Assembly (NCBI RefSeq): GCF_014252955.1
Contig: NZ_JACMIA010000001.1
Span: 3,742,258 to 3,806,257 of the forward strand
DNA: 64,000 nucleotides
Direction: 5' to 3'
From: Stappia sp. 28M-7
GTDB lineage: Bacteria; Pseudomonadota; Alphaproteobacteria; Rhizobiales; Stappiaceae
The notes beneath the pieces are model-generated. The model was not told the origin of the DNA, searched no databases, and saw nothing but the letters and a program-made list of their open reading frames with translations. This document shows positions 1-64,000 of this stretch, piece after piece (the first letter of the stretch is position 1; each line of letters opens with the position of its first letter). A program made the position numbers and the translations under genes.

Positions 1-365
1 TGGAGTTCGCCAGCCTGCTCGCCGACCAGACGGCTGGCAACTACCAGGCGAGCCAGGTGGGCTGGTCGGGCCGTACGGACCCGGACGGCAACATCCACCA
101 GTTCATGACCTGCAAGGGCGGCATCAACGACAGCAAGTACTGCAATCCGGAGGTCGACGCGCTGCTCGACAAGGCGCGCACGAGCAACGACACGGCGACC
201 CGCAAGGCGAGCTATGACGCGGCCCGCAAGATCCTCGCGAAGGATCTGCCGATCATCTACCTCTACCACCAGACCTGGATCTGGGCGCTGGATGACAAGG
301 TCGAAGGCTTCGTTCCCTATCCGGACGGCATGATCCGCCTGCAGAACGTCAAGTTCAAATCCTGA
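1..365 (+). CDS. Peptide-type ABC transporter substrate-binding protein (family 5), C-terminal part, truncated by window start
   Basis: Only the last ~120 residues are present; the frame is open from the first bases to the TGA at 363-365. The visible text has the C-terminal pattern of SBP_bac_5 proteins: the VDALLDKAR helix, a run ending in DLPIIYLYHQTWIWA, then the closing strand before a short polar tail. Such proteins bind peptides, opines or similar solutes in the periplasm and pass them to DppB/DppC-type permeases, which follow immediately. The N-terminus, signal peptide and ligand pocket lie outside the window, so substrate cannot be judged. The adjacent gamma-glutamyltransferase hints at a gamma-glutamyl compound (inference). 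Confidence 0.9.
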   Translation, partial: EFASLLADQTAGNYQASQVGWSGRTDPDGNIHQFMTCKGGINDSKYCNPEVDALLDKARTSNDTATRKASYDAARKILAKDLPIIYLYHQTWIWALDDKVEGFVPYPDGMIRLQNVKFKS

Positions 366-379
366 CGCAAACACCCGCG

Positions 380-400
380 GGGCCCGGATGACCCGGGCCC
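380..400 (+). terminator. GC-rich hairpin between binding-protein and permease genes
   Basis: An 8-bp perfect stem (GGGCCCGG at 380-387, CCGGGCCC at 393-400) with a 5-nt loop sits 15 nt after the binding-protein stop. A pyrimidine run with five T's follows after a few bases. In transporter operons such hairpins often act as partial terminators or mRNA stabilisers that keep binding-protein transcripts in excess over permease transcripts. The T-run is offset, so full termination is unlikely. Confidence 0.45.
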
Positions 401-430
401 TGCACCCCTTTTTCCGGATACGGCCCGTTC

Positions 431-1378
431 ATGCTGACCTTCATCGCAAGACGCCTGCTGATCGCGATCCCGACCCTGCTTCTGGTGTCGGTCTTCGTGT
501 TCACGCTGCAAAAACTCCTGCCCGGCGACCCCGCGCTGGTCCTGGCCGGTGAGGAGCGCGACCCGGAAGTGCTCGCCTTCATCCGCGAGAAATACCGGCT
601 GAACGATCCGATCTTCTATCAATACGCCTACTGGCTCGGCGGTCTGGTACAGGGCGATCTCGGCATCTCCCTGCGCACCAACCAGCCGGTGCTGCAGCTC
701 ATCCTCGACAAGCTGCCCGTCACCATCCAGCTCGCGGTGATGGCGATGATCATCGCCATGGTTATCGGCATCCCGGCCGGCATCCTGTCGGCGGTGAAGA
801 AGGGCGGCCCCATCGACTACATCGCCAATTTCGTGGCGCTGTCGGGCCTGTCGATCCCGAATTTCTGGCTCGGGATCATGCTGATCCTGCTGGTGTCCGT
901 GGAGCTAGGCTGGCTGCCGGCCTCCGGCTACACCTCGCCGCTGGAGGATCCCGTGCGATCCTTCCAGACCATGATCATGCCCGCCTTCGTGCTGGGCACG
1001 GCGCTGGCCGCCACCTTGATGCGGCACACGCGCTCGGCCATGCTCGGCGTGCTCAAGGCCGACTATGTGCGCACCGCCCGCGCGAAAGGCCTGGGCGAGC
1101 GCATCGTCATCCTCAAGCATGCCTTCCGCAACGCCCTGTTGCCCATCGTCACGCTCGGCGCGTTGCTGTTCGGCGAACTGCTGGCCGGCGCGGTGCTGAC
1201 CGAACAGATCTTCACCATTCCCGGCTTCGGCAAGCTGATCGTCGATGCGGTCTTCACCCGCGACTACGCGGTGGTGCAGGGCGTCGTACTGTGCACCGCT
1301 GCCGGCTTCATCCTGATGAACCTGATCGCCGACGTGCTCTACTTCCTGCTCAATCCGCGCATGAGGGCGACCCTGTGA
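431..1378 (+). CDS. DppB-type ABC transporter permease
   Basis: 315-residue inner-membrane permease of the binding-protein-dependent type, about the usual DppB/GsiC length. The N-terminus (FIARRLLIAIPTLLLVSVFVF) is the characteristic first helix, followed by the PGDPA stretch typical of DppB proteins. Several further hydrophobic helices follow. A cytoplasmic EAA-like loop near residues 210-240 (ADYVRTARAKGLGE) contacts the ATPase. The ATG at 431 has only a weak ribosome-binding site. The stop overlaps the next start (GTGA), so the two permeases are translationally coupled. The ATPase genes are not in the window and probably lie upstream. Confidence 0.95.
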   Translation: MLTFIARRLLIAIPTLLLVSVFVFTLQKLLPGDPALVLAGEERDPEVLAFIREKYRLNDPIFYQYAYWLGGLVQGDLGISLRTNQPVLQLILDKLPVTIQLAVMAMIIAMVIGIPAGILSAVKKGGPIDYIANFVALSGLSIPNFWLGIMLILLVSVELGWLPASGYTSPLEDPVRSFQTMIMPAFVLGTALAATLMRHTRSAMLGVLKADYVRTARAKGLGERIVILKHAFRNALLPIVTLGALLFGELLAGAVLTEQIFTIPGFGKLIVDAVFTRDYAVVQGVVLCTAAGFILMNLIADVLYFLLNPRMRATL

Positions 1379-2274
1379 CCACGCCCGCCAACGCCGCCCC
1401 GCCCGTGTCCGCCGCCGCCGAAGACAACGCCCTGCCCGCGCGCAGCGGCAGCCGCGCCTGGAAGAAGCTGAAGCGCAACAAGAGCGCGCTCTTCGGCTTC
1501 CTGCTGGTCGCCTTCTTCGTCGGCATCGCCGTGCTGGCGCCGATCCTGCCCATCGCCGATCCCGCCGCCACCAGCTGGTCGGCGATCCGCAAGCCACCGT
1601 CCGAACTCTACTGGCTGGGCAGCGACGAGATCGGCCGCGACATTCTCTCCCGGATGATCTGGGGCGCCCAGGCCTCGCTGCTCGCCGGCGTCGTCTCGGT
1701 GCTGATCGCCGTGGTCGTCGGCGTGCCGTTCGGCCTCTTGGCAGGCTATTTCGGCGGCTGGACCGACCAGATCATCTCGCGCATCACCGACGCGCTGCTG
1801 GCAACGCCGTTCCTGATCCTCGCCATCGCGCTCGCCGCCTTCCTCGGCCCCAGCCTGACCAATGCGATGATCGCCATCGGCCTGTCGGCGACACCGATCT
1901 TCATTCGCCTGACCCGCGGCCAGGTGCTGTCGGTGAAGACGGAAGACTATGTGGAGGGCGCGCGCGCCGTCGGCCTGTCGGACGTCGCGATCATGTCGCG
2001 CTACATCCTGCCGAACGTCTTCGCGCCGGTTCTGGTGCAGGCAACGCTGACGGTCGCGACCGCGATCATCGCGGAGGCGAGCCTTTCGTTCCTCGGCCTC
2101 GGCCAGCAACCGCCCGATCCCAGCTGGGGGTCGATGCTCAACGTTGCGAAGAATTTCATGACCCAGGCGCCGTGGATGGCGTGGTGGCCCGGTGCCGCCA
2201 TCTTCCTCGTCGTCCTTGGCTTCAACCTGCTCGGCGACGGGTTGCGCGACGCGCTCGACCCGCGCGAGAGCTGA
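1375..2274 (+). CDS. DppC-type ABC transporter permease
   Basis: 299-residue partner of the preceding permease. I chose the GTG at 1375 because it overlaps the upstream TGA (GTGA), the usual coupling in these pairs; a longer frame starting at 1291 would run far into dppB. The protein has the DppC-type N-terminus (WKKLKRNKSALFGF, then a helix), the LGSDEIGRDILSR segment that is a family hallmark, and an EAA loop (TEDYVEGARAVGLSD). Together with DppB it forms the membrane channel of a peptide or opine-like importer. Confidence 0.94.
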   Translation: MTTPANAAPPVSAAAEDNALPARSGSRAWKKLKRNKSALFGFLLVAFFVGIAVLAPILPIADPAATSWSAIRKPPSELYWLGSDEIGRDILSRMIWGAQASLLAGVVSVLIAVVVGVPFGLLAGYFGGWTDQIISRITDALLATPFLILAIALAAFLGPSLTNAMIAIGLSATPIFIRLTRGQVLSVKTEDYVEGARAVGLSDVAIMSRYILPNVFAPVLVQATLTVATAIIAEASLSFLGLGQQPPDPSWGSMLNVAKNFMTQAPWMAWWPGAAIFLVVLGFNLLGDGLRDALDPRES

Positions 2275-2323
2275 CCCGCGCTTCGGCCCGGCAACAACAC
2301 GGGAAACCCCCAAGGGAGATCGG

Positions 2324-4111
2324 ATGTCCACCTTCACCACCAGACCGGAAATCCGGGGCACATTCGGCGTCGTCACCTCGACCCACTGGATCGCCACGGC
2401 CGTCGGCATGAGCATTCTGGAAAAGGGCGGCAACGCATTCGACGCGGCAGCCGCCACCGGCTTCGTGCTGCAGGTGGTCGAGCCGCACCTGAACGGCCCG
2501 GGCGGCGACCTGCCCGTGATCCTGCACGACGCCGCCAGCGGCAAGATGGAGGTGATCTGCGGCCAGGCTCCGGCACCTGCAGGCGCCACCATCGAGCACT
2601 ACCGCCGCGAGGGCCTGTCGCTGATCCCCGGCGATGGGATGCTGGCGACCGTCATTCCCGGCGCGTTCGACGGCTGGATGCTGATGCTGCGCGACCACGG
2701 CAAACTGCCGCTGCGCGATGTCCTGGAACCGGCGATCCACTACGCCCGCAATGGTCATCCGATGCTGGCGCGCGTCTCTGCGACCATCGCCGGCCTTGCG
2801 GACTTCTTCGAAAAGGAATGGCCGACCTCCCACGCCACCTGGTGCCCGGGCGGCAAGGCTCCGGCAACGGATGAGCTATTCTGCAATCCCGCCCTTGCCG
2901 ACACCTGGGAACGTTTGCTGAGGGAAGCAGAGACGAAGAGCGGCCGCGAGGCGCAGATCGAGGCCGCGCGCGATTGCTTCTATCGTGGCTTCATCGCCGA
3001 GGAGATTGCCGCCTTCGTCGAAAAGACCGAGGCGATGGACGCCAGCGGCACGCCGCACAAGGGCGTGCTGACCGCCGACGACCTCGCCAATTGGCGCGCG
3101 ACGACGGAAACGCCGCTGACCTACGACTATCACGAGTGGACCGTGGCCAAGACCGGCCCCTGGGGACAGGGCCCGGTTCTGCTGCAGGCGCTCGCCTTGC
3201 TCAAGGGCACTGCCATCGGCGAGGTCGATCCGGTCGGCGCCGACTTCGTGCATCTGGTCGCCGAAGCCATGAAACTCGCCTATGCCGACCGCGAGGCCTA
3301 TTACAGCGACCCCGCCTTCACCGACGTGCCGATGGAGCACCTGTTGTCCGACGCCTACAATGCCGGACGGCGTGCGCTGATCGGCGAGACCGCCTCCTTT
3401 GACCTGCGCCCCGGCATCGTGCCGAGTCACGAGGCGCAGGTGCAAAAGGCGATGCAGGTGATTGAGGGGCTCGGCACCTCGGCGACCGGCGTCTATGAGC
3501 CGACAATGGCGCATCTGTCGGAAAAGCGCGGCGACACGGTGCATATCGACGTCATCGACCGCTGGGGCAACATGGTCTCCGCCACCCCGTCCGGCGGCTG
3601 GCTGCAGTCCTCGCCGATCATTCCCGCACTCGGCTTCTGCCTCAACTCCCGCGCCCAGATGTTCCTGCTGGAGGAGGGGCTTCCCACCTCGCTGGCACCG
3701 GGCAAGCGGCCGCGCACCACGCTGACTCCGAGCCTTGCGCTGAAGAACGGCGTTCCCACGCTTGCCTTCGGCACCCCTGGCGGCGATCAGCAGGACCAGT
3801 GGCAGCTGTCGCTGTTCCTGCGCCTCGCCCATCACGATCTCAACCTGCAGGAAGCGATCGACCAGCCGCTGTTCCATACCACCCACTTCCCGGCTTCGTT
3901 CTATCCGCGCCAGCGTCAGCCGGGCCACATCATGGTGGAGGAGAGCTTCGGCAAACCGGTGCTCGACGCGCTGCGCGCGCGCGGTCATGCTCTCGACGTG
4001 GCGCCCGCCTGGACCATCGGCCGGCTGACCGCCGCCCGCCGCGACCCGAACGGGTTGCTGCGCGCTGCCGCGACGCCGCGACTGATGCAGGCCTATGCGG
4101 CCGGACGCTGA
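2324..4111 (+). CDS. ggt: Gamma-glutamyltransferase family protein (Ntn-hydrolase)
   Basis: 595 residues from an ATG preceded by AAGGGAGA, which is why the longer frame from 2192 was rejected. GGT proenzymes self-cleave at a Thr that becomes the nucleophile of the small subunit; here the candidate is Thr405 in the GDTVHIDV segment, followed by the MVSATPSGG stretch that shapes the active site. Two subunits of about 404 and 191 residues would result. The early GGNAFDAAAATGFVLQVVEPH block is also typical. No signal peptide is visible, unlike classical periplasmic GGTs, so it probably acts in the cytoplasm on imported gamma-glutamyl compounds. It lies 49 nt behind dppC and 15 nt before the DUF1028 gene. 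Confidence 0.92.
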   Translation: MSTFTTRPEIRGTFGVVTSTHWIATAVGMSILEKGGNAFDAAAATGFVLQVVEPHLNGPGGDLPVILHDAASGKMEVICGQAPAPAGATIEHYRREGLSLIPGDGMLATVIPGAFDGWMLMLRDHGKLPLRDVLEPAIHYARNGHPMLARVSATIAGLADFFEKEWPTSHATWCPGGKAPATDELFCNPALADTWERLLREAETKSGREAQIEAARDCFYRGFIAEEIAAFVEKTEAMDASGTPHKGVLTADDLANWRATTETPLTYDYHEWTVAKTGPWGQGPVLLQALALLKGTAIGEVDPVGADFVHLVAEAMKLAYADREAYYSDPAFTDVPMEHLLSDAYNAGRRALIGETASFDLRPGIVPSHEAQVQKAMQVIEGLGTSATGVYEPTMAHLSEKRGDTVHIDVIDRWGNMVSATPSGGWLQSSPIIPALGFCLNSRAQMFLLEEGLPTSLAPGKRPRTTLTPSLALKNGVPTLAFGTPGGDQQDQWQLSLFLRLAHHDLNLQEAIDQPLFHTTHFPASFYPRQRQPGHIMVEESFGKPVLDALRARGHALDVAPAWTIGRLTAARRDPNGLLRAAATPRLMQAYAAGR

Positions 4112-4126
4112 CGGGAGACCGCCTGA

Positions 4127-4879
4127 ATGACCTACTCGATTGTGGCCCGCGACGCCGCGACCGGTCAGTTCGGCATCGCCGTCGCCAGCCGCTTCTTCGC
4201 GGTCGGCGCGATCGTCCCGCACATGGCAGGCGGTGTCGGCGCCATTGCCACCCAGGCCTTCATCTCGCCGCTCTACGGAACGGACGGGCTGAAGATGCTG
4301 CAATCCGGTGCGTCGGCCGAGGAGGTCGTCGCGGCGATGACCGGACGCGATGCCGGGGCCCATTCGCGGCAACTCCACGTGCTGGATGCAGCCGGACGCA
4401 GCGCCGTCTTCACGGGCGAGAAATGCGTTGCCTGGGCAGGACACCGCGTTGCCGAGGGCGTTTCGGTCGCAGGAAACATGCTGGTCGGTCCAAAGGTGCT
4501 CGACGACACCCTCCAGGCCTATCTCGACCATCCGCAGAAGGCCTTTGCCGACAGGCTTCTCACCGCCATGGAAGCCGGCGAGGCGGCCGGCGGCGACAGG
4601 CGCGGCAAGCAGTCGGCAGCCCTGAAGATCGTGCGGGGCGAGGCCTATCCCTGGCTCGACATCCGCACGGACGACCATCCAGATCCCTTGCCGGAACTGC
4701 GCCGGCTGATGACGGTGGCTGCCGAGCGATACCTGCATGTCGCCGAGACGCTGCCGACCTCCGACAACGTTTCGGGCATGCTCGACCGGACGGTCATCGA
4801 CCTGAAGATCGCCCAGCTGGAAGCCGAGCGGATCAAGGAAGGGCGTCCCTCCGCCTCCTTCGCAACGCCGCTAACCTGA
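4127..4879 (+). CDS. DUF1028 domain protein (putative Ntn-hydrolase-like)
   Basis: 250 residues. The start MTYSIVARDAATGQFGIAVAS is a near-consensus DUF1028 opening, and the family-typical glycine-rich GGVGAIATQAF segment follows. DUF1028 proteins have an Ntn-hydrolase-like fold and often lie beside gamma-glutamyltransferases, peptidases or peptide importers; their reaction is not established. The 15-nt spacing behind ggt suggests one operon and a shared substrate. The C-terminal ~60 residues (MTVAAERYLHVAETLP onward) extend past the core domain. No signal peptide is visible. Confidence 0.88.
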   Translation: MTYSIVARDAATGQFGIAVASRFFAVGAIVPHMAGGVGAIATQAFISPLYGTDGLKMLQSGASAEEVVAAMTGRDAGAHSRQLHVLDAAGRSAVFTGEKCVAWAGHRVAEGVSVAGNMLVGPKVLDDTLQAYLDHPQKAFADRLLTAMEAGEAAGGDRRGKQSAALKIVRGEAYPWLDIRTDDHPDPLPELRRLMTVAAERYLHVAETLPTSDNVSGMLDRTVIDLKIAQLEAERIKEGRPSASFATPLT

Positions 4880-4944
4880 AAGCCTTTGCCCGGCCCGACC
4901 GGCCGGAGTAAACGCTTTCGCTCAAGCATTTGGCGGAGGGCGCG

Positions 4945-5862
4945 ATGAACGAGCGGGAACAGCAGGGCGGGACCGCCGCATCCGTGCCGCGTTTCGTCAC
5001 GCTCGCCTCGCACGAGGGACCTGGGCTGGCCCGCTACCGTGCCTCGCTCGCCCGTTTCGGCGTCGAGCCGGACGTCGTGTGGACCGGCAAGCCCTATCCC
5101 GGACACCTTGCCGCCATGCGGATGCTGGGCGAGCATCTGGCGCGCCTGCCCGCCGACGAGCTCGTCGTGTACACCGATGCCTTCGACGTGGTGCTGATCC
5201 GCGATCCGGCGGAGCTTGCCGCACGCTATCGCGCCTTCGCCAGTCCCATCGTCCTCTCTACCGAGCCCGGCTTCACCTGGAAGCTGCCCGGGCGCCTTGC
5301 CGCCTCCCGGGCCTACCCGCCGGCCGGCGGCAAGAGCGGCATGTATCGCTATCTCAATTCGGGCGGTTATGTCGGAACGGCGGGCGCGCTTGCCGCCATG
5401 CTTGGCGAGCTCGACTATGCCAGCGCCGTCGACTGCGACCAGTCGCTGATCAACAAGTGGTTCATGGAAAACCCCGGCCGGGCCGCGCTCGACTACGATC
5501 AGGAGATCTTCGCCAGCTCGGCCTGCCAGTCGGGGCTGGAACGCAAGCTCTACCGGTTCGACGGCACCCACCTGACGAACACCCGCACGGGCGGCAAGCC
5601 GTTCTTCTTCCACTTCCCGGCCGAGAACCGCCTGTGCACGAAGCATGTGCTCGACATGCTGCCCTTCGAGCTGCCACGCCTGCCCGTCCGCCCGCGCGAC
5701 CGGCGCAAATACATCCTCAACGTGATCGAGAGCCGGCCGACCTTCTGGTTCGACCGGCCCGCCTACCCGCTGGAGGATATCGTCGGCCTCATCGCCTTCC
5801 GGCTGCTGCCGGCAGGCGCGCTTGCCGGCCTAGGCTATCTGGCCTGGCGCGCCATCGGCTGA
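4945..5862 (+). CDS. PLOD-like glycosyltransferase domain protein
   Basis: 305 residues from the ATG at 4945 with GGAGGG upstream; the frame also opens at a TTG at 4930, but the SD favours the ATG. The protein resembles the glycosyltransferase domain of eukaryotic lysyl hydroxylases (PLOD): an opening VTLASHEGPGLARYRASLARFG, then VVYTDAFDVVLI, where DAFD matches the DxxD metal/UDP-sugar site, then LNSGGYVGTAGAL and a late HFPAENR segment. It probably transfers a sugar from a nucleotide donor; acceptor unknown. It follows DUF1028 by 65 nt and is convergent with the next cluster. Link to the upstream peptide genes is not obvious. Confidence 0.72.
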   Translation: MNEREQQGGTAASVPRFVTLASHEGPGLARYRASLARFGVEPDVVWTGKPYPGHLAAMRMLGEHLARLPADELVVYTDAFDVVLIRDPAELAARYRAFASPIVLSTEPGFTWKLPGRLAASRAYPPAGGKSGMYRYLNSGGYVGTAGALAAMLGELDYASAVDCDQSLINKWFMENPGRAALDYDQEIFASSACQSGLERKLYRFDGTHLTNTRTGGKPFFFHFPAENRLCTKHVLDMLPFELPRLPVRPRDRRKYILNVIESRPTFWFDRPAYPLEDIVGLIAFRLLPAGALAGLGYLAWRAIG

Positions 5863-5880
5863 GCGCGGGCGACCTGCGTC

Positions 5881-7350
5881 TTACTGCGGGTCGAGCACCG
5901 CCTCGACCTCGATCTCCACCTCGTAGCCACCGATGAGATCACCGACGGCCAGCATGGTGTTGGCGGGACGGATCTCGCCGAAAACCCTCCCATGCGCACG
6001 CGACGGGCCTTCCCATGCGCCGACATCCTGCAGGTAGACCCGCGTGCGCACCACGTCCTCCATCGAACCACCGAAAGCGGTAAGCGCCGCGGCGATCTTG
6101 TCGAGGATATAGGTGGTCTGGGCCTCGGCATCGCCCGGCGCGACGCAATGGTCGGCGCCATGGGTCGCGGTCGTGCCGGAGACGAGAACCCGGTCGCCGA
6201 TGCGCATCGCCCGGCTGAAGCCGGCAAGCGGCTCCCAGATGCTGCCCGACGACAGGCGCCAGCGGTTGGGCCGGCCCGGCACCGGCTCCGGCGTATAGAC
6301 GCTGGGGATCTGGTCGAGGTGGTGGCTGAGATCGCCCGAAGCGGTGAGGAAGGGCGGGCGGCGGTACTCGTCGCCGCAATCGCCGGGGATCGGCTGCATC
6401 GCGCCGAAAGCACTCTCCAGACGGGCACGGTCCTCGTCATCGAGCGCAAAACCGAAGAGGCGGAGATTGTCGGCCCGGTGCTCGCTCTCGCCGACCCGCG
6501 CACCGATGATCACCCCGGCAACGGAGGGCGTTTCCAGCACCCAGCGGGTCGCGACGTTGGACAGGGAAACTCCGTGCTTGCGGGCGATGTGATCGAGTGC
6601 CGAAAGCAGCCCCTGAAAGGCCTGCCAGCCGCCAGCCGTGTCGATGAAGCGCTTGTACTTCATCCGGCTCCAGTCGGCGATCTGGGTCGGTTCCTGCTTG
6701 CCGAGCCAGCGTTCGGACAGGAACCCGCCGCACAGCGTGCCATAGGCGAGAAGACGCACGCCTCGCTCCTGGCAAAGGGCGGTCAGGGCACCGGCCGCCC
6801 GCCGGTCGACCACCGAGAAAGACACCTGGTTGGAAACGATGGGCAGGTTCTCGGCCAGCGCGACGCGCAGATGGCCCGCGTCGAAGTTGGTCACGCCGAT
6901 CTCGCGGATGAGCCCTTCCTCGCGGAGCTTCGCAAGATGCTTGAGAGCATCGAGCCAGCCCGGATGTTCGAAGGTCCACCAGTGGAACTGCAGCAGGTCG
7001 ACGCATGCAACGCCGAGCCGGTCGAGCCGCTCCTGAACGCCGGCACGCACCACCTCCTCGGTCATCGGGCCGGGCTCGGGGCACCATTTGGTGAAGGCGA
7101 GCGGGCGGCCCTCCCCCTCGCCGTGGCGCGCCAGCAGACGACCGGCAACGAGCTCCGCATTGCCGTAATGGTCCGCCATGTCGAAGGTGGTGAAGCCGGC
7201 GGCCGCGTAGTCTGCGAGATGGCCGGCTGCAGCGTCCAGATCGACGGGCGTTCCGTCCTTCTCGATGTCGGCGATCTGCCAGAGACCGGTCAGAATTCGG
7301 CTGATTTCGAGGTCGGGGCCGAGTTTCGTCGTATCGGGACGGCTGGTCAT
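5881..7350 (-). CDS. Aldo/keto reductase fused to a C-terminal Rid (YjgF/YER057c) domain
   Basis: 489 residues. Residues ~10-325 are an aldo/keto reductase with the catalytic tetrad visible: Asp and Tyr in FDMADHYG, Lys in AFTKWCPEP and His in LQFHWW. Residues ~369-489 are a Rid-family domain (DRVLVSGTTATHG, DVVRTRVYLQDV). The Rid position that holds Arg in active imine deaminases (PARSTV in RidA) reads PANTML here, so classical deaminase activity is doubtful. I chose the ATG at 7350 because it overlaps the permease stop (ATGA). It is the last gene of the leftward LivG-F-H-M run, so it probably acts on the imported compound. Confidence 0.9.
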   Translation of the reverse strand: MTSRPDTTKLGPDLEISRILTGLWQIADIEKDGTPVDLDAAAGHLADYAAAGFTTFDMADHYGNAELVAGRLLARHGEGEGRPLAFTKWCPEPGPMTEEVVRAGVQERLDRLGVACVDLLQFHWWTFEHPGWLDALKHLAKLREEGLIREIGVTNFDAGHLRVALAENLPIVSNQVSFSVVDRRAAGALTALCQERGVRLLAYGTLCGGFLSERWLGKQEPTQIADWSRMKYKRFIDTAGGWQAFQGLLSALDHIARKHGVSLSNVATRWVLETPSVAGVIIGARVGESEHRADNLRLFGFALDDEDRARLESAFGAMQPIPGDCGDEYRRPPFLTASGDLSHHLDQIPSVYTPEPVPGRPNRWRLSSGSIWEPLAGFSRAMRIGDRVLVSGTTATHGADHCVAPGDAEAQTTYILDKIAAALTAFGGSMEDVVRTRVYLQDVGAWEGPSRAHGRVFGEIRPANTMLAVGDLIGGYEVEIEVEAVLDPQ

Positions 7351-8348
7351 GTGCGGTCGGATCCTGTCGTGGCGGCGGGTGTGCCGCGCCATCTGTGAAG
7401 AAAAGGCAAGCGGCGACGTGCGCCGCCAGGCTCGGGAAGCAGCCCTTGCGGGCGGAAGAGAAGGATGGCGCAAAGTGCGACACCGATGATCACGGTCTGC
7501 AGCGAGGCGGCGCGGGCCTGCTCCCCGGCGGGAGCCAGCGCCTCGACCACGGCGGACGATGCCGCCCACAGCGCCCAGACCAACAGCGCGCCGAGGATGG
7601 CGCCGCGATTGTTGCCGGAACCGCCGACGATGAGCATCGCCCAGACCTGGAAAGTCAACATCGGCAGGTAGTTCTCCGGCGCGATGAAGCCGATGAAATG
7701 CGCCTGCGCCGCACCTCCAAGGCCCATGATCGCCCCGCCAAGCGCAAAGGCCTCGATGCGGAAGCGGCGCGGGCTCTTGCCGAGCGCCTCTGCCGCCACC
7801 TCGTCCTCGCGGATCGCCCTCAGCGCACGGCCCCAGGGGCTTTTCGCCAGATGCTGGAGCATCAGATACAGGCCGAACACCACGGCGACGAGAAGCGCCA
7901 GATTGGCGAGAGAGAAGGCGAGCGAGCGGCCGACCAGATCGCCGAAGGGACGCGGGATGAGGCTGATGCCGAAAGGACCGCCCGTGATGCCCTCGAGATT
8001 GAGTACGGCAAGTTGCACGGTGACCGCAATGCCGAAGGTGGAAATCGCCAGATAGTCGGCGCGCAGTCGAATGGTCATCCAGCCGATCAGCGCCGAAAGC
8101 AGCCCGGAGGCAACGAAGGCACCCAGCCAGCCGACGATGATCGGCAGGTCGAAGCCGCCGACGCGCCCATCCACCGCCGGCGAGGTCAGCAGCGCCGAGA
8201 CATAGGCCCCGACGGCAACGAACCCGGCGACGCCGACATTGAACAGCCCCGTCTGGCCCCACTGCACGTTGAGACCGAGAACGATCACCGCATAGGTCAG
8301 CGCGACGGTCAGGAAGAAGGCGCAATAGGCGAGGAGTTCCAGGCTCAT
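7347..8348 (-). CDS. LivM-type branched-chain amino acid family ABC permease
   Basis: 333-residue hydrophobic inner-membrane permease of the HAAT family. Hallmarks are the GLNVQWGQTGLFNVG segment near residue 30, the RLRADYLAISTFG helix, the cytoplasmic loop SPWGRALRAIREDEVAAEALG and the GGSGNNRGAILGA stretch. Start and stop overlap neighbours by ATGA on both sides (LivH-type upstream, the reductase fusion downstream), so translation is tightly coupled. Pairs with the LivH-type permease to form the channel. The substrate cannot be read from sequence; HAAT systems also carry aromatic acids, urea and amides. Confidence 0.95.
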   Translation of the reverse strand: MSLELLAYCAFFLTVALTYAVIVLGLNVQWGQTGLFNVGVAGFVAVGAYVSALLTSPAVDGRVGGFDLPIIVGWLGAFVASGLLSALIGWMTIRLRADYLAISTFGIAVTVQLAVLNLEGITGGPFGISLIPRPFGDLVGRSLAFSLANLALLVAVVFGLYLMLQHLAKSPWGRALRAIREDEVAAEALGKSPRRFRIEAFALGGAIMGLGGAAQAHFIGFIAPENYLPMLTFQVWAMLIVGGSGNNRGAILGALLVWALWAASSAVVEALAPAGEQARAASLQTVIIGVALCAILLFRPQGLLPEPGGARRRLPFLHRWRGTPAATTGSDRT

Positions 8349-9256
8349 GCCGCCCTCCCGAACAGGCCCGTGGGACGCAGCACCAGCACGGCGGTGATCA
8401 CGGCGAAGGCAACGGCCGCCCGCCATTCGGCGCCGATCGTCTGCACCGCCAGCGCCTCGCACAAACCGACCAGCAGCCCGCCGAGCATGGCGCCGGGCAC
8501 CGAACCGATACCGCCAAGGATGACGGCGGCGAAAAGCGGCAGCAGCAGGTCGAAACCCATATAGGGACGGATCTGCACCAGCAGGCCCGACATGGTGCCC
8601 GCCGTACAAGCCAGTGCGCCGCCGATGATCCACACCGCGCGCACGATCTTCGCCGTATCGATGCCGACGACACCGGCGAGCGCGGGGTTCTCGCTGACAG
8701 CGCGCATGGCCCGGCCGAGATCCGTGCGGGTGAGCAGCAGATGAACGGCGATCACCGCCACGAAGGCCAGACCGATCAGCAACAGCTGGTCGGGCGTTGC
8801 GCGAATGCCGCCGGGCAGCGGCATGGCGATCTGCAGTTCGCGGGAATAGTAGGCGGGCTTCGAGGTGTAGAAGAATTCCAGCAGGCTGCGCAGCGCCATG
8901 GACGCTCCGAAGCTGGCCATCACCACGATGATCGCGGTTGCCCCGCGCCGTCTCAGCCTGGCGAACAGGAGATGGTCGACGGCGAGCGCCAGAACCGCGG
9001 TGAGCGCCATGGCCAGCAGCCCGGCGAGGATCAGCGCCACCGACACGCTGAACGGATCGAGCGGGGCTAGGCTGGCGCCGGACACCGCACCGATGGCCAG
9101 CGACAGGCTGAGCGAGAGATAGGCGCCCCAGCTGAGCAACTCGCCATGGGCGAAATTGGCAAAGCGCAGGATCGAATAGGTCAGCGTCAGGCCGACCGCA
9201 CCGAGGCCGATCATAGCTCCGGCAAGCAGGCCCTCGAGCAGGATCTGGCCGCTCAT
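8345..9256 (-). CDS. LivH-type branched-chain amino acid family ABC permease
   Basis: 303 residues. The opening LLEGLLAGAMIGLGAVGLTLTYSILRFANFAHGE is the standard LivH first helix and loop. The cytoplasmic coupling loop reads GRAMRAVSENPALAGVVGID, and the C-terminal half carries VILGGIGSVPGAMLGG, both family signatures. Its ATG overlaps the LivF-type stop (ATGA at 9253-9256) and its stop overlaps the LivM-type start. Length and motifs are normal; nothing looks broken. Confidence 0.95.
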   Translation of the reverse strand: MSGQILLEGLLAGAMIGLGAVGLTLTYSILRFANFAHGELLSWGAYLSLSLSLAIGAVSGASLAPLDPFSVSVALILAGLLAMALTAVLALAVDHLLFARLRRRGATAIIVVMASFGASMALRSLLEFFYTSKPAYYSRELQIAMPLPGGIRATPDQLLLIGLAFVAVIAVHLLLTRTDLGRAMRAVSENPALAGVVGIDTAKIVRAVWIIGGALACTAGTMSGLLVQIRPYMGFDLLLPLFAAVILGGIGSVPGAMLGGLLVGLCEALAVQTIGAEWRAAVAFAVITAVLVLRPTGLFGRAA

Positions 9257-10026
9257 CGTGTCCCCTCCCCGGCGGTAGCGGCGCCGTCCGCATGGGCGCC
9301 AAGGAACAGGCGGCCGATATCCGGATCGGCGGCGAGATCCGCCGCCGGTGCATCGTGGCGCAGCAGGCCGTCCACCAGGATCACGGCGCGCGAGGCAATC
9401 GCCAGAGCCGCCCTGACATTTTGCTCGACCAAAAGGATCGGTACGCCGCTACGATTGATCTCGACCAGCCGCGCAAACATTTCCGAAACCGCCTTGGGCG
9501 ACAGGCCCGCAGACGGCTCGTCGAGGATCAGTACCTTCGGCTCGACAAGGAGCGCGCGTGCGGTCGCCAGCATCTGGCGCTGTCCCCCGGACAGACCGCC
9601 GGCAAGCGCGCCCGGCCGACTTGCAAGATCGGGATAGGCCGCGAGCATCGCGTCGATGCGCTGCTGGCGTTCCGCCTTGGGCAGGACGGCGGCGGCCACC
9701 TGCAGGTTCTCGCGGATCGTCAGGGTCGCGAAAATGTTCTCCGTCTGCGGCACGAAGGCCAGCCCCTGACGCACGAGTTCATGGCGCGGCAGGCCGGTAA
9801 TGTCCCGACCGGAGAGATGCAGAGAGCCGCCATGCAGCGGCACGAGCCCGGCAATCGCCTTGACGAAGGTCGACTTGCCGGCCCCGTTCGGCCCGAGCAC
9901 CGTGACGAATTCGCCCGGCGCCAGAGTGAAGTCGATCCCCTTGACGATAGGCAGGTCCGGCTCGTAGCCGGCGACGAGGCCGCGGGTCGCAAGCGGCGCC
10001 CTCGGAGCGGATGCGGCCGTCGTCAT
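9253..10026 (-). CDS. LivF-type ABC transporter ATPase
   Basis: 257 residues from the ATG at 10026, which overlaps the LivG-type stop (ATGA); the longer frame to 10149 lies wholly inside livG. Walker A is GPNGAGKST, the ABC signature LSGGQRQML, and Walker B with catalytic Glu VLILDEPSAG. The short total length and the LVEQNVRAALAIASRA switch region are typical of LivF. Works as the second nucleotide-binding subunit of the Liv-type importer. Confidence 0.95.
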   Translation of the reverse strand: MTTAASAPRAPLATRGLVAGYEPDLPIVKGIDFTLAPGEFVTVLGPNGAGKSTFVKAIAGLVPLHGGSLHLSGRDITGLPRHELVRQGLAFVPQTENIFATLTIRENLQVAAAVLPKAERQQRIDAMLAAYPDLASRPGALAGGLSGGQRQMLATARALLVEPKVLILDEPSAGLSPKAVSEMFARLVEINRSGVPILLVEQNVRAALAIASRAVILVDGLLRHDAPAADLAADPDIGRLFLGAHADGAATAGEGTR

Positions 10027-10856
10027 GGCGCGACCTCCGGCAAGACTTCGCCGAGATAGGCTTCCGCGACCTCGCGGTTGGCCATGATCTCCGCCGGAGT
10101 GCCAGCCGCCAGCTCCCGCCCGGCCGCCATCACGACGATCCGCCCGCACAGACGGGCGATCATGTCCATGTTGTGCTCGATGAGGAGGATACTGACGCCC
10201 ATCCGGTTGATCTCGACGATCCGGTCGATGATGACATCGAGCAGCGCCGGATTGACGCCCGCGGCCGGCTCGTCGAGCAGGATCACCGCCGGCTCGGCCA
10301 TCATCACGCGGGCAAGCTCCAGCAGCTTGCGCTGACCGCCGGACAGGACGCGGGCCGGCTGGTCGACGAGATGGCCGAGGGTCACGAAATCGATCAGCGC
10401 CCTCGCCCGTTCGCGCGCCGCACGCTCCTCCGCCCGAACGGTACCGGGCTGCAGGAAGTTGCGCAGGATGCTCTCGCCGGTCTGGTTTTGCGCCGCCGCC
10501 ATGACATTGTCGAGGATGCTCATGCCGGCGAAGGGACGCGGGATCTGGAACGTGCGCCCCAGCCCCATGGCCAGTCGCCGCGAGGCCGTCTGGCGTTCTA
10601 TCCGCTCTCCCTTGAGGCGGATTTCGCCCGCATCCGGCACGAGACTTCCGGCGATCAGGCTGAAGAAGGTGGTCTTGCCTGCGCCGTTCGGGCCGATCAG
10701 CCCGACGATCTCCCCGGCCTGGAGGTCCAGCGACATGCCGTCCACCGCCCGGTTCCCGCCGAACCGCCGGGCAACGCCCCTGGCCGACAGAACCGGCGGC
10801 ACTCCGCCGGCCGATCTGTGCACTGCCCCGTCCGCAGCGCTGCTGACTGACTGCAA
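10023..10856 (-). CDS. LivG-type ABC transporter ATPase, probable TTG start
   Basis: 277 residues if translation starts at the TTG at 10856. That codon has AAGGAG seven bases upstream, the best ribosome-binding site in the region. Longer in-frame starts (ATG at 10979 or 11150) would run through the operator and regulatory region, so I reject them; a GTG slightly downstream is possible. Walker A is GPNGAGKTT, signature [10 protein letters not shown], Walker [11 protein letters not shown]. The Q-loop region carries [15 protein letters not shown], as in LivG. First gene of the leftward run G-F-H-M-reductase, divergent from gntR. Confidence 0.88.
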
Positions 10857-10963
10857 GGATCCGCTCCTTATCCCGGCGCCCGGCGGCAGGGTCTTTACGC
10901 CCTGTCTGTCACGACCTCCAAAAGGCAATCGACAGCCACCAAAGGACCGCCTCGCGATCCGTG

Positions 10964-10979
10964 ATGTTTGATCAAACAT
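10964..10979. promoter_or_regulatory. Perfect 16-bp palindrome, candidate operator of the divergent GntR regulator
   Basis: ATGTTTGATCAAACAT reads the same on both strands. It lies in the 284-bp gap between livG (leftward) and gntR (rightward), the only divergent promoter region of this cluster. A related half-site pattern follows at 10983-11005 (TTGATCAC and GTTTGATTG). GntR/FadR-type dimers bind such short palindromes. This is a pattern-based assignment; the regulator encoded at 11141 is the obvious candidate. No convincing -35/-10 pair was identified. Confidence 0.6.
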
Positions 10980-11140
10980 ATCTTGATCACAGATCGCGTT
11001 TGATTGTAAAGATGGAACAGACAGGTTTTTCGGCAGGCTTCGAGGGGAGCGAGACCACCGCCTTGTGGGGTGCTTCGGCCGCATTCCGGCACCCTCACAC
11101 CTCGCGACCTGCCCCGGAGGGGGAAGCCAAGGAGGAGGCG

Positions 11141-11908
11141 ATGGCTGCAAGGACGGCTAGCAGACCGCTGCGTGTTGCAGGCGCCGCGACCGAGGCTGGC
11201 GACACCGAAGGCGCGCTGGCTCCGCTCAATCCGGTCGGCCGGCGCACGGTTCAGGACAGCGTCTATGACGAGCTGCGCCGATCCCTGATCCAGGGCCTCT
11301 TCGACCCCGGCGAAGTCCTGCGCATCGTCGACGTCTCCAACCGCCTCGGCACCAGTACCATGCCCGTGCGCGAGGCTCTGGCCCGCCTGATCTCGGAGCA
11401 GGCACTTGAGGCGATGCCCAACCGCTCCGTCCGCGTGCCGCTGATCTCCCGCGACCGCCTGGAGGATCTGGCCCGCGCGCGCGCGATTATCGAGAGCGAG
11501 ATCATCGGCCTTGCCATGCCGAACGTCACGGATGCGCTCGTCGAGGAACTGGTGCATCTGACCGATGCCTGCGATGCCGTACTGGCAACCAGGGGCCGGG
11601 AAATCTCCGGCGAGGCGGCCGACCTCAACCACGCCTTCCACTTCACGCTCTATCGCGCGGCCGGATCGCAGGTGATGATCCCGATCATCGAGAGCCTGTG
11701 GCTGCAGTCGGGCCCGTATCTGCGCGCCTCCGCCCGCCTCTTCGATCCCGTCACCGACCGATCCGCCACCCACTTTCACCGCGAGATCGTCGAGGCCGTA
11801 ACCCGGCGCGACACGCCGGCCGCACAAGCCGCGCTCAAGGCGGATATCGGACGTGCCTTCGACATCCTGCGCAAGCACCTGACCGAAACCGGCGAGGAAA
11901 CCCGATGA
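11141..11908 (+). CDS. GntR family (FadR/FCD subfamily) transcriptional regulator
   Basis: 255 residues from the ATG at 11141, which follows an AAGGAGGAGG ribosome-binding site; the frame also opens at 10961 but that would translate the operator region. Residues ~35-100 are a winged helix (TVQDSVYDELRRSLIQGLF, TSTMPVREALARLISEQALE). Residues ~105-245 are an all-helical FCD ligand-binding domain with LNHAFHFTLYRAAGS and FHREIVEAV, which carry metal-binding His positions of this class. Probably senses the imported substrate or an intermediate and controls both divergent arms. Its stop overlaps the next start. Confidence 0.92.
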   Translation: MAARTASRPLRVAGAATEAGDTEGALAPLNPVGRRTVQDSVYDELRRSLIQGLFDPGEVLRIVDVSNRLGTSTMPVREALARLISEQALEAMPNRSVRVPLISRDRLEDLARARAIIESEIIGLAMPNVTDALVEELVHLTDACDAVLATRGREISGEAADLNHAFHFTLYRAAGSQVMIPIIESLWLQSGPYLRASARLFDPVTDRSATHFHREIVEAVTRRDTPAAQAALKADIGRAFDILRKHLTETGEETR

Positions 11909-12285
11909 GCCACGAGGCGAACGACGACAGCTTCGAGCTCTACGATCTGCGGGTCGAAGCGGTGATGCCGGAGGACGGCGGCAAGGTCTATTGCGGGGCA
12001 AAGCCGGGCGATCACTTCGAGCTGCGCGGCGAGATGTTGCACATGCCGCCCGGCCAGGGCTTCTCGATCTATTCCATCGCGGCCGTCCTGCCCTTGCTGG
12101 CGGCAAAGCAGCGCCCGACTCATCCCAACGACTGGATGACCAGCGACGCGGATGTCGCCTGCCCCGATCCCAACTGCGCCAGCCGGTTGCGCATCACGCG
12201 GCTCGGTCTGCGCCGTTTCTCCCATGCGGCGACCACTGCCGTTCCCCTTCCAGATGCCGCTGGCGACAGCGCAAACGGCGAGTGA
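11905..12285 (+). CDS. TIGR04076 family small protein
   Basis: 126 residues. It begins ATGA-coupled to gntR. The core YDLRVEAVMPEDGGKVYCGAKPGDHFELRG, the IYSIAAVLPLLAAKQRP segment and the late CPDPNCASRLRITRLG block fit TIGR04076, a family of small cytoplasmic proteins of unknown function with conserved Cys and Gly-Asp positions. Three cysteines (one in YCG, two in CPDPNC) could bind metal, but this is speculation. In this operon it precedes an aldo/keto reductase, so a role as accessory subunit or small enzyme in the same pathway is plausible. Confidence 0.82.
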   Translation: MSHEANDDSFELYDLRVEAVMPEDGGKVYCGAKPGDHFELRGEMLHMPPGQGFSIYSIAAVLPLLAAKQRPTHPNDWMTSDADVACPDPNCASRLRITRLGLRRFSHAATTAVPLPDAAGDSANGE

Positions 12286-12289
12286 CCCC

Positions 12290-13351
12290 GTGACCAAGAT
12301 GGAAACCCATGTCCTGAAAGACGATCACGTCATCTCCCGCGTCATCCGCGGTGGCTGGCAGCTCGCCGGTGGGCACGGCGCGGTCGACCGCGACACGGCA
12401 ATCGACGACATGGTCGCCTTTGCCGATGCCGGCATCACCACCTTCGACTGCGCCGACATCTACACCGGCGTGGAAGAACTGATCGGCGCCTTCCGCGAGC
12501 GCTACCGTGACTTGCGGGGAGAGGAAGCCCTGTCCCGGATCTGCGTCCACACCAAGCTGGTGCCGGATCTCGACCGCTTGATCGGCATCGACCGCGCGCA
12601 TGTGGAAGAGCTGGTCGACCGTTCGCTGTCACGGCTGCGCTGCGAGCGGCTGGACCTCGTGCAGTTCCACTGGTGGGACTACAATGCTCCCGGCTGGCTG
12701 GATGTCGCCCTGTGGCTGAAGGAGCTGCGCCAGGCCGGTAAGATCCGCAATATCGGCGTCACCAATTTCGACAGCGATCATGTTGCCGCCATGCTGGCTG
12801 CAGGCGTGCCTCTCGTCTCGGCACAGGTGCAGTATTCCCTGCTCGACACGCGCCCGGCCAAGCGGCTTGCCGGCATCGCCCGCGACAACGGCATGTCCTT
12901 CCTGTGCTATGGCACGGTCGCTGGCGGTTTCCTGAGCGAGAAGTGGCTGGGCCAAGCCGAGCCGGTTGCGGACCTGGAGAACCGCTCGCTGGTCAAATAC
13001 AAGCTGATCATCGAGGATTTCGGCGGTTGGGACCTGTTTCAGGCACTGCTGGCCGCCCTCAAGCAAGTCGCCGACAAGCACGGCACCGACATCGCCAGCG
13101 TTGCCAGCCGCTGCGTGCTGGACCGCGATCAGGTCGGCGCGGTCATCGTCGGCGCGCGCAACCGGGCGCACCTTCCCTCCAATCTCGGCCTTTGCGAGAT
13201 CGCCCTGGATGCCGGCGACCGCGCGAAGATCGCTGAGGTTCTCGCCTCCGCCCGCGAGCTGGACGGCGATGTCTACACGCTGGAGCGCGACCGCCACGGG
13301 CGCCACGGACGCATCATGAAATACAACCTCAACGACGAGAAAGCCGCATGA
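12290..13351 (+). CDS. Aldo/keto reductase
   Basis: 353 residues from the GTG at 12290; an ATG at 12299 is an equally possible start because the ribosome-binding site is weak. The tetrad is visible: Asp and Tyr in FDCADIYTG, Lys in VHTKLVPD, His in VQFHWWDY. The segments HWW, PGWLD and RNIGVTNFDSDH closely match the reductase half of the fusion gene on the other arm, so the two are paralogues that may work on related intermediates. NAD(P)H-dependent reduction of a carbonyl is expected. The stop overlaps the next start (ATGA). Confidence 0.92.
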   Translation: MTKMETHVLKDDHVISRVIRGGWQLAGGHGAVDRDTAIDDMVAFADAGITTFDCADIYTGVEELIGAFRERYRDLRGEEALSRICVHTKLVPDLDRLIGIDRAHVEELVDRSLSRLRCERLDLVQFHWWDYNAPGWLDVALWLKELRQAGKIRNIGVTNFDSDHVAAMLAAGVPLVSAQVQYSLLDTRPAKRLAGIARDNGMSFLCYGTVAGGFLSEKWLGQAEPVADLENRSLVKYKLIIEDFGGWDLFQALLAALKQVADKHGTDIASVASRCVLDRDQVGAVIVGARNRAHLPSNLGLCEIALDAGDRAKIAEVLASARELDGDVYTLERDRHGRHGRIMKYNLNDEKAA

Positions 13352-13791
13352 CGAACACAGGCGACATCGGCGCTGCCGCCGCGCGCGAGATCGTCGCCCG
13401 GCACGAGTTCTTCGTCGACTGGTTCGCCGGCCGGCTCGAAGACAGCGCCTTTGCCGCCGCGCTTGCCGCATTCGAACCGGACTTTCATCGCATCGGCCCA
13501 GACGGCGCCCTACAGGACCACGAAGGCCTGACGTCGATGCTGGCCGCCGCAAGGGGGCGCTTTGCCGAGGGTTTCGCGATCGCCATCGAGGATGTGGCGG
13601 TTCTGCGTGAGACCGGCGACGACGCCCTGATGACCTATGTGGAACGGCAGGAGCACGGCGGAAGGACCACCTTCCGCCGTGCAGGCGCGCTGTTCTCCAG
13701 AAATGCCGACGCTCCCCTGGGGGTGGCGTGGCGCTTCGTCCAGGAAACCTGGATCAATGACCGCACGGACGAACAACCGGCGGCAGAATGA
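13348..13791 (+). CDS. NTF2/SnoaL-like (DUF4440-type) small protein
   Basis: 147 residues, ATGA-coupled to the aldo/keto reductase. The pattern is that of a cone-shaped NTF2-like fold: an N-terminal helix (AAAREIVARHEFFVDWF), FEPDFHRIGPDG, a long middle helix and strands ending in WRFVQETWI. Proteins of this group are small isomerases, dehydratases or ligand-binding proteins; no catalytic residues can be assigned. Its position between the reductase and the binding protein makes it part of the pathway operon. Confidence 0.75.
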   Translation: MTNTGDIGAAAAREIVARHEFFVDWFAGRLEDSAFAAALAAFEPDFHRIGPDGALQDHEGLTSMLAAARGRFAEGFAIAIEDVAVLRETGDDALMTYVERQEHGGRTTFRRAGALFSRNADAPLGVAWRFVQETWINDRTDEQPAAE

Positions 13792-13808
13792 CGAGAAGGG
13801 GAACAGCA

Positions 13809-15083
13809 ATGAGCAAGTTGAAATGGACTTCCGCGCTTGCCGGCGGCGTCCTCGCCGCATTGGCGGCAGGTTCGGCGGCGCAGGCCTGCGAGGTCACCGT
13901 CGGCCTCGTCCTCGAACTCACCGGCCCTGCCGGCCAGTACGGCCAGGCCGGCGCCAAGTCGGTCGAGATGGCGTTTCGCGATCTCAATGATGCCGGCGGC
14001 GTTCTGGACGGCTGCAAGCTGGTGACAGACACCCGCGACAGCCAGAGCCAAGGCAATGTCGCCGTGGATCAGGCCACCCAGTTGGTCAACATCAAGAAGG
14101 TGCCTGTCGTCATCGGCGGCATCATCTCCTCGGTCTCCATCCCGATCCTGACCTCGGTCACCGCCCCGGCCGGCGTTGTCCAGGTCTCGCCTGCCTCCTC
14201 CTCGCCGACGCTGACCCAGCTCGCCCGCGACGGCAAGAGCGGCGGCTACTTCTTCCGCACGATCACCTCCGACGCCCTGCAGGGCACCGCGGCGGCGAAA
14301 TACGCCATCGACCAGGGGTTGAAGAAGCTCGCCATCATCCATGTGAACAACGACTTCGGCGTGAACATGGTGCGCGAGTTCTCATCCGCCTTCGAAAAGC
14401 TCGGCGGCACCATCACGTCCACGACCCCCTACAACGAGAAGCAGGCGAGCTACTCGGCCGAAGCGTCCGCCGCAATGGCGGGCGAACCGGAAGCGCTCTA
14501 TCTCGTCAGCTATCCGGTCGACGGCGCCACCATCGCCCGCGCCTGGATCTCGCAGGGCGGACCGCAGACCTTCCTGCTGAACGACGGCATGAACTCCACC
14601 GACTTCATCGAGAGCGTCGGCGCGAAGTTCCTCGACAAAGCCTTCGGCACGTCGTCCGGCACCACGCCGACCAAGTCGACGGAATATTTCTACGGCGCCT
14701 ACAAGGACTTCTCCGGCGGCATCGAGCCGAGCGCTCCGGCCGCCGACCGTTCCTACGATGCCGGCGCCATTGTCGGCCTCGCCATCGCAAAGGCAGGCTC
14801 CGCCGAAGCCGATGCGATCAAGGCCGCCATCCCGCAGGTGGTTGCCGCGGACGGCGAGCCGATCTTCGCGGGCAAGGATGAGTTCGCCAAGGCGCTTGAA
14901 CTGATCAAGGCCGGCAAGCCCATCAAGTACGAAGGCGTCATCGGGCCGGTCGGCTTCGACGAATACGGCGACATCACCGGTCCGTTCCGCCTGTGGCGGA
15001 TCTCGTCCGGCGAGGTCACGACCGTCGGCGAGATGTCGGCGAAAGACGTGATGAGCCTCAAGGACGAACTGGCCGGCAAGTAA
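13809..15083 (+). CDS. Liv-type (family 1) ABC transporter substrate-binding protein
   Basis: 424 residues from the ATG at 13809 with AGAAGGGG upstream. Residues 1-~26 are a Sec signal peptide (WTSALAGGVLAALAAGSAAQA). The mature part starts with CEVTVGLVLELTGPAGQYGQAG, typical of periplasmic branched-chain amino acid family receptors, and has the AMAGEPEALYLVSYP and FLLNDGMNSTDF segments of the second lobe. Gene order makes it the receptor for the LivG-F-H-M components on the opposite strand. Splitting the receptor from the membrane parts around a divergent promoter allows separate expression. A strong terminator follows. Confidence 0.94.
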   Translation: MSKLKWTSALAGGVLAALAAGSAAQACEVTVGLVLELTGPAGQYGQAGAKSVEMAFRDLNDAGGVLDGCKLVTDTRDSQSQGNVAVDQATQLVNIKKVPVVIGGIISSVSIPILTSVTAPAGVVQVSPASSSPTLTQLARDGKSGGYFFRTITSDALQGTAAAKYAIDQGLKKLAIIHVNNDFGVNMVREFSSAFEKLGGTITSTTPYNEKQASYSAEASAAMAGEPEALYLVSYPVDGATIARAWISQGGPQTFLLNDGMNSTDFIESVGAKFLDKAFGTSSGTTPTKSTEYFYGAYKDFSGGIEPSAPAADRSYDAGAIVGLAIAKAGSAEADAIKAAIPQVVAADGEPIFAGKDEFAKALELIKAGKPIKYEGVIGPVGFDEYGDITGPFRLWRISSGEVTTVGEMSAKDVMSLKDELAGK

Positions 15084-15106
15084 GCTTGCCGCTTCCGAAA
15101 AACAAA

Positions 15107-15140
15107 GGGCCCGTACCGATGCCGGTACGGGCCTTTTTTA
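15107..15140 (+). terminator. Strong rho-independent terminator, probably bidirectional
   Basis: Stem GGCCCGTACCG (15108-15118) pairs with CGGTACGGGCC (15123-15133) around an ATGC loop, followed by six T's. On the opposite strand the stem is followed by TTTGTTTTT, so it can also end the leftward BKACE transcript. It closes the gntR-binding protein operon. Confidence 0.92.
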
Positions 15141-15179
15141 TTGTCCATGCCACGGGCTCCAGGCGCCCCCGGCCGGATC

Positions 15180-16007
15180 TTACGCGGCAAGCCCCAGAAG
15201 CGCGCGCGCCTCGGCAACGCTCGCCGGATGGCGGCCGTATTCCGGGCAAAGATCGACGACCCGCTGCACCAGCGCAGCGTTGGAGGGCGCAAGCCGCTCC
15301 TTGTCGAGGCGCACATTGTCCTCAAGGCCGGTGCGGCAATGGCCGCCAAGCTCAAGGCTCCAGCGGTTCAGCTCGATCTGGTTGCGGCCAATGCCCGCGC
15401 CCGTCCATGTCGCCTCCGGCATCAGCCGCTTCAAGGTCTCGACATAGAATTCGAAGACCTTGCGGTCGGCAGGCATGGCATTCTTCACGCCCATCACGAA
15501 CTGGACATGCAGCGGCCCCTTGAGCCGGCCATCCTTGACCATGGACGCGGCCTGGAAGACATGCGAGAGGTCGAAGGCCTCGATCTCCGGCTTGACGTTG
15601 TAGGTCAGCATTTCCGAGGCCAGCCAGTCGACGAGGTCCGGCGGGTTCTCGTAGACCCGCGTCGGGAAATTGTTGGAGCCCACCGAAAGCGACGCCATGT
15701 CGGGCGCCAGCGGCAACATGCCGCCCCGCGCCTTGCCGGCACCCGAGCGCCCGCCGGTCGACAGCTGGATGATCATGCCGGGGCAGTGCTTCTTCAGCCC
15801 CTCGACCAGCCCGGCAAAGCGCTCCGGATCGGAGGTCGGCTTGCCGTCCTCCTCGCGCACGTGGCAATGGGCGATGGTTGCTCCGGCCTCGAACGCTTCC
15901 TGCGTGCTCTCGACCTGTTCCGCAACGGTGATCGGCACCGCTGGATTGTCCGATTTCTGCGGCACGGAACCGGTGATCGCCACGCAGATGATGCAAGGTT
16001 CGGACAT
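15180..16007 (-). CDS. BKACE family (3-keto-5-aminohexanoate cleavage-like, DUF849) enzyme
   Basis: 275 residues. BKACE enzymes use Zn to condense a beta-keto acid with acetyl-CoA and release acetoacetate plus a CoA ester. Visible features: opening IICVAITGSVPQKSDNPAVPIT, the Zn-binding HCH in ATIAHCHVREEDG, the IIQLSTGGRSG segment, and C-terminal TGLEDNVRLDKERLAPSNAALVQRVV. The ATG at 16007 has AGGAGG 12 nt upstream; a GTG at 16016 is too close to it. Convergent with the Liv-type cluster, so it may supply a late step of that pathway or act alone. The beta-keto substrate is unknown. Confidence 0.92.
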   Translation of the reverse strand: MSEPCIICVAITGSVPQKSDNPAVPITVAEQVESTQEAFEAGATIAHCHVREEDGKPTSDPERFAGLVEGLKKHCPGMIIQLSTGGRSGAGKARGGMLPLAPDMASLSVGSNNFPTRVYENPPDLVDWLASEMLTYNVKPEIEAFDLSHVFQAASMVKDGRLKGPLHVQFVMGVKNAMPADRKVFEFYVETLKRLMPEATWTGAGIGRNQIELNRWSLELGGHCRTGLEDNVRLDKERLAPSNAALVQRVVDLCPEYGRHPASVAEARALLGLAA

Positions 16008-16036
16008 GGGACGCACATACCTCCTGTGAAGAAAAT

Positions 16037-16055
16037 GCGGCTTGAGGCAAGCCGC
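16037..16055 (-). terminator. Hairpin between the GGDEF-EAL gene and the BKACE gene
   Basis: Perfect 8-bp stem GCGGCTTG / CAAGCCGC with a 3-nt loop. Read leftward it is followed by ATTTTCTT. It lies downstream of the GGDEF-EAL stop and just upstream of the BKACE ribosome-binding site, so it may end the upstream transcript or act in the BKACE leader. The short T-run makes it a weak terminator. Confidence 0.4.
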
Positions 16056-16143
16056 GCCCCGGCGCCCATCCCTCCCGGACAGGCGGTTCACGGGCACCTT
16101 CGATCTGGTTAGCAGCTTCGCCGAAGATCGGCAAATGGGTGGA

Positions 16144-18174
16144 TCAAAGCAGACCGCGCGCAGGCGTCACGACCGCTGGCAACGCGAAGTTTTCCAACCC
16201 GCCACCCACCCTGCCGCCACGCGCCAGAAGCGCAACGAGATCGGTCGCCGGCACAGGGGCGCCGAACAGGAACCCTTGCGCCACCCGGCAGCCGGCACCG
16301 GTCAGCAGCGCGACCTGCTGCTTCGTCTCCACCCCTTCCACAGTCACGCCGATATCGAGCCGTGCGGCCAGTTCCAGGATCGACGTGACGATCGATAGGC
16401 TGTGACGGTCGCTCTCCAGCGAGCGCACGAAACTGCGGTCGATCTTCAGCTCGTCCCACTGGAAACTGCGCAGATAGGACAGCGCCGAATAGCCGGTTCC
16501 GAAATCGTCGAGCGAGATCGAAACGCCGAGGGCCTTCAGTTTCTTCAGGGTCGCGATCGCCCGGCGCGTGTCCTTCATGACGACGCTTTCGGTCACTTCC
16601 AGTTTCAACCGCGACGCCGGCAAGCCGAAGCGCAACAGCACATCGGCAACGGTCTCGGCCAGATCCTCGCGCGCAAGCTGCGCCACCGACAGGTTGACCG
16701 CGACCGGCAGCTCGATGGGCAGCGCCAGCGTGTCGCGGCAGGCCTGCTCCAGGATCCGCTCGCCGATCTCGACGATCCGTCCCGACGCCTCGGCAATGGG
16801 AATGAACTCGCTGGGAGGCACCCAGCCGAGCGCCGGATGACGCCAACGGGCCAGCGCCTCGAGCCCGACGATGCGTCCGGTCAGCATGTCGACCTGAGGC
16901 TGGTAGTGGGTCGCGATGTCCCCGTCCTCCAGCGCCTGGGTGATGCCTTCCTCGATCTGGCGGCGACGTGTTGCGTCCGCGCGCATGGAAACGTCGTAGA
17001 GCTGCACGCGGCCCTTGCCGGTTGCCTTGGCATGGCTCAACGCCAGATCCGCGTTCTGCAGCATCGACGAGCCGCTCTCGTCGTCTTGCGCCAGCGCAAC
17101 GCCGATCGTCGCGTTGACCACCACATTGCCGCCGCTCAGCGTATGGGCCTCGTGCAGCCCGTCGATGAGCAGCTTGCCCCTGGACACGGCCTCCTCTTCT
17201 CCGCCGGAAAGCCGGGTCAGCACCGTGAACTCGTCGCCGCCAAGCCGCGAGACCACGTCGCGCGGGCCCCAGTCGGCAACGATCCGGCGCAGCCTGTCGG
17301 CGACCGAACGCAGCAGATCGTCGCCGGACGCATGGCCGAGAATGTCGTTGACCGCCTTGAACCCGTCGAGATCGAGCGCAAGGACGGCAAGCCGTCCGCT
17401 CTCTCGCGGCCTGGCAGTCGATATCGCCTGCTCCAGCGAATCGTGGAAGGCGATGCGGTTGGGCAAACCCGTCAGCGGATCATGGCGAGCGGCGAACTCG
17501 AACTCGCGCGCTGTCTGCTCGGCTGTTGCCCTCGCCCGGCGCAGCGAGCGGGCCTGGATAGACATGAACAGCAGCAGCACGGCACCGGTACCGACCAGCA
17601 CCTCAACCAGAATGTTCTGCAGCCTCTGGCGCTCGAGCAATGTGGCGCGGGTTTCGGCGGCCTCGACAAGATTGTCCATCAGCGCCTCGCCGCCGATCCG
17701 GTCGATCACGCCCACAGCCTTTTCGAGCACCGCATCGATACGCGCCAGCGCCGCCCGATCCGGCAGGGCTGCATAGTCGCTTTCGATCGATGCCACGTCC
17801 TGGGACAGTTCGTCGAGCATGGCCTTACGCCGCGGCGATGCGGCAACGAAGGCACCGAACGCCCCCGACGACCAGGTCTCGATACGGCTCGCCAGAATAT
17901 TGTAGAAGAGCCAGGCCTCTTCCGCGTCCGATATGCGGCCGGTCGCTGCATATTGCGAGATGCGCTGCCGTGCCGTCATCGCGTCGACACGTCCGTTGAG
18001 CCCCGACATGGCGATGTCGTAGCGCATCGACTTGTCCACCGCCCCCCCGGTCGTCAATACCGCCTCGGCGTGCAACAGAACCGCCAGCACCAGAACCACC
18101 AGGACCGAAATGGCCAAATGGCGGAAGCGGTCACCGACGGCAGTCGCGCGCTTGAGGAGGATCGACAGGGTCAT
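16144..18174 (-). CDS. Membrane-bound GGDEF-EAL c-di-GMP enzyme
   Basis: 676 residues. TM1 is ~20-40 and TM2 ~188-206, enclosing a helical periplasmic domain of ~145 residues without a recognised fold. Then a GGDEF domain with intact GGDEF at 312-316, and an EAL domain with EAL at 439-441 plus the DDFGTGYS loop and EGVET segment needed for metal and catalysis. Both halves therefore look catalytically competent; which dominates cannot be said. The start is 4 nt behind the stop of the small secreted protein at 18179-18664, so the two are one operon, and the periplasmic domain probably receives a signal from it. Confidence 0.94.
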   Translation of the reverse strand: MTLSILLKRATAVGDRFRHLAISVLVVLVLAVLLHAEAVLTTGGAVDKSMRYDIAMSGLNGRVDAMTARQRISQYAATGRISDAEEAWLFYNILASRIETWSSGAFGAFVAASPRRKAMLDELSQDVASIESDYAALPDRAALARIDAVLEKAVGVIDRIGGEALMDNLVEAAETRATLLERQRLQNILVEVLVGTGAVLLLFMSIQARSLRRARATAEQTAREFEFAARHDPLTGLPNRIAFHDSLEQAISTARPRESGRLAVLALDLDGFKAVNDILGHASGDDLLRSVADRLRRIVADWGPRDVVSRLGGDEFTVLTRLSGGEEEAVSRGKLLIDGLHEAHTLSGGNVVVNATIGVALAQDDESGSSMLQNADLALSHAKATGKGRVQLYDVSMRADATRRRQIEEGITQALEDGDIATHYQPQVDMLTGRIVGLEALARWRHPALGWVPPSEFIPIAEASGRIVEIGERILEQACRDTLALPIELPVAVNLSVAQLAREDLAETVADVLLRFGLPASRLKLEVTESVVMKDTRRAIATLKKLKALGVSISLDDFGTGYSALSYLRSFQWDELKIDRSFVRSLESDRHSLSIVTSILELAARLDIGVTVEGVETKQQVALLTGAGCRVAQGFLFGAPVPATDLVALLARGGRVGGGLENFALPAVVTPARGLL

Positions 18175-18178
18175 CGGC

Positions 18179-18664
18179 TCACTTCAACTTGATACGACGC
18201 AACTGCCAGATCGAACGGGAGTAATAGAGCTCGTTTCTCAGCTCCGGAAAGCGGTCGAAGGGATAGATGACGAAAAGCGGCCCCTTGTCGCGAACCCCGA
18301 GATAGGCACCGTCCGCCTTGAACGCCAGAAGAACGCCGTAGGCCGTCGCGTCGGATACCGGAATCTCGGTGTAGAAATTGTTGAGCGCGACACCTTCGAT
18401 CATCTCGCCCTTGCTGCCGAGCTTGTCCAGAAGATCGGACAGGAGAATTCCTTCGAAGGTAACCACCTTGTCATGCCATGGCGTCGAGGTCTTGACCTTG
18501 CTGACGCCCATGGCCTCAAGATCGGCAATTGTGAAATCTCGGGATGCGTTGCCCTCGATATTGCCCTCGACTGTCAGAACGACGGGGCCGGACGCGTGGG
18601 CCGCGGGGACGGCGAGCAACCACATGCCTGCAACAAGTGACAAAAGGAACCGTGCAAGTGACAT
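18179..18664 (-). CDS. Small secreted protein resembling an oxidoreductase molybdopterin-binding domain
   Basis: 161 residues with a signal peptide (residues 1-~25, ending AAHASG). The body has VLTVEGNI, FTIADLEAMG, a TPWHDKVVTFEGILLSDLLDKLG segment and a late YPFDRFPELRNELYYSRSIWQLRRIKL. This layout recalls truncated PF00174-type domains that lack the cofactor-binding Cys; no Cys is present at all here, so it is unlikely to be a working Mo enzyme. Upstream and 4 nt from the GGDEF-EAL gene, it may be a periplasmic ligand-sensing partner. A GGAGAA ribosome-binding site precedes the ATG. Confidence 0.75.
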   Translation of the reverse strand: MSLARFLLSLVAGMWLLAVPAAHASGPVVLTVEGNIEGNASRDFTIADLEAMGVSKVKTSTPWHDKVVTFEGILLSDLLDKLGSKGEMIEGVALNNFYTEIPVSDATAYGVLLAFKADGAYLGVRDKGPLFVIYPFDRFPELRNELYYSRSIWQLRRIKLK

Positions 18665-19033
18665 GACCGTTCTCCGTTATTGTACCTATTATTCAATCGA
18701 AAGTCGCGTTTTACTTCTTGACACCCAGCGCCGCCCCTTCGATTCAAGCGACACTATAGTACGTTCCGGAGGGAATTTTTAGATTAAATACTTGTCACCA
18801 CTGCTAAATCCTTACCATTTGTTAACCATACCATCAGTGGAAAACGGAAAACCAAGGCGAGATACCGTTTCGTCAGCGAGGCAGCGGCGGCGTGAAACAT
18901 TCCCGGACGCTCGTTCCAAAGCAAAACAGCCCGGATGGTTTTCCATCCGGGCTGTGGTGTTTTTGTGGTGCGGGCGCAGCGCTGTCCGGGCCAATGCCGG
19001 TCCTGATACCCCGTCGACGTGCGGCGTGGTTTG
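18665..19033. other. 369-bp intergenic region between two leftward operons
   Basis: The left part (18665-18860) is AT-richer than its surroundings and must hold the promoter of the leftward 18664 operon; a TACAAT box lies close to that start, but no clear -35 was found. The right part holds the terminator at 18926-18955 that ends the Mo-hydroxylase operon. A plus-strand frame of 165 codons across 18792-19289 runs into the FAD-subunit gene on the other strand and shows no protein family features, so I do not call it. Confidence 0.6.
18926..18955 (-). terminator. Terminator of the leftward Mo-hydroxylase operon
   Basis: Perfect 13-bp stem ACAGCCCGGATGG / CCATCCGGGCTGT with a 4-nt loop, 79 nt past the stop of the FAD subunit gene. 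Read leftward it is followed directly by TTTGCTTTGG; read rightward by GGTGTTTTT. No gene on the plus strand needs it, so it most likely serves the leftward operon. Confidence 0.75.
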
Positions 19034-19834
19034 TCAGCCTGCGAGTTTAGCGACTGCTCGTTTGGCCATTACGGTGATGAGGTTTGCGCGGTATTCGGCC
19101 GAGCCGTGGATGTCGGAGATGAGGTCGTCGGCCTCGGTTGCGACGGCGGCCGCGGCCTCCGGCGTGAAGCTCTGCGACAGCGCCTGTTCCAGCCCCTCGT
19201 GGCGGAAGACGCCGTTCGACCCGGCGCCCGTCACCGCGACCCGTACCCCGTCCTCGGTGCGGGCGATGAACACGCCGGCCATCGCATAGCGCGAGGCCGG
19301 GTTCGGATACTTGGCATAGGCGCAGGCCGCGCAGGCGGGGATTTCCACCGCCGTCACGATCTCCCCCTCCTCCAGCGCCGTCTCGAACAGACCGGTGAAG
19401 AACTCCTCAGCCGCAAGCCGGCGCTTGTCGGTGACGATCGTCGCCCCCAAGGCCAGCATCGCCGAAGGATAGTCCGCCGCCGGGTCGTTGTTGGCGATCG
19501 ACCCGCCGATCGTCCCGCGGTGGCGCACATGCGGATCGCCGATATGGCCGGCAAGCTCCGCAAGCCCCGGCGCCAGGCGCCGCACGCTCTGCGAGCCGGC
19601 AACCTCCGCATGGGTCGTCGCCGCCCCGATCCGCAAGGCACCGCCCGTCTCCGCGATCCCCTTCAGGTCGGCGACATGCGTCACGTCGACAAGATCGGAC
19701 GGCGCCGCCAGCCGCTGCTTCATCGTCGGCAGCAAGGTCATGCCGCCAGACAGGATCTTGCCGTCCTCGCTGCCGGCGATCTTCGCCGCCGCATCGGCGA
19801 CGCTCGTCGCCCGGTGATAGGTCGTCTCGTACAT
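19034..19834 (-). CDS. CoxM-like FAD-binding subunit of a xanthine dehydrogenase family enzyme
   Basis: 266 residues from the ATG at 19834 with GGGAGA upstream. The FAD-binding signatures of this family are clear: KILSGGMTLLPTMKQRL near residues 26-42 and HRGTIGGSIANNDPAADYP near 105. The C-terminal CO_deh_flav_C part carries YAKYPNPASRYAMAGVFIA. It passes electrons from the Fe-S subunit to the acceptor. Last gene of the leftward G-S-L-M order. Confidence 0.94.
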   Translation of the reverse strand: MYETTYHRATSVADAAAKIAGSEDGKILSGGMTLLPTMKQRLAAPSDLVDVTHVADLKGIAETGGALRIGAATTHAEVAGSQSVRRLAPGLAELAGHIGDPHVRHRGTIGGSIANNDPAADYPSAMLALGATIVTDKRRLAAEEFFTGLFETALEEGEIVTAVEIPACAACAYAKYPNPASRYAMAGVFIARTEDGVRVAVTGAGSNGVFRHEGLEQALSQSFTPEAAAAVATEADDLISDIHGSAEYRANLITVMAKRAVAKLAG

Positions 19835-19971
19835 CCCGGTTCTCCCTCGCCCGGCAGTTCCGACCGGGCCTCTTGCTCGTCTGGTGAGGCGCCCCCGGGG
19901 CCTAGGGCCGTCCGGGAGCGCCGTCCTCAAGGATTGCGTGGGCGTCTGTTCCGCCGTGCTGCTCCGCTGCC

Positions 19972-22341
<2,370 letters not shown>

Positions 22342-22567
22342 CTCGTCCTCCCTCGCGGATGCCCGCGGCCGCCGGCCTCCTCGCCGCGCCGCACTCCGCT
22401 TCGACATTGTCCTTGCTCGAACTGTCCTTGCCCGAAGTTCTGGCCCGAAGCCCTGATCCGGACGATGCGCCCGGACACCCTGCCCGGCAGGCCCGCCGCA
22501 GGGCCGTTCCCCCCAGAACGCCCCAGAACGGCCGCGGGCCTTGCACCGGCAGGGCGGCTTCAGCGCC

Positions 22568-23059
22568 CTATTCGGCCGCCGTCTTCATCCCGGCCATCGT
22601 CTGGCTCGCGGCCGCGATCGCCTTGACGATGTTGTGGTAGCCCGTGCAGCGACAGATGTTGCCTTCCAGCTCGGCCCGGATCGTCGCCTCGTCCAGCGGT
22701 CCCCCGCCATGGCGCGCGATCATGTCCACCGCCGCCATGATCATCCCCGGCGTGCAGAAGCCGCACTGCAGCCCGTGATGCTCCTTGAACGCCGCCTGCA
22801 CCGGGTGCAGCTCACCCCCGGACGCAAGACCCTCGATCGTCGTCACGTCCGACCCCGAGGCCTGCGCCGCAAGCATCGTGCAGGACTTCACCGCCTTGCC
22901 GTCCACATGCACCACGCACGCCCCGCATTGCGACGTGTCGCAGCCCACATGCGTCCCCGTCAGGCCAAGACCCTCGCGCAGGAACTCAACGAGAAGCGTC
23001 CGGTCCTCGACCGTCCGCGTCACCGTCCGCCCGTTCACGACCATGCTCACTTCGGCCAT
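22568..23059 (-). CDS. CoxS-like (2Fe-2S) subunit
   Basis: 163 residues. Two [2Fe-2S] sites are visible: the plant-type ferredoxin pattern CDTSQCGAC plus a later Cys (VKSCTMLA), and the helical domain CGFCTPGM ... [13 protein letters not shown] precedes the ATG at 23059. It shuttles electrons from the Mo site to FAD. Spacing to the large-subunit gene is 226 bp, wide for such an operon. Confidence 0.95.
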
Positions 23060-23184
23060 GCAAATCCTCCCTCGTTCCAAAAGGCCTGTTCCAACGCCCC
23101 TTCAGGACCCGGCCGGCCATCTTCAAACCTGTTGCCCAAACCAGTGCGCGCCAACACCGGCGCGCCAAACTCAGCGCGCCAACC

Positions 23185-23922
23185 TCACCGTGTCAGCGCC
23201 AGGATCACGATCACCACCGCAAGCGCCGCAAGCCCCCACACCATCGGGCCGCCGAGAAAACCCCGGCCCGCCGCCGCCTCGACCTCGGTCTCGACCTCGC
23301 GCGCCGTCTTCACGACCCGCTCCTCCGCCTCGTGCACCGCATCAGAGACCGCCTCGCCGACATCGCCGGGAAGCCGCGACAAAGCCGCGCTCTTCGCCGC
23401 CTCGATCTCGCCCGCATCCGGCTCGTCCGCAAACGCCGCAGCACCAGCGCCAGCAGCAGCACCAGTCTCGCCCGACGCCGCGCCGCCCTCCACGATCTCC
23501 TTGAACTTGCCGAAGAACTCGTCCGCCATCTTGCGCGACGTCGACACGATCAGACGGCTGCCAAGCTGCGCCAGCTTGCCGCCGACCTGCGCCTTCACCG
23601 TGTAGCTCAGCACCGTCTCGGCCCCGTCCTCGGCCAGCGACACATCCGCCGCACCCTTGGCAAAGCCGGCAACCCCGCCCTTGCCCTCGCCGACGATCGT
23701 GTAGCTCTCAGGCGGGTTCAGGTTCTCAAGCGTCACCGCACCCTTGAACGTCGCCTTCACAGGCCCGATCTTCGCAACGACCGTCGCCGTCATCTCCCGA
23801 TCCGAAACCTTCTCAAGCTCCTCGCAACCGGGAATGCAACGACGCAAAACATCCGCATCGTTCAGCGCGGCCCAAACCGCCCCGCGACCTGCCAAAATCC
23901 GATACTCACCCAACAAATCCAT
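23185..23922 (-). CDS. CoxG-like SRPBCC protein with C-terminal membrane anchor
   Basis: 245 residues from the ATG at 23922 with GGGAGGAGC upstream. Residues 1-~145 are a CoxG/SRPBCC fold ([49 protein letters not shown]). An Ala/Glu-rich linker (~150-215) follows, then a single helix [16 protein letters not shown] at the C-terminus. CoxG proteins of aerobic CO dehydrogenases attach the enzyme to the membrane, and the tail here fits that role. First gene of the leftward operon, divergent from the FIST gene; the 251-bp gap holds both promoters, but I could not place them. Confidence 0.9.
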
Positions 23923-24173
23923 GGAAGCTCCTCCCGGCCCGGCCTCTGGCGTCAAGATGCCTGGCAGGCCGTTTGCCCGGTCTCCCTCCAGGCGCCCTCA
24001 GGAAAAGGCAGCGCTCCCCCCTTGTACACTGTACTTTCGGTCAAAGCCGAACGTCTGCTTGTCACGTCGAAGCGAGCGGACCTAGACTGGGCCGTCGCCA
24101 CAGCGCCATCCGGGAGCCGGTCTTGCCGGCAGTCCGGAACGGGGAGATGGCGGGCGGCGCGAGGGAGGAAAAC

Positions 24174-25349
24174 GTGCAGCCGAACGGCGGCATCGAACAC
24201 GCCTGCGGCGTCATCGCACTCGATTGCGACGACCCGGGCGATGCGGGATACTGGGTTCGCGTGGCCGCCGCGCGCGAGCGCAATCGTGCGGGCTTTGCCC
24301 TGGTGTTCTTCTCTTCGGCGCGCTTTGCAGCCGAGGATGTGACAGCGGCACTGGCCGCGATATGCCCCGACCTGCCCTATGCGGCCTGCTCCACTGCAGG
24401 GGAGATCACCCGAAGCGGCATCTGCGAGGGCAATCTCGTCGTCATTCTCTTCCCGGCCGCCCGCTTTCGGATCGCAGCCCACCGGATCCTGGACATTCGC
24501 CGCGCCGGCATGGAAAGGATCGTGGCACAGGTCAGCAAGGCCAAGCGCGGATTTCTCGGATCCGCCGCAAGCCCTGCCAACACATTCGCCCTGTGCCTGA
24601 TCGACGGCCTGTCATTCGCCGAGGAATCCGTCACCGCCGCGCTTCATTGGGGCCTCGACGACATTCCCCTTCTGGGCGGGTCGGCCGGCGATGACATGCG
24701 CTTCGGCGCGACGACCCTGCTCCTGGACGGGGAACCGGCAAGCAATGCCGCGATCCTGATCCTGGTCGAGACGCAGGTTCCCTTCCACATCTTCAAGACC
24801 GACAATTTCGTCCCCACACCGGACAAGCTGGTGGTGACCCGCTCCGATCCCGACAGGCGCATCGTCCACGAGTTCAACGCAGCCCCAGCCGCAGAAGAAT
24901 ATGCCCGTGTGATCGGCATGGATCCGCAGAGCCTGTCGCCGATGAGCTTCGCCTCGCATCCGCTCGTCGTACGGGTCGGCGGGGAGTACTACTGCCGCTC
25001 GGTCCAAAAGATGAACCGCGACGGCTCGCTTTCCTTCTTCTGCGCCATCGACGACGGCATCGTCATGACCGTTGCCGAACCGGCCGGCATGACCCGCACC
25101 ACGCGCGCCGCCTTCGACGCGGTGCGCGAGCGCATCGGCGGCATCGACTTCGTACTCGGCTTCGACTGCGTTCTGCGGCGGATCGATGCCCGCAACCGCC
25201 AGGTGACACACCGCATCGCCGCGATCTATCGTGAGAACAAGGTCATCGGCTTCAACACCTATGGCGAACAGTACCTGTCGATGCACCTCAACCAGACCTT
25301 CACCGGCATTGCCTTCGGTCTGGGACAGAGCGGCGGGAGCGGTCCATGA
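24174..25349 (+). CDS. FIST domain sensor protein, NosP-like
   Basis: 391 residues from a GTG at 24174 that has AGGGAGGAA just upstream; an ATG at 24147 is the alternative. FIST_N covers ~15-220 (FALVFFSSARFAAEDVTAALAAI, ACSTAGEI, PLLGGSAGDDMRFG) and FIST_C the rest (SFASHPLVVRVGGEYYCRSV, IDFVLGFDCVLRRID, VIGFNTYGEQY). NosP, a FIST protein that binds heme and senses NO in Pseudomonas and Legionella, is encoded next to a histidine kinase, as here. The stop overlaps the kinase start (ATGA), so the two are one unit. Heme binding is inferred from the family. Confidence 0.88.
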   Translation: MQPNGGIEHACGVIALDCDDPGDAGYWVRVAAARERNRAGFALVFFSSARFAAEDVTAALAAICPDLPYAACSTAGEITRSGICEGNLVVILFPAARFRIAAHRILDIRRAGMERIVAQVSKAKRGFLGSAASPANTFALCLIDGLSFAEESVTAALHWGLDDIPLLGGSAGDDMRFGATTLLLDGEPASNAAILILVETQVPFHIFKTDNFVPTPDKLVVTRSDPDRRIVHEFNAAPAAEEYARVIGMDPQSLSPMSFASHPLVVRVGGEYYCRSVQKMNRDGSLSFFCAIDDGIVMTVAEPAGMTRTTRAAFDAVRERIGGIDFVLGFDCVLRRIDARNRQVTHRIAAIYRENKVIGFNTYGEQYLSMHLNQTFTGIAFGLGQSGGSGP

Positions 25350-26698
25350 GCATTCTCGACATCGACGATGCGGAACGCCTGAAGCGCATCAACGATGCGC
25401 TGATCAATCGCGTCGAGCGCGCGATGGATCAGCAGCGCAACGCCTTTTCGCTGTTTCAGACCGCCATCGCGCTGGAGGGACAGGTCCGCAGGCGCACAGA
25501 CGAGTTGACCTCCACCCTGCGCAATCTCGAGAAGACCAACGCGGAACTTGCCCGGCAGAAGGAAATCTCGGAGCGCGCCGACCAGTCGAAGACACGGTTT
25601 CTCGCTGCCGCAAGCCATGACGTGCTGCAACCCCTGCACGCGGCCCAGCTGACCATGTCGGCGCTCTACGACCTGCAGAAGAGCGAACGCGGCCGGGCGA
25701 TGGTCATGCAGGTCGAGCGCTCGCTCGACACCATGAACGAGCTTCTGCACACGCTGCTCGACATTTCCCGCCTCGATGCCGGAGTGATGGTACCCGACCC
25801 CACGGCGGTGCCGCTGGTCCCGGTCATCGAGTCGCTGCTGTCCGATCTGCGCCCCATCGCCGAAGCGAAGGGCCTGCGCCTGCAGACCTCGATCACCGGG
25901 GACCATGTGCGCTCCGACCGGACCATGCTGCGGCGCGCCCTGCAGAACCTGATCTCCAACGCCATCCGCTACACCGACCGCGGCGGCGTGCTGATCGGCA
26001 CCCGGCGGCGCGGCAACATGGTGGCCATCGAAGTGGTGGATACGGGCTGCGGCATCCCGCTCGACCAGCGCGAGCTGATCTTCGACGAATTCCACCGTGG
26101 GCCGGCGGCCAAGGGCCATGCCGGGCGCGACGACGACTGCGCTCTCGGCCTCGGCCTGTCCATCGTGCGCCGCCTAGTGACGGCACTCGGCCACGAACTC
26201 AGCCTGACATCGGAAGTCGGCAAAGGCAGCCGTTTCCGCATTCTCGCCGAACGGTGCGAGCCGCCTTCGCCCGGCAAGGCCAGGCCGCAAGCGGCCCAGC
26301 GGCCGGCCTGCGACGCCACCCTTGCCGGCCGGCGCATCCTGCTGCTGGAAAACGACATCGAGGTGACCCGCGCAATGTCGACCCTCCTCGACGGATGGGG
26401 ATGCGAACACCGGATCGCAGCCTCGCAGGCCGGAGCGGACGAACTGCTGGACGAAGGCTTCGTGCCCGAGCTGATCATCGCCGACCAGCATCTCGACCAT
26501 GGCGACCAGGGCACGCGAACGGTCGCGGCACTGCTGCAGCGCCTGCGGCGCCGGGCCCCGGTGATCCTTGCCACGGCGGATATCTCCGAGGCAGTCGTGA
26601 AGGACGCGGCGAACCTTGGCGCGGAATTCATGGCCAAGCCGGTGAAACCCGCACAGCTACGAGCGCTCATGGCGCATCTTCTGGCCGCGGCACCGTAG
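25346..26698 (+). CDS. Hybrid histidine kinase with C-terminal receiver (NahK-like)
   Basis: 450 residues, no membrane segment, so cytoplasmic. Residues ~20-85 are coiled coil. The H-box is AAASHDVLQPLHA with His91. HATPase motifs follow (QNLISNAIRYT, VVDTGCGIP, ALGLGLSIVRRL). A receiver domain occupies ~325-450 with acceptor Asp380 in LIIADQHLD and the conserved Lys in AKPVKP. It lacks PAS domains, so input must come from the coupled FIST protein. The HDVLQPL box is the type found in NahK/ErcS' kinases. Convergent with the response regulator gene at 26722. Confidence 0.93.
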   Translation: MSILDIDDAERLKRINDALINRVERAMDQQRNAFSLFQTAIALEGQVRRRTDELTSTLRNLEKTNAELARQKEISERADQSKTRFLAAASHDVLQPLHAAQLTMSALYDLQKSERGRAMVMQVERSLDTMNELLHTLLDISRLDAGVMVPDPTAVPLVPVIESLLSDLRPIAEAKGLRLQTSITGDHVRSDRTMLRRALQNLISNAIRYTDRGGVLIGTRRRGNMVAIEVVDTGCGIPLDQRELIFDEFHRGPAAKGHAGRDDDCALGLGLSIVRRLVTALGHELSLTSEVGKGSRFRILAERCEPPSPGKARPQAAQRPACDATLAGRRILLLENDIEVTRAMSTLLDGWGCEHRIAASQAGADELLDEGFVPELIIADQHLDHGDQGTRTVAALLQRLRRRAPVILATADISEAVVKDAANLGAEFMAKPVKPAQLRALMAHLLAAAP

Positions 26699-26721
26699 AG
26701 GCGGCCAGCAAGTGAGGACGG

Positions 26722-27438
26722 TCAGGCGCCGGCCTTGCCGCTCTTGCCGTGCGCAAAGGGGTCGAAGAGATCGGGGCCCGAAATCTGTTCCAGCTTCGAC
26801 ATCTCGATCACCACCTGGGTGCGACTGAAGACGTTGAGCTTCCGCAAGATCTCCGAGACGTGCGCTTTCACGGTGGTTTCCCCCACCTCCAGCTGGTAGG
26901 CGATCTGCTTGTTGAGCAGCCCGTCGCAGATCATCCGAAGCACCTTGAGCTGCTGCGGCGTCAGCGTTGCCACCCGGTCGATCATGTCCTGGGCATGTGC
27001 GTCGATCTGGTCATCGCTGCCCGCCAGAAGATCGTCGGGCACGAACACCGCACCGTTGATGACTTTCTGGATTGCGTCAGCCAGGGCCGCCTTCTTGGCC
27101 GATTTCGGGATGAACCCGGCCGCCCCGTAGGCGATCACCTGCGAGATGACCTTCCGCTCCTCATGTCCCGAAACAACCACCACCGGAAGACGCGGAAAAT
27201 TGGTCCGCAGGTGCAAAAGCCCGTCCATGCCGCGCACTCCCGGCAGGTTGAGGTCGAGCAGCGCTAGGTCGAAACCGCCTTCCGCGGCGAGAATATCACA
27301 GGCTTCCGACAGCGATGCGGCGTCCTGGGTATCGGCATCCGGATAGGCCTGCGTCACCGCACTATGCAGAGCCTCTCGAAACAACGGATGATCGTCGATG
27401 ATCAGGAATTTGGCCATGGCACCAGATTGAACTGACAT
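26722..27438 (-). CDS. NarL/LuxR family response regulator
   Basis: 238 residues from the ATG at 27438 (GGAGAG upstream; in-frame ATGs at 27417 and 27456 are weaker). Receiver domain ~10-125 with acceptor Asp62 in LALLDLNLPG and Lys in FIPKSAKKA. LuxR-type helix-turn-helix ~168-230 (LTPQQLKVLRMICDGLLNKQIA, TTVKAHVSEILRKL). Gene position suggests it is the output of the FIST-kinase pair, as AgmR/ErbR-type regulators are for related kinases. A hairpin overlaps its ribosome-binding site. Confidence 0.93.
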   Translation of the reverse strand: MSVQSGAMAKFLIIDDHPLFREALHSAVTQAYPDADTQDAASLSEACDILAAEGGFDLALLDLNLPGVRGMDGLLHLRTNFPRLPVVVVSGHEERKVISQVIAYGAAGFIPKSAKKAALADAIQKVINGAVFVPDDLLAGSDDQIDAHAQDMIDRVATLTPQQLKVLRMICDGLLNKQIAYQLEVGETTVKAHVSEILRKLNVFSRTQVVIEMSKLEQISGPDLFDPFAHGKSGKAGA

Positions 27439-27453
27439 GTCGGTCTCTCCGAC
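27439..27453 (-). promoter_or_regulatory. Hairpin that may mask the response regulator ribosome-binding site
   Basis: GTCGG / CCGAC, a 5-bp perfect stem with a 5-nt loop, lies directly before the ATG at 27438. The loop and stem contain the GGAGAG ribosome-binding site on the leftward mRNA, so folding could limit translation. Short stem; could be coincidence. Confidence 0.3.
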
Positions 27454-27602
27454 CATCGCATCAAATGCGTGATCTTCAAAGGCTTTGTCCGCAAGAGGCC
27501 GACAAGCGCCGGCACACCCTGACAAGGAGTGTCGCCAAGCATCGACACCCCGACAAGCGGACTAAAGAACGAGAGGTGTGAAGCGCAGGGTCGCGGGAAC
27601 GC

Positions 27603-28337
27603 TCAGGCGAAGCGGGTAAAGAGCTCCGCCTCGCTGCTTTCGCTGTCTCCGACGGCCTCGAAGCACACGACCGGCCCCTCCGACAGGGCGGCATTGTAGG
27701 CAAAGCCTTCCGCGCACAGGCCGGAGAAGATCTCGATCATGCCGGCCTTGCCGATCTTGTGCGGATGCACTTCCAGCACGATGCGCTTGAGGCCACCGAC
27801 ACGCAGGTTTCTGAACAGGTCGAGTTCCGCGCCCTCGATGTCGGCGATGAGAACCGTGATCCCCTTTTCGGCAATAAAGGCCGAGGCATCCACTGCCGGC
27901 ACGCGCACCGTCTCTGTCACGCCCTCCTGGTCCTGGCCGATGCCGGAGCGCCAGAACTCACGGTGCAGGGTGAACTCGACGAAACCCGTCTTGAGGATCT
28001 GCGGATCGGACACGAAGGCCGCATTGATCACCTCGACGCCGGACACACCGTTCTTGCGGTGCGTCTCGCGAATATGCGGGATGAGACGGGCATCCGCCTC
28101 TACGGCGGCGTAGTAGGCAGGGCCGACATTGCGCATGACGCCGGCCGAGATGAAGCCGATGCCGGCGCCAAGCTCCAGCACCCGGTCGTCCTTGCGCACG
28201 AAGCGCGAGGCCATCGACAGCTCGGACGCCTCGTAGCGGCCGCGCCGGATTTCCTCGATGATCCGATCATTGGCAACGGTCTCGTCCAAAGACAGCACCA
28301 GCCCGCTGGTGCGATGGGTTACCAGTTGCCCCGACAT
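27603..28337 (-). CDS. FkbM family methyltransferase
   Basis: 244 residues from the ATG at 28337. SAM-binding motif I is VLELGAGIGFISAGVM, followed by the acidic AAVEADARL of motif II; the FkbM pattern continues with VPAVDASAFI, VLIADIEGAELDLFRNL and IVLEVHPHKIG. FkbM-type enzymes methylate hydroxyl groups of sugars or polyketides; no neighbouring biosynthetic genes identify the acceptor. It stands between the NarL regulator and the phosphonate genes and may be a single-gene unit. Confidence 0.88.
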   Translation of the reverse strand: MSGQLVTHRTSGLVLSLDETVANDRIIEEIRRGRYEASELSMASRFVRKDDRVLELGAGIGFISAGVMRNVGPAYYAAVEADARLIPHIRETHRKNGVSGVEVINAAFVSDPQILKTGFVEFTLHREFWRSGIGQDQEGVTETVRVPAVDASAFIAEKGITVLIADIEGAELDLFRNLRVGGLKRIVLEVHPHKIGKAGMIEIFSGLCAEGFAYNAALSEGPVVCFEAVGDSESSEAELFTRFA

Positions 28338-28500
28338 CCGATCCACTCCGTCCTTCGGCATGCGATGGCGCCACGGCCCGACCCGCAACCAACCGCATCC
28401 GTATTTTTGTCAATGCTCGCAATGCGAGCAATTCCACACTTCTTGTCGCAAAGCTTCGGGCCTTGCGCAAGAGCCGCAGTGGATGGCGATACCGAGAAGA

Positions 28501-29082
28501 TCAGCGGGGTGCCGGATCGGCCAGTTCGAGAATGGCGGCAACCAGAGCTTCGGCCGCCTCGTCGAGTTCGCCGCTATTGTCGATGGTGCAGGCGGGGGCG
28601 ACCGGAAGCTGCTCCTTGGCCCGCGCGATGCGGGCGGCAATCTCGTCCGCGCTCTCACGCCCGCGCGCGGCCAGCCGCGCGGCGAGCACCTCCGGCGCTG
28701 CGGTGATCTGTATTACCGCGAATGTAGGAAACCGCTCCTTCATGCCCGCCAGAGCCTTGCGCGACCCGTTGATCACAGCGGGATGCCCTCTTGCCAGATG
28801 GTCAGACAGGGAGGCAGGAAGCCCATAGCCTAGCCCATGCGCCCGCCAGCAATAGGCGAAGGTACCCGCGCGCTCCGCCTCATCGAACGCTTCTGCCGTG
28901 ATCGGCACATGCTCCTCGGCATCCACACTGGCCGGCCGGGTGATCGACCGGCGCACGAAAAGAACATCCGGTCGATCGGACAGGGCGGCGCGTGCCCGCG
29001 AAAGCAGCGTGTCCTTGCCGACCCCGCTCGGCCCGACGACGGCGATCAGCGGCCCCTGCCCGCCCGAAGCTGCCCCCTGCAT
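28501..29082 (-). CDS. phnN: Ribose 1,5-bisphosphate phosphokinase PhnN
   Basis: 193 residues of the guanylate kinase-like fold. P-loop GPSGVGKDT at ~18-26, then FVRRSITRPASVDAEEHVPIT, the substrate-binding block that marks PhnN. It makes PRPP from ribose 1,5-bisphosphate, the last step of phosphonate breakdown. Lies 3 nt after phnM in the same leftward operon and appears to end it. Confidence 0.94.
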   Translation of the reverse strand: MQGAASGGQGPLIAVVGPSGVGKDTLLSRARAALSDRPDVLFVRRSITRPASVDAEEHVPITAEAFDEAERAGTFAYCWRAHGLGYGLPASLSDHLARGHPAVINGSRKALAGMKERFPTFAVIQITAAPEVLAARLAARGRESADEIAARIARAKEQLPVAPACTIDNSGELDEAAEALVAAILELADPAPR

Positions 29083-29085
29083 CGG

Positions 29086-30225
29086 TCAGACCACCCGGTT
29101 GCCTTCGCGCCACACGGTGCGCACGATCGGAATGTGCTCCTCGACCCGGACACGCACCAGGTCGGCGCGCTTGCCGATGGCAATCTCGCCGCGGTCGTCG
29201 AGCCCGGCGGAGCGGGCCGGCGTGCGCGTGACCATGGCAATCGATTCCGGCAGATCGATCCCGTCGACCACCTCGCCCAGGAAGAAGGCGGACTGGATGA
29301 GGCTGAAGGGGATGTAGTCCGACGACAGGATGTCGAGCAGGCCGTTGGCCGCAAGATCCCGCGCCGAAACATTGCCGGAATGCGAGCCGCCCCGCACCAC
29401 GTTGGGAGCGCCCATCAGGACCGCCAGCCCCTGCGACTTGGACGCCCGCGCGGCCTCCAGCGTGGTCGGGAATTCCGCAACGCGGATCCCCAGTTCCACC
29501 GCCTCGTCGACATGGGCGTCAGTCGCATCGTCGTGGCTGGCCAGCATGACCCCACGCGCCCTGGCGCGCTCGGCGACGATCTTGCGGTTCTTGTCGGACC
29601 AGGTTGCCGACTGGGCCATCCGCCGCTCGCAGAAGTCGTTGAACTCCGCGTCGCTCATGCCCCGCTTACCCTTGTAGTAGACCGCGTAGGCTTCGAGGCT
29701 AACGAACTGGCGCTGCCCGGGCGAATGATCCATCAGCGAGGCGATGCGCACGCGCGGATCGTTCTCGAAAACCTCGAAGCTCTCCAGGCAATTGGGCGCG
29801 GACACTTCGCAGCGCAGATGGATGAAATGCTCCGCCCGCAGCCGATCCTTCGCCATGCCCGCCTCGATGGCATCGGCCAACCGCCGCATGTCGGCATCGG
29901 TGATGTCGGTGTCCTCGTCGAGCCCGACGCGCAGGGCATCGAAGACCGTGGTGATGCCGCTGGCAGCGATCTGCGCATCATGGGCGCAGACGGCCGCGAT
30001 AGGATTCCACCGGACCTTGGGGCGCGGCGCATAGTGGTTTTCCAGATGATCGGTATGCAGTTCGACCAGCCCGGGGATCACATAGTCGCCGCCCATGTCC
30101 TGCGCGCCCGGCAGCGACGAGGGGCCGCTGTCGATACCCGCGATGCGGCCGTCGCGCAGATGCAGCGAGCCCTCGACAACCTGGTCGGCCAGCACGATCC
30201 GGGCATTGGTCAGTATGGTATCCAT
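29086..30225 (-). CDS. phnM: Alpha-D-ribose 1-methylphosphonate 5-triphosphate diphosphatase PhnM
   Basis: 379-residue amidohydrolase. Metal-binding motif LVELHTDHLENHYAPRP near residue 55, the Lys-containing strand region, SHDDATDAHV and a C-terminal NPxR-like TRTPARSAGLDDRG segment are as in PhnM. It removes pyrophosphate from the triphosphate made by PhnGHIL to give the PhnJ substrate. Follows the DUF1045 gene by 30 nt. Confidence 0.96.
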   Translation of the reverse strand: MDTILTNARIVLADQVVEGSLHLRDGRIAGIDSGPSSLPGAQDMGGDYVIPGLVELHTDHLENHYAPRPKVRWNPIAAVCAHDAQIAASGITTVFDALRVGLDEDTDITDADMRRLADAIEAGMAKDRLRAEHFIHLRCEVSAPNCLESFEVFENDPRVRIASLMDHSPGQRQFVSLEAYAVYYKGKRGMSDAEFNDFCERRMAQSATWSDKNRKIVAERARARGVMLASHDDATDAHVDEAVELGIRVAEFPTTLEAARASKSQGLAVLMGAPNVVRGGSHSGNVSARDLAANGLLDILSSDYIPFSLIQSAFFLGEVVDGIDLPESIAMVTRTPARSAGLDDRGEIAIGKRADLVRVRVEEHIPIVRTVWREGNRVV

Positions 30226-30255
30226 CGGTCCGTCTTTCTCGAAGGGAACGGTCTG

Positions 30256-30948
30256 TCAGCCGCCTGTTCCCGCAAGCGGCGCCTGATGCAGGCAGATGAA
30301 GGGAGCACCTGGAGCCGGCTCGGCGAAGATCGCCAGCCGGTCGAAGGCGACCGGGGTCGCCACCAGTGCATCGAACTGCTCGTCCAAAGCCCGGCGAACG
30401 GCAACTGCCGTCTCGCCGTCCAGCCGGCCGCTGAGCGTCATGTGGAAGCGGAATGCGTCGAAAATATAGGGGTAGCCCCAGCTCTCGAGCAGCTCCCGCT
30501 GGTGCGGCGACAACCTCTCCGGCCTGCGGCGCGCGATCTCCGCCTCGGTAAGAGGCGCCCGGAACGGCTCGAAGTGCCGCACGATGCCGCTAGCCAACCC
30601 GTTCAGCTCGTCCACCGGGCCGGCGGGCGTCAGCGCGAAGAAGCCGTCGAGGTTCGACAGCTTCAAGCTCACGGGAGCGATGGGCCGCGTCGTGCCGCAG
30701 AAGGCATCGAAAGCGGCAACCAGTTCGTTCTCGCTCCGCCCTGCAGCCAGACGGAACGGCGCCTTCAGCGTCCCGTGAAAGCCGTAGCGCACCGCAGAGG
30801 CGATCAGGCCGGCCCGGGCCTGCGGCGAGAACCCGCCGATATTCGCCGGCTCGACCGTACGGCCGAATGCGCTGCGGCCGAGCCAGTCTTCGGCGGCGCG
30901 GACCAGCGGATGCCCGGCATCGGGCGTGAAGTAGATCGCGTATCGCAT
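30256..30948 (-). CDS. DUF1045 phosphonate-operon 2H phosphoesterase-like protein
   Basis: 230 residues. Two HxT motifs, FHGTLKAP at ~58 and FHMTLSG at ~168, are the catalytic pair of 2H phosphoesterases. The opening RYAIYFTPDAGHPLVRAAEDWLGR and the length fit the DUF1045/TIGR03223 family of phn operons. It may open the cyclic 1,2-phosphate released by PhnJ, a job done elsewhere by PhnP; no phnP is in the window. That function is inference. Leftward, 124 nt behind phnE2 and 30 nt before phnM. Confidence 0.9.
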   Translation of the reverse strand: MRYAIYFTPDAGHPLVRAAEDWLGRSAFGRTVEPANIGGFSPQARAGLIASAVRYGFHGTLKAPFRLAAGRSENELVAAFDAFCGTTRPIAPVSLKLSNLDGFFALTPAGPVDELNGLASGIVRHFEPFRAPLTEAEIARRRPERLSPHQRELLESWGYPYIFDAFRFHMTLSGRLDGETAVAVRRALDEQFDALVATPVAFDRLAIFAEPAPGAPFICLHQAPLAGTGG

Positions 30949-31072
30949 ACGTTCCGCTTTTCGTGGAGCCGAGAGCCGGTCAGGACATCTGCGCCAGGGG
31001 CCGCAACGCCATGCACCGGCCCCGGTGACGGGCAGGACCTGCCGGGACAGCCCCGACAGTAAGCCGTCAAAC

Positions 31073-32419
31073 TTACGTCCGACCGGTCCGACCGATCAAC
31101 AGGCCTCTGAGCCATCCGGACAGGCTGTCCATCGCCATCACCATCAGAATGATGAGGACGATGTAGTAGCTGACCTCCTCCCAGTCCTTCTGGGTGATGA
31201 TCGCCTGGGTGAGCAGCAGGCCGATACCGCCGCCGACGATGGCACCGATCACGGTGGCGCTGCGCGTGTTAGATTCCAGGAAGTAGAGAACCTGGCTGAG
31301 CAGCACCGGCACGATCTGCGGCATCACGCCGAAGCGCGCCTGCTGGATCGGCGAGGCGCCGGTCGACTGGACACCTTCTACCTGCTTGCGGTCGATGTTT
31401 TCCAGCGCCTCCGAGAACAACTTGCCGAAGGAGCCGGTGTCCGTCATCAGGATCGCCAGCGATCCCGTCAGCGGACCGGGCCCGAAGGCGCGGCTGAGGA
31501 TGATGGTCCAGATCAGCCCGTCGACGCCGCGCACGAAGTCAAACACACGCCTGAGCGCAAAGCGCACGATCCGTGCGGGCGTGAAGTTGGACGCGGCGAG
31601 GAACGCGAGCGGCAGTGCAACCAGCGCCGCGCCCATGGTTCCCAGGAACGCCATCAGTACCGTCTCGAACAGAGCCCAGGCGACGTCACCGTGCCGCCAC
31701 ATCTTGTTGGTCCAGAATTCCGAAAGCATGTAGGCGATGTTCGGCCTTGCCGGATCGATGCGCTCGCCCGAGACGGCGAGACCTGCCAGCTCGGACACCG
31801 ACCGGCCGCTGAACGGGCTGTCGAGCGTGAAGAAGAACAGCTCCCAGCCCGGCTCGTAGCGGAAAGTCTCGGTCCGGTTGCGGGTCATCGAGAACCGCCC
31901 CTGCGGTGTCGTCGCGGTGACGCGGGCGGACGATGCGTTGATCCAACCCGGAACCTCGCCCTCCGGCAGTTCCAGACGGATGCCCCGCCCCTCCGGCTCG
32001 ACGCGGATCACGCCGTAATCGGGAACGGTGAAACGCGCGCCCTCGCCCTCGTAGACGACTTCGTAGCCCTCGCCGAGATCGATCCGCGTGACGCCATCAT
32101 GCATGCCCACCCAGTCGGGCAGACGGCCGGGCGGATAGGTGCCCTTGTTCTCGCCTTCGATGGCCACGGTGACGTCGCCGGTGCGGTTGTCCCGCGTGAC
32201 ATGGGTCTTGTGGCTCCAGAAGTCGGACAGGAGGATCGCCGCATTGTCGGTCCTCGCATTGGCGACGATGCCCGGAATGTCGAAGGCGAAGAACACGTAG
32301 GCCAAGTAGAGGAGAACCACCGCAGGGATGGTGAAGGCAAGCCGCCGCTTGCGGTCGAAGGCGGCAACCGCCGCGTCGCCGAGCGAGCCGGCCTGCGCTG
32401 TGGAGATCATGGCAGCCAT
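31073..32419 (-). CDS. phnE: Phosphonate ABC permease PhnE with large periplasmic insertion
   Basis: 448 residues, against ~260-290 for a simple PhnE. TM1 is ~32-50. Residues ~52-225 form a soluble, beta-rich insertion (TYPPGRLPDWVGMHDGVTRIDLGEG onward). The permease core follows, with the EAA-like GKLFSEALENIDRKQVEGVQSTGAS that contacts PhnC. The start directly follows the phnE1 stop; an internal ATG at 32410 is possible. Pairs with the shorter permease upstream as a heterodimeric channel. Long PhnE2 proteins are known in related bacteria; the insert's role is unknown. Confidence 0.94.
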   Translation of the reverse strand: MAAMISTAQAGSLGDAAVAAFDRKRRLAFTIPAVVLLYLAYVFFAFDIPGIVANARTDNAAILLSDFWSHKTHVTRDNRTGDVTVAIEGENKGTYPPGRLPDWVGMHDGVTRIDLGEGYEVVYEGEGARFTVPDYGVIRVEPEGRGIRLELPEGEVPGWINASSARVTATTPQGRFSMTRNRTETFRYEPGWELFFFTLDSPFSGRSVSELAGLAVSGERIDPARPNIAYMLSEFWTNKMWRHGDVAWALFETVLMAFLGTMGAALVALPLAFLAASNFTPARIVRFALRRVFDFVRGVDGLIWTIILSRAFGPGPLTGSLAILMTDTGSFGKLFSEALENIDRKQVEGVQSTGASPIQQARFGVMPQIVPVLLSQVLYFLESNTRSATVIGAIVGGGIGLLLTQAIITQKDWEEVSYYIVLIILMVMAMDSLSGWLRGLLIGRTGRT

Positions 32420-32420
32420 G

Positions 32421-33278
32421 TCAGTGCCCCTTCACCAGCTTGTGCCGGAAATGGCTCGAAACCTGGTCGATGACGACGATGGTGGCGAAGAGCAGCAGGA
32501 AGATCGCGACAACCTGGTCGTAGCGGCCCTGCCCCCACTGCATCGCAGTCTTGAGGTCGTAACCGATGCCGCCAGAGCCGACGAAACCCAGAATGGCGGA
32601 GGCACGCACATTGATCTCGAAGCGCAGGAGCGCATAGGAAAGCCAGTTCGGCAGGACCTGCGGCAGCACGCCGAGCCACATCGACTGGCTCCAGCTCGCG
32701 CCCGCCGAGGCGAGCCCCTCGACAGGCTTGCGGTCGGCATTCTCGCTTACTTCCGAGAACAGTTTGCCCAGTGCCCCCGTCGTGTGGAAGGCGATGGCGA
32801 TCATCGCCGGCACCGGCCCGCCGCCGAGCAGAAAGATGAGCACGAGGGCGATGACGATCTCGGGGATCGCCCGCATCGCATCCATCAGCCGCCGGAACAC
32901 GGGGATCAGCGCGGGAAACCGCGCCAGCCCGCGCGTCGACAGCAGCGACAGCAGCGCGCCCCCACAGGCTCCGATCAGCGTCGCCACGCCGGCAATGTTG
33001 ATGGTCTCGATCAGGGACGGCAGAAACGTCCACATCAGGCCCGGCAGGTTGCCGGCCTTGGCAATCGCCTCGCTCACCACCTCGGACGGGAAGTCGAAGA
33101 ACTGGTGGATGCCGGTCCAGAAGCCGCCGGCATTGCGGGCATCGGCAAGCTGGAAGCCCGATACCATCAGCAGGGTGAAGACCAGCAGCAGGATGCCGCT
33201 GTACATCTGCCGCTGGCGGGCATGGGCGAGATAGTCGGCGCGGATATCGCCCGACCTAGCGGAAGCCGTGTCCGTCAT
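32421..33278 (-). CDS. phnE: Phosphonate ABC permease PhnE
   Basis: 285 residues of normal PhnE length. First helix ~28-45 (GILLLVFTLLMVSGFQLA). The coupling loop GKLFSEVSENADRKPVEGLASAGAS matches that of the second permease, so the two interact with the PhnC dimer in the same way. Preceded, after a hairpin, by phnD. The stop nearly touches the phnE2 start. Confidence 0.95.
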   Translation of the reverse strand: MTDTASARSGDIRADYLAHARQRQMYSGILLLVFTLLMVSGFQLADARNAGGFWTGIHQFFDFPSEVVSEAIAKAGNLPGLMWTFLPSLIETINIAGVATLIGACGGALLSLLSTRGLARFPALIPVFRRLMDAMRAIPEIVIALVLIFLLGGGPVPAMIAIAFHTTGALGKLFSEVSENADRKPVEGLASAGASWSQSMWLGVLPQVLPNWLSYALLRFEINVRASAILGFVGSGGIGYDLKTAMQWGQGRYDQVVAIFLLLFATIVVIDQVSSHFRHKLVKGH

Positions 33279-33313
33279 GAAGTCCTGCTACCATTGGCAT
33301 GGGCCAAAGCGCA

Positions 33314-33338
33314 CGGGCGGGACCAAGGGTCCCGCCCG
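33314..33338 (-). terminator. Strong hairpin between phnD and phnE1
   Basis: Perfect 11-bp stem CGGGCGGGACC / GGTCCCGCCCG with a 3-nt loop in the 81-bp gap. No T-run follows leftward (the next bases are GC-rich), so it is probably an mRNA-stabilising or attenuating stem. It would leave more phnCD than phnE message. Confidence 0.6.
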
Positions 33339-33359
33339 GCTGTCACGAAGATCAGTCGA

Positions 33360-34265
33360 TCAGTTGCTCTTGGCCTTGCGGACCGCGATGATCGACTCGT
33401 AGGCATCGTGGGTGATCGGGGCGAAGCCCGCGGTCTCGCCGGCGGCCACGTTGTAGGCGCACTCCGGATCCTTGCCGTGCAGGTCCTTCAGGAGCTGCGT
33501 GACCTTCTCCTTGACGTCGGCTGGCAGGGCGCGGCGCAGGACGACCGGGCCTTCCGGGATCGGCTTCGAGCGCCAGATCTCGACCAGGTCATTCATATCG
33601 ACGAGACCGGCATCGACCGCCTTGCGAAGGGCGCCGGAATTGTAGCCGTCGATCCACTCGCCCTGGCCGTCGGCCCAGGTCACGCCACCGTCGACATCGC
33701 TGTTCTTCACGGCAACGATGGTCTGCTCATGACCGCCGGTGAAGACCACTTCGCCGAAATATGCGCCGTTTTCCATGGAAGCGCCGGTCTGCTGCGGGAT
33801 CTCGATGGACGGGATCAGGTAGCCGGAGGTCGAGTTCGGGTCACCGAAACCGAACTTCTTGCCCTTCATGTCGGCCAGCGAGGTGATGCCGCTGTCCTTG
33901 CGAGCAAAACCGATGGAGTGATACGAGAACGAGCCGTCGAGGTTGGTCTTGACCAGCACGACGTCGACCGCTTCCGGATCGGTCAGGTAGGTCTTCGCGT
34001 AGCCCGAAGCGCCGAGCCAGGCCAGGTCGATGGAGCCGCCGAGCAGGCCCTGGATCACGCCGTCATAGTCGGCCGGGGTGAAGATCTTGGTCTCGACGCC
34101 GAGCAGGTCCTGCACATAGGAGCGCAGGCACTCGTTGGAGGCCAGGCGGTCCTGGGCGTTCTCGCCGCCGAGAACGCCGATGCGGAACTCGGTGATCTCC
34201 TGCGCCGTTGCACCGACAGACATGGTCGCGACCGCAGTGGCGGCCAAGAGAAGCTTCCTGAGCAT
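33360..34265 (-). CDS. phnD: Phosphonate ABC transporter substrate-binding protein PhnD
   Basis: 301 residues with a signal peptide (1-~21, ATMSVGATAQ). The mature part begins ITEFRIGVLGGENAQDRL, and has IDLAWLGASGYAKTYL, FGDPNSTSGYLIPS (the typical phosphonate/phosphite contact loop) and TWADGQGEWIDGY. Binds alkylphosphonates in the periplasm for the PhnC/E importer. Gap of 77 nt to phnC upstream. Confidence 0.95.
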   Translation of the reverse strand: MLRKLLLAATAVATMSVGATAQEITEFRIGVLGGENAQDRLASNECLRSYVQDLLGVETKIFTPADYDGVIQGLLGGSIDLAWLGASGYAKTYLTDPEAVDVVLVKTNLDGSFSYHSIGFARKDSGITSLADMKGKKFGFGDPNSTSGYLIPSIEIPQQTGASMENGAYFGEVVFTGGHEQTIVAVKNSDVDGGVTWADGQGEWIDGYNSGALRKAVDAGLVDMNDLVEIWRSKPIPEGPVVLRRALPADVKEKVTQLLKDLHGKDPECAYNVAAGETAGFAPITHDAYESIIAVRKAKSN

Positions 34266-34342
34266 ATGACGTCTCCTGAAAGAGGTCGTTTGGTGTTCGT
34301 TGCGTGTGACCGCGCGCGGAGAGCCGCGCCGGATCCTGCGGC

Positions 34343-35194
34343 TCAGGCGGAGGCGGAGGCCGTCCGCAGCATGGCCGGGGATGGGGAGACCACCGCAGCC
34401 GGCATCGGCGTGGCGGTGATGCTGGTCGAGGTGATGGCCTCGGAGATTTCGTTGCCCTCGCCATCGGTGCCGTAGATCTCGCGCACCGCTTCGGCTGTCA
34501 GCTCATTCGCGGTGCCGTCGAACACGACCCGCCCCAGCGACATGCCGATGATCCGCTCGCAATAGGTGCGCGCGGTGTCCAGCGTGTGCAGGTTGGTAAT
34601 GACGGTGATCCCTTCGCGCTCGTTGATGTCCTTGAGCGCGTCCATGACGATCTTGGCATTCAGCGGGTCGAGCGAAGCGATGGGCTCGTCAGCAAGCAGC
34701 ACCTTCGGCGATTGCATCAGCGCGCGGGCAATCGCCACACGCTGCTGCTGGCCACCCGACAGGGCCTCGGCCCGCTTCAGCGCATGCTCGGCCACGCCCA
34801 GCCGCTCCAGGATGTCGATGGCGCGCAGGATGTCGGCCTTGGGAAACAGGTTGAACACGGTCGAAAGCGTCGAGCGGGCATTCAGCGTGCCATGCAGCAC
34901 GTTGGACACGACGTCGAGGCGAGGCACGAGGTTGAACTGCTGAAACACCATCGCGCAGTCGCGCCGCCACGAGCGCAAAGCGGATCCCGACAGCGCCGAA
35001 ACCTCGGTATCGCGGAACAGGATCCGTCCGCCATTCGGATCGACCAGCCGGTTGAGCATCCGCAGCAAGGTGGACTTGCCGGCACCCGAACGGCCGATGA
35101 CACCGACCATCTGTCCGTCCGGAATGTCCAGCGTCACGCCATCCACCGCGGTCAGCAATCCGAACTTTCGCGTCACACCGTCGAGCTTGAACAT
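34343..35194 (-). CDS. phnC: Phosphonate ABC transporter ATPase PhnC
   Basis: 283 residues from the ATG at 35194, chosen because GAGGCG lies upstream and the family N-terminus [12 protein letters not shown] starts there. Walker [10 protein letters not shown], signature [15 protein letters not shown], Walker [15 protein letters not shown] ~25-residue Ser/Thr/Ala tail after the usual end ([20 protein letters not shown]...) is not found in short PhnC proteins. First gene of the phnCDE1E2 run and 45 nt behind Pho-box-like repeats. Confidence 0.95.
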
Positions 35195-35238
35195 TTGCGC
35201 CTCAATCCTGATGATTGAAGCTTGCGTATCCTGTATAG

Positions 35239-35267
35239 ATGACAGGGAATCTGCGGTTTTATGACAA
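35239..35267 (-). promoter_or_regulatory. Pho-box-like repeats upstream of phnC
   Basis: Read leftward, TTGTCAT (35267-35261) and CTGTCAT (35245-35239) lie exactly 22 bp apart, two 11-bp PhoB repeat units, and each is followed by an A/T-rich four-base spacer. PhoB binds 11-bp direct repeats with consensus CTGTCAT. The intermediate unit is poor. The position, 45 nt before phnC, suits phosphate-starvation control. Confidence 0.55.
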
Positions 35268-35316
35268 TTCCCTGACGTTTCCCGGCTCCGAAAAAGCAAT
35301 GCGCCGGCTTATGACT

Positions 35317-35937
35317 TCACTGAATTGCCTCGTAACGGTCCAGAAACGCCTGAGGATCGAGATTTCGAAAGTCTTCGAGCGTTTCGCGCAAGCGTTCATG
35401 GCTCCAGTCCCACCAGGCAAGCGCCTGCATGCGCGCCACGACATCCGCCGGAAAGCGCTCCCGGATCAACCGCGCGGGAACGCCGCCGACAATGGTGTAC
35501 GGCGCGACATCGCGCGACACGACGGCCCCCGATCCGATCACCGCGCCATCGCCGACCGACACGCCGGGCAGGATGGTGGCACCGTGGCCGATCCAGGTGT
35601 CGTGACCGATCCGGACCCGCAGCGCACGGCGCCGCCGGAAGAAGTCGGCCTCCTGCTCGGCATCGTCCCAATAGTCGTTCGCGCGATAGGTGAAATGGTG
35701 CAGCGTTGCCCGCTCCATCGGATGATGGGTGGCATTGATCCGCACGCAGGCGGCGATGTTCGCGAACTTGCCGATCTCCGCGTTCCAGATCATCGCGTCG
35801 CGCATCACATAGGAATAATCATCCATGCGGGTCTCGCTGATGCTGACCCGCGCATCCACCTCGGTGTAGCGGCCGAACTCGCAGTCGCTGACCTCGGCGG
35901 TCGGATGGATGAACGGAGTTTCGGAAAGTCGTGCCAT
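35317..35937 (-). CDS. Hexapeptide-repeat transferase family protein of phosphonate operons (TIGR03308-like)
   Basis: 206 residues of left-handed beta-helix type: [25 protein letters not shown], the turns [31 protein letters not shown], and the closing [15 protein letters not shown]. The catalytic-type His of xenobiotic acyltransferases is present in the [16 protein letters not shown] loop. Proteins of this kind are regularly found in C-P lyase operons; an acetyltransferase role on aminoalkylphosphonates is proposed but unproven. It ends the phnGHIJKL run, 10 nt after phnL. Confidence 0.9.
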
Positions 35938-35947
35938 GCCCCGCCCC

Positions 35948-36679
35948 TCAGGCTGCGCGCGCCGGCGCGAAGCCGCGCACGTCGATGATCCGGTCTGCGA
36001 CAGCCTCGCGCACTTCCTCGTCGTGGAAGATGCCGATCTGCGCGACGCCCTGCGCCTTCTTCTGAGCGATCATCTCGATCACCACGCGCCGGTTGGCCGC
36101 ATCGAGCGAGGCGGTCGGCTCGTCGAGCAGCAACACCGGGTGATCGGTGATGAAGCCGCGGGCGATGTTCACGCGCTGCTGCTCGCCCCCGGAAAAGGTC
36201 GCGGGCGGCAGCTGCCAGAGACGCTGCGGCAGGTTGAGCCGTTCGAGCGTTTGAGCTGCCCGCTCCCGCGCGGTGGCTGCGTCGATGCCGCGCGCAACCA
36301 GCGGCTCGGCGACCACGTCGATTGCCGCAACGCGCGGAACGGTGCGCAGGAACTGGCTGACATAGCCGAGGGTCTCGCGGCGGATGGCCAGCACCAGCCG
36401 CGGCGAGGCCGCAACCAGATCGACCATCGCCTCGCCGTGGCGGATCAGGATCTCGCCGCCCGTTGCGGCATAGTTGCCATAGAGCATCTTGAGGATGGAG
36501 CTCTTGCCGGCGCCCGACGGGCCGCCGAGCACGACGCATTCTCCGGCATGCACCTCGAAGGACGCACCCTCCACCACCGGCAGTTCGAGACCGCCCTGCA
36601 GGTGCATGCAGAAGGACTTGGACAGGGCACTTGCCCGCACGGCGACGGTGCCGGCTTCGCGGCTGACGAGATCGGACAT
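35948..36679 (-). CDS. phnL: C-P lyase system ATP-binding protein PhnL
   Basis: 243 residues from the ATG at 36679, 2 nt behind phnK; a GTG at 36685 overlapping the phnK stop is the alternative. Walker [11 protein letters not shown], signature [15 protein letters not shown], Walker [13 protein letters not shown]. The N-terminal [19 protein letters not shown] stretch is characteristic of PhnL. It belongs to the PhnGHIL nucleosidase group that attaches the phosphonate to ribose triphosphate. Confidence 0.95.
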
Positions 36680-36681
36680 GG

Positions 36682-37467
36682 TCACACCTGCAGAATGGAA
36701 GAGACGAGAAGCTGGGTGTAGGGCGCCTGCGGATCGTCGAGCACCCGGTCGGTCAGTCCTTCCTCGACCACCCGGCCATCCTTCATCACGATCATCCGGT
36801 GCGACAGCAGCCGGGCGACCGCGAGATCGTGGGTGACGACGATGGCAGCAAGTCCGAGGTCGTTGACGAGACCACGCAGCAGATCGAGCAGACGCGCCTG
36901 CACCGACACGTCGAGCCCACCGGTCGGCTCGTCCATGAACACGAGGCGCGGGCCAGTCACGAGGTTTCGGGCGATCTGCAGCCGCTGGCGCATGCCGCCG
37001 GAAAAGGCGCGCGGCTGATCGTCGATGCGGTCGGCGGCGATCTCCACCCGCGACAGCCAGTGGGTGGCGGTGTCGCGAATGCGGCCGTAGTGGCGCTCGC
37101 CGACGGCCATCAGCCGCTCGCCGACATTGGCGCCGGCCGACACGGTCATGCGCAGCCCGTCCGCCGGGTTCTGGTGCACGAAGCCCCAGTCCGTGCGCAT
37201 CAAGAGGCGCCGTTCGGCCTCGCTCATCCGGTAGAGATCGCGGCTCTCGCCGTCCCGCATGCGGTAGCTGACGCTGCCCGCACTTGGCTCCAGCCGTGTC
37301 GAGATGCAGTTGAGTAGCGTCGTCTTGCCCGAGCCGCTCTCACCGACGATGGCCAGCACCTCGCCCGGGTAGACCTCGAACGAGACATCCCGGCAGCCGA
37401 CCCGCTCACCGTAATAGCGCGACAGTCCCGCAACGCTCAGCAGCGGCGTTTCATCCAGCATCGTCAT
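36682..37467 (-). CDS. phnK: C-P lyase complex ATP-binding protein PhnK
   Basis: 261 residues, ATGA-coupled to phnJ. Opening PLLSVAGLSRYYGERVGCRDVSFEVYPGE, Walker A GESGSGKTT, signature FSGGMRQRLQIARNL, Walker B LVFMDEPTGGLDVS. PhnK binds PhnJ of the core complex and uses ATP for turnover. Length is normal. Confidence 0.96.
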   Translation of the reverse strand: MTMLDETPLLSVAGLSRYYGERVGCRDVSFEVYPGEVLAIVGESGSGKTTLLNCISTRLEPSAGSVSYRMRDGESRDLYRMSEAERRLLMRTDWGFVHQNPADGLRMTVSAGANVGERLMAVGERHYGRIRDTATHWLSRVEIAADRIDDQPRAFSGGMRQRLQIARNLVTGPRLVFMDEPTGGLDVSVQARLLDLLRGLVNDLGLAAIVVTHDLAVARLLSHRMIVMKDGRVVEEGLTDRVLDDPQAPYTQLLVSSILQV

Positions 37468-38393
37468 CGCGCCGTCTCCCCTTCGCCCTTGCCATGGCCC
37501 GAATAGGCCTCGTCCGGCGACATACTGCCGCGATGGCCGGCCGCGCGGCGGTCCTCGCAATGGTCGGTATCCGAGCAAACGAACATCCGCCCGCCGCGGT
37601 CGTCGAGGATCACCTCGTCGAGATAGACGCCCTCCGCGCCGCACAGAGCGCAGGGCTCGTCGAATGTCTGGATCTCGAAGGGATGGTCCTCGAAATCGAG
37701 GCTCACCACCCTTGTGTGCGGCGGAATGGCGTAGATCCGCTTCTCTCGGCCCGCGCCGAACAGCTGCAGCGCCTCGCTCATGTCCATCTTCGGGTTGTCG
37801 AACTTGGGCGTCGGCGAGGGATCCATCACATAGCGACCAGACACCAGCACCGGATAGGCATAGGTGGTCGCGATATGGCCGTGACGGGCGATATCCTCGT
37901 ACAGCTTGACGTGCATCAGGCCGTATTCCTCGAGCGCATGCATCTTGCGCGTCTCGGTCTCGCGCGGTTCCAGGAAGCGCAGCGGCTCGGGGATCGGCAC
38001 CTGGTAGACCAGCACCTGTCCGGCCTGCAGCTTCTCTTCCGGGATGCGGTGGCGCGTCTGGATGATCGTCGCCTCGCGCGTTTTCGTGGTCACCGCGACG
38101 CTGGCCACCTTCTGGAAGAACGCACGGATCGACACCGCATTGGTGGTGTCGTCCGCCCCCTGGTCGATGACCTTCAGGACGTCCTGCGGCCCGAGGATCG
38201 AGGCAGTCACCTGCACGCCGCCGGTGCCCCAGCCATAAGGCATGGGCATCTCGCGACTGGCAAAGGGCACCTGGTATCCGGGAATGGCGATGGCCTTGAG
38301 AATGGCCCGGCGGATCATCCGCTTCGTCTGCTCGTCCAGATAGGCGAAGTTGTAGGTGGCGAGGTCGTCGCCGAGTGCGGTTGCAGCGCTCAT
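37464..38393 (-). CDS. phnJ: Carbon-phosphorus lyase PhnJ (radical SAM)
   Basis: 309 residues. The Fe-S cysteines follow the CX2CX21C pattern exactly: Cys248, Cys251 and Cys273 in PCALCG ... MFVC. Opening YNFAYLDEQTKRMIRRAILKAIAIPGYQVPFASREMPMPYGWG is near-consensus and contains the glycyl-radical region. It splits the C-P bond of the ribosyl phosphonate to release the alkane. An extra C-terminal ~35 residues (HCEDRRAAGHRG...) go beyond the Cys cluster. Overlaps phnI by 4 nt. Confidence 0.97.
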   Translation of the reverse strand: MSAATALGDDLATYNFAYLDEQTKRMIRRAILKAIAIPGYQVPFASREMPMPYGWGTGGVQVTASILGPQDVLKVIDQGADDTTNAVSIRAFFQKVASVAVTTKTREATIIQTRHRIPEEKLQAGQVLVYQVPIPEPLRFLEPRETETRKMHALEEYGLMHVKLYEDIARHGHIATTYAYPVLVSGRYVMDPSPTPKFDNPKMDMSEALQLFGAGREKRIYAIPPHTRVVSLDFEDHPFEIQTFDEPCALCGAEGVYLDEVILDDRGGRMFVCSDTDHCEDRRAAGHRGSMSPDEAYSGHGKGEGETAR

Positions 38394-39508
38394 TCGGCAG
38401 CCTCCTGCGTGTCGCTTTCACGTGTCTGCCGCGCCTCGAACTCGGCCCGCATCCGGCGGACGAGATCCAGCTCCGCCTGGAAGTCGACATAGTGCGGCAG
38501 TTTCAGATGCTCGACGAAGCCCGTCGCCTGGACGTTGTCGGCATGGGAGATGACGAATTCCTCGTCCTGCGCCGGGGCAACGCGGTCCTCGCCCAGCTCG
38601 CCGGCGCGCAGCGACCGGTCGACGAGTGCCATCGCCATCGCCTTGCGCTCCGACTGGCCAAACACCAGGCCATAGCCGCGGGTGAACTGCGGCGGCAGTT
38701 TCGCCGAGCCGGCGAACTGGTTGACCATCTGGCATTCGGTCACGCGGATGCGGCCGAGCGAGACGGCAAAACCGAGCTCGGGCACGTCGATCTCTACCTC
38801 AACCTCGCCGATGCGGATCTCGCCGGCGAAGGGGTGCGTGCGCCCGTAGCCGCGCTGGGTGGAATAGCCGAGAGCCAGCAGAAAGCCCTCATCGCCGCGC
38901 GCAAGAGCCTGAAGGCGCAGATCGCGCGCCATCGGAAACTCCATCGGCTCGCGCGTCAGGTCGCCGGAGGGTTCCTGAGGCATCTCGGCCGGGTCTTCCG
39001 AATAGGCCCGCTCGATCAGGTCTTCCTGCGCCAGAATGTCGGCGACGCGGGTCAGCGGCTCGCCTTCGCTTTCGCGCGCCGGGGCCGGCGCCACCGTCTC
39101 GTCGCCGGCAAGGGCAGGATCGAGCAGGCGATGCGTGTAGTCGAAGGTCGGACCGAGAACCTGTCCCCCGGGCAAATCCTTGTAGGTGGCCGAAACCCGC
39201 CGCTCGGCAACCATCTCGCCGGTCTCGACCGGCAGCGAGGCACCGAAGCGCGGCAGGGTCGTGCGATAGGCGCGCAGCAGGAAGATCGCTTCGATCATGT
39301 CGCCCCGCGCCTGCTTGACGGCCAGCGCGGCAAGCTCAGGCGCGTAGAGGGAGGCTTCCGCCATCACCCGGTCGACGGCCAGCGCCAGCTGCTCGACGAG
39401 CTGTTCGACGGTGATCGAGGGAAGGGACCGGTCGCCGCGGCGACGGTCGGCCAGCATCTTGTGGGCGTTGGCAATGGCCGCCTCGCCGCCCTTGACTGCG
39501 ACATACAT
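38390..39508 (-). CDS. phnI: C-P lyase core protein PhnI
   Basis: 372 residues, starting MYVAVKGGEAAIANAHKML, the standard PhnI opening. Contains QARGDMIEAIFLLRAYRTTLPRFG, the ERAYSEDPAEMPQEP region and GYGLVFGQSERKAMAMALVDRSL, all conserved in the nucleosidase subunit. Adds ribose triphosphate to the phosphonate together with PhnG, H and L. The start shares a base with the phnH stop (TGATG). Confidence 0.96.
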   Translation of the reverse strand: MYVAVKGGEAAIANAHKMLADRRRGDRSLPSITVEQLVEQLALAVDRVMAEASLYAPELAALAVKQARGDMIEAIFLLRAYRTTLPRFGASLPVETGEMVAERRVSATYKDLPGGQVLGPTFDYTHRLLDPALAGDETVAPAPARESEGEPLTRVADILAQEDLIERAYSEDPAEMPQEPSGDLTREPMEFPMARDLRLQALARGDEGFLLALGYSTQRGYGRTHPFAGEIRIGEVEVEIDVPELGFAVSLGRIRVTECQMVNQFAGSAKLPPQFTRGYGLVFGQSERKAMAMALVDRSLRAGELGEDRVAPAQDEEFVISHADNVQATGFVEHLKLPHYVDFQAELDLVRRMRAEFEARQTRESDTQEAAE

Positions 39509-40134
39509 CAGCCCGCCTCCGTCTCGTTGGCATGGGATACGACCGTGCTGCGCGGCAGCGCCATCATGCGCAGCCCCGCGACGAGCACGACATCGACACC
39601 GCGCGGAAAGAGCGCCCGGTTCGCGGCGCGTTGAGCCACGAAATCTTCCGGCAGACCGACCGGCCCCACGATCCGCTGACCGTCGATGCCGGGCCCCTCC
39701 AGCATCAGGCGCACGCCGCCCTCCAGCGCCTCCACCTCGACCACCAGCGTCGTCGAGCGGTCGGGATATTCCTGCGTTCCGACGGCAAAGGCGTCCATTG
39801 CCGGCATGTTCGCGCCCCTTGCGAAGGCGAAAGCGGACCTTTCGGCCCCCAGCACCACCGGCGCACCGCACTGGAAGGACAGCCAGGCCCGCACGCTCTC
39901 GCTGTCGGCCCCTTCGCCGAGCCAGACCGGCGTATCGGGATCGCACATCGCCAGCGCCACTGCCCCGGAGCCCTGCCCCAGCGGCGCGGGCGGCGCGATG
40001 GAGACGGGAAGATCATGAACGGTGCCGGGGCGGGCCATCGCATCCATCAGGGCGCGAAAGACGGCCTGCGCCTCGAAAACCGGACCGTTGAAGCCGCCGG
40101 AGACGGCAACCGTGGAAAGAAGGGCTTCGGACAT
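39508..40134 (-). CDS. phnH: C-P lyase core protein PhnH
   Basis: 208 residues. FEAQAVFRALMDAMARPGTVHDL near residue 20 and the GAPVVLGAERSAFAF, GTQEYPDRSTTLVVEV and GVDVVLVAGLRMMALPRST segments are typical. A structural dimerising subunit of the PhnGHIJ core. The start overlaps the phnG stop. Confidence 0.95.
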   Translation of the reverse strand: MSEALLSTVAVSGGFNGPVFEAQAVFRALMDAMARPGTVHDLPVSIAPPAPLGQGSGAVALAMCDPDTPVWLGEGADSESVRAWLSFQCGAPVVLGAERSAFAFARGANMPAMDAFAVGTQEYPDRSTTLVVEVEALEGGVRLMLEGPGIDGQRIVGPVGLPEDFVAQRAANRALFPRGVDVVLVAGLRMMALPRSTVVSHANETEAG

Positions 40135-40601
40135 CAGTCGTCTCCCCGGACCATTGTGAAGAAGTCGACGCGGGTGGCCGCCGCCTCGCGCTTGACGCGG
40201 GAGATCTCGCCCGCACGGGCCGCTGCCAGCGGCGCCAACACGTGCGCCTCGATGTCGTCGCGGCGCGCGCCGTCGCTCCACATGGCAGCAAGCACCGCAG
40301 AAAGGCGCGCCTTTGCCCTGTCCTGTCCCAGCGCATAGGCGTGGCCGACGGTGCCGCCGGCGAGCCGGACGGTGGCCCGCGTCACCGCCGCCTCTCCAAG
40401 GTTGAAGGGGGCACCGTCGCCGCCGATGCGGCCGCGCACCATGACCAGCCCGATCTCGGGTCCGCGCACCGGCATCGCCTCCGGCAGGTCGCCGAGCGCC
40501 GCCGCGCAGGCCGCGATCTCCACGCCGGGAGAGGCCGCCAGCACGTCCATCAGCCGCTTGAGGCCAGGCCCCGCCTCGCTTTGCGTTTCAGCTTCCGCCA
40601 T
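40134..40601 (-). CDS. phnG: C-P lyase core protein PhnG
   Basis: 155 residues from the ATG at 40601, preceded by GGAG; the longer frame to 40667 lacks a ribosome-binding site. Conserved RGPEIGLVMVRGRIGGDGAPFNLGEAAVTRATVRL and GHAYALGQDRAKARLSAVLAA blocks. First gene of the leftward phnGHIJKL-transferase run, divergent from phnF. Confidence 0.95.
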   Translation of the reverse strand: MAEAETQSEAGPGLKRLMDVLAASPGVEIAACAAALGDLPEAMPVRGPEIGLVMVRGRIGGDGAPFNLGEAAVTRATVRLAGGTVGHAYALGQDRAKARLSAVLAAMWSDGARRDDIEAHVLAPLAAARAGEISRVKREAAATRVDFFTMVRGDD

Positions 40602-40902
40602 CTGCCGCTCCGTTCCTGAATTCGCACTTGCCCGGACGATTGCCAGTCTCCGCAACCGCGGCGGCATGCCCTTAGAGCTCCAGGCTGACTACACCCGCCA
40701 CTCATATTTGTCTAGTATTATAGACAACCGACAGAATGGAGCCTACAAGTTCCGCGTGACGACGGCATGACAGCGCCGGCCCGCCCCCTCGTCCTTGGGC
40801 ATGGGCCTGGGCATGGGCAAGCACATGCCCCGACAGTTGTTGGCTGTCAGCGCCCGGCCTTGCTAGAAGAGCGAGGGCCGAAGCGGCGGCGAAGGGACAT
40901 GC
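40602..40902. other. 301-bp divergent regulatory region between phnG and phnF
   Basis: Holds the promoters of both arms. The clearest element is the operator at 40708-40727, which contains a leftward TATAAT. A second inverted repeat, GACAG-N7-CTGTC at 40832-40848, lies closer to phnF. A GGGCATG/CATGCCC repeat sits at 40809-40830. No clear tandem Pho box was found here, in contrast to the region before phnC. Confidence 0.6.
40708..40727. promoter_or_regulatory. phnF: PhnF-type operator overlapping a TATAAT box
   Basis: Inverted repeat TTGTCTA-N6-TAGACAA. GntR/HutC-family PhnF regulators recognise sites with a TCTAGAC-like core. The spacer and right half contain TATAAT on the leftward strand (40722-40717), so a bound repressor would block the -10 of the phnG promoter. 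No convincing -35 is seen. Confidence 0.7.
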
Positions 40903-41649
40903 ATGAGCGGAATTGAACGGCAGACGGGGGTCGCCCTGTGGCGGCAGATCGCCGACGAAATTCGCGCTGCCATCGGCAATGGCGATCATGACGACACGGG
41001 GCGCCTGCCGACCGAGGCGGTGCTGGCCGCGCGCTTCGACGTCAACCGCCACACGGTACGGCAGGCCCTGGCGGCACTTGCCCGGGAAGGCGTCGTGGAG
41101 ACCGTACAGGGGCGCGGCACCACCATCGTCCCGCGTCGTCGCGTCACCTACCCGATCGGCACCCGCACCCGCTTTTCCGCCGGCCTCGGCGGGCAGGTGG
41201 CTCAGGCCGTTACGCGCCTCGTCGGCGTCTCGCAGGAAAGCGCGACACCGGAACTTGCGGCTCAATTGCGGCTCGCCGAGGGGGCCCCGCTGCTCCGGCT
41301 CGAAACGCTTGGCGAGGCGGACGGGGTCCCCCTGTCCCGCGCCGTCCACTGGTTCGACGCCGAACGCTTCGCCGGACTGCCCGACGCCTATCGCCGCGAA
41401 GGATCGATCACGCGGGCGCTGGCGGCCTGCGGCGTCGCCGATTATGTGCGTCAGTCGACGGAGATTTCGGCAGCCCCGGCCACCGCCTCCGACCGGGCGG
41501 ACCTTGCCCTGCAGCCCGGTGCCGTGGTCCTGCTCACCCGTTCGCTCAACGTCGATGCGCAGGGGCATCCGATCCAGGCCAGCCACAGCCGCTTTGCCGC
41601 AGACCGCGTCAGCCTCTCGGTCGCAACCGAGCCCGGCTCGTCGTCCTGA
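40903..41649 (+). CDS. phnF: PhnF, GntR/HutC family regulator of phosphonate metabolism
   Basis: 248 residues. GntR winged helix ~10-75 (ALWRQIADEIRAAIGNGD, RLPTEAVLAARFDVNRHTVRQALAALAREGVV) and a UTRA domain ~95-240 (PLLRLETLGEADGVPLSRAVHWFD, VVLLTRSLNVDAQGHPIQASHSRFAADRVSL). The PhnF family pattern and divergent placement next to phnG support the name. Ribosome-binding site GAAGGGAC precedes the ATG. Probably represses phn genes through the operator at 40708. Confidence 0.94.
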   Translation: MSGIERQTGVALWRQIADEIRAAIGNGDHDDTGRLPTEAVLAARFDVNRHTVRQALAALAREGVVETVQGRGTTIVPRRRVTYPIGTRTRFSAGLGGQVAQAVTRLVGVSQESATPELAAQLRLAEGAPLLRLETLGEADGVPLSRAVHWFDAERFAGLPDAYRREGSITRALAACGVADYVRQSTEISAAPATASDRADLALQPGAVVLLTRSLNVDAQGHPIQASHSRFAADRVSLSVATEPGSSS

Positions 41650-41669
41650 GCAGAGGAGCGTTGTGCAGC

Positions 41670-42833
41670 CTAGGAAGCGCGCAGGCGGCCAGCCAGCCGC
41701 TCGAGCATCGCAAGACATGCTCCGAGCTGATCGAGCGATACGAACTCGTCCGGCTTGTGGGCCTGCGCGATCGAGCCCGGGCCGCAGACGACGACCGACA
41801 TTCCCAGCTGCTGGAACAGGCCGGCCTCCGTCCCGAAGGAGACGACATCGGCACCGTTGGCGCCCGTCAGTTCGGCGACGATGCGGCGCGCCTCGTTGTC
41901 ATCCACCGGCTCCAGCCCAGCGACCTCACCCACCACTTCGCGGCGGATCGAAGCTTGCGGGTGCACGGCGCGCATGGCCGGCAGCAGCTCGTCGTGGACA
42001 TAGGCATCGATGGCTTCGCACACATAGGCACGGTCGGCCTCGGTGACGGGGCGCATCTCCCAATCGAGGCTGGCCAGCCCGGGAATGACGTTGTGCGCCA
42101 CGCCGCCCACAAGCCGCCCGAGCTGCAGCGTCGTCCAGGGCGGATCGAAGCGGCTGGCCGCAGGCGCCCTCTCCTTCAACTGCTCCTTCAGCTCCATCAG
42201 CCGCATGCCGTAGCGCAGCGCATATTCCACCGCGTTGACGCCGGCATCGGGAGCCGAGCCATGCCCCTCCAGGCCGCGAAAACTCGTGGTGTACTCGCAG
42301 CAGCCCTTGTGCCCCTCGATGATCCGCATTTCCGTCGGCTCGCCGATGACGGCGAGCGCCGGCCGCACGCCCATGCCGGGCAACTCGCTCACCAGTTTGC
42401 GAGCACCCAGGCAGCCGACCTCCTCGTCATAGGTCAGGCAGATATGCACCGGTCGCGACAGCTTCGACGCGGCAAAGAGCGGCGCCGTCGCCAGGACCGC
42501 GGCGATGAAGCCCTTCATGTCGCAGGCACCGCGCCCGTACAGCAGCCCATCCGCCTCGCGCATGCGGAACGGATCGGACGACCAGTCCTGATCCGCCACC
42601 GGCACCACATCGCTATGGCCGGACAGCACGATGCCGCCATCCTCGTTCGGACCGATGGTCGCGAACAGGTTGGCCTTGCTCCCGGTCTCGTCGACCATCA
42701 CCCGGGTCTCGGCGCCTAGGTCTCCCAGCCGGTCCGCGGCCCAGGCTATGAGCTCCAGATTGCCGTCGCTCGAAACGGTGGCGAAGGAGATCAGCTCCCC
42801 GAGCAGGGTCTTGGTGTCGTCGATCAGTGCCAT
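41670..42833 (-). CDS. argE: M20 family deacetylase (ArgE-like), probable N-acetyl-diaminobutyrate deacetylase
   Basis: 387 residues. M20 zinc-peptidase landmarks: LSGHSDVVPV (His and the following Asp), GRGACDMKG (bridging Asp), TYDEEVGCLGA (general base Glu), IGEPTEM, and SFGTEAGLFQQLG near the end. The sequence looks like acetylornithine deacetylase ArgE. However it sits 19 nt behind doeA on the same strand, and ectoine hydrolysis gives N-acetyl-L-2,4-diaminobutyrate, a close homologue of N-acetylornithine. In this context it probably does the DoeB step. Both readings are open. Confidence 0.9.
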   Translation of the reverse strand: MALIDDTKTLLGELISFATVSSDGNLELIAWAADRLGDLGAETRVMVDETGSKANLFATIGPNEDGGIVLSGHSDVVPVADQDWSSDPFRMREADGLLYGRGACDMKGFIAAVLATAPLFAASKLSRPVHICLTYDEEVGCLGARKLVSELPGMGVRPALAVIGEPTEMRIIEGHKGCCEYTTSFRGLEGHGSAPDAGVNAVEYALRYGMRLMELKEQLKERAPAASRFDPPWTTLQLGRLVGGVAHNVIPGLASLDWEMRPVTEADRAYVCEAIDAYVHDELLPAMRAVHPQASIRREVVGEVAGLEPVDDNEARRIVAELTGANGADVVSFGTEAGLFQQLGMSVVVCGPGSIAQAHKPDEFVSLDQLGACLAMLERLAGRLRAS

Positions 42834-42852
42834 ACCGGTCCGTCCTGCCGCC

Positions 42853-44037
42853 TTAATCCTTGACGAAGAGCGCGCGCGGACGGTTGCACAGGCACTCCGC
42901 CGGGCCGTCTTCGCGGATCAGGATGCTCTCGGTGATCTCCAGCCCCCAATTGTCCATCCACAGGCCCGGCATGAAGTGGAAGGTCATGCCTGCTTCCAGC
43001 ACCGTGTCGTCGCCCGGACGCAGCGAGATCGTCCGCTCGCCCCAGTCCGGCGGATAGGACACGCCGATCGGATAGCCGCAGCGCGCGGCACGGTCGATGC
43101 CGGCCCGCTCCAGCGGAGCGCCCAGCGCCTGTGCGATATCGCTGGCCCGGTTGCCGGTGCGCGCGGCCTCAAGACCAGCCTCCAGCCCCTCGACCAGCGC
43201 CTTTTCCGCATCCAGCAGAAATTGCGGCGGCTTGCCGAGATAGACCGTCCGGCAGAACGGCACGTGATAGCGCCGGTAGCAGCCGGCGATCTCGAAGAAC
43301 GTCGCCGTATCGGCGGCGATGTGCCGCCCGTCCCAGGTCAGGTGGGGCGCCGCCGCATCCGATCCGCTCGGCAGCAGCGGAACGATCGAGGGATAATCGC
43401 CCCAGGCGTCCTCCGTGCCGCGGATCGCGTCGGCGTAGATGTCGGCGACCAGATCCGTCTTGCGCATGCCGGGATGGATCCGGTCGAAGATGCCGTCGAT
43501 GATCTTCTCCGAAATCCGCGCGGCCCGGCGCATGAACACAAGTTCCTCGTCGGACTTCACCGCACGCTGCCAGTTCACCAGCGCTGTCGCGTCGACGAAG
43601 GTCGCCTGTGGCAGTTCCTCCTGAAGGGTCAGGAAGGCCTTGGCGGAAAAGTAGTAGTTCTCCAGCTCCACGCCGATCCGGGCCTTGCCGAGCCCGGCCT
43701 CGCGGATCAGCTCCGCCAGCGTCTGCATCGGATGGCGAACGGTCGATTGCACATAGTGGTCGGGATAGAACGCCACCCGCTCATCGGGCATCCACACGGT
43801 GCGCACCGCTCCGTTGGCGTCCTGCCGGCGGCCCCACCAAAGGGGATCGGCGTCATGGAAGACGAGGACGCCCTGATGGACGTAGAATGACCAGCCGTCA
43901 TAGCCGGTCAGCCAGGCCATGTTGGCAGGATCCTCGACGAACAGAACGTCGATGTCCCGCTCGCGCATTTCCTTGCGCACCTTTTCGAGTCGCCTGGAGA
44001 ATTCCGCATCGGAAAACGGAAGTTCGGTGGCCGGCAT
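42853..44037 (-). CDS. doeA: Ectoine hydrolase DoeA (M24 family)
   Basis: 394 residues from the ATG at 44037 with GGGGAG upstream. M24 creatinase/prolidase fold. The N-terminal part DPANMAWLTGYDGWSFYVHQGVL and YPDHYVQSTVRHPM, and the catalytic half with AAAPHLTWDGRHI, FEIAGCYRRYHVPFCRTVYLG, YPIGVSYPPDWGERTISLRPGD and LEITESILI, match ectoine hydrolase (DoeA/EutD). The enzyme opens the ectoine ring to N-acetyl-diaminobutyrate. Divergent from the DoeX-like regulator across 180 bp, where I see no clear operator. Confidence 0.93.
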   Translation of the reverse strand: MPATELPFSDAEFSRRLEKVRKEMRERDIDVLFVEDPANMAWLTGYDGWSFYVHQGVLVFHDADPLWWGRRQDANGAVRTVWMPDERVAFYPDHYVQSTVRHPMQTLAELIREAGLGKARIGVELENYYFSAKAFLTLQEELPQATFVDATALVNWQRAVKSDEELVFMRRAARISEKIIDGIFDRIHPGMRKTDLVADIYADAIRGTEDAWGDYPSIVPLLPSGSDAAAPHLTWDGRHIAADTATFFEIAGCYRRYHVPFCRTVYLGKPPQFLLDAEKALVEGLEAGLEAARTGNRASDIAQALGAPLERAGIDRAARCGYPIGVSYPPDWGERTISLRPGDDTVLEAGMTFHFMPGLWMDNWGLEITESILIREDGPAECLCNRPRALFVKD

Positions 44038-44217
44038 TCCTGTCACTCCCCAACGGCCGGACATTCGCATGGCGATCCGGCAGATCATCGGCGCACTGTG
44101 CACGCTCCCCCTGCCATTTGAAAACCCGTCAGAATGAACCATCGCGGCCGCGTCTTGAACGCCGTGGCATCCTCTGGCAGATGGACTCTCCTGCCCCAAC
44201 CCCGCTATGACCCTTGC

Positions 44218-44703
44218 ATGATCCGCCTCGACGACCGTGACATCGCCATCCTGAAGGTCCTTTCCCGCGAGGGCCGCCTGTCCAAGGCGGAGCTCGCGCG
44301 GCGCATCAATCTCAGCCCGACGCCCTGCTGGGAGCGGCTCAAGCGGCTGGAAAAGGCCGGGGTCATCGAGGGCTATCGGGCCGAGGTCGCCCTGCGCAAG
44401 ACCGCCCCCCACGTCACCGTCTTCGTCACGCTCGAGCTGGAAAACCACAGTTCGGCGGCCTTTCAGGCCTTCGAGCGTGCGGTGGAGACCTATCCGGAGA
44501 TCGTCCAGTGCTGGGCGCTCGGGGGTGGGTTCGACTACCTGCTGCAGGTGGTCACGCGCGATGTCGACAGCTATCAGCGGCTGATCGACCGGCTGCTCGA
44601 CCAGGGGCTCGGGCTGGCCCGCTACTACACCTACATCGTCACCAAACCGGTGAAGACGGGACACGCCCCGCCGCTCGATCTGCTGCTCGGCAAGGCAGAC
44701 TGA
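44218..44703 (+). CDS. doeX: Lrp/AsnC family regulator, DoeX-like
   Basis: 161 residues from the ATG at 44218, which gives the usual MIRLDDRDIAILKVLSREG opening; an upstream ATG at 44134 would add a non-conserved leader. HTH ~20-55 (LSKAELARRINLSPTPCWERLKRLEKAGVI) and a RAM effector domain after it. The HTH closely resembles that of DoeX, which controls ectoine degradation genes and responds to diaminobutyrates. Position between doeA and the dehydrogenase/aminotransferase genes agrees. Confidence 0.9.
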   Translation: MIRLDDRDIAILKVLSREGRLSKAELARRINLSPTPCWERLKRLEKAGVIEGYRAEVALRKTAPHVTVFVTLELENHSSAAFQAFERAVETYPEIVQCWALGGGFDYLLQVVTRDVDSYQRLIDRLLDQGLGLARYYTYIVTKPVKTGHAPPLDLLLGKAD

Positions 44704-44847
44704 TCGGCCTGCCGGCCAGCCGCAAAAAAGACGAATCGTCTCCCTCGCCGGGCCGCTTCAGACGCTTGTTCCTCCGTTTTCGCGCCATGGTGTCCCCGTC
44801 GCGGCGAACAGCGCCGCATCGACCCAGTCACATGCGGGAGACGGAAC

Positions 44848-46335
44848 ATGACGGCACCGGTCACCAGATCCGCGGAACGGACCGCCCCTCTTCTCGAGGA
44901 CGCCCGCCTGCTCAGGCAGTTCTCCTATGTCGCCGGACGCTGGTCGGCGGCAACGGACGGCCGCACCTTCCCGGTGCGCAACCCCGCCGACGGCAGCCGG
45001 CTCGGCGATGTGGCCAGCCTCTCCGCGGATGAGGCGCGCGCTGCCATCGACCCCGCGCACAAGGCCTTCTCCAGTTGGTCGGCCCTCCTGCCTCAGGAGC
45101 GCACGCGTCTTCTGCGCCGCTGGTTCGAGCTCATCTGCGACAATCGCGAGGATCTCGCCCGGCTGATGACGCTGGAGCAGGGCAAACCGATTTCCGAGGC
45201 GCGCGGCGAGATCGACTATGCGGCTGCCTTCGTCGAGTTCTACGCCGAGGAAGCCCGCAGGCCGGATACGCAGAGCGTCACCTCGCACCTGGCGGATGCG
45301 GAGATGGAGACCTGGCTTGAGCCGGTTGGCGTCGCGGCCCTCGTCACCCCGTGGAATTTCCCTTGCGCGATGATCACCCGCAAGGCCGCGGCGGCCCTTG
45401 CCGCCGGCTGCACCGTCCTCGTCCACCCCTCGCACGAGACCCCGTTCTCGGCGCTTGCGCTGGCGGAACTGGCCGAGCGCGCCGGCTTTCCGGCAGGCGT
45501 CTTCAATGTGGTGACCGGCGATGCGGCGACCGTGGTCGGCGCCTGGATGGACGACGCCCGCGTGCGCGCCGTGTCCTTCACCGGCTCCACCGAGATCGGC
45601 CGCCTGATCTACCGGCAGGCCGCCTCGACGGTGAAGCGCCTTGTGCTGGAGCTGGGCGGCCACGCGCCCTTCCTCGTCTTCTCCGATGCGGATCTGGAGC
45701 GTGCGGTGGCAGAAGCCGTCAAGGCGAAGTTCGCAACCTCGGGCCAGGACTGCCTCGGCGCCAACCGCTTCCTCGTGGCGCGGCCGCTCTACAAGGCCTT
45801 CTGCAAGCGCTTCGCCGAGGCGACGGCCGCGCTTACCGTGGGACCGGGACTGGAAGACCCGGCCATCGGCCCGTTGATGAACGAACGCGCCGTCGCCAAG
45901 CAGGAGACACATGTCGCCGATGCGCTGGAGCGCGGCGCGAAGCTGCTCACCGGCGGCAAGCGTCTTGCGGCCGGCCCGCTCTTCTACGCACCGACGGTGT
46001 TGTGCGACGTGCCGGACGATGCGCTGATCATGCGCGAGGAGACTTTCGGCCCCGTTGCGGCGATCCGCCCCTTCGACAGCGAGGAAGAGGCTGTCAGGAT
46101 CGCCAATGATAGCGAGTACGGCCTGATCGCCTATGTTCACAGCGAGGATCCGCGCCGCATCTACCGCCTGTCGCGGGCCCTGCGCTACGGCATGATCGCC
46201 GTCAACCGGACCAAGGTGACCGGCGCGCCGATCCCCTTCGGCGGCATGAAACAATCCGGCATCGGCCGGGAAGGCGCCGCCGATGGCATGCGCGCTTTCA
46301 TGGACCTCAAATACGTCTGCCGCGACTGGGCCTGA
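44848..46335 (+). CDS. Aldehyde dehydrogenase (succinate-semialdehyde dehydrogenase type), probable DoeC role
   Basis: 495 residues. Classical ALDH: ALVTPWNFP at ~170, SFTGSTEIGR, general base Glu268 in ELGGHAP and nucleophile Cys302 in SGQDCLGANR, then EETFGPVA and the closing PFGGMKQSGIGREG. The length and SGQDC type fit NAD(P)-dependent semialdehyde dehydrogenases. In the ectoine pathway DoeC oxidises aspartate semialdehyde to aspartate, which is the likely job here because doeA and an aminotransferase flank it. Substrate assignment is inference. Confidence 0.9.
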   Translation: MTAPVTRSAERTAPLLEDARLLRQFSYVAGRWSAATDGRTFPVRNPADGSRLGDVASLSADEARAAIDPAHKAFSSWSALLPQERTRLLRRWFELICDNREDLARLMTLEQGKPISEARGEIDYAAAFVEFYAEEARRPDTQSVTSHLADAEMETWLEPVGVAALVTPWNFPCAMITRKAAAALAAGCTVLVHPSHETPFSALALAELAERAGFPAGVFNVVTGDAATVVGAWMDDARVRAVSFTGSTEIGRLIYRQAASTVKRLVLELGGHAPFLVFSDADLERAVAEAVKAKFATSGQDCLGANRFLVARPLYKAFCKRFAEATAALTVGPGLEDPAIGPLMNERAVAKQETHVADALERGAKLLTGGKRLAAGPLFYAPTVLCDVPDDALIMREETFGPVAAIRPFDSEEEAVRIANDSEYGLIAYVHSEDPRRIYRLSRALRYGMIAVNRTKVTGAPIPFGGMKQSGIGREGAADGMRAFMDLKYVCRDWA

Positions 46336-46366
46336 TGCCCGCCGGCCTCAACCAAGGGAGCTATTC

Positions 46367-47737
46367 ATGCTGACCAACGACCAGCTCGACAAATGGGACC
46401 GGGAGAACTTCTTCCACCCTTCTACCCATCTGGCACAGCACGCACGCGGCGAAAGCCCCTCGCGCATCGTCACCGGCGGTGACGGCGTGTTCATCGAGGA
46501 CCGGGACGGCAACCGTCTGCTCGACGCCTTTGCCGGCCTTTACTGCGTGAATGTGGGCTACGGCCGCACCGAGATCGCCGAGGCGATCGCTGCGCAGGCG
46601 AAGGAGCTCGCCTACTATCACGCCTATGTCGGTCACGGCACCGAGACCTCCATCACGCTGGCGAAGATGGTCTTGGACCGCGCGCCGTCCAACATGTCAA
46701 AGGTCTATTTCGGCCTCGGCGGATCGGACGCCAACGAGACCAACGTAAAGCTGGTCTGGTACTACAACAACATCCTGGGCCGGCCGGAGAAGAAGAAGAT
46801 CATCTCGCGCTGGCGCGGCTATCACGGCTCCGGCCTGATGACCGGCTCGCTCACCGGCCTGGAGCTGTTCCACAAGAAGTTCGACCTGCCCTTTGCGCAG
46901 GTGCTCCATACCGAAGCGCCCTACTATTTCCGCCGTCCGGACCTCGACATGAGCGAAGCCGACTTCACGGCCCATTGCGTCGCCGAGCTGGAAGAGCTGA
47001 TCGCCAATGAGGGCGCCGACACCATCGCCGCCTTCATCGCAGAGCCGGTCCTGGGCACGGGCGGCATCGTGCCCCCGCCGGCCGGCTACTGGAAAGAGAT
47101 CCAGCGCGTGCTGAAGAAGCACGACATCCTGATGATCGCCGATGAGGTGGTCACCGGCTTCGGCCGTCTCGGCACCATGTTCGGCTCCGATCACTACGGC
47201 ATCGAGGCCGACATCATCACCATCGCCAAGGGCCTGACCTCGGCCTATGCGCCGCTGTCCGGCTCGATCATCTCCAAGAAGGTCTGGGAGGTGCTGGAAC
47301 GCGGCACCGACGAGAACGGCCCGATCGGCCACGGCTGGACCTATTCCGCCCACCCGATCGGCGCTGCAGCCGGTGTCGCCAATCTCAAGCTGATCGATGA
47401 CATGGGCCTGGTCGCCAATGCCCGCGAGACGGGCGCCTATTTCAACCAGGCCATGAGCGCGGCCCTTGCCGGCCATGCGAAGGTCGGCGACGTGCGCGGC
47501 GAAGGCCTTCTGTGCGCGGTGGAATTCGTCGACGGCAAGGCCTCGCGCCGCTTCTTCGATCCGTCCGCCAAGGTCGGCCCGGCGGTTGCCAGCGCCCTGC
47601 TGAAGCGCGGCGTCATCGGCCGCGCCATGCCCCAAGGCGACATCCTCGGCTTCGCGCCGCCGCTGTGCCTGACCCGGGCCGAGGCCGACCGCATCGTCGA
47701 GGAGACGCGCGCGGCCGTCACCGAGGTCTTTGCCTGA
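46367..47737 (+). CDS. Class III PLP-dependent aminotransferase, probable DoeD (diaminobutyrate transaminase) role
   Basis: 456 residues from the ATG at 46367 with AAGGGAG upstream. PLP lysine is Lys288 in IITIAKGLTSAYAPL; Asp of the cofactor contact is in MIADEVVTGFGRLG; GGSDANETNVKLVWYYNN and SRWRGYHGSGLMTGSLTG are typical of omega-aminotransferases. It would convert diaminobutyrate to aspartate semialdehyde, the substrate of the preceding dehydrogenase (31 nt upstream). A terminator follows. Confidence 0.92.
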   Translation: MLTNDQLDKWDRENFFHPSTHLAQHARGESPSRIVTGGDGVFIEDRDGNRLLDAFAGLYCVNVGYGRTEIAEAIAAQAKELAYYHAYVGHGTETSITLAKMVLDRAPSNMSKVYFGLGGSDANETNVKLVWYYNNILGRPEKKKIISRWRGYHGSGLMTGSLTGLELFHKKFDLPFAQVLHTEAPYYFRRPDLDMSEADFTAHCVAELEELIANEGADTIAAFIAEPVLGTGGIVPPPAGYWKEIQRVLKKHDILMIADEVVTGFGRLGTMFGSDHYGIEADIITIAKGLTSAYAPLSGSIISKKVWEVLERGTDENGPIGHGWTYSAHPIGAAAGVANLKLIDDMGLVANARETGAYFNQAMSAALAGHAKVGDVRGEGLLCAVEFVDGKASRRFFDPSAKVGPAVASALLKRGVIGRAMPQGDILGFAPPLCLTRAEADRIVEETRAAVTEVFA

Positions 47738-47762
47738 ACCGGCAAACCACCGTCACGATACG

Positions 47763-47795
47763 AAAAGGGCCGGAGCACATGCTCCGGCCCTTTTT
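47763..47795 (+). terminator. Bidirectional rho-independent terminator
   Basis: Stem GGGCCGGAGC (47767-47776) / GCTCCGGCCC (47781-47790), 4-nt loop ACAT, followed by five T's; on the other strand it is followed by four T's. Ends both the aminotransferase operon and the convergent MarR gene. Confidence 0.92.
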
Positions 47796-47820
47796 CCGTT
47801 TTTGAACTCCGAAAGGCGGA

Positions 47821-48315
47821 TCAGGCCGGCAGGCCGGCCTCCGCCGGCCCGCTTCCCCCCGCCGGTTCGTCCGGTTCCAGCAGGTCGGCCACCGTATGGA
47901 AGGCCCGGATGATCGAGGCCTGATCCTCCGCACTCATCGCCGCCATGCCGGAAAAGAAGCGCTTGTGAATGAGCGGAGGAGCATCGGCCAGCACCGCCTT
48001 GCCGGTTTCGGTCAGCTCCGTATGGACAATCCGTCGGTCGACGGTGCTCCGGCGCCGGGTGATGAGACCGCGCAGCTCCAGCTTTTCCAGGATCGTCACC
48101 GTCGTCGGCGGGCTGATATTCGCCACGCGCGAAATCTGCGCGGTCGTTGCCGCCTCGAAGTCCCGCACGGCATTCAGCACGACGATCTGCGGGATCGTCA
48201 GACCGGTTTCGCGCGCCACCCGCTTCGACCGCACGTCCATCGCCTGCACGATCCGCCGGATCGAGCGAATGACATCGCTTGCATCCTTTTGGGCTGCTGC
48301 GCGTTCGTCCGTCAC
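47821..48315 (-). CDS. MarR family transcriptional regulator
   Basis: 164 residues. Winged helix ~45-115 (LTIPQIVVLNAVRDFEAATTAQISRVANISPPTTVTILEKLELRGLITRR, DRRIVHTELTETGKAVL) between dimerising helices. It is divergent from the NAGGN biosynthesis genes with 215 bp between, and MarR genes are often found beside this trio, so control of osmoprotectant synthesis is the likely role. Confidence 0.92.
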   Translation of the reverse strand: MTDERAAAQKDASDVIRSIRRIVQAMDVRSKRVARETGLTIPQIVVLNAVRDFEAATTAQISRVANISPPTTVTILEKLELRGLITRRRSTVDRRIVHTELTETGKAVLADAPPLIHKRFFSGMAAMSAEDQASIIRAFHTVADLLEPDEPAGGSGPAEAGLPA

Positions 48316-48376
48316 GGGCTCTCTCCTTGGGTTGATTCTCGTCGGATAGCTCGTAGAAATAATTACACCACAAAAG

Positions 48377-48395
48377 ATTTGATTTCAAATAATTT
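48377..48395. promoter_or_regulatory. Candidate MarR operator in the divergent AT-rich region
   Basis: ATTTGA-TT-TCAAAT (48377-48390) is a perfect inverted repeat, continued by AATTT. It is in the most AT-rich stretch of the window (about 48355-48410), between marR and the NAGGN amidotransferase gene. MarR dimers bind palindromes of this size. The regulator-site pairing is inferred from location. Confidence 0.5.
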
Positions 48396-48530
48396 GTACA
48401 CTAACTAATAACGCAAGCCAGCCACCGGATCCGGTGGGCCCTGTGCCCGCCCCGATGGCAGAAGTCATCCGCAAGCCTCGGAAAACCGGACCTTGCGGCA
48501 ACACGAGAAGCAGCAAAGGGGCTTCCTTTC

Positions 48531-50306
48531 ATGTGCGGTATTGCCGGCGAATTTCGCTTCGATGGACAGTTTGCGGATGCGGAGGCAGTCGCCCGGATGA
48601 CCGAGCGTCTGGCGCCGCGCGGTCCCGACGGATCCGGCGTGATGGCACAAGGACCCGTGGCGCTCGGCCATCGGCGGCTGAAGATCATCGACCTGTCGGA
48701 GAAAGCGGCCCAGCCCATGGCCGATCCGGCGCTGGAGCTCTCCATCGTCTTCAATGGCTGCATCTACAACTACCCGGAGCTGCGCAAGGAGCTGGAGGCC
48801 AAGGGCTACAGCTTCTTCTCGCACGGCGACACCGAGGTGATCCTCAAGGCGTTCCACGCCTGGGGCGCCGACTGCGTGAAGCGCTTCCACGGCATGTTCG
48901 CCTTCGCGGTCCATGACCGCCGCGACGGCTCGATCACGCTGGCGCGCGACCGCTTCGGGATCAAGCCGCTCTACCTTGCAGAAAAGGGCAAGCGCCTGCG
49001 CTTCGCATCCACCTTGCAGGCGCTGCTGGCCGGCGGCGATGTCGACACCGGCATCGACCGGGCGGCGCTGGCCTGCTTCATGAGCTTCCATGCGGTCGTG
49101 CCCGCCCCGCGTACGATCCTGTCGGGCGTGCGCAAGCTGCCGCCCGCGACCGTGCGCCGGATCGAGGCCGACGGGAGCTCCAGCGAACATCGCTACTGGA
49201 ACGCTTCCTACACCCGCCGCGAAGAGGACAACGGCCTGTCCGCCGACGACTGGCGCGACCGGGTACTGGAGGCGCTGCGCCTCGCCGTGCGTCGGCGCAT
49301 GGTCTCGGACGTTCCGGTCGGCGTGCTGCTGTCCGGCGGCGTCGACAGCTCGCTGATCGTCGGCCTCCTTGCCGAGGAGGGGCAGAAGGACCTGATGACC
49401 TTCTCCATCGGCTTCGAGGAAGCCAATGGCGAGAAAGGCGACGAGTTCGTCTATTCCGACCTGATCGCCGAGCGCTTCGGCACCGACCATCACAAGATCT
49501 TCGTGCCCTCGGCCGATCTGATGACATCGCTGCCGGACACCATCGCCGCCCAGTCCGAACCGATGGTCTCCTACGACAATATCGGCTTCTTCCTGCTCAG
49601 CCGCGAGGTCTCCAAGCACATCAAGGTAGTGCAGTCGGGCCAGGGCGCCGACGAAGTGTTCGGTGGCTATCACTGGTATCCCCCACTCGCCGGCTCCAAT
49701 GATGTGGTCGCCGACTATGCCCGCGTCTTCTTCGACCGCTCGCGCGAGACGATGGGCCAGCACCTGTCGCCCGAGTGGATGGCGGACAAGGACGAGGCCC
49801 TCGACTTCGTCGCCGCTCACCTGATGCAGGGCGGAGCCGAAACCCCGGTCGACCGGGCTCTGCGCCTCGATGCCGAGATCATGCTGGTCGACGACCCGGT
49901 CAAGCGGGTCGACAACATGACCATGGCCTGGGGCCTGGAGGCGCGCGTTCCCTTCCTCGACCATGAGCTGGTCGAGCTCGCAGCACGCATCCCGCCTGAG
50001 CTGAAGCTGGCCCAGGGCGGCAAGGGCGTCCTGAAGGAAGCGGCCCGCAAGGTCGTCCCGCACGAGGTGATCGACCGCAAGAAGGGCTACTTCCCGGTGC
50101 CGCAGCTCAAGTACATCCAGGGCCCCTATCTCGACATGGTGCGGGATGCCCTGACCTCGGCTCCGGCACGCGAGCGCGGGCTGTTCCAGAAGGACTATCT
50201 CGACAGCCTCTTTACCGACCCGACGGCCCACATCACGCCGCTCCAGGGCTCCGAGCTCTGGCAGGTGGCCCTGCTCGAGCTCTGGCTGCAGACCAACGAC
50301 ATCTGA
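48531..50306 (+). CDS. N-acetylglutaminylglutamine amidotransferase (asparagine synthetase family)
   Basis: 591 residues. Class II glutamine amidotransferase domain with nucleophile Cys2 (MCGIAGEFRF), RGPDGSG, and the VFNGCIYNYPELRKEL loop. The synthetase domain has the PP-loop LLSGGVDSSLIVGLL and ARVPFLDHELVELA. Compared with AsnB the C-terminal region fits the TIGR03104-type member of the NAGGN trio, which amidates the dipeptide end. The next two genes complete the trio, confirming the call. Confidence 0.94.
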   Translation: MCGIAGEFRFDGQFADAEAVARMTERLAPRGPDGSGVMAQGPVALGHRRLKIIDLSEKAAQPMADPALELSIVFNGCIYNYPELRKELEAKGYSFFSHGDTEVILKAFHAWGADCVKRFHGMFAFAVHDRRDGSITLARDRFGIKPLYLAEKGKRLRFASTLQALLAGGDVDTGIDRAALACFMSFHAVVPAPRTILSGVRKLPPATVRRIEADGSSSEHRYWNASYTRREEDNGLSADDWRDRVLEALRLAVRRRMVSDVPVGVLLSGGVDSSLIVGLLAEEGQKDLMTFSIGFEEANGEKGDEFVYSDLIAERFGTDHHKIFVPSADLMTSLPDTIAAQSEPMVSYDNIGFFLLSREVSKHIKVVQSGQGADEVFGGYHWYPPLAGSNDVVADYARVFFDRSRETMGQHLSPEWMADKDEALDFVAAHLMQGGAETPVDRALRLDAEIMLVDDPVKRVDNMTMAWGLEARVPFLDHELVELAARIPPELKLAQGGKGVLKEAARKVVPHEVIDRKKGYFPVPQLKYIQGPYLDMVRDALTSAPARERGLFQKDYLDSLFTDPTAHITPLQGSELWQVALLELWLQTNDI

Positions 50307-50316
50307 GGACACGACG

Positions 50317-52191
50317 ATGACGGCAAGCAAGACCGGCGGTTCCGGGGGGAAGCGCGGCGAAGGATCGGGGCGCACGCCCCGCGACGCCCGCCAGAAGGAC
50401 GCACGGCACCGGGACGCCTATTCGCACCGGCTAAAGCGCATGCGCGAGCACGGCCTGAAGCCGCCGATCGACAACCAGTCCAGCGACGCACCGGCGGTCA
50501 CCGCCGAATGTGCGCTGGATCTCGGCTGGGGGCGCCTGATCTTCGGGCAGACCTTCTCCGAGCCGGAACGGCTGGTCGCGACGCTGGAGGGCGAGCTGCC
50601 CGACCGTCGCGACATCGCCGTCTATGTGCGCGATCCGCACGTGCTTCTGGCAAACGCCCCGCAGGAGATCTTCCTCGATCCCTCGCATACGTTTCGTCTC
50701 GACCTCTCCACCTACCGGGCGTCCAAGCGGGCGCCTTCCGGCTTCTTCCTGCGCCGCCTGACCTCGCAGGCCGATGCCGAGGAGATCAACCGCATCTATG
50801 CCGGGCGCGGCATGGTCCCCGTGCCGCCGGACTTCTTCTGGTCCAAGCGCGATGCCCGCTCGATCTGCTACTTCGTGGCCGAGGACGAGGTCAGCGGCGA
50901 GATCCTCGGCACCGTCACCGGCGTCGACCACTTCCGCGCCTTCAACGATCCCGAGCGCGGCGGCTCGCTGTGGTGCCTTGCGGTCGATCCGCAAGCGCGC
51001 CATCCCGGCGTCGGTCAGGCCCTGGTGCGGCACCTTGCGGAGTATTTCGCGGCACGCGGCCTTGCCTATCTCGACCTTTCCGTCATGCACGACAACGACC
51101 AGGCCATCGCGCTCTACGAAAAGCTCGGCTTCCACCGGGTGCCGTATTTCACCGTCAAGCGGAAGAACCTGATCAACGAGACCCTCTATACCGGCCCCGA
51201 TGTCGACGACGCGCTGAACCCCTACGCCACGATCATCGTGCGCGAGGCGCGCCGCCGGGGCATCCGGGTCGAGGTCACCGATGCCGAACACGGCTTCTTC
51301 TCGCTGTCCCAGGGCGGCCGCACGATCCGCTGCCGCGAAAGCCTCAGCGAACTGACCAGTGCCGTCGCCATGTCGATCTGCGACGACAAGACCGCAACGC
51401 GAAAGGTGGTCGAGGGTGCCGGCGTGCATGTGCCTGCGCAGATCCTTGCCAGCGCCGGCGACGACGCGCTGGAGACCTTCCTGCGGGATCACGGCAAGGT
51501 CGTCGTCAAGCCCGCACGCGGCGAGCAGGGGCGCGGCGTCTCCGTCGGCCTCACCTCCATGGACGACATGCGCGCCGCCATCGATGAGGCCCGCCAGCTC
51601 TGCGACACGGTGCTGGTAGAAGAATGCGTCGAAGGCCAGGACCTGCGCCTGATCGTCATCAACTACCGGCTGGTTGCCGCCGCCATCCGCCGGCCGCCGA
51701 CAATCGTGGGCAACGGCCGCAGCACCATTCGCGAGCTGATCGAGGCGCAGAGCCGCCGCCGCGGCGCGGCAACGGGCGGCGAGTCCCATATTCCGCTCGA
51801 CGCAGAGACCGGGCGCACCATTGCCCAGGCCGGCTATACGCTGGACGATGTTCTGGAGAGCGGGACGCAGCTGCAGGTGCGCCGGACCGCAAACCTGCAT
51901 ACCGGCGGCACGATCCACGACGTCACCGACATCGTCCACCCCGTGCTGGTGGAAGCGGCGGTCCGCTCCGCGCGCGCCATCGATATCCCGGTGACCGGTA
52001 TCGACCTGATGGTCGCCTCCCCGACCGAGGCCGACTACCGCTTCATCGAGGCCAACGAAAGGCCGGGCCTGGCGAACCACGAACCGCAGCCGACCGCCGA
52101 ACGCTTCGTCGACCTGCTGTTCCCGCTGTCCATGCCGTCGACAGCCCGTCAGGTCGTCGCCGACCAGCATGCCAACCAGGGGGCCACATGA
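50317..52191 (+). CDS. ngg: N-acetylglutaminylglutamine synthetase (GNAT/ATP-grasp fusion)
   Basis: 624 residues, 10 nt after the amidotransferase. A basic, probably disordered N-terminus (~1-50), then a GNAT acetyltransferase domain (~145-290; GSLWCLAVDPQARHPGVGQALVRHLAEYF, LYEKLGFHRVPYF) and a GshB/RimK-type ATP-grasp domain (~340-610; KVVVKPARGEQGRGVSVGL, VLVEECVEGQDLRLIVIN, FIEANERPGLANHE). The fusion acetylates and couples two glutamines. The stop overlaps the M42 gene start. Confidence 0.94.
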   Translation: MTASKTGGSGGKRGEGSGRTPRDARQKDARHRDAYSHRLKRMREHGLKPPIDNQSSDAPAVTAECALDLGWGRLIFGQTFSEPERLVATLEGELPDRRDIAVYVRDPHVLLANAPQEIFLDPSHTFRLDLSTYRASKRAPSGFFLRRLTSQADAEEINRIYAGRGMVPVPPDFFWSKRDARSICYFVAEDEVSGEILGTVTGVDHFRAFNDPERGGSLWCLAVDPQARHPGVGQALVRHLAEYFAARGLAYLDLSVMHDNDQAIALYEKLGFHRVPYFTVKRKNLINETLYTGPDVDDALNPYATIIVREARRRGIRVEVTDAEHGFFSLSQGGRTIRCRESLSELTSAVAMSICDDKTATRKVVEGAGVHVPAQILASAGDDALETFLRDHGKVVVKPARGEQGRGVSVGLTSMDDMRAAIDEARQLCDTVLVEECVEGQDLRLIVINYRLVAAAIRRPPTIVGNGRSTIRELIEAQSRRRGAATGGESHIPLDAETGRTIAQAGYTLDDVLESGTQLQVRRTANLHTGGTIHDVTDIVHPVLVEAAVRSARAIDIPVTGIDLMVASPTEADYRFIEANERPGLANHEPQPTAERFVDLLFPLSMPSTARQVVADQHANQGAT

Positions 52192-53354
52192 CACGACTGA
52201 ACATCGACACGGACTATCTCGCCGACACCCTGAAGGCGCTGCTCGCGATCCCCAGCCCCACGGGCTACACCGACACCGTGGTTCGCTATGTCTCGACCGA
52301 GCTGGAGCGCCTCGGCCTTCCGGTCGAGCTGACCCGTCGCGGCGCCATCCGCGCGATCTGGTGCGGCCATCAGGCCCGCGGCGCGCGCGCGCTCGTCTCG
52401 CATCTGGACACGCTCGGCGCGCAGGTGAAATTCCTCAAGGAGAACGGCCGGCTGGCTCTGGTTCCCATCGGCAACTGGTCGGCACGCTTTGCGGAAGGCG
52501 CGCGCGCCACCCTGTTCTCCCATTCGGGCGCCTATCGCGGCACCATCCTGCCGCTCAAATCGTCGGGCCACACCTTCAACGAGGAGATCGACACCTCTCC
52601 CATCGGCTGGGACCATGTGGAGCTGCGCGTCGATGCCCTCGCCTTCGGCCGGGCGGATCTCGACCGCCTCGGTATCGAGGTGGGCGACATCATCGCCATC
52701 GACCCGCAGCCGGAGTTTCTCGAAAACGGCTTCATCATCTCCCGCCACCTCGACAACAAGGCCGGCGTCGCGGTCATGCTGGCGGCGCTGAAGGCGATGA
52801 CCGAGGCCAAGGCAGAAACGCCGGTCGACATCCACTGGCTCTTCACCATCGCCGAGGAAGTCGGTGTCGGCGCCTCCTCGATCATCACCCACGACGTCGC
52901 CTCGCTGGTCGCGGTCGACAACGGCACCACGGCACCGGGGCAGAATTCGAGCGAGTTCGGCGTCACCTTCTCGATGGCCGACCAGACAGGCCCCTTCGAC
53001 TATCACCTGACGAAGAAGCTCGTGGACCTCTGCCAGGAGCACGACATCCGCTACCAGAAGGACGTCTTCCGCTACTACCGCTCGGACTCCGCATCCGCCA
53101 TCGAGGCGGGCGCAGACGTGCGCACCGCCTTGATCACCTTCGGCATCGACAGCTCGCACGGCTACGAGCGTATCCACATGCATGCGCTGCGCTCGCTGGC
53201 CGAGCTGATCACTGCCTATGCGGCCAGCCCGGTGGAAATTCCCCGGGACTACGAGGAAACGGCCGGCGTTTCCGGCTTCACCCGTCAGCCGACGGCGGAA
53301 GCAGAACAGACCCTGACACCGGATGCGGAAAACACCGACCTGCCCCAGGGCTGA
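52188..53354 (+). CDS. M42 family peptidase of the NAGGN osmoprotectant system
   Basis: 388 residues, ATGA-coupled to ngg; the long upstream frame from 51624 is a shadow within ngg. Metal ligands typical of M42/M20: ALVSHLDTLGAQV, SRHLDNKAGVAVML, IAEEVGVGASS (Glu pair) and a late HGYERIHMHAL. Third member of the trio (TIGR03106-like). It may recycle or trim the dipeptide; the exact step is unproven. The C-terminal ~40 residues (TAGVSGFTRQPTAEAEQ...) look disordered. Confidence 0.92.
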   Translation: MTRLNIDTDYLADTLKALLAIPSPTGYTDTVVRYVSTELERLGLPVELTRRGAIRAIWCGHQARGARALVSHLDTLGAQVKFLKENGRLALVPIGNWSARFAEGARATLFSHSGAYRGTILPLKSSGHTFNEEIDTSPIGWDHVELRVDALAFGRADLDRLGIEVGDIIAIDPQPEFLENGFIISRHLDNKAGVAVMLAALKAMTEAKAETPVDIHWLFTIAEEVGVGASSIITHDVASLVAVDNGTTAPGQNSSEFGVTFSMADQTGPFDYHLTKKLVDLCQEHDIRYQKDVFRYYRSDSASAIEAGADVRTALITFGIDSSHGYERIHMHALRSLAELITAYAASPVEIPRDYEETAGVSGFTRQPTAEAEQTLTPDAENTDLPQG

Positions 53355-53363
53355 GACGCGCCC

Positions 53364-54317
53364 TCAGAGCGCGAGGCCGCATGCCTCGAACGCGGCGCGG
53401 GTCGCCTCGCGCTCCGCATCGGTCAGCTGCAGCAGCGGCGGGCGCACAGGCCCGCCAACCTGACCCAGCAGTTCCTGCCAGTATTTCTGGTGCGCCTGCG
53501 GCTTGCCGCCCGGCCGTGTGCCGCGCAGCGCCTTGCGCACCGGATCGAGGCTGGAGCTGATCGCCTTTGCCCGCTCGGCATCACCGGCAAAGGCGGCCTG
53601 CGTGTAGTCGTGCATGCGCCGGTCCTTCGCCGTCTGCAGCAGGTAGGGAGGCGAGGAACACAGGTAGAGCTGCCAGCCGAGCTCGAGGATATTGTCGAGC
53701 CACTCTTCTTCGGAAGCGGTGGAGACCAGGATCTTGTCGCCGACCATCTCCGTCAGCTGGACATACATCGGCCGCGGCACGCTGTACTTGATGGCGACGA
53801 TGTTCGGCAGTTCCGCTACCCGGGCGCACAGCTCCGGGCTCATCAGATAGCCCGAATCCGGGTGGCTCCACATGGCGATGCCGATGTTCACCCGCTCGCA
53901 GATCGCCTTGTAATACTCGTAGACCGTGTCGTCCTGATCGCTGATGAAATGCAGGACCGGCGCATGCACCACGATGTAGTCGGCACCCACCGCTTCCGCG
54001 TGGCGGGCGAGCTCGATCACCGTGTCGAAGTTCTGGTCCGAACAGGACATGATCGTCCCGGCCTTGCCCGCCGTCTCCTCCACCGCGATCTCGAAGTTGC
54101 GCTTGCGCTCGGCGAGCGACATGGAGAAGAACTCGCCCTGCTTGCCGGCGATGAACAGCCCGGCGATGGCGAGATCGTCCACCCAGTGACGGATGTTCGA
54201 CCGCAAGCCTGCCTCGTCGAAGGAGAAATCCTCGCGGAAGGGATTGAGCGCCGCTGCCCAGATCCCCTTCATGTTGGCGCGGGCATAGGCCTTGGCGTCG
54301 AGCCTCGAATAGTTCAT
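53364..54317 (-). CDS. DapA/NAL superfamily aldolase-like protein with altered active site
   Basis: 317 residues from the ATG at 54317 (GAGGTG upstream). The Schiff-base lysine is present in PNIVAIKYSVP, and the barrel pattern (GIWAAALNPFREDFSFDEAGLRSNIRHWVDDLAIAGLFIAG) is right. The usual Thr-Thr pair of GTTGES reads AGKQGEFFS, and the Tyr of PYY reads HAPVLHF. It is therefore not a dihydrodipicolinate synthase but another pyruvate-type or retro-aldol lyase. Leftward, 5 nt behind the orphan Mo-hydroxylase gene. Confidence 0.88.
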   Translation of the reverse strand: MNYSRLDAKAYARANMKGIWAAALNPFREDFSFDEAGLRSNIRHWVDDLAIAGLFIAGKQGEFFSMSLAERKRNFEIAVEETAGKAGTIMSCSDQNFDTVIELARHAEAVGADYIVVHAPVLHFISDQDDTVYEYYKAICERVNIGIAMWSHPDSGYLMSPELCARVAELPNIVAIKYSVPRPMYVQLTEMVGDKILVSTASEEEWLDNILELGWQLYLCSSPPYLLQTAKDRRMHDYTQAAFAGDAERAKAISSSLDPVRKALRGTRPGGKPQAHQKYWQELLGQVGGPVRPPLLQLTDAEREATRAAFEACGLAL

Positions 54318-54322
54318 TTCGG

Positions 54323-56518
54323 TCACCTCGTTGGAGCCGAGCGCAGGGCGCGCCACAGCGCCTCGGCGGTCAGCGGCATGGACAGGATCGCGGCGCCATG
54401 GGGGCGCAGCGCGTCATTGGCGGCATTGAGGATTGCGGCCGGGGCGCCGATGGTGCCGGCCTCGCCGACCCCCTTGGCACCCAGCGTGTTGGCGGGCGAA
54501 GGGGTCGACATTTTGCCGATGGAAAGGTTCGGCATGTCTGACGCGCGCGGCAGCGCGTAGTCCATTAGCGAGCCGGTCAAGAGCTGACCGTCGGCGTCGT
54601 AGACGATGCGCTCCATCAAGGCCTCGCCGATCCCTTGCGCGAAGCCGCCCCGGATCTGGCCCTCGACCATCATGGGATTGATCACCGTGCCGATGTCGTC
54701 GCAGCAATGCGCCTCCTCGATGGTCGGCGTGCCGGTGTCCGGATCGATGGTCAGAAGGACGAGATAGGCGCCATAGCCCCAGGCTTCGCCCTTGGCCTCG
54801 TAGACCACCTCGGCGCTCACCGGCTTGCCGCGATCTGCGCCGTCTTCGAGCTTCGCCAGCAAAGCGTCGCAGGCCTCGGCAAGCGCACTTCCGCCGATCG
54901 GTGTGCTGCGGCTGGCCAGCGCCCCGATGCCGGTCGGACAGTCGTCGGTGGACCCGTGCAGCACGCGCACCCGCTCGAGCGGCAGGGACAGCCGGTCAGC
55001 GGCGATCTGGGCAAAGGCCGTCTCGCGGCCGTGGCCCTGGCTGCTGCCGCCTGTCTCCACATCCGCGCTCCCGTCCGGATGCAGCGTCACCCGCGCGCTC
55101 TCCCAGCCCGTTCCGCAGGGCTCGACATAGAAGGCGAGGCCAAGACCGGCGACACCACCCTCGGCCCGGGTCCTGTCTCGCGCCGTCTTCAACCGATCGT
55201 AATCCGCGTCCCGCGCCAGCTTGTCGAGCAACTCGGCATAGCGGCCGGAATCGAGCTTTGTACCGGTCGGCCCTGTGTGGGGCAGTCGGTCGGGGGATAG
55301 AAGGTTGCGCCGGCGGATCTCCAGCGGATCGATACCGCTGGCGCTGGCGGCCTCGTCGACGAGCCGCTCCATCAGGCAGTTGGCCTCCGGCCGCCCCGCA
55401 CCGCGATAGATGCCGACCGCCGCGCTGTGCGACAGGCGCGCCCGCGAACGGATGTCGACCGCCGGAATGTCGTAGCCGCCCGGCAGGATACGCCCGGCAT
55501 TCCAGGCCGGAATGCCGGCGCTGTTGGGCAGCCAGTGGCCAAGCGGACAGTCGACGGCGGCCTCGAGCGCCAGGAAGCGGCCCTCGGCGTCGAGCGCCAG
55601 CCGTCCCCGGCTGCGCGCGCCGCGTCCATGCGTTGCGGAAATCAGGTCCTCGCTGCGGCTCGACGCCCAGCGAACGGAACGGCGAAAGCGGAAGGCGGCC
55701 CAGACGGCGAACACCTCTTCCGGGTACAGCGAGGCCTTCATGCCGAAGGCACCGCCGACATCCGGCGCCCGGACCGCGATGCGCGCCTCTTCGATGCCGA
55801 GTATCCGGCAAAGCTCACGCCGCGCCCGGTGCGGCGTCTGGGTCGAGTACCAGACCAGCGCACGATCCCGCTCCGCGTCGTAGTCGACAGCGATGGCACG
55901 CGGCTCAAGCGGGGATGGGGCAAGGCGCGGGTGCTCCACCTCCACCTCGACCACGAGGTGCGCAGCGGCGAAGCCGGCGGCCACGTCTCCGCAGGACCAG
56001 TCCCCGCGAAATCCGGGCGCATCCCCGTTGGAATAATCCGGTGCCGCACCGTCCTCGTCGATGTCGACGCCGATCAGGTCCGCCGCATCCTGCGCGGTGG
56101 CCCTTTCGCCTGCCAGCACCGCCGCGACCGGCTGGCCGACGGCCGCGACAGAGCCGCATGCAAGGACGGGGAACTCGGCCTCGCCCTCGAACGGCAGGAC
56201 CGGATTGACGGCGAGCCGGCCAAGGGCCTGGCCATCGCGCGCGCCGAAGCCCGAGAGATCGTTCCCTGTCACCACATGGGCGACGCCGGCCATCTCCCGT
56301 GCAGCCTCTACATCGCAGCCAAGAATGGTGCCGCGCGGCAAGGGACTGCGGACGAAGGCGAGATGCAGCGCATCGTGCAGCGGAATGTCGGAAACGTAGC
56401 GGCCCTGCCCGGTCACAAGTGCATCGTCCTCGCGGCGACGCACGGCACGTCCGACAAGCGCATTGGCGTCGGCTACGCCCTCGTCCCGCACCGTCTGCGA
56501 AGCATGCCCGGTCTTCAT
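54323..56518 (-). CDS. Orphan CoxL-type molybdopterin-binding hydroxylase subunit
   Basis: 731 residues from the ATG at 56518; a GTG at 56533 closer to a GGGAGG is a good alternative. Landmarks: GRYVSDIPLHDALHLAFVRSPLPRG, VGGAFGMKASLYPEE, the loop IYRGAGRPEANCLMERL, GGSSQGHGRETAFAQIAADRL, DIGTVINPMMVEGQIRGGFAQGIGEAL and the catalytic Glu in GVGEAGTIGAP. No Fe-S or FAD subunit gene adjoins it, so it must use partners encoded elsewhere or the operon is incomplete. Probably hydroxylates an N-heterocycle or aldehyde (family-based). Confidence 0.9.
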   Translation of the reverse strand: MKTGHASQTVRDEGVADANALVGRAVRRREDDALVTGQGRYVSDIPLHDALHLAFVRSPLPRGTILGCDVEAAREMAGVAHVVTGNDLSGFGARDGQALGRLAVNPVLPFEGEAEFPVLACGSVAAVGQPVAAVLAGERATAQDAADLIGVDIDEDGAAPDYSNGDAPGFRGDWSCGDVAAGFAAAHLVVEVEVEHPRLAPSPLEPRAIAVDYDAERDRALVWYSTQTPHRARRELCRILGIEEARIAVRAPDVGGAFGMKASLYPEEVFAVWAAFRFRRSVRWASSRSEDLISATHGRGARSRGRLALDAEGRFLALEAAVDCPLGHWLPNSAGIPAWNAGRILPGGYDIPAVDIRSRARLSHSAAVGIYRGAGRPEANCLMERLVDEAASASGIDPLEIRRRNLLSPDRLPHTGPTGTKLDSGRYAELLDKLARDADYDRLKTARDRTRAEGGVAGLGLAFYVEPCGTGWESARVTLHPDGSADVETGGSSQGHGRETAFAQIAADRLSLPLERVRVLHGSTDDCPTGIGALASRSTPIGGSALAEACDALLAKLEDGADRGKPVSAEVVYEAKGEAWGYGAYLVLLTIDPDTGTPTIEEAHCCDDIGTVINPMMVEGQIRGGFAQGIGEALMERIVYDADGQLLTGSLMDYALPRASDMPNLSIGKMSTPSPANTLGAKGVGEAGTIGAPAAILNAANDALRPHGAAILSMPLTAEALWRALRSAPTR

Positions 56519-56608
56519 CGTCACAGCGGCCACCCGTCCTCCCGCGTCCTGCCCTGACAGCGGGCCGGCGTCTGTTGGGCGGAGAGTGGCGTCGTTCAGA
56601 TATCGCAG

Positions 56609-56651
56609 CAAATACCATGTTTCAAATCTGCTATCTGGATATTGGATAGCA
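56609..56651. promoter_or_regulatory. Regulatory repeats between the Mo-hydroxylase and aspartate dehydrogenase genes
   Basis: CAAATACCA at 56609-56617 is repeated in the regulatory region at 62177. Next to it TGCTATC-N9-GATAGCA (56629-56651) is a perfect inverted repeat of the kind bound by LysR proteins. Both lie in the 186-bp divergent gap. The LysR gene at 57559 is the nearest candidate regulator. Confidence 0.5.
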
Positions 56652-56704
56652 AATCACCTGCTGTTCGCGCAGGATGGAAGGCAGGATATCCTTCGGAGCC
56701 TTGC

Positions 56705-57505
56705 ATGAAACACGTCGCGATCATCGGCTACGGTGCCATCGCCAGCCATGTCATCCGTGCCATTTCCTCATCCTCCGCCGTACGGCTCGGCGGCGTGATC
56801 GGTCGTGCCGAACGCCTCGCGGCGGCACGGGAAGCGGTCGGACCGAACGTCGCCGTGGTCGAGAGTATCGACGGTCTCGCGGCGCGTCCCGACCTTGTAC
56901 TGGACTGCGCCGGCCATCCGGGCCTGATCGCCCATGGTGCCGTCATCCTGGAACGCGGCATCGACCTCGTCAGCGTCTCCGCCGGAGCACTGGCCGACGC
57001 GGCGCTTTACGAAACGCTGGCGCGCGCAGCTTCCGCTTCCGGAGCGCGCCTTCGCATCGCCTCCGGCGCCATCGGCGGTCTCGACGTCCTGTCGGCGGCG
57101 CGGCGCGGCGGGCTCGACCGGGTGACCTATCGCGGCCGCAAGCCGGTCGCCAGCTGGCGCGGCACGCCGGCGGAAACCGTGCTCGATCTCGACACTCTCA
57201 AGGATGCCCGGATCCATTTTCGCGGCACGGCACGCGAGGCCGCGCGCCTTTATCCGAAGAACGCCAACGTCACCGCCAGCGTCGCCCTTGCCGGCATCGG
57301 CTTCGATGCGACCGAGGTGGAACTTGTCGCCGACCCGACCTGCACCTCCAACTGCCACGAACTGGAGGCGGAAGGCGCCTTCGGCAATTTCTCGCTGCGC
57401 CTCAACGGGTACCAGCTGGCCGACAATCCGAAGTCGTCGGCCCTCACCGCCATGAGCATGATCAACGCCGCGCTCTCGCTTGAAGAGCCGATCCTGGTTG
57501 CGTGA
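56705..57505 (+). CDS. nadX: Aspartate dehydrogenase (NadX-like)
   Basis: 266 residues from the ATG at 56705. Rossmann start HVAIIGYGAIASHVIRAI, then DLVLDCAGHPGLIAHG, the family block RLRIASGAIGGLDVLSAAR and the active-site His-containing segment KNANVTASVALAGIGFDATEVELVADPTC. The CTSNCHELEAEGAFGNFSL end is typical. It interconverts aspartate and iminoaspartate/oxaloacetate with NAD(P). Here it is beside catabolic genes, so removal of ammonia or handling of an aspartate-like intermediate is likelier than NAD synthesis (inference). Confidence 0.92.
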   Translation: MKHVAIIGYGAIASHVIRAISSSSAVRLGGVIGRAERLAAAREAVGPNVAVVESIDGLAARPDLVLDCAGHPGLIAHGAVILERGIDLVSVSAGALADAALYETLARAASASGARLRIASGAIGGLDVLSAARRGGLDRVTYRGRKPVASWRGTPAETVLDLDTLKDARIHFRGTAREAARLYPKNANVTASVALAGIGFDATEVELVADPTCTSNCHELEAEGAFGNFSLRLNGYQLADNPKSSALTAMSMINAALSLEEPILVA

Positions 57506-57558
57506 GCCCGGTCGATCAGGTACCGGCTGAGGGCGCGCCCCTCGCGCAAGGACGGCCG

Positions 57559-58512
57559 ATGAGCGAACCGACACCGAAGCATTTCCGCATCGTCGAGCGG
57601 ATCCTGACCCGGCTGAAGCTCAAGCAGCTTCGCCTGCTGGTGGCGGTCGAGCGGCACAATTCGATCCTGCATGCCGCACGCGAGCTGAACCTGTCGCAGC
57701 CGGCCGCAACCAAGCTGATCAAGGATCTGGAGACCGACTTCGGCGTCATGCTCTTCGAGCGGACCAACCGGGGCGTCGTCCCGACTATCTACGGCGAGGC
57801 GCTGGCCCGCCACGGCAAGCTCATCTTCGCGCAGATCTCGCACGCCGCACAGGAACTCGACGACCTGTCGGAAGGCTCCAGCGGCCGGATCGTCGTCGGC
57901 ACCCTGCTGGCCGCCTCCGCCTTGCTTCTGCCCCGCACCATCGCCCGGGTCCTCGCCGAAAAGCCCAACCTGTCGATCAAGATCCAGGAAGGCACCAACG
58001 AGGTGCTGATGCCGGCTCTGCGCTCCGGCGAGCTCGATCTGGTGGTCGGGCGCCTGCCCACGCACCGGCACCGCGACGAGTTGCTTCAGGAACGGCTCTA
58101 CGAGGAGAAGGTCATCGCCGTCACCCGCGTCGGACACCCGCTGCAGGAGCGCAAGAAGGTCACCTTCGCCGACATGATGGAGTACGGCTGGATCCTGCCG
58201 CCGCCCGAGACCACCCTGCGCCGGCAGATCGACATGGTCTTCCTCGACCACGGCCTGTCCTCGCCGATTAATGCGGTGGAATCGGTGTCGTTCCTCGCCA
58301 ATCGCAGCCTGCTGGTCAATTCCAGCATGATCGGCGTGCTGCCGAGCCACGTCGCCGAGCAGGACATCGCCGCCGGCATCCTCGCCCGTGTCCCATGGGA
58401 CGTGCCGATCCCCATCGGCCCGGTCGGCGTCTCCTACCGCAAGGGCCGCAGCCTGACGCCGGCCGCGAGCTTCTTCCTGGAGCAGCTGCGCCAGGTCGCC
58501 GCAACCTTCTGA
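57559..58512 (+). CDS. LysR family transcriptional regulator
   Basis: 317 residues from the ATG at 57559 with AAGGA upstream; a GTG at 57502 that overlaps the upstream stop is possible. HTH ~17-75 (KLKQLRLLVAVERHNSILHAARELNLSQPAATKLIKDLETDFG), then the two-lobed effector domain (RIVVGTLLAASALLLPRTIARVLA, LPTHRHRDEL). The opening resembles GbpR/CbbR-like LysR proteins that control sugar-acid or aromatic catabolism. Convergent with the TRAP genes. Confidence 0.92.
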   Translation: MSEPTPKHFRIVERILTRLKLKQLRLLVAVERHNSILHAARELNLSQPAATKLIKDLETDFGVMLFERTNRGVVPTIYGEALARHGKLIFAQISHAAQELDDLSEGSSGRIVVGTLLAASALLLPRTIARVLAEKPNLSIKIQEGTNEVLMPALRSGELDLVVGRLPTHRHRDELLQERLYEEKVIAVTRVGHPLQERKKVTFADMMEYGWILPPPETTLRRQIDMVFLDHGLSSPINAVESVSFLANRSLLVNSSMIGVLPSHVAEQDIAAGILARVPWDVPIPIGPVGVSYRKGRSLTPAASFFLEQLRQVAATF

Positions 58513-58519
58513 GAGGGTT

Positions 58520-59782
58520 TCAGCGGATCAGCACGGTCGAGATCGACGGCGCCCAGCTCAGCAGCAGCAGCACCGCAGCGACCGCCGCCAGGAACGGATA
58601 GAGCGCGCGGAAGATCGCCATCGGCTTCGCCCCGCTCATCGCCGAGGCGATATAGAGCCCTGCTCCCACCGGCGGGGTCAGAAGACCCAGCACCAGGTTG
58701 AGGCAGACGATCACCCCGAACTGGAACGGGTCGATGGCATAGTGGGTCTGCGCGATCGGCAGCAGGATCGGCACCACCAGGATCACCGCGGCGATGCCGT
58801 CGATCACCATGCCGATCAGGAACAGCGCCAGATTGACGATCAGCAGGAAGACGAAGGGATCCGAGGTCAGCGTGGTGATCTGCGCCGCCAGCTTCTGCGG
58901 AATCGCCTCGTAGATGATCACCCAGCCGAAGACATTGGCCGAGGCGATCAGAAAGATCACCAGGCTGGAATTGGCGGCGGTGCGCACGAACAGCGCGCCG
59001 AGCCGGGTGATCTTCAGCTCGCCATAGACGAAACGGCCGATCACGAAGGCCACCAGCGAGGCGACGGCCGCCGATTCCGTCGGAGTCGCGATGCCCAGGA
59101 GAATGCCGCCGACGATGGCCAGCGGAATGAGCGCGGCCGGCAGGCAGTCGCGGATCGCGGTAAGCGCCACTCCCGGCGACATCCACTCGCCCTTCGGGAA
59201 CTGCTCCTTGAGGCCGACCAGCGCGACGATGACGAAAAAGCTCGCGGAGAGAAGCAGGCCCGGCAGGATGCCGGCCATGAACATGTCGCCGATGGGGATC
59301 TGCGCCAGCACGCCATAGATGACGAACAGCATGGACGGCGGAATGATCGGCGACAGCAGCCCGCCGGCCGCCGTCGTGGCGGCGGCGAATTCCCGGCGGT
59401 ATCCCTCCTCCTCCATCGCCGGCACCATGGCCCGCGACATTACCGCGATCTGCGAGGCGGCCGAGCCGATGATCGCCGCCATGAACATGTTGGCGAGCAG
59501 GTTGATATAGGCAAGGCCGCCGCGAAAGCCGCCGACGAAGACCCGCGCCGCCTGGATCAGCCGCTGGGTCAGGCCGCCCTCGTTCATCAGCTCGCCGGTC
59601 AGCATGAACAGCGGGATCGCGAGCAGTCCGTAGCTCTCGACGCCGGCGAAAAGCTGCTGCGCGAAGCTGGAATACAGCACTGTGTTACCGCTGGCCTGGA
59701 TGTACCAGACCGCCGACAGGCACAGCACCAGGCTGATCGGGACGCCCGCGAAAAGCAGGACGAGAAAGACGACGCCGGTCAT
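58520..59782 (-). CDS. TRAP transporter large permease (DctM type)
   Basis: 420 residues, strongly hydrophobic with about 12 helices. ESYGLLAIPLFMLTGELMNEGG and GSAASQIAVMSRAMVPAMEEEGYRREFAAATTAAGGLLSPIIPPS are the DctM/GltA signatures. It is the Na+-driven channel subunit. The start overlaps the stop of the small permease by 4 nt (ATGA). Confidence 0.95.
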   Translation of the reverse strand: MTGVVFLVLLFAGVPISLVLCLSAVWYIQASGNTVLYSSFAQQLFAGVESYGLLAIPLFMLTGELMNEGGLTQRLIQAARVFVGGFRGGLAYINLLANMFMAAIIGSAASQIAVMSRAMVPAMEEEGYRREFAAATTAAGGLLSPIIPPSMLFVIYGVLAQIPIGDMFMAGILPGLLLSASFFVIVALVGLKEQFPKGEWMSPGVALTAIRDCLPAALIPLAIVGGILLGIATPTESAAVASLVAFVIGRFVYGELKITRLGALFVRTAANSSLVIFLIASANVFGWVIIYEAIPQKLAAQITTLTSDPFVFLLIVNLALFLIGMVIDGIAAVILVVPILLPIAQTHYAIDPFQFGVIVCLNLVLGLLTPPVGAGLYIASAMSGAKPMAIFRALYPFLAAVAAVLLLLSWAPSISTVLIR

Positions 59783-60327
59783 TCGCCGCTCCTGCCGGGA
59801 GCAGCGAGCGCGGGAAGCGAACGCGACAGGTTGGCCGCCGCGTGCAGCAGGAAACCGAAGGTGAAGAGGATCATGATCAGCCAGACCCAGGCCTTGCGGA
59901 TCCCCAGCGTGGTGGTCGGCTCCGCATAGATGAAGTTGAAGGTGTTGCCCTGGAAGGCCTCAATGTCGAAGCCGGCGGCCGCAAGGCCCGCGGGATCGAA
60001 CCACAGCCAGCAGAACCAGCCGAGCGCGACGCCGAAGCCCAGCGCCACTAGGTCGAGCACGGCGACAAGGCGCGCCTTCGCCCGGTCCGACAGCATGTCG
60101 CCGACCAGCGTCACCGCCACGGCGCTGCGATCATGCACGGCAGCGGAAGCGGCGAGGAAGGTCATCCAGATCATCGTGTAGATCGCCGCCTCGTCGATCC
60201 AGTAGATCGCCATGCGGGCGGAGCGGGTGGCGACGTTGATCAGGATCAGGACGGTGATCATCCCCGCAAGCAGGGCGGCCACGGCGATCTCGCAGCGCGC
60301 CCACAAGGCCGACAGGCGGTACAGCAT
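59779..60327 (-). CDS. TRAP transporter small permease (DctQ type)
   Basis: 182 residues from the ATG at 60327 with GGAGG upstream. Four predicted helices; the conserved YWIDEAAIYTMIWMTFLAASAAVHDRSAVAVTLV block is diagnostic of DctQ. It bridges the binding protein and the large permease. Gap of 114 nt to the binding-protein gene upstream. Confidence 0.94.
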   Translation of the reverse strand: MLYRLSALWARCEIAVAALLAGMITVLILINVATRSARMAIYWIDEAAIYTMIWMTFLAASAAVHDRSAVAVTLVGDMLSDRAKARLVAVLDLVALGFGVALGWFCWLWFDPAGLAAAGFDIEAFQGNTFNFIYAEPTTTLGIRKAWVWLIMILFTFGFLLHAAANLSRSLPALAAPGRSGE

Positions 60328-60441
60328 CGCGGGACCTCCCTCCCTCTGACGCGACAGCGCGGGCGGCGATGTCCGCCATCCCGCGCCGGCAATCTCCGGC
60401 AGAACGCCGGGCGGCGACAAGCCGTCCCGGCGCGGCCTGCC

Positions 60442-62061
<1,620 letters not shown>

Positions 62062-62164
62062 TTAAAGCTCCCCGCACTGGCTGGCTCGCGCACGGCGCCG
62101 CTTCTTTCAGGGCCCCCGCCCCACGGTCGTCCGCACGTTTTTCTCAGCCAAGGAGACGGCAGAG

Positions 62165-62220
62165 TGGTATGTCAATCAAATACCAATATTCGAAGCAGAT
62201 ATAACGAAACCGGATATCCG
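62165..62220. promoter_or_regulatory. Operator-like repeats upstream of the dioxygenase-TRAP operon
   Basis: TGGTAT-N9-ATACCA (62165-62185) is a perfect inverted repeat that overlaps CAAATACCA (62177-62185), the motif also found at 56609. CGGATATCCG (62211-62220) is a second palindrome. All are in the 248-bp gap between the RpiR-type regulator gene and the dioxygenase, about 105-160 nt before the dioxygenase start. Confidence 0.5.
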
Positions 62221-62309
62221 AACCTTGCGTCGCGTCCGTTTGCGCACAAGGCCCGGCAGCACCGCACGAGGTACGCCTTGCAGCAGCGGTATATCGCCGG
62301 AAGAGCTGG

Positions 62310-63188
62310 TCAGTCGCCGATGGGCTTGGGGCCCACATCCTTGGACAGCGGTACCAGCGAGGTGCGGATACGGCGCAGATACTCGCGCACGCGCTCGGGC
62401 CGCTTGCGCGCGGCGCCGGCAGCCAGCACGTCGATGATCGCCACATAGGCAAGCCGCGAGGCGCTCGGCTTGTAGATGTCCTGGTCCTCCGGCAGATCGA
62501 GGCCAAGCGCGATGTCGGTGGCGCCGGCAAGATCCGATCCGGCCTTGGTCAGGCTCAGCGACTGCGCCCCGTACTGGCGGGCGATGGCGACGCTGTCGAG
62601 CAGTTCGGCCGGCGTGCCGCTGGCCGAGATCGCGAAGACCACGTCGCCGCGCTCCAGCGTCGAAGCGATCATCCGCTGCAGGTAGCCGTCCGAATGCGCC
62701 TCCGCCGGCACGCCCAGGCGGAAGAAGCGGTTCGCCCCCTCGCGCGCAACATTGGCCGAACCGCCGCCGACGCCGAAGAAGACGATCCGTCGCGCCCCGG
62801 CCAAGAGGTCGATCGCCGCCTCCACCGCAATCGGGTCGAGCTGCGCCCGCGCCCGGTTGAGCGTGTCCATCAGCGCGCCGAACACCTGAGACACCAGCGC
62901 ATCGGACAGGGATCCGCTGTCGGGCGCATGCACGTCCATGTATTGCAGCGAGACGGCCACACTCTGGGCGAGGCGGATCTTGAAGTCCTTGAACCCGTCG
63001 CAGCCGAGCGTCTGGCAGAAGCGGTTGACCGTTGCATCGGAGACGCCTGCGCCCTGGGCGATCTCGCTCTGGCGCTGGTAGGCGATGGTCTCCAGGTTCG
63101 CCAGCACGTAGTCGGCGACACGCTGCTCGCGCTTGGGGAAGGCGCCGTCGAGCCGCCTGAGCTGCGCGATGATGTCGATCACCTTGGC
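62310..63188 (-). CDS. MurR/RpiR family transcriptional regulator
   Basis: 292 residues from a GTG at 63188; upstream ATGs (63263, 63281) would overlap the ridA end. HTH_6 ~15-85 (FPKREQRVADYVLANLETIAYQRQSEIAQGAGVSDATVNRFCQTLGCDGFKDFKIRLAQ) and SIS sugar-phosphate-type domain ~125-270 (ARRIVFFGVGGGSANVAREGANRFFRLG, VVFAISASGTPAELLDSVAIAR). It probably controls the adjoining operon. Its ligand need not be a sugar here. Confidence 0.9.
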   Translation of the reverse strand, partial: AKVIDIIAQLRRLDGAFPKREQRVADYVLANLETIAYQRQSEIAQGAGVSDATVNRFCQTLGCDGFKDFKIRLAQSVAVSLQYMDVHAPDSGSLSDALVSQVFGALMDTLNRARAQLDPIAVEAAIDLLAGARRIVFFGVGGGSANVAREGANRFFRLGVPAEAHSDGYLQRMIASTLERGDVVFAISASGTPAELLDSVAIARQYGAQSLSLTKAGSDLAGATDIALGLDLPEDQDIYKPSASRLAYVAIIDVLAAGAARKRPERVREYLRRIRTSLVPLSKDVGPKPIGD

Positions 63189-63237
63189 CACGCCCCGGGC
63201 CCCTTCCCTGCCATCTGCCCCAGTCTGCGGGGCGAGA

Positions 63238-63627
63238 TTAATCGGCTTTGTAGGCGATGACATCCATCTCGACCTTCGCATCCACCATCAACGGCGACTG
63301 CACCGTGGAACGTGCCGGAGGGTGGGCCCCGAAATGCCGCTCGAACACGGCGTTGAAGCTGGAGAAATCACGGGCGTCATCCAGCCAGACATTGACCTTG
63401 ACCACATGCTCCAGTCCGCAGCCGGCCAGCGCCAGCACCGACTTGATGTTCTCGATCACCTTTTCGGTCTGCGCGACGATGCCGCCGGTGATGATCTCCC
63501 CCCCTTCCACCGGCACCTGGCCGGAGACATAGACGAACCCTCCGGCGGTGACCGCCTTGGCGAACGGGCGCTTCTGTCCACCGGCTGCGAGGTCGGCGGT
63601 GTCGTGACGGGTGATGCCCTTGGTCAT
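63238..63627 (-). CDS. RidA family protein (possible 2-aminomuconate deaminase)
   Basis: 129 residues. Intact active-site text: GGFVYVSGQVP, VVKVNVWLDDARDF, and PPARSTVQSPLMVDAKVEMDVIAY with the Arg and Glu that bind and hydrolyse imines. It can therefore be an imine or 2-aminomuconate deaminase, unlike the Rid domain of the fusion protein at 5881, which has lost the Arg. Beside 3-hydroxyanthranilate dioxygenase this fits 2-aminomuconate deamination (inference). Start CAT at 63625-63627. Confidence 0.9.
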   Translation of the reverse strand: MTKGITRHDTADLAAGGQKRPFAKAVTAGGFVYVSGQVPVEGGEIITGGIVAQTEKVIENIKSVLALAGCGLEHVVKVNVWLDDARDFSSFNAVFERHFGAHPPARSTVQSPLMVDAKVEMDVIAYKAD

Positions 63628-63645
63628 GGAAATTCTCAGCTCCGT

Positions 63646-63662
63646 ATGAAAGTTTCTTTCAT
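63646..63662. promoter_or_regulatory. Perfect inverted repeat upstream of ridA, candidate RpiR operator
   Basis: ATGAAAG-TTT-CTTTCAT, 19 bp before the ridA start. RpiR-type regulators bind TGAAA/TTTCA inverted repeats. A second repeat, CGGGAA-N7-TTCCCG (63680-63698), and a TTGACA hexamer (63700-63705) lie next to it on the way to the divergent binding-protein gene at 63856; no convincing -10 is at the right distance. Confidence 0.5.
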
Positions 63663-63855
63663 TATCTACCGCGGTTTGGCGGGAAACTCAAATTCCCGTT
63701 TGACAGTTTAGGTAGATTATGAAAATTTTTTACACAACGAACAGCCGGCGCAGACACGGCAGATCGTGGGATGGCTGCACGGCCGGCGAATGCACGTCGC
63801 CTGCCCGTGTAGCCCATCCGGGCTACCCAGAGGACCCTGTATTTGGAGGAGTGGA

Positions 63856-64000
63856 ATGTTTCGGAACACCCGCTGGAAAACCGTGTTCGCCGCGGCGATC
63901 GCGACATCCATGGCCAGTACCGCCTTCGCGGCCGGCACCCTGCGCTACGCCACGGTCGGCGAGCCGCCCAGCCTCGACCAGCACGTCGTCACCTCGGACC
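63856..64000 (+). CDS. Family 5 ABC transporter substrate-binding protein, N-terminal part, cut by window end
   Basis: 48 residues are present. GGAGGA precedes the ATG. A signal peptide is clear (WKTVFAAAIATSMASTAFAA), and the mature start GTLRYATVGEPPSLDQHVVTSD is a standard SBP_bac_5 opening. It would bind a peptide or opine-like solute. Rest of the gene is outside the window. Confidence 0.88.
   Translation, partial: MFRNTRWKTVFAAAIATSMASTAFAAGTLRYATVGEPPSLDQHVVTSD

Follow-up and report, generated by a model that had tools for sequence, protein, structure and literature searches.

Which compound enters Stappia sp. 28M-7 through a Liv-type importer encoded among aldo/keto reductase genes, and what chemistry follows its uptake? 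The window, a stretch of 64,000 nucleotides, holds ten such genes at positions 5881-15083. They form two divergent arms flanking a GntR/FCD regulator (Table 1), and open reading frame calls and family profiles confirmed this layout, which the initial annotation had read from the sequence. Arm 1 comprises livG-F-H-M and an AKR-Rid fusion; arm 2 consists of gntR, a TIGR04076 gene, a second aldo/keto reductase gene (AKR2), an NTF2-like gene and the receptor gene. The set is a divergently arranged import-plus-enzyme cluster. It is uncharacterised, as had been supposed: no description was found in a literature search performed mostly without subscription papers.

Table 1. Features of the cluster and its flank (positions in the window).
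Feature	Coordinates	Strand	Evidence and remarks
AKR-Rid fusion, 489 aa	5881..7350	-	PF00248 192 bits + PF01042 74 bits
livM-type permease	7347..8348	-	PF02653
livH-type permease	8345..9256	-	PF02653
livF-type ATPase	9253..10026	-	ABC_tran
livG-type ATPase	10023..10856	-	ABC_tran; start 10856 TTG or 10802 GTG
Likely GntR operator	10966..10992	.	palindrome GTTTGATCAAAC, TGATCA at 10969; second TGATCA at 10984, 15 bp on
GntR/FCD regulator	11141..11908	+	GntR + FCD profiles; frame open from 10961
TIGR04076 protein, 126 aa	11905..12285	+	TIGR04076 profile
AKR2 (second aldo/keto reductase), 350 aa	12299..13351	+	PF00248 223 bits; TIGR04076 partner
NTF2-like (DUF4440-type) protein, optional	13348..13791	+	PF14534 below cut-off; PDB 1tp6 match
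Periplasmic receptor	13809..15083	+	Peripla_BP_6; start 13788 possible
Convergent BKACE gene	15180..16007	-	frame open to 16097; judged outside the conserved set

ATGA overlaps join livM/fusion, livH/livM, livF/livH, livG/livF, gntR/TIGR04076 and akr2/ntf2, as read from the junction letters. A further overlap would link ntf2 and the receptor gene if the latter started at 13788. Start 13809 appears likelier, since by eye a ribosome-site-like stretch precedes it and a signal-peptide-like opening follows. Overlaps would then occur at six of nine junctions, in agreement with the first reading of ATGA at every junction but three. The GntR start is probably 11141, favoured by a strong ribosome site. 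The NTF2-like frame reached 20.5 bits with PF14534 (cut-off 25.2) and matched PDB 1tp6 with an E-value of 1e-8. Rfam families at gathering score and tRNAs were not found in the window, nor any Rfam family up to E 1 in 10700-11300.

The set recurs in other genomes. Conservation was assessed in the 80 loci closest by AKR2 similarity, a choice that favours full clusters. TIGR04076 and the receptor were present in all 80 of these loci, GntR in 77 and the complete livGFHM set in 76; the gap between TIGR04076 and AKR2 has a median of 20 bases. The proposed neighbourhood search for TIGR04076 and a reductase beside this transporter was thereby positive. Named carriers are Rhizobium, Mesorhizobium, Aureimonas, Stappia, Inquilinus and Rhodobacterales, and on plasmids the whole set occurred in 15 of 16 records with a full-length fusion. 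Such recurrence indicates that the neighbourhood is not due to chance. The reductase-Rid fusion was detected in 41 of the 80 loci, and L147 and L163 are among the loci that hold it. Like the NTF2-like gene, it is an optional member of the cluster. Four rhizobial loci keep GntR-TIGR04076-AKR2-receptor without Liv genes or a second enzyme within the stretch compared; they adjoin lactonase, MaoC and CoA-transferase genes.

The transporter belongs to the HAAT/LIV class of ABC importers, with two BPD_transp_2 permeases, two ABC ATPases and a Peripla_BP_6 receptor, whose signal peptide was recognized by eye. All parts of this class would also be expected in an ordinary importer of branched-chain or common amino acids with unrelated enzyme genes beside it. 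This explanation is very improbable, however, given the 76 loci that combine TIGR04076 and AKR2 with all four Liv genes. In addition, every part scores far under the NCBIfam equivalog or subfamily cut-offs that delimit LivFGHM-JK proper (bits/cut-off: LivM 127/366, LivH 118.5/379, LivG 212/362, LivF 138/441, receptor 89.5/477).

TIGR04076 and AKR2 are the core of the cluster. Among 289 genomes, an even sample of Alphaproteobacteria, 17 encode TIGR04076, 17 this AKR clade and 16 both (P about 4e-24). Exceptions within the class are G285, with TIGR04076 and without this AKR, and G184, with the fusion and without TIGR04076. Over-cut-off TIGR04076 matches had AKR2 beside them in 17 of 19 cases for the class, in all 19 for the order and in 13 of 14 for the phylum; these three samples overlap, and each includes the window. 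The pair occurs without Liv genes at seven alphaproteobacterial loci, and both genes are also found together in two haloarchaea. In the phylum sample, G581 alone represents another class among the over-cut-off genomes, and no AKR2 lies near its TIGR04076 gene; on two Rhodococcus plasmids TIGR04076 adjoins LLM flavin enzymes. Outside Alphaproteobacteria, TIGR04076 need not be accompanied by AKR2. At the DNA level, the TIGR04076 gene matched nothing in E. coli genomes.

The TIGR04076 protein of the window scores 53.6 bits (cut-off 33). Cys30, Cys86, Cys91 and His107 are invariant in the 31 aligned sequences (alignment A4). Sequence comparison with solved structures yielded a best E-value of 0.61. 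A fold search of the protein model (mean pLDDT 85.6) in the PDB reached 0.33 at best and gave no match at 0.001, so no fold name is assigned. AKR2 exceeds the PF00248 cut-off. Asp, Tyr and Lys are conserved in 32 of 32 aligned AKR2 sequences and His in 23; this catalytic His is lost in the other nine and present in the window. Both AKRs of the window keep Asp, Tyr, Lys and His, the catalytic tetrad of AKRs.

The fusion is composed of an aldo/keto reductase domain, the conserved linker PGDCGDEYRxPPFLTASGDLSHHL and a C-terminal Rid domain. Its reductase domain is over the PF00248 cut-off, with the tetrad intact in 20 of 20 aligned sequences. In the Rid domain of the window, Asn464 replaces the catalytic Arg. 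Of 40 fusions from the 80 loci, 38 show the same exchange and two were not matched by the pattern; alignment A5 shows Asn in 19 of 20 rows and Ser in the remaining one. Three free Rid proteins that were read carry PTNT. An essential Arg defines the imine-hydrolysing Rid class (RidA, Rid1-3; Arg105 in TdcF), and the fusion lacks it. According to the accessible part of one paper, this position is variable in Rid5 and Rid6, and imine hydrolysis is reported to be absent from Rid subfamilies without the Arg, whose function is given as unknown (PMC4433059).

The initial annotation expected a keto or imine intermediate to be reduced after uptake. In such a Rut-like sequence, Rid would hydrolyse an enamine or imine and an AKR would reduce the product. 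AKRs often act as reductases in cells, commonly on carbonyls, and the intact tetrads of the window would suit this role, as would Rid domains that are either fused or, in some loci, free beside a flavoenzyme. Loss of the essential Arg to Asn argues against Rid as an imine hydrolase, and the second objection comes from the enzyme that replaces the fusion. A DAO-type FAD oxidoreductase (FADc) is encoded in 35 of the 39 loci without fusion, mostly together with DUF3830, for which no literature match was found. Exactly one of AKR-Rid and FADc is present in 75 of the 80 loci and both in one; L117 has both within 10 kb. A quick AKR2 tree requires three changes for FADc with DUF3830 and two for FADc with free Rid, and a single origin of the former combination could still apply. 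DAO flavoenzymes are oxidases or dehydrogenases. Their exchange with the fusion behind the same receptor suggests that the two enzymes are equivalent and would favour an oxidative step; the reading with reduction is rather unlikely. The nearest solved relatives of FADc are glycine oxidase and dimethylglycine dehydrogenase; at E-values of 1e-9 and weaker, these matches do not allow a substrate to be named.

The receptor gives a hint of the compound involved. In receptor clade 1 (111 sequences), the pocket motifs are identical in fusion and FAD versions, and an Asp is invariant at the position of the acid that binds the ammonium group in LIV-type proteins. The ligand would thus carry an amino group. 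In a second receptor type, represented by 13 sequences, Asn or Gln replaces the Asp; together with the AKR2s that lost the catalytic His, this type suggests that the substrates of related clusters may differ. Only distant relatives of the receptor exist in the PDB (best 4n0q, E 1e-19), so no ligand is deduced from them. Ectoine, carnitine, pyridoxine, opine, creatinine and homarine pathways were considered as candidates and dropped, as nothing spoke for them.

Hydantoinase A matches are present in seven of the compared loci (L064, L065, L067, L072, L074, L009 and L018); of these, L065, L067, L072 and L074 have a free Rid gene and lack the fusion. L072 and L074 contain an arylmalonate decarboxylase-type gene as well. 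These genes hint at a ring or carboxylate step, at those loci only. Instead of catabolism, the cluster might serve detoxification or metabolite repair, clearing reactive aldehydes or dicarbonyls, with the importer for salvage. Methylglyoxal reductase is the best NCBIfam neighbour of both AKRs, with weak scores (61.7 and 64.6 bits, cut-off 550), and the Liv-less TIGR04076-AKR2 pair adjoins housekeeping-like genes, by eye, in L068 and L071. A dedicated importer under GntR control is typical of nutrient use, however, and the variants with hydantoinase A/B, arylmalonate decarboxylase-type, lactonase and DAO enzymes have a catabolic look. Detoxification is distinctly unlikely.

The convergent BKACE gene had been considered a possible late step. 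It would place the cluster upstream of a beta-keto acid pathway, and its adjacency in the window, in L101 (Stappia sp.) and in L088, which shares the genus of the window, agrees with this. The gene was not found in 79 of the 80 related loci, L101 being the exception, and lies on the opposite strand. Its product matches NF053568, 3-oxoadipate:acetyl-CoA acetyltransferase, with 501.8 bits (cut-off 350), an enzyme of an aromatic-acid step. BKACE was rejected as a cluster member, and a pathway ending at this enzyme is scarcely credible, being largely refuted by the neighbourhood data.

A TGATCA motif occurs in 65 of 74 livG-gntR intergenic regions (the window and 73 of the 80 loci), at a density of 11.2 per kb; elsewhere in these sequences the density is 0.48 per kb. 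The recurrent palindrome is likely the GntR operator. Until bound by the compound or a metabolite, GntR would repress the two arms from the intergenic region between them.

The best explanation, with about an even chance of being correct, is uptake and catabolism of one small amino-bearing compound. This presumed inducer, probably with an alcohol or lactol group, would be imported by the receptor and LivGFHM. The committed redox step would fall to a unit of two genes, those of AKR2 and of its presumed partner, the TIGR04076 protein. The AKR-Rid fusion may perform a second oxidative step, NAD(P)-dependent in the window; in other lineages, a DAO-type flavoenzyme with DUF3830 or a free Rid protein would do so. 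Less easily reconciled with this explanation are the four rhizobial loci that lack Liv genes and a second enzyme, the presence of both AKR-Rid and FADc at L117, and the frequent action of AKRs as reductases. From the first interpretation, a real import-plus-enzyme cluster is retained; the BKACE step, imine hydrolysis by Rid and reduction were not supported.

A bolder combination is, on balance, doubtful: TIGR04076-AKR2 as a novel two-component oxidoreductase, an Arg-less Rid domain with a role, and a new degradation pathway. The small Cys-containing TIGR04076 protein, without significant match in the structure bank, would be required for AKR activity, and the Rid domain would handle an unstable oxidation product inside one polypeptide. 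If true, this would be the first assigned role for an Arg-less Rid domain and a new pathway for a compound abundant in roots and sea water; recurrence in rhizobia and marine Alphaproteobacteria suggests that the compound is common there. In any case, TIGR04076, a family of unknown function scarcely mentioned in the literature searched, gains a recurrent partner, and Arg-less Rid proteins gain a genetic setting for testing. Exchange between AKR-Rid and a DAO flavoenzyme limits the chemistry to be considered, and ligand screening of the receptor could lead directly to the compound.

Among known systems, Rut pyrimidine degradation includes a Rid protein, RutC, and a reductase, RutE. The likeness lies in uptake together with a Rid-family protein and a reductase dependent on NAD(P)H. 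In contrast to Rut, the NCBIfam matches listed for the ten genes include no RutA, RutB or RutD model. The RutC model gives the Rid domain 41 bits (cut-off 169), this domain lacks the Arg, and the reductases are AKRs. Rid4-Rid7 proteins likewise miss the essential Arg, and the best PDB match of the Rid domain is 3i7t; the cluster differs by fusion of Rid to an AKR and by exchange with DAO-type enzymes, the term 'aldo' being absent from the paper on these subfamilies (PMC4433059). TIGR04076 genes near redox enzymes with other partners are found in the Rhodococcus LLM-oxidoreductase clusters, where no AKR is annotated in the two stretches, and in the Bilophila isethionate microcompartment locus, as far as the accessible part of the source describes it (PMC8667426). 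HAAT/LIV importers of the LivJKHMGF and UrtABCDE types share the two PF02653 permeases, two ATPases and Peripla_BP_6 receptor. The cluster stands apart from them by scores under the NCBIfam equivalog cut-offs and by its recurrent association with AKR2, TIGR04076 and either the fusion or a DAO enzyme.

The cluster is best read as a module that would import an amino compound and break it down oxidatively, with the TIGR04076 protein and the second aldo/keto reductase (AKR2) as its core. It lies in a genome of 5.13 Mb, assigned to the Alphaproteobacteria on the basis of its relatives. ATGA overlaps are found at six of its nine gene junctions, which agrees with the initial annotation that all but three overlap in this way. 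The remaining junctions are the divergent promoter, a 13-base gap 5' of AKR2 and the receptor, for which 13809 is the likelier start, with a ribosome-site-like stretch just upstream. As to the flanks, the haloarchaeon Natronosalvus also has a GGT-family gene adjoining its TIGR04076-AKR pair. In Stappia locus L101, a protein that looks similar by eye occupies the position of the PLOD-type protein.

Features of the cluster, its flanks and single genes of other loci (positions in the window unless a locus is named)
Feature	Position	Strand	Remarks
Gamma-glutamyltransferase gene, then DUF1028 gene	2321-4879		
Protein with PLOD-type glycosyltransferase domain	4948-5862		PF25342, 66 bits
Ten-gene cluster	5881-15083		two divergent arms
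Minus-strand arm		-	livG, livF, livH, livM, AKR-Rid fusion
AKR-Rid fusion	5881-7350	-	aldo/keto reductase with C-terminal Rid domain, 489 aa
TGATCA sites	10969, 10984		upstream of likelier GntR start 11141
Plus-strand arm		+	GntR/FCD regulator, TIGR04076, AKR2, NTF2-like, LIV-type receptor
AKR2	12299-13351	+	
BKACE gene	15180-16007	-	convergent
Protein with GGDEF and EAL domains	16144-18174		adjoins BKACE gene
Lone AKR-Rid fusion, L006 (Antarctobacter plasmid)	14001-15467		flanked by amino-acid and polyamine-type ABC transporters
Gene annotated L-aspartate dehydrogenase, L100	16115-16792		follows receptor
Relative of the L100 gene (39% identity), L230	2759-3355		after receptor

The gene set is real and widespread. 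The AKR-Rid query retrieved 17 plasmid records at a cover of 80% or more (identity 59.8-78.8%). Loci were examined in 16 of them (H13, a second Thioclava record, was left out) and in four further matches (H18, with a partial fusion, H19, H20 and H25). Fusion, TIGR04076, AKR2, Liv genes and receptor occur together in 15 of the 16; the exception, Antarctobacter, has the fusion without the rest of the set. Glutamine synthetase-family and N-formylglutamate amidohydrolase genes are located near this lone fusion. The gene order is rearranged in Pannonibacter and Microvirga, which argues for function and not for mere block inheritance. A scan of genome contigs with the AKR2 alignment yielded at least 581 relatives, and the best 80, biased to complete clusters by their choice on AKR2 similarity, served as comparison loci. 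All 80 contain TIGR04076 and the receptor, 77 GntR, 76 all four Liv genes and 41 the fusion. The neighbourhood of fusion and TIGR04076 described initially recurs elsewhere. Among these best 80, the NTF2-like gene is present in 31, together with an FAD oxidoreductase in 28 and with the fusion in 3. The BKACE gene, once proposed as a possible late step, is present in one. The closest named locus belongs to Stappia sp. TSB10P1A (AKR2 match 95%). TGATCA occurs in 65 of 74 livG-gntR regions, one region being the window's and the others coming from 73 of the 80 comparison loci, those with both genes placed. Its density is 11.2 per kb there versus 0.48 per kb elsewhere in the same sequences, and 17 site pairs show a 15-bp spacing.

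TIGR04076 and AKR2 are the core of the set. Because loci picked by AKR2 are biased, 289 evenly sampled alphaproteobacterial genomes were searched as well. TIGR04076 exceeded the cut-off in 17. A search with the fusion model, which also picks up AKR2, at a limit of E 1e-60 fixed beforehand likewise gave 17, a lower bound since at most five AKR candidates were scored per genome. Both lists share 16 genomes (P about 4e-24, uncorrected for kinship); G285 has TIGR04076 only and G184 the fusion only. AKR2 adjoins 17 of the 19 TIGR04076 matches over the cut-off, and one of the two exceptions, G015, carries such an AKR elsewhere in the genome. Two further samples were used (the three overlap and each includes the window): the order gave 19/150 genomes over the cut-off with the pair side by side at 19/19 loci, and the phylum 14/398 with the pair in 13. 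The exception, G581, is the sole such genome outside the class. The pair also exists without Liv genes at seven alphaproteobacterial loci and on two haloarchaeal plasmids, in one with the genes 3.4 kb apart. Two Rhodococcus plasmids speak against a universal link: TIGR04076 (a tandem pair in L098) lies immediately 5' of LLM flavin oxidoreductases, so that the family has redox partners of two kinds. Cys30, Cys86, Cys91 and His107 are invariant in 31 aligned TIGR04076 sequences including the window's, and in a wider set (n=44) conservation of Cys30 and Cys86 is 90% or more. The fold was predicted with fair confidence (pLDDT 85.6), and Foldseek gave no significant match for it in the PDB. Nothing beyond an association with redox enzymes is assignable to the protein.

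A DAO-family FAD oxidoreductase (PF01266) substitutes for the AKR-Rid fusion. It is encoded in 36 of the best 80 loci, against the 41 with the fusion; both occur together only in L117, and neither in four (Fisher P 6e-17, a figure that kinship inflates). DUF3830 accompanies it in 33 of 36 loci, and a free Rid gene in L144 and L171. On a quick AKR2 tree (130 rows), its combination with DUF3830 requires three changes, although the starred branches are compatible with one origin, and that with free Rid two. DAO enzymes oxidise. Should the fusion have an equivalent task, the AKR in it would act as a dehydrogenase. The initial annotation expected reduction of a keto or imine intermediate after uptake; the exchange would point instead to oxidation.

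By its sequence, the Rid domain of the fusion belongs to the Arg-less type: when it is aligned with Rid proteins of solved structure, Asn464 falls at the Arg position. Among the 80 loci, 38 of 40 fusions have Asn there (the pattern did not match the remaining two), as do 19 of 20 aligned fusions, the last one having Ser, and three free Rid proteins examined. In the available part of Niehaus et al. (2015, PMC4433059), Arg-less subfamilies appear not to hydrolyse imines, their function is given as unknown, and Salmonella Rid7 is the sole Arg-less protein assayed. The interdomain linker, PGDCGDEYRxPPFLTASGDLSHHL, is nearly invariant and contains residues 335-343, the longer of two model stretches with pLDDT <50. 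It perhaps closes over the neighbouring subunit's site.

Receptors more than 60% identical to the window's number 111, among them 56 from fusion loci and 39 from loci with the FAD oxidoreductase and DUF3830. They share the pocket motifs GGII-S, SPA(S/A), NNDFG, D-G and NDGMN. Judged from these motifs, the receptor is unchanged when the fusion is exchanged for the oxidoreductase. The Asp of NDGMN, present in 111/111, aligns with the acid that binds the amino group in LIV-type proteins, and the ligand probably carries an amino group.

A second receptor type (n=13) has Asn or Gln at this position. The AKR His is lost in 9 of 32 aligned AKR2s; eight of these come from loci with this receptor type and the ninth from L073, which has no Liv genes, while L062 and L076 combine the second type with a kept His. 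Given both changes, related clusters may use other compounds. At L065, L067, L072 and L074, the TIGR04076-AKR2 pair is accompanied by the second receptor type, hydantoinase A/B and free Rid; an arylmalonate decarboxylase-type gene is present as well at two of these four loci. Locus L095 contains a 39% relative of the L100 gene annotated as L-aspartate dehydrogenase. The rhizobial loci L113, L146, L154 and L170 lack Liv genes and fusion. They share a 7.6-kb segment (gntR-TIGR04076-AKR2-receptor-lactonase-MaoC-CoA-transferase), 86-95% identical to L146, and this segment looks mobile. To the left of it, the sequence of L146 is matched in L170, in L113 over the nearest 0.6 kb only and in L154 not at all.

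No description of the cluster was found in the literature searched. An importer combined with catabolic enzymes and a GntR regulator is an ordinary kind of system, but the parts of this one are unusual.
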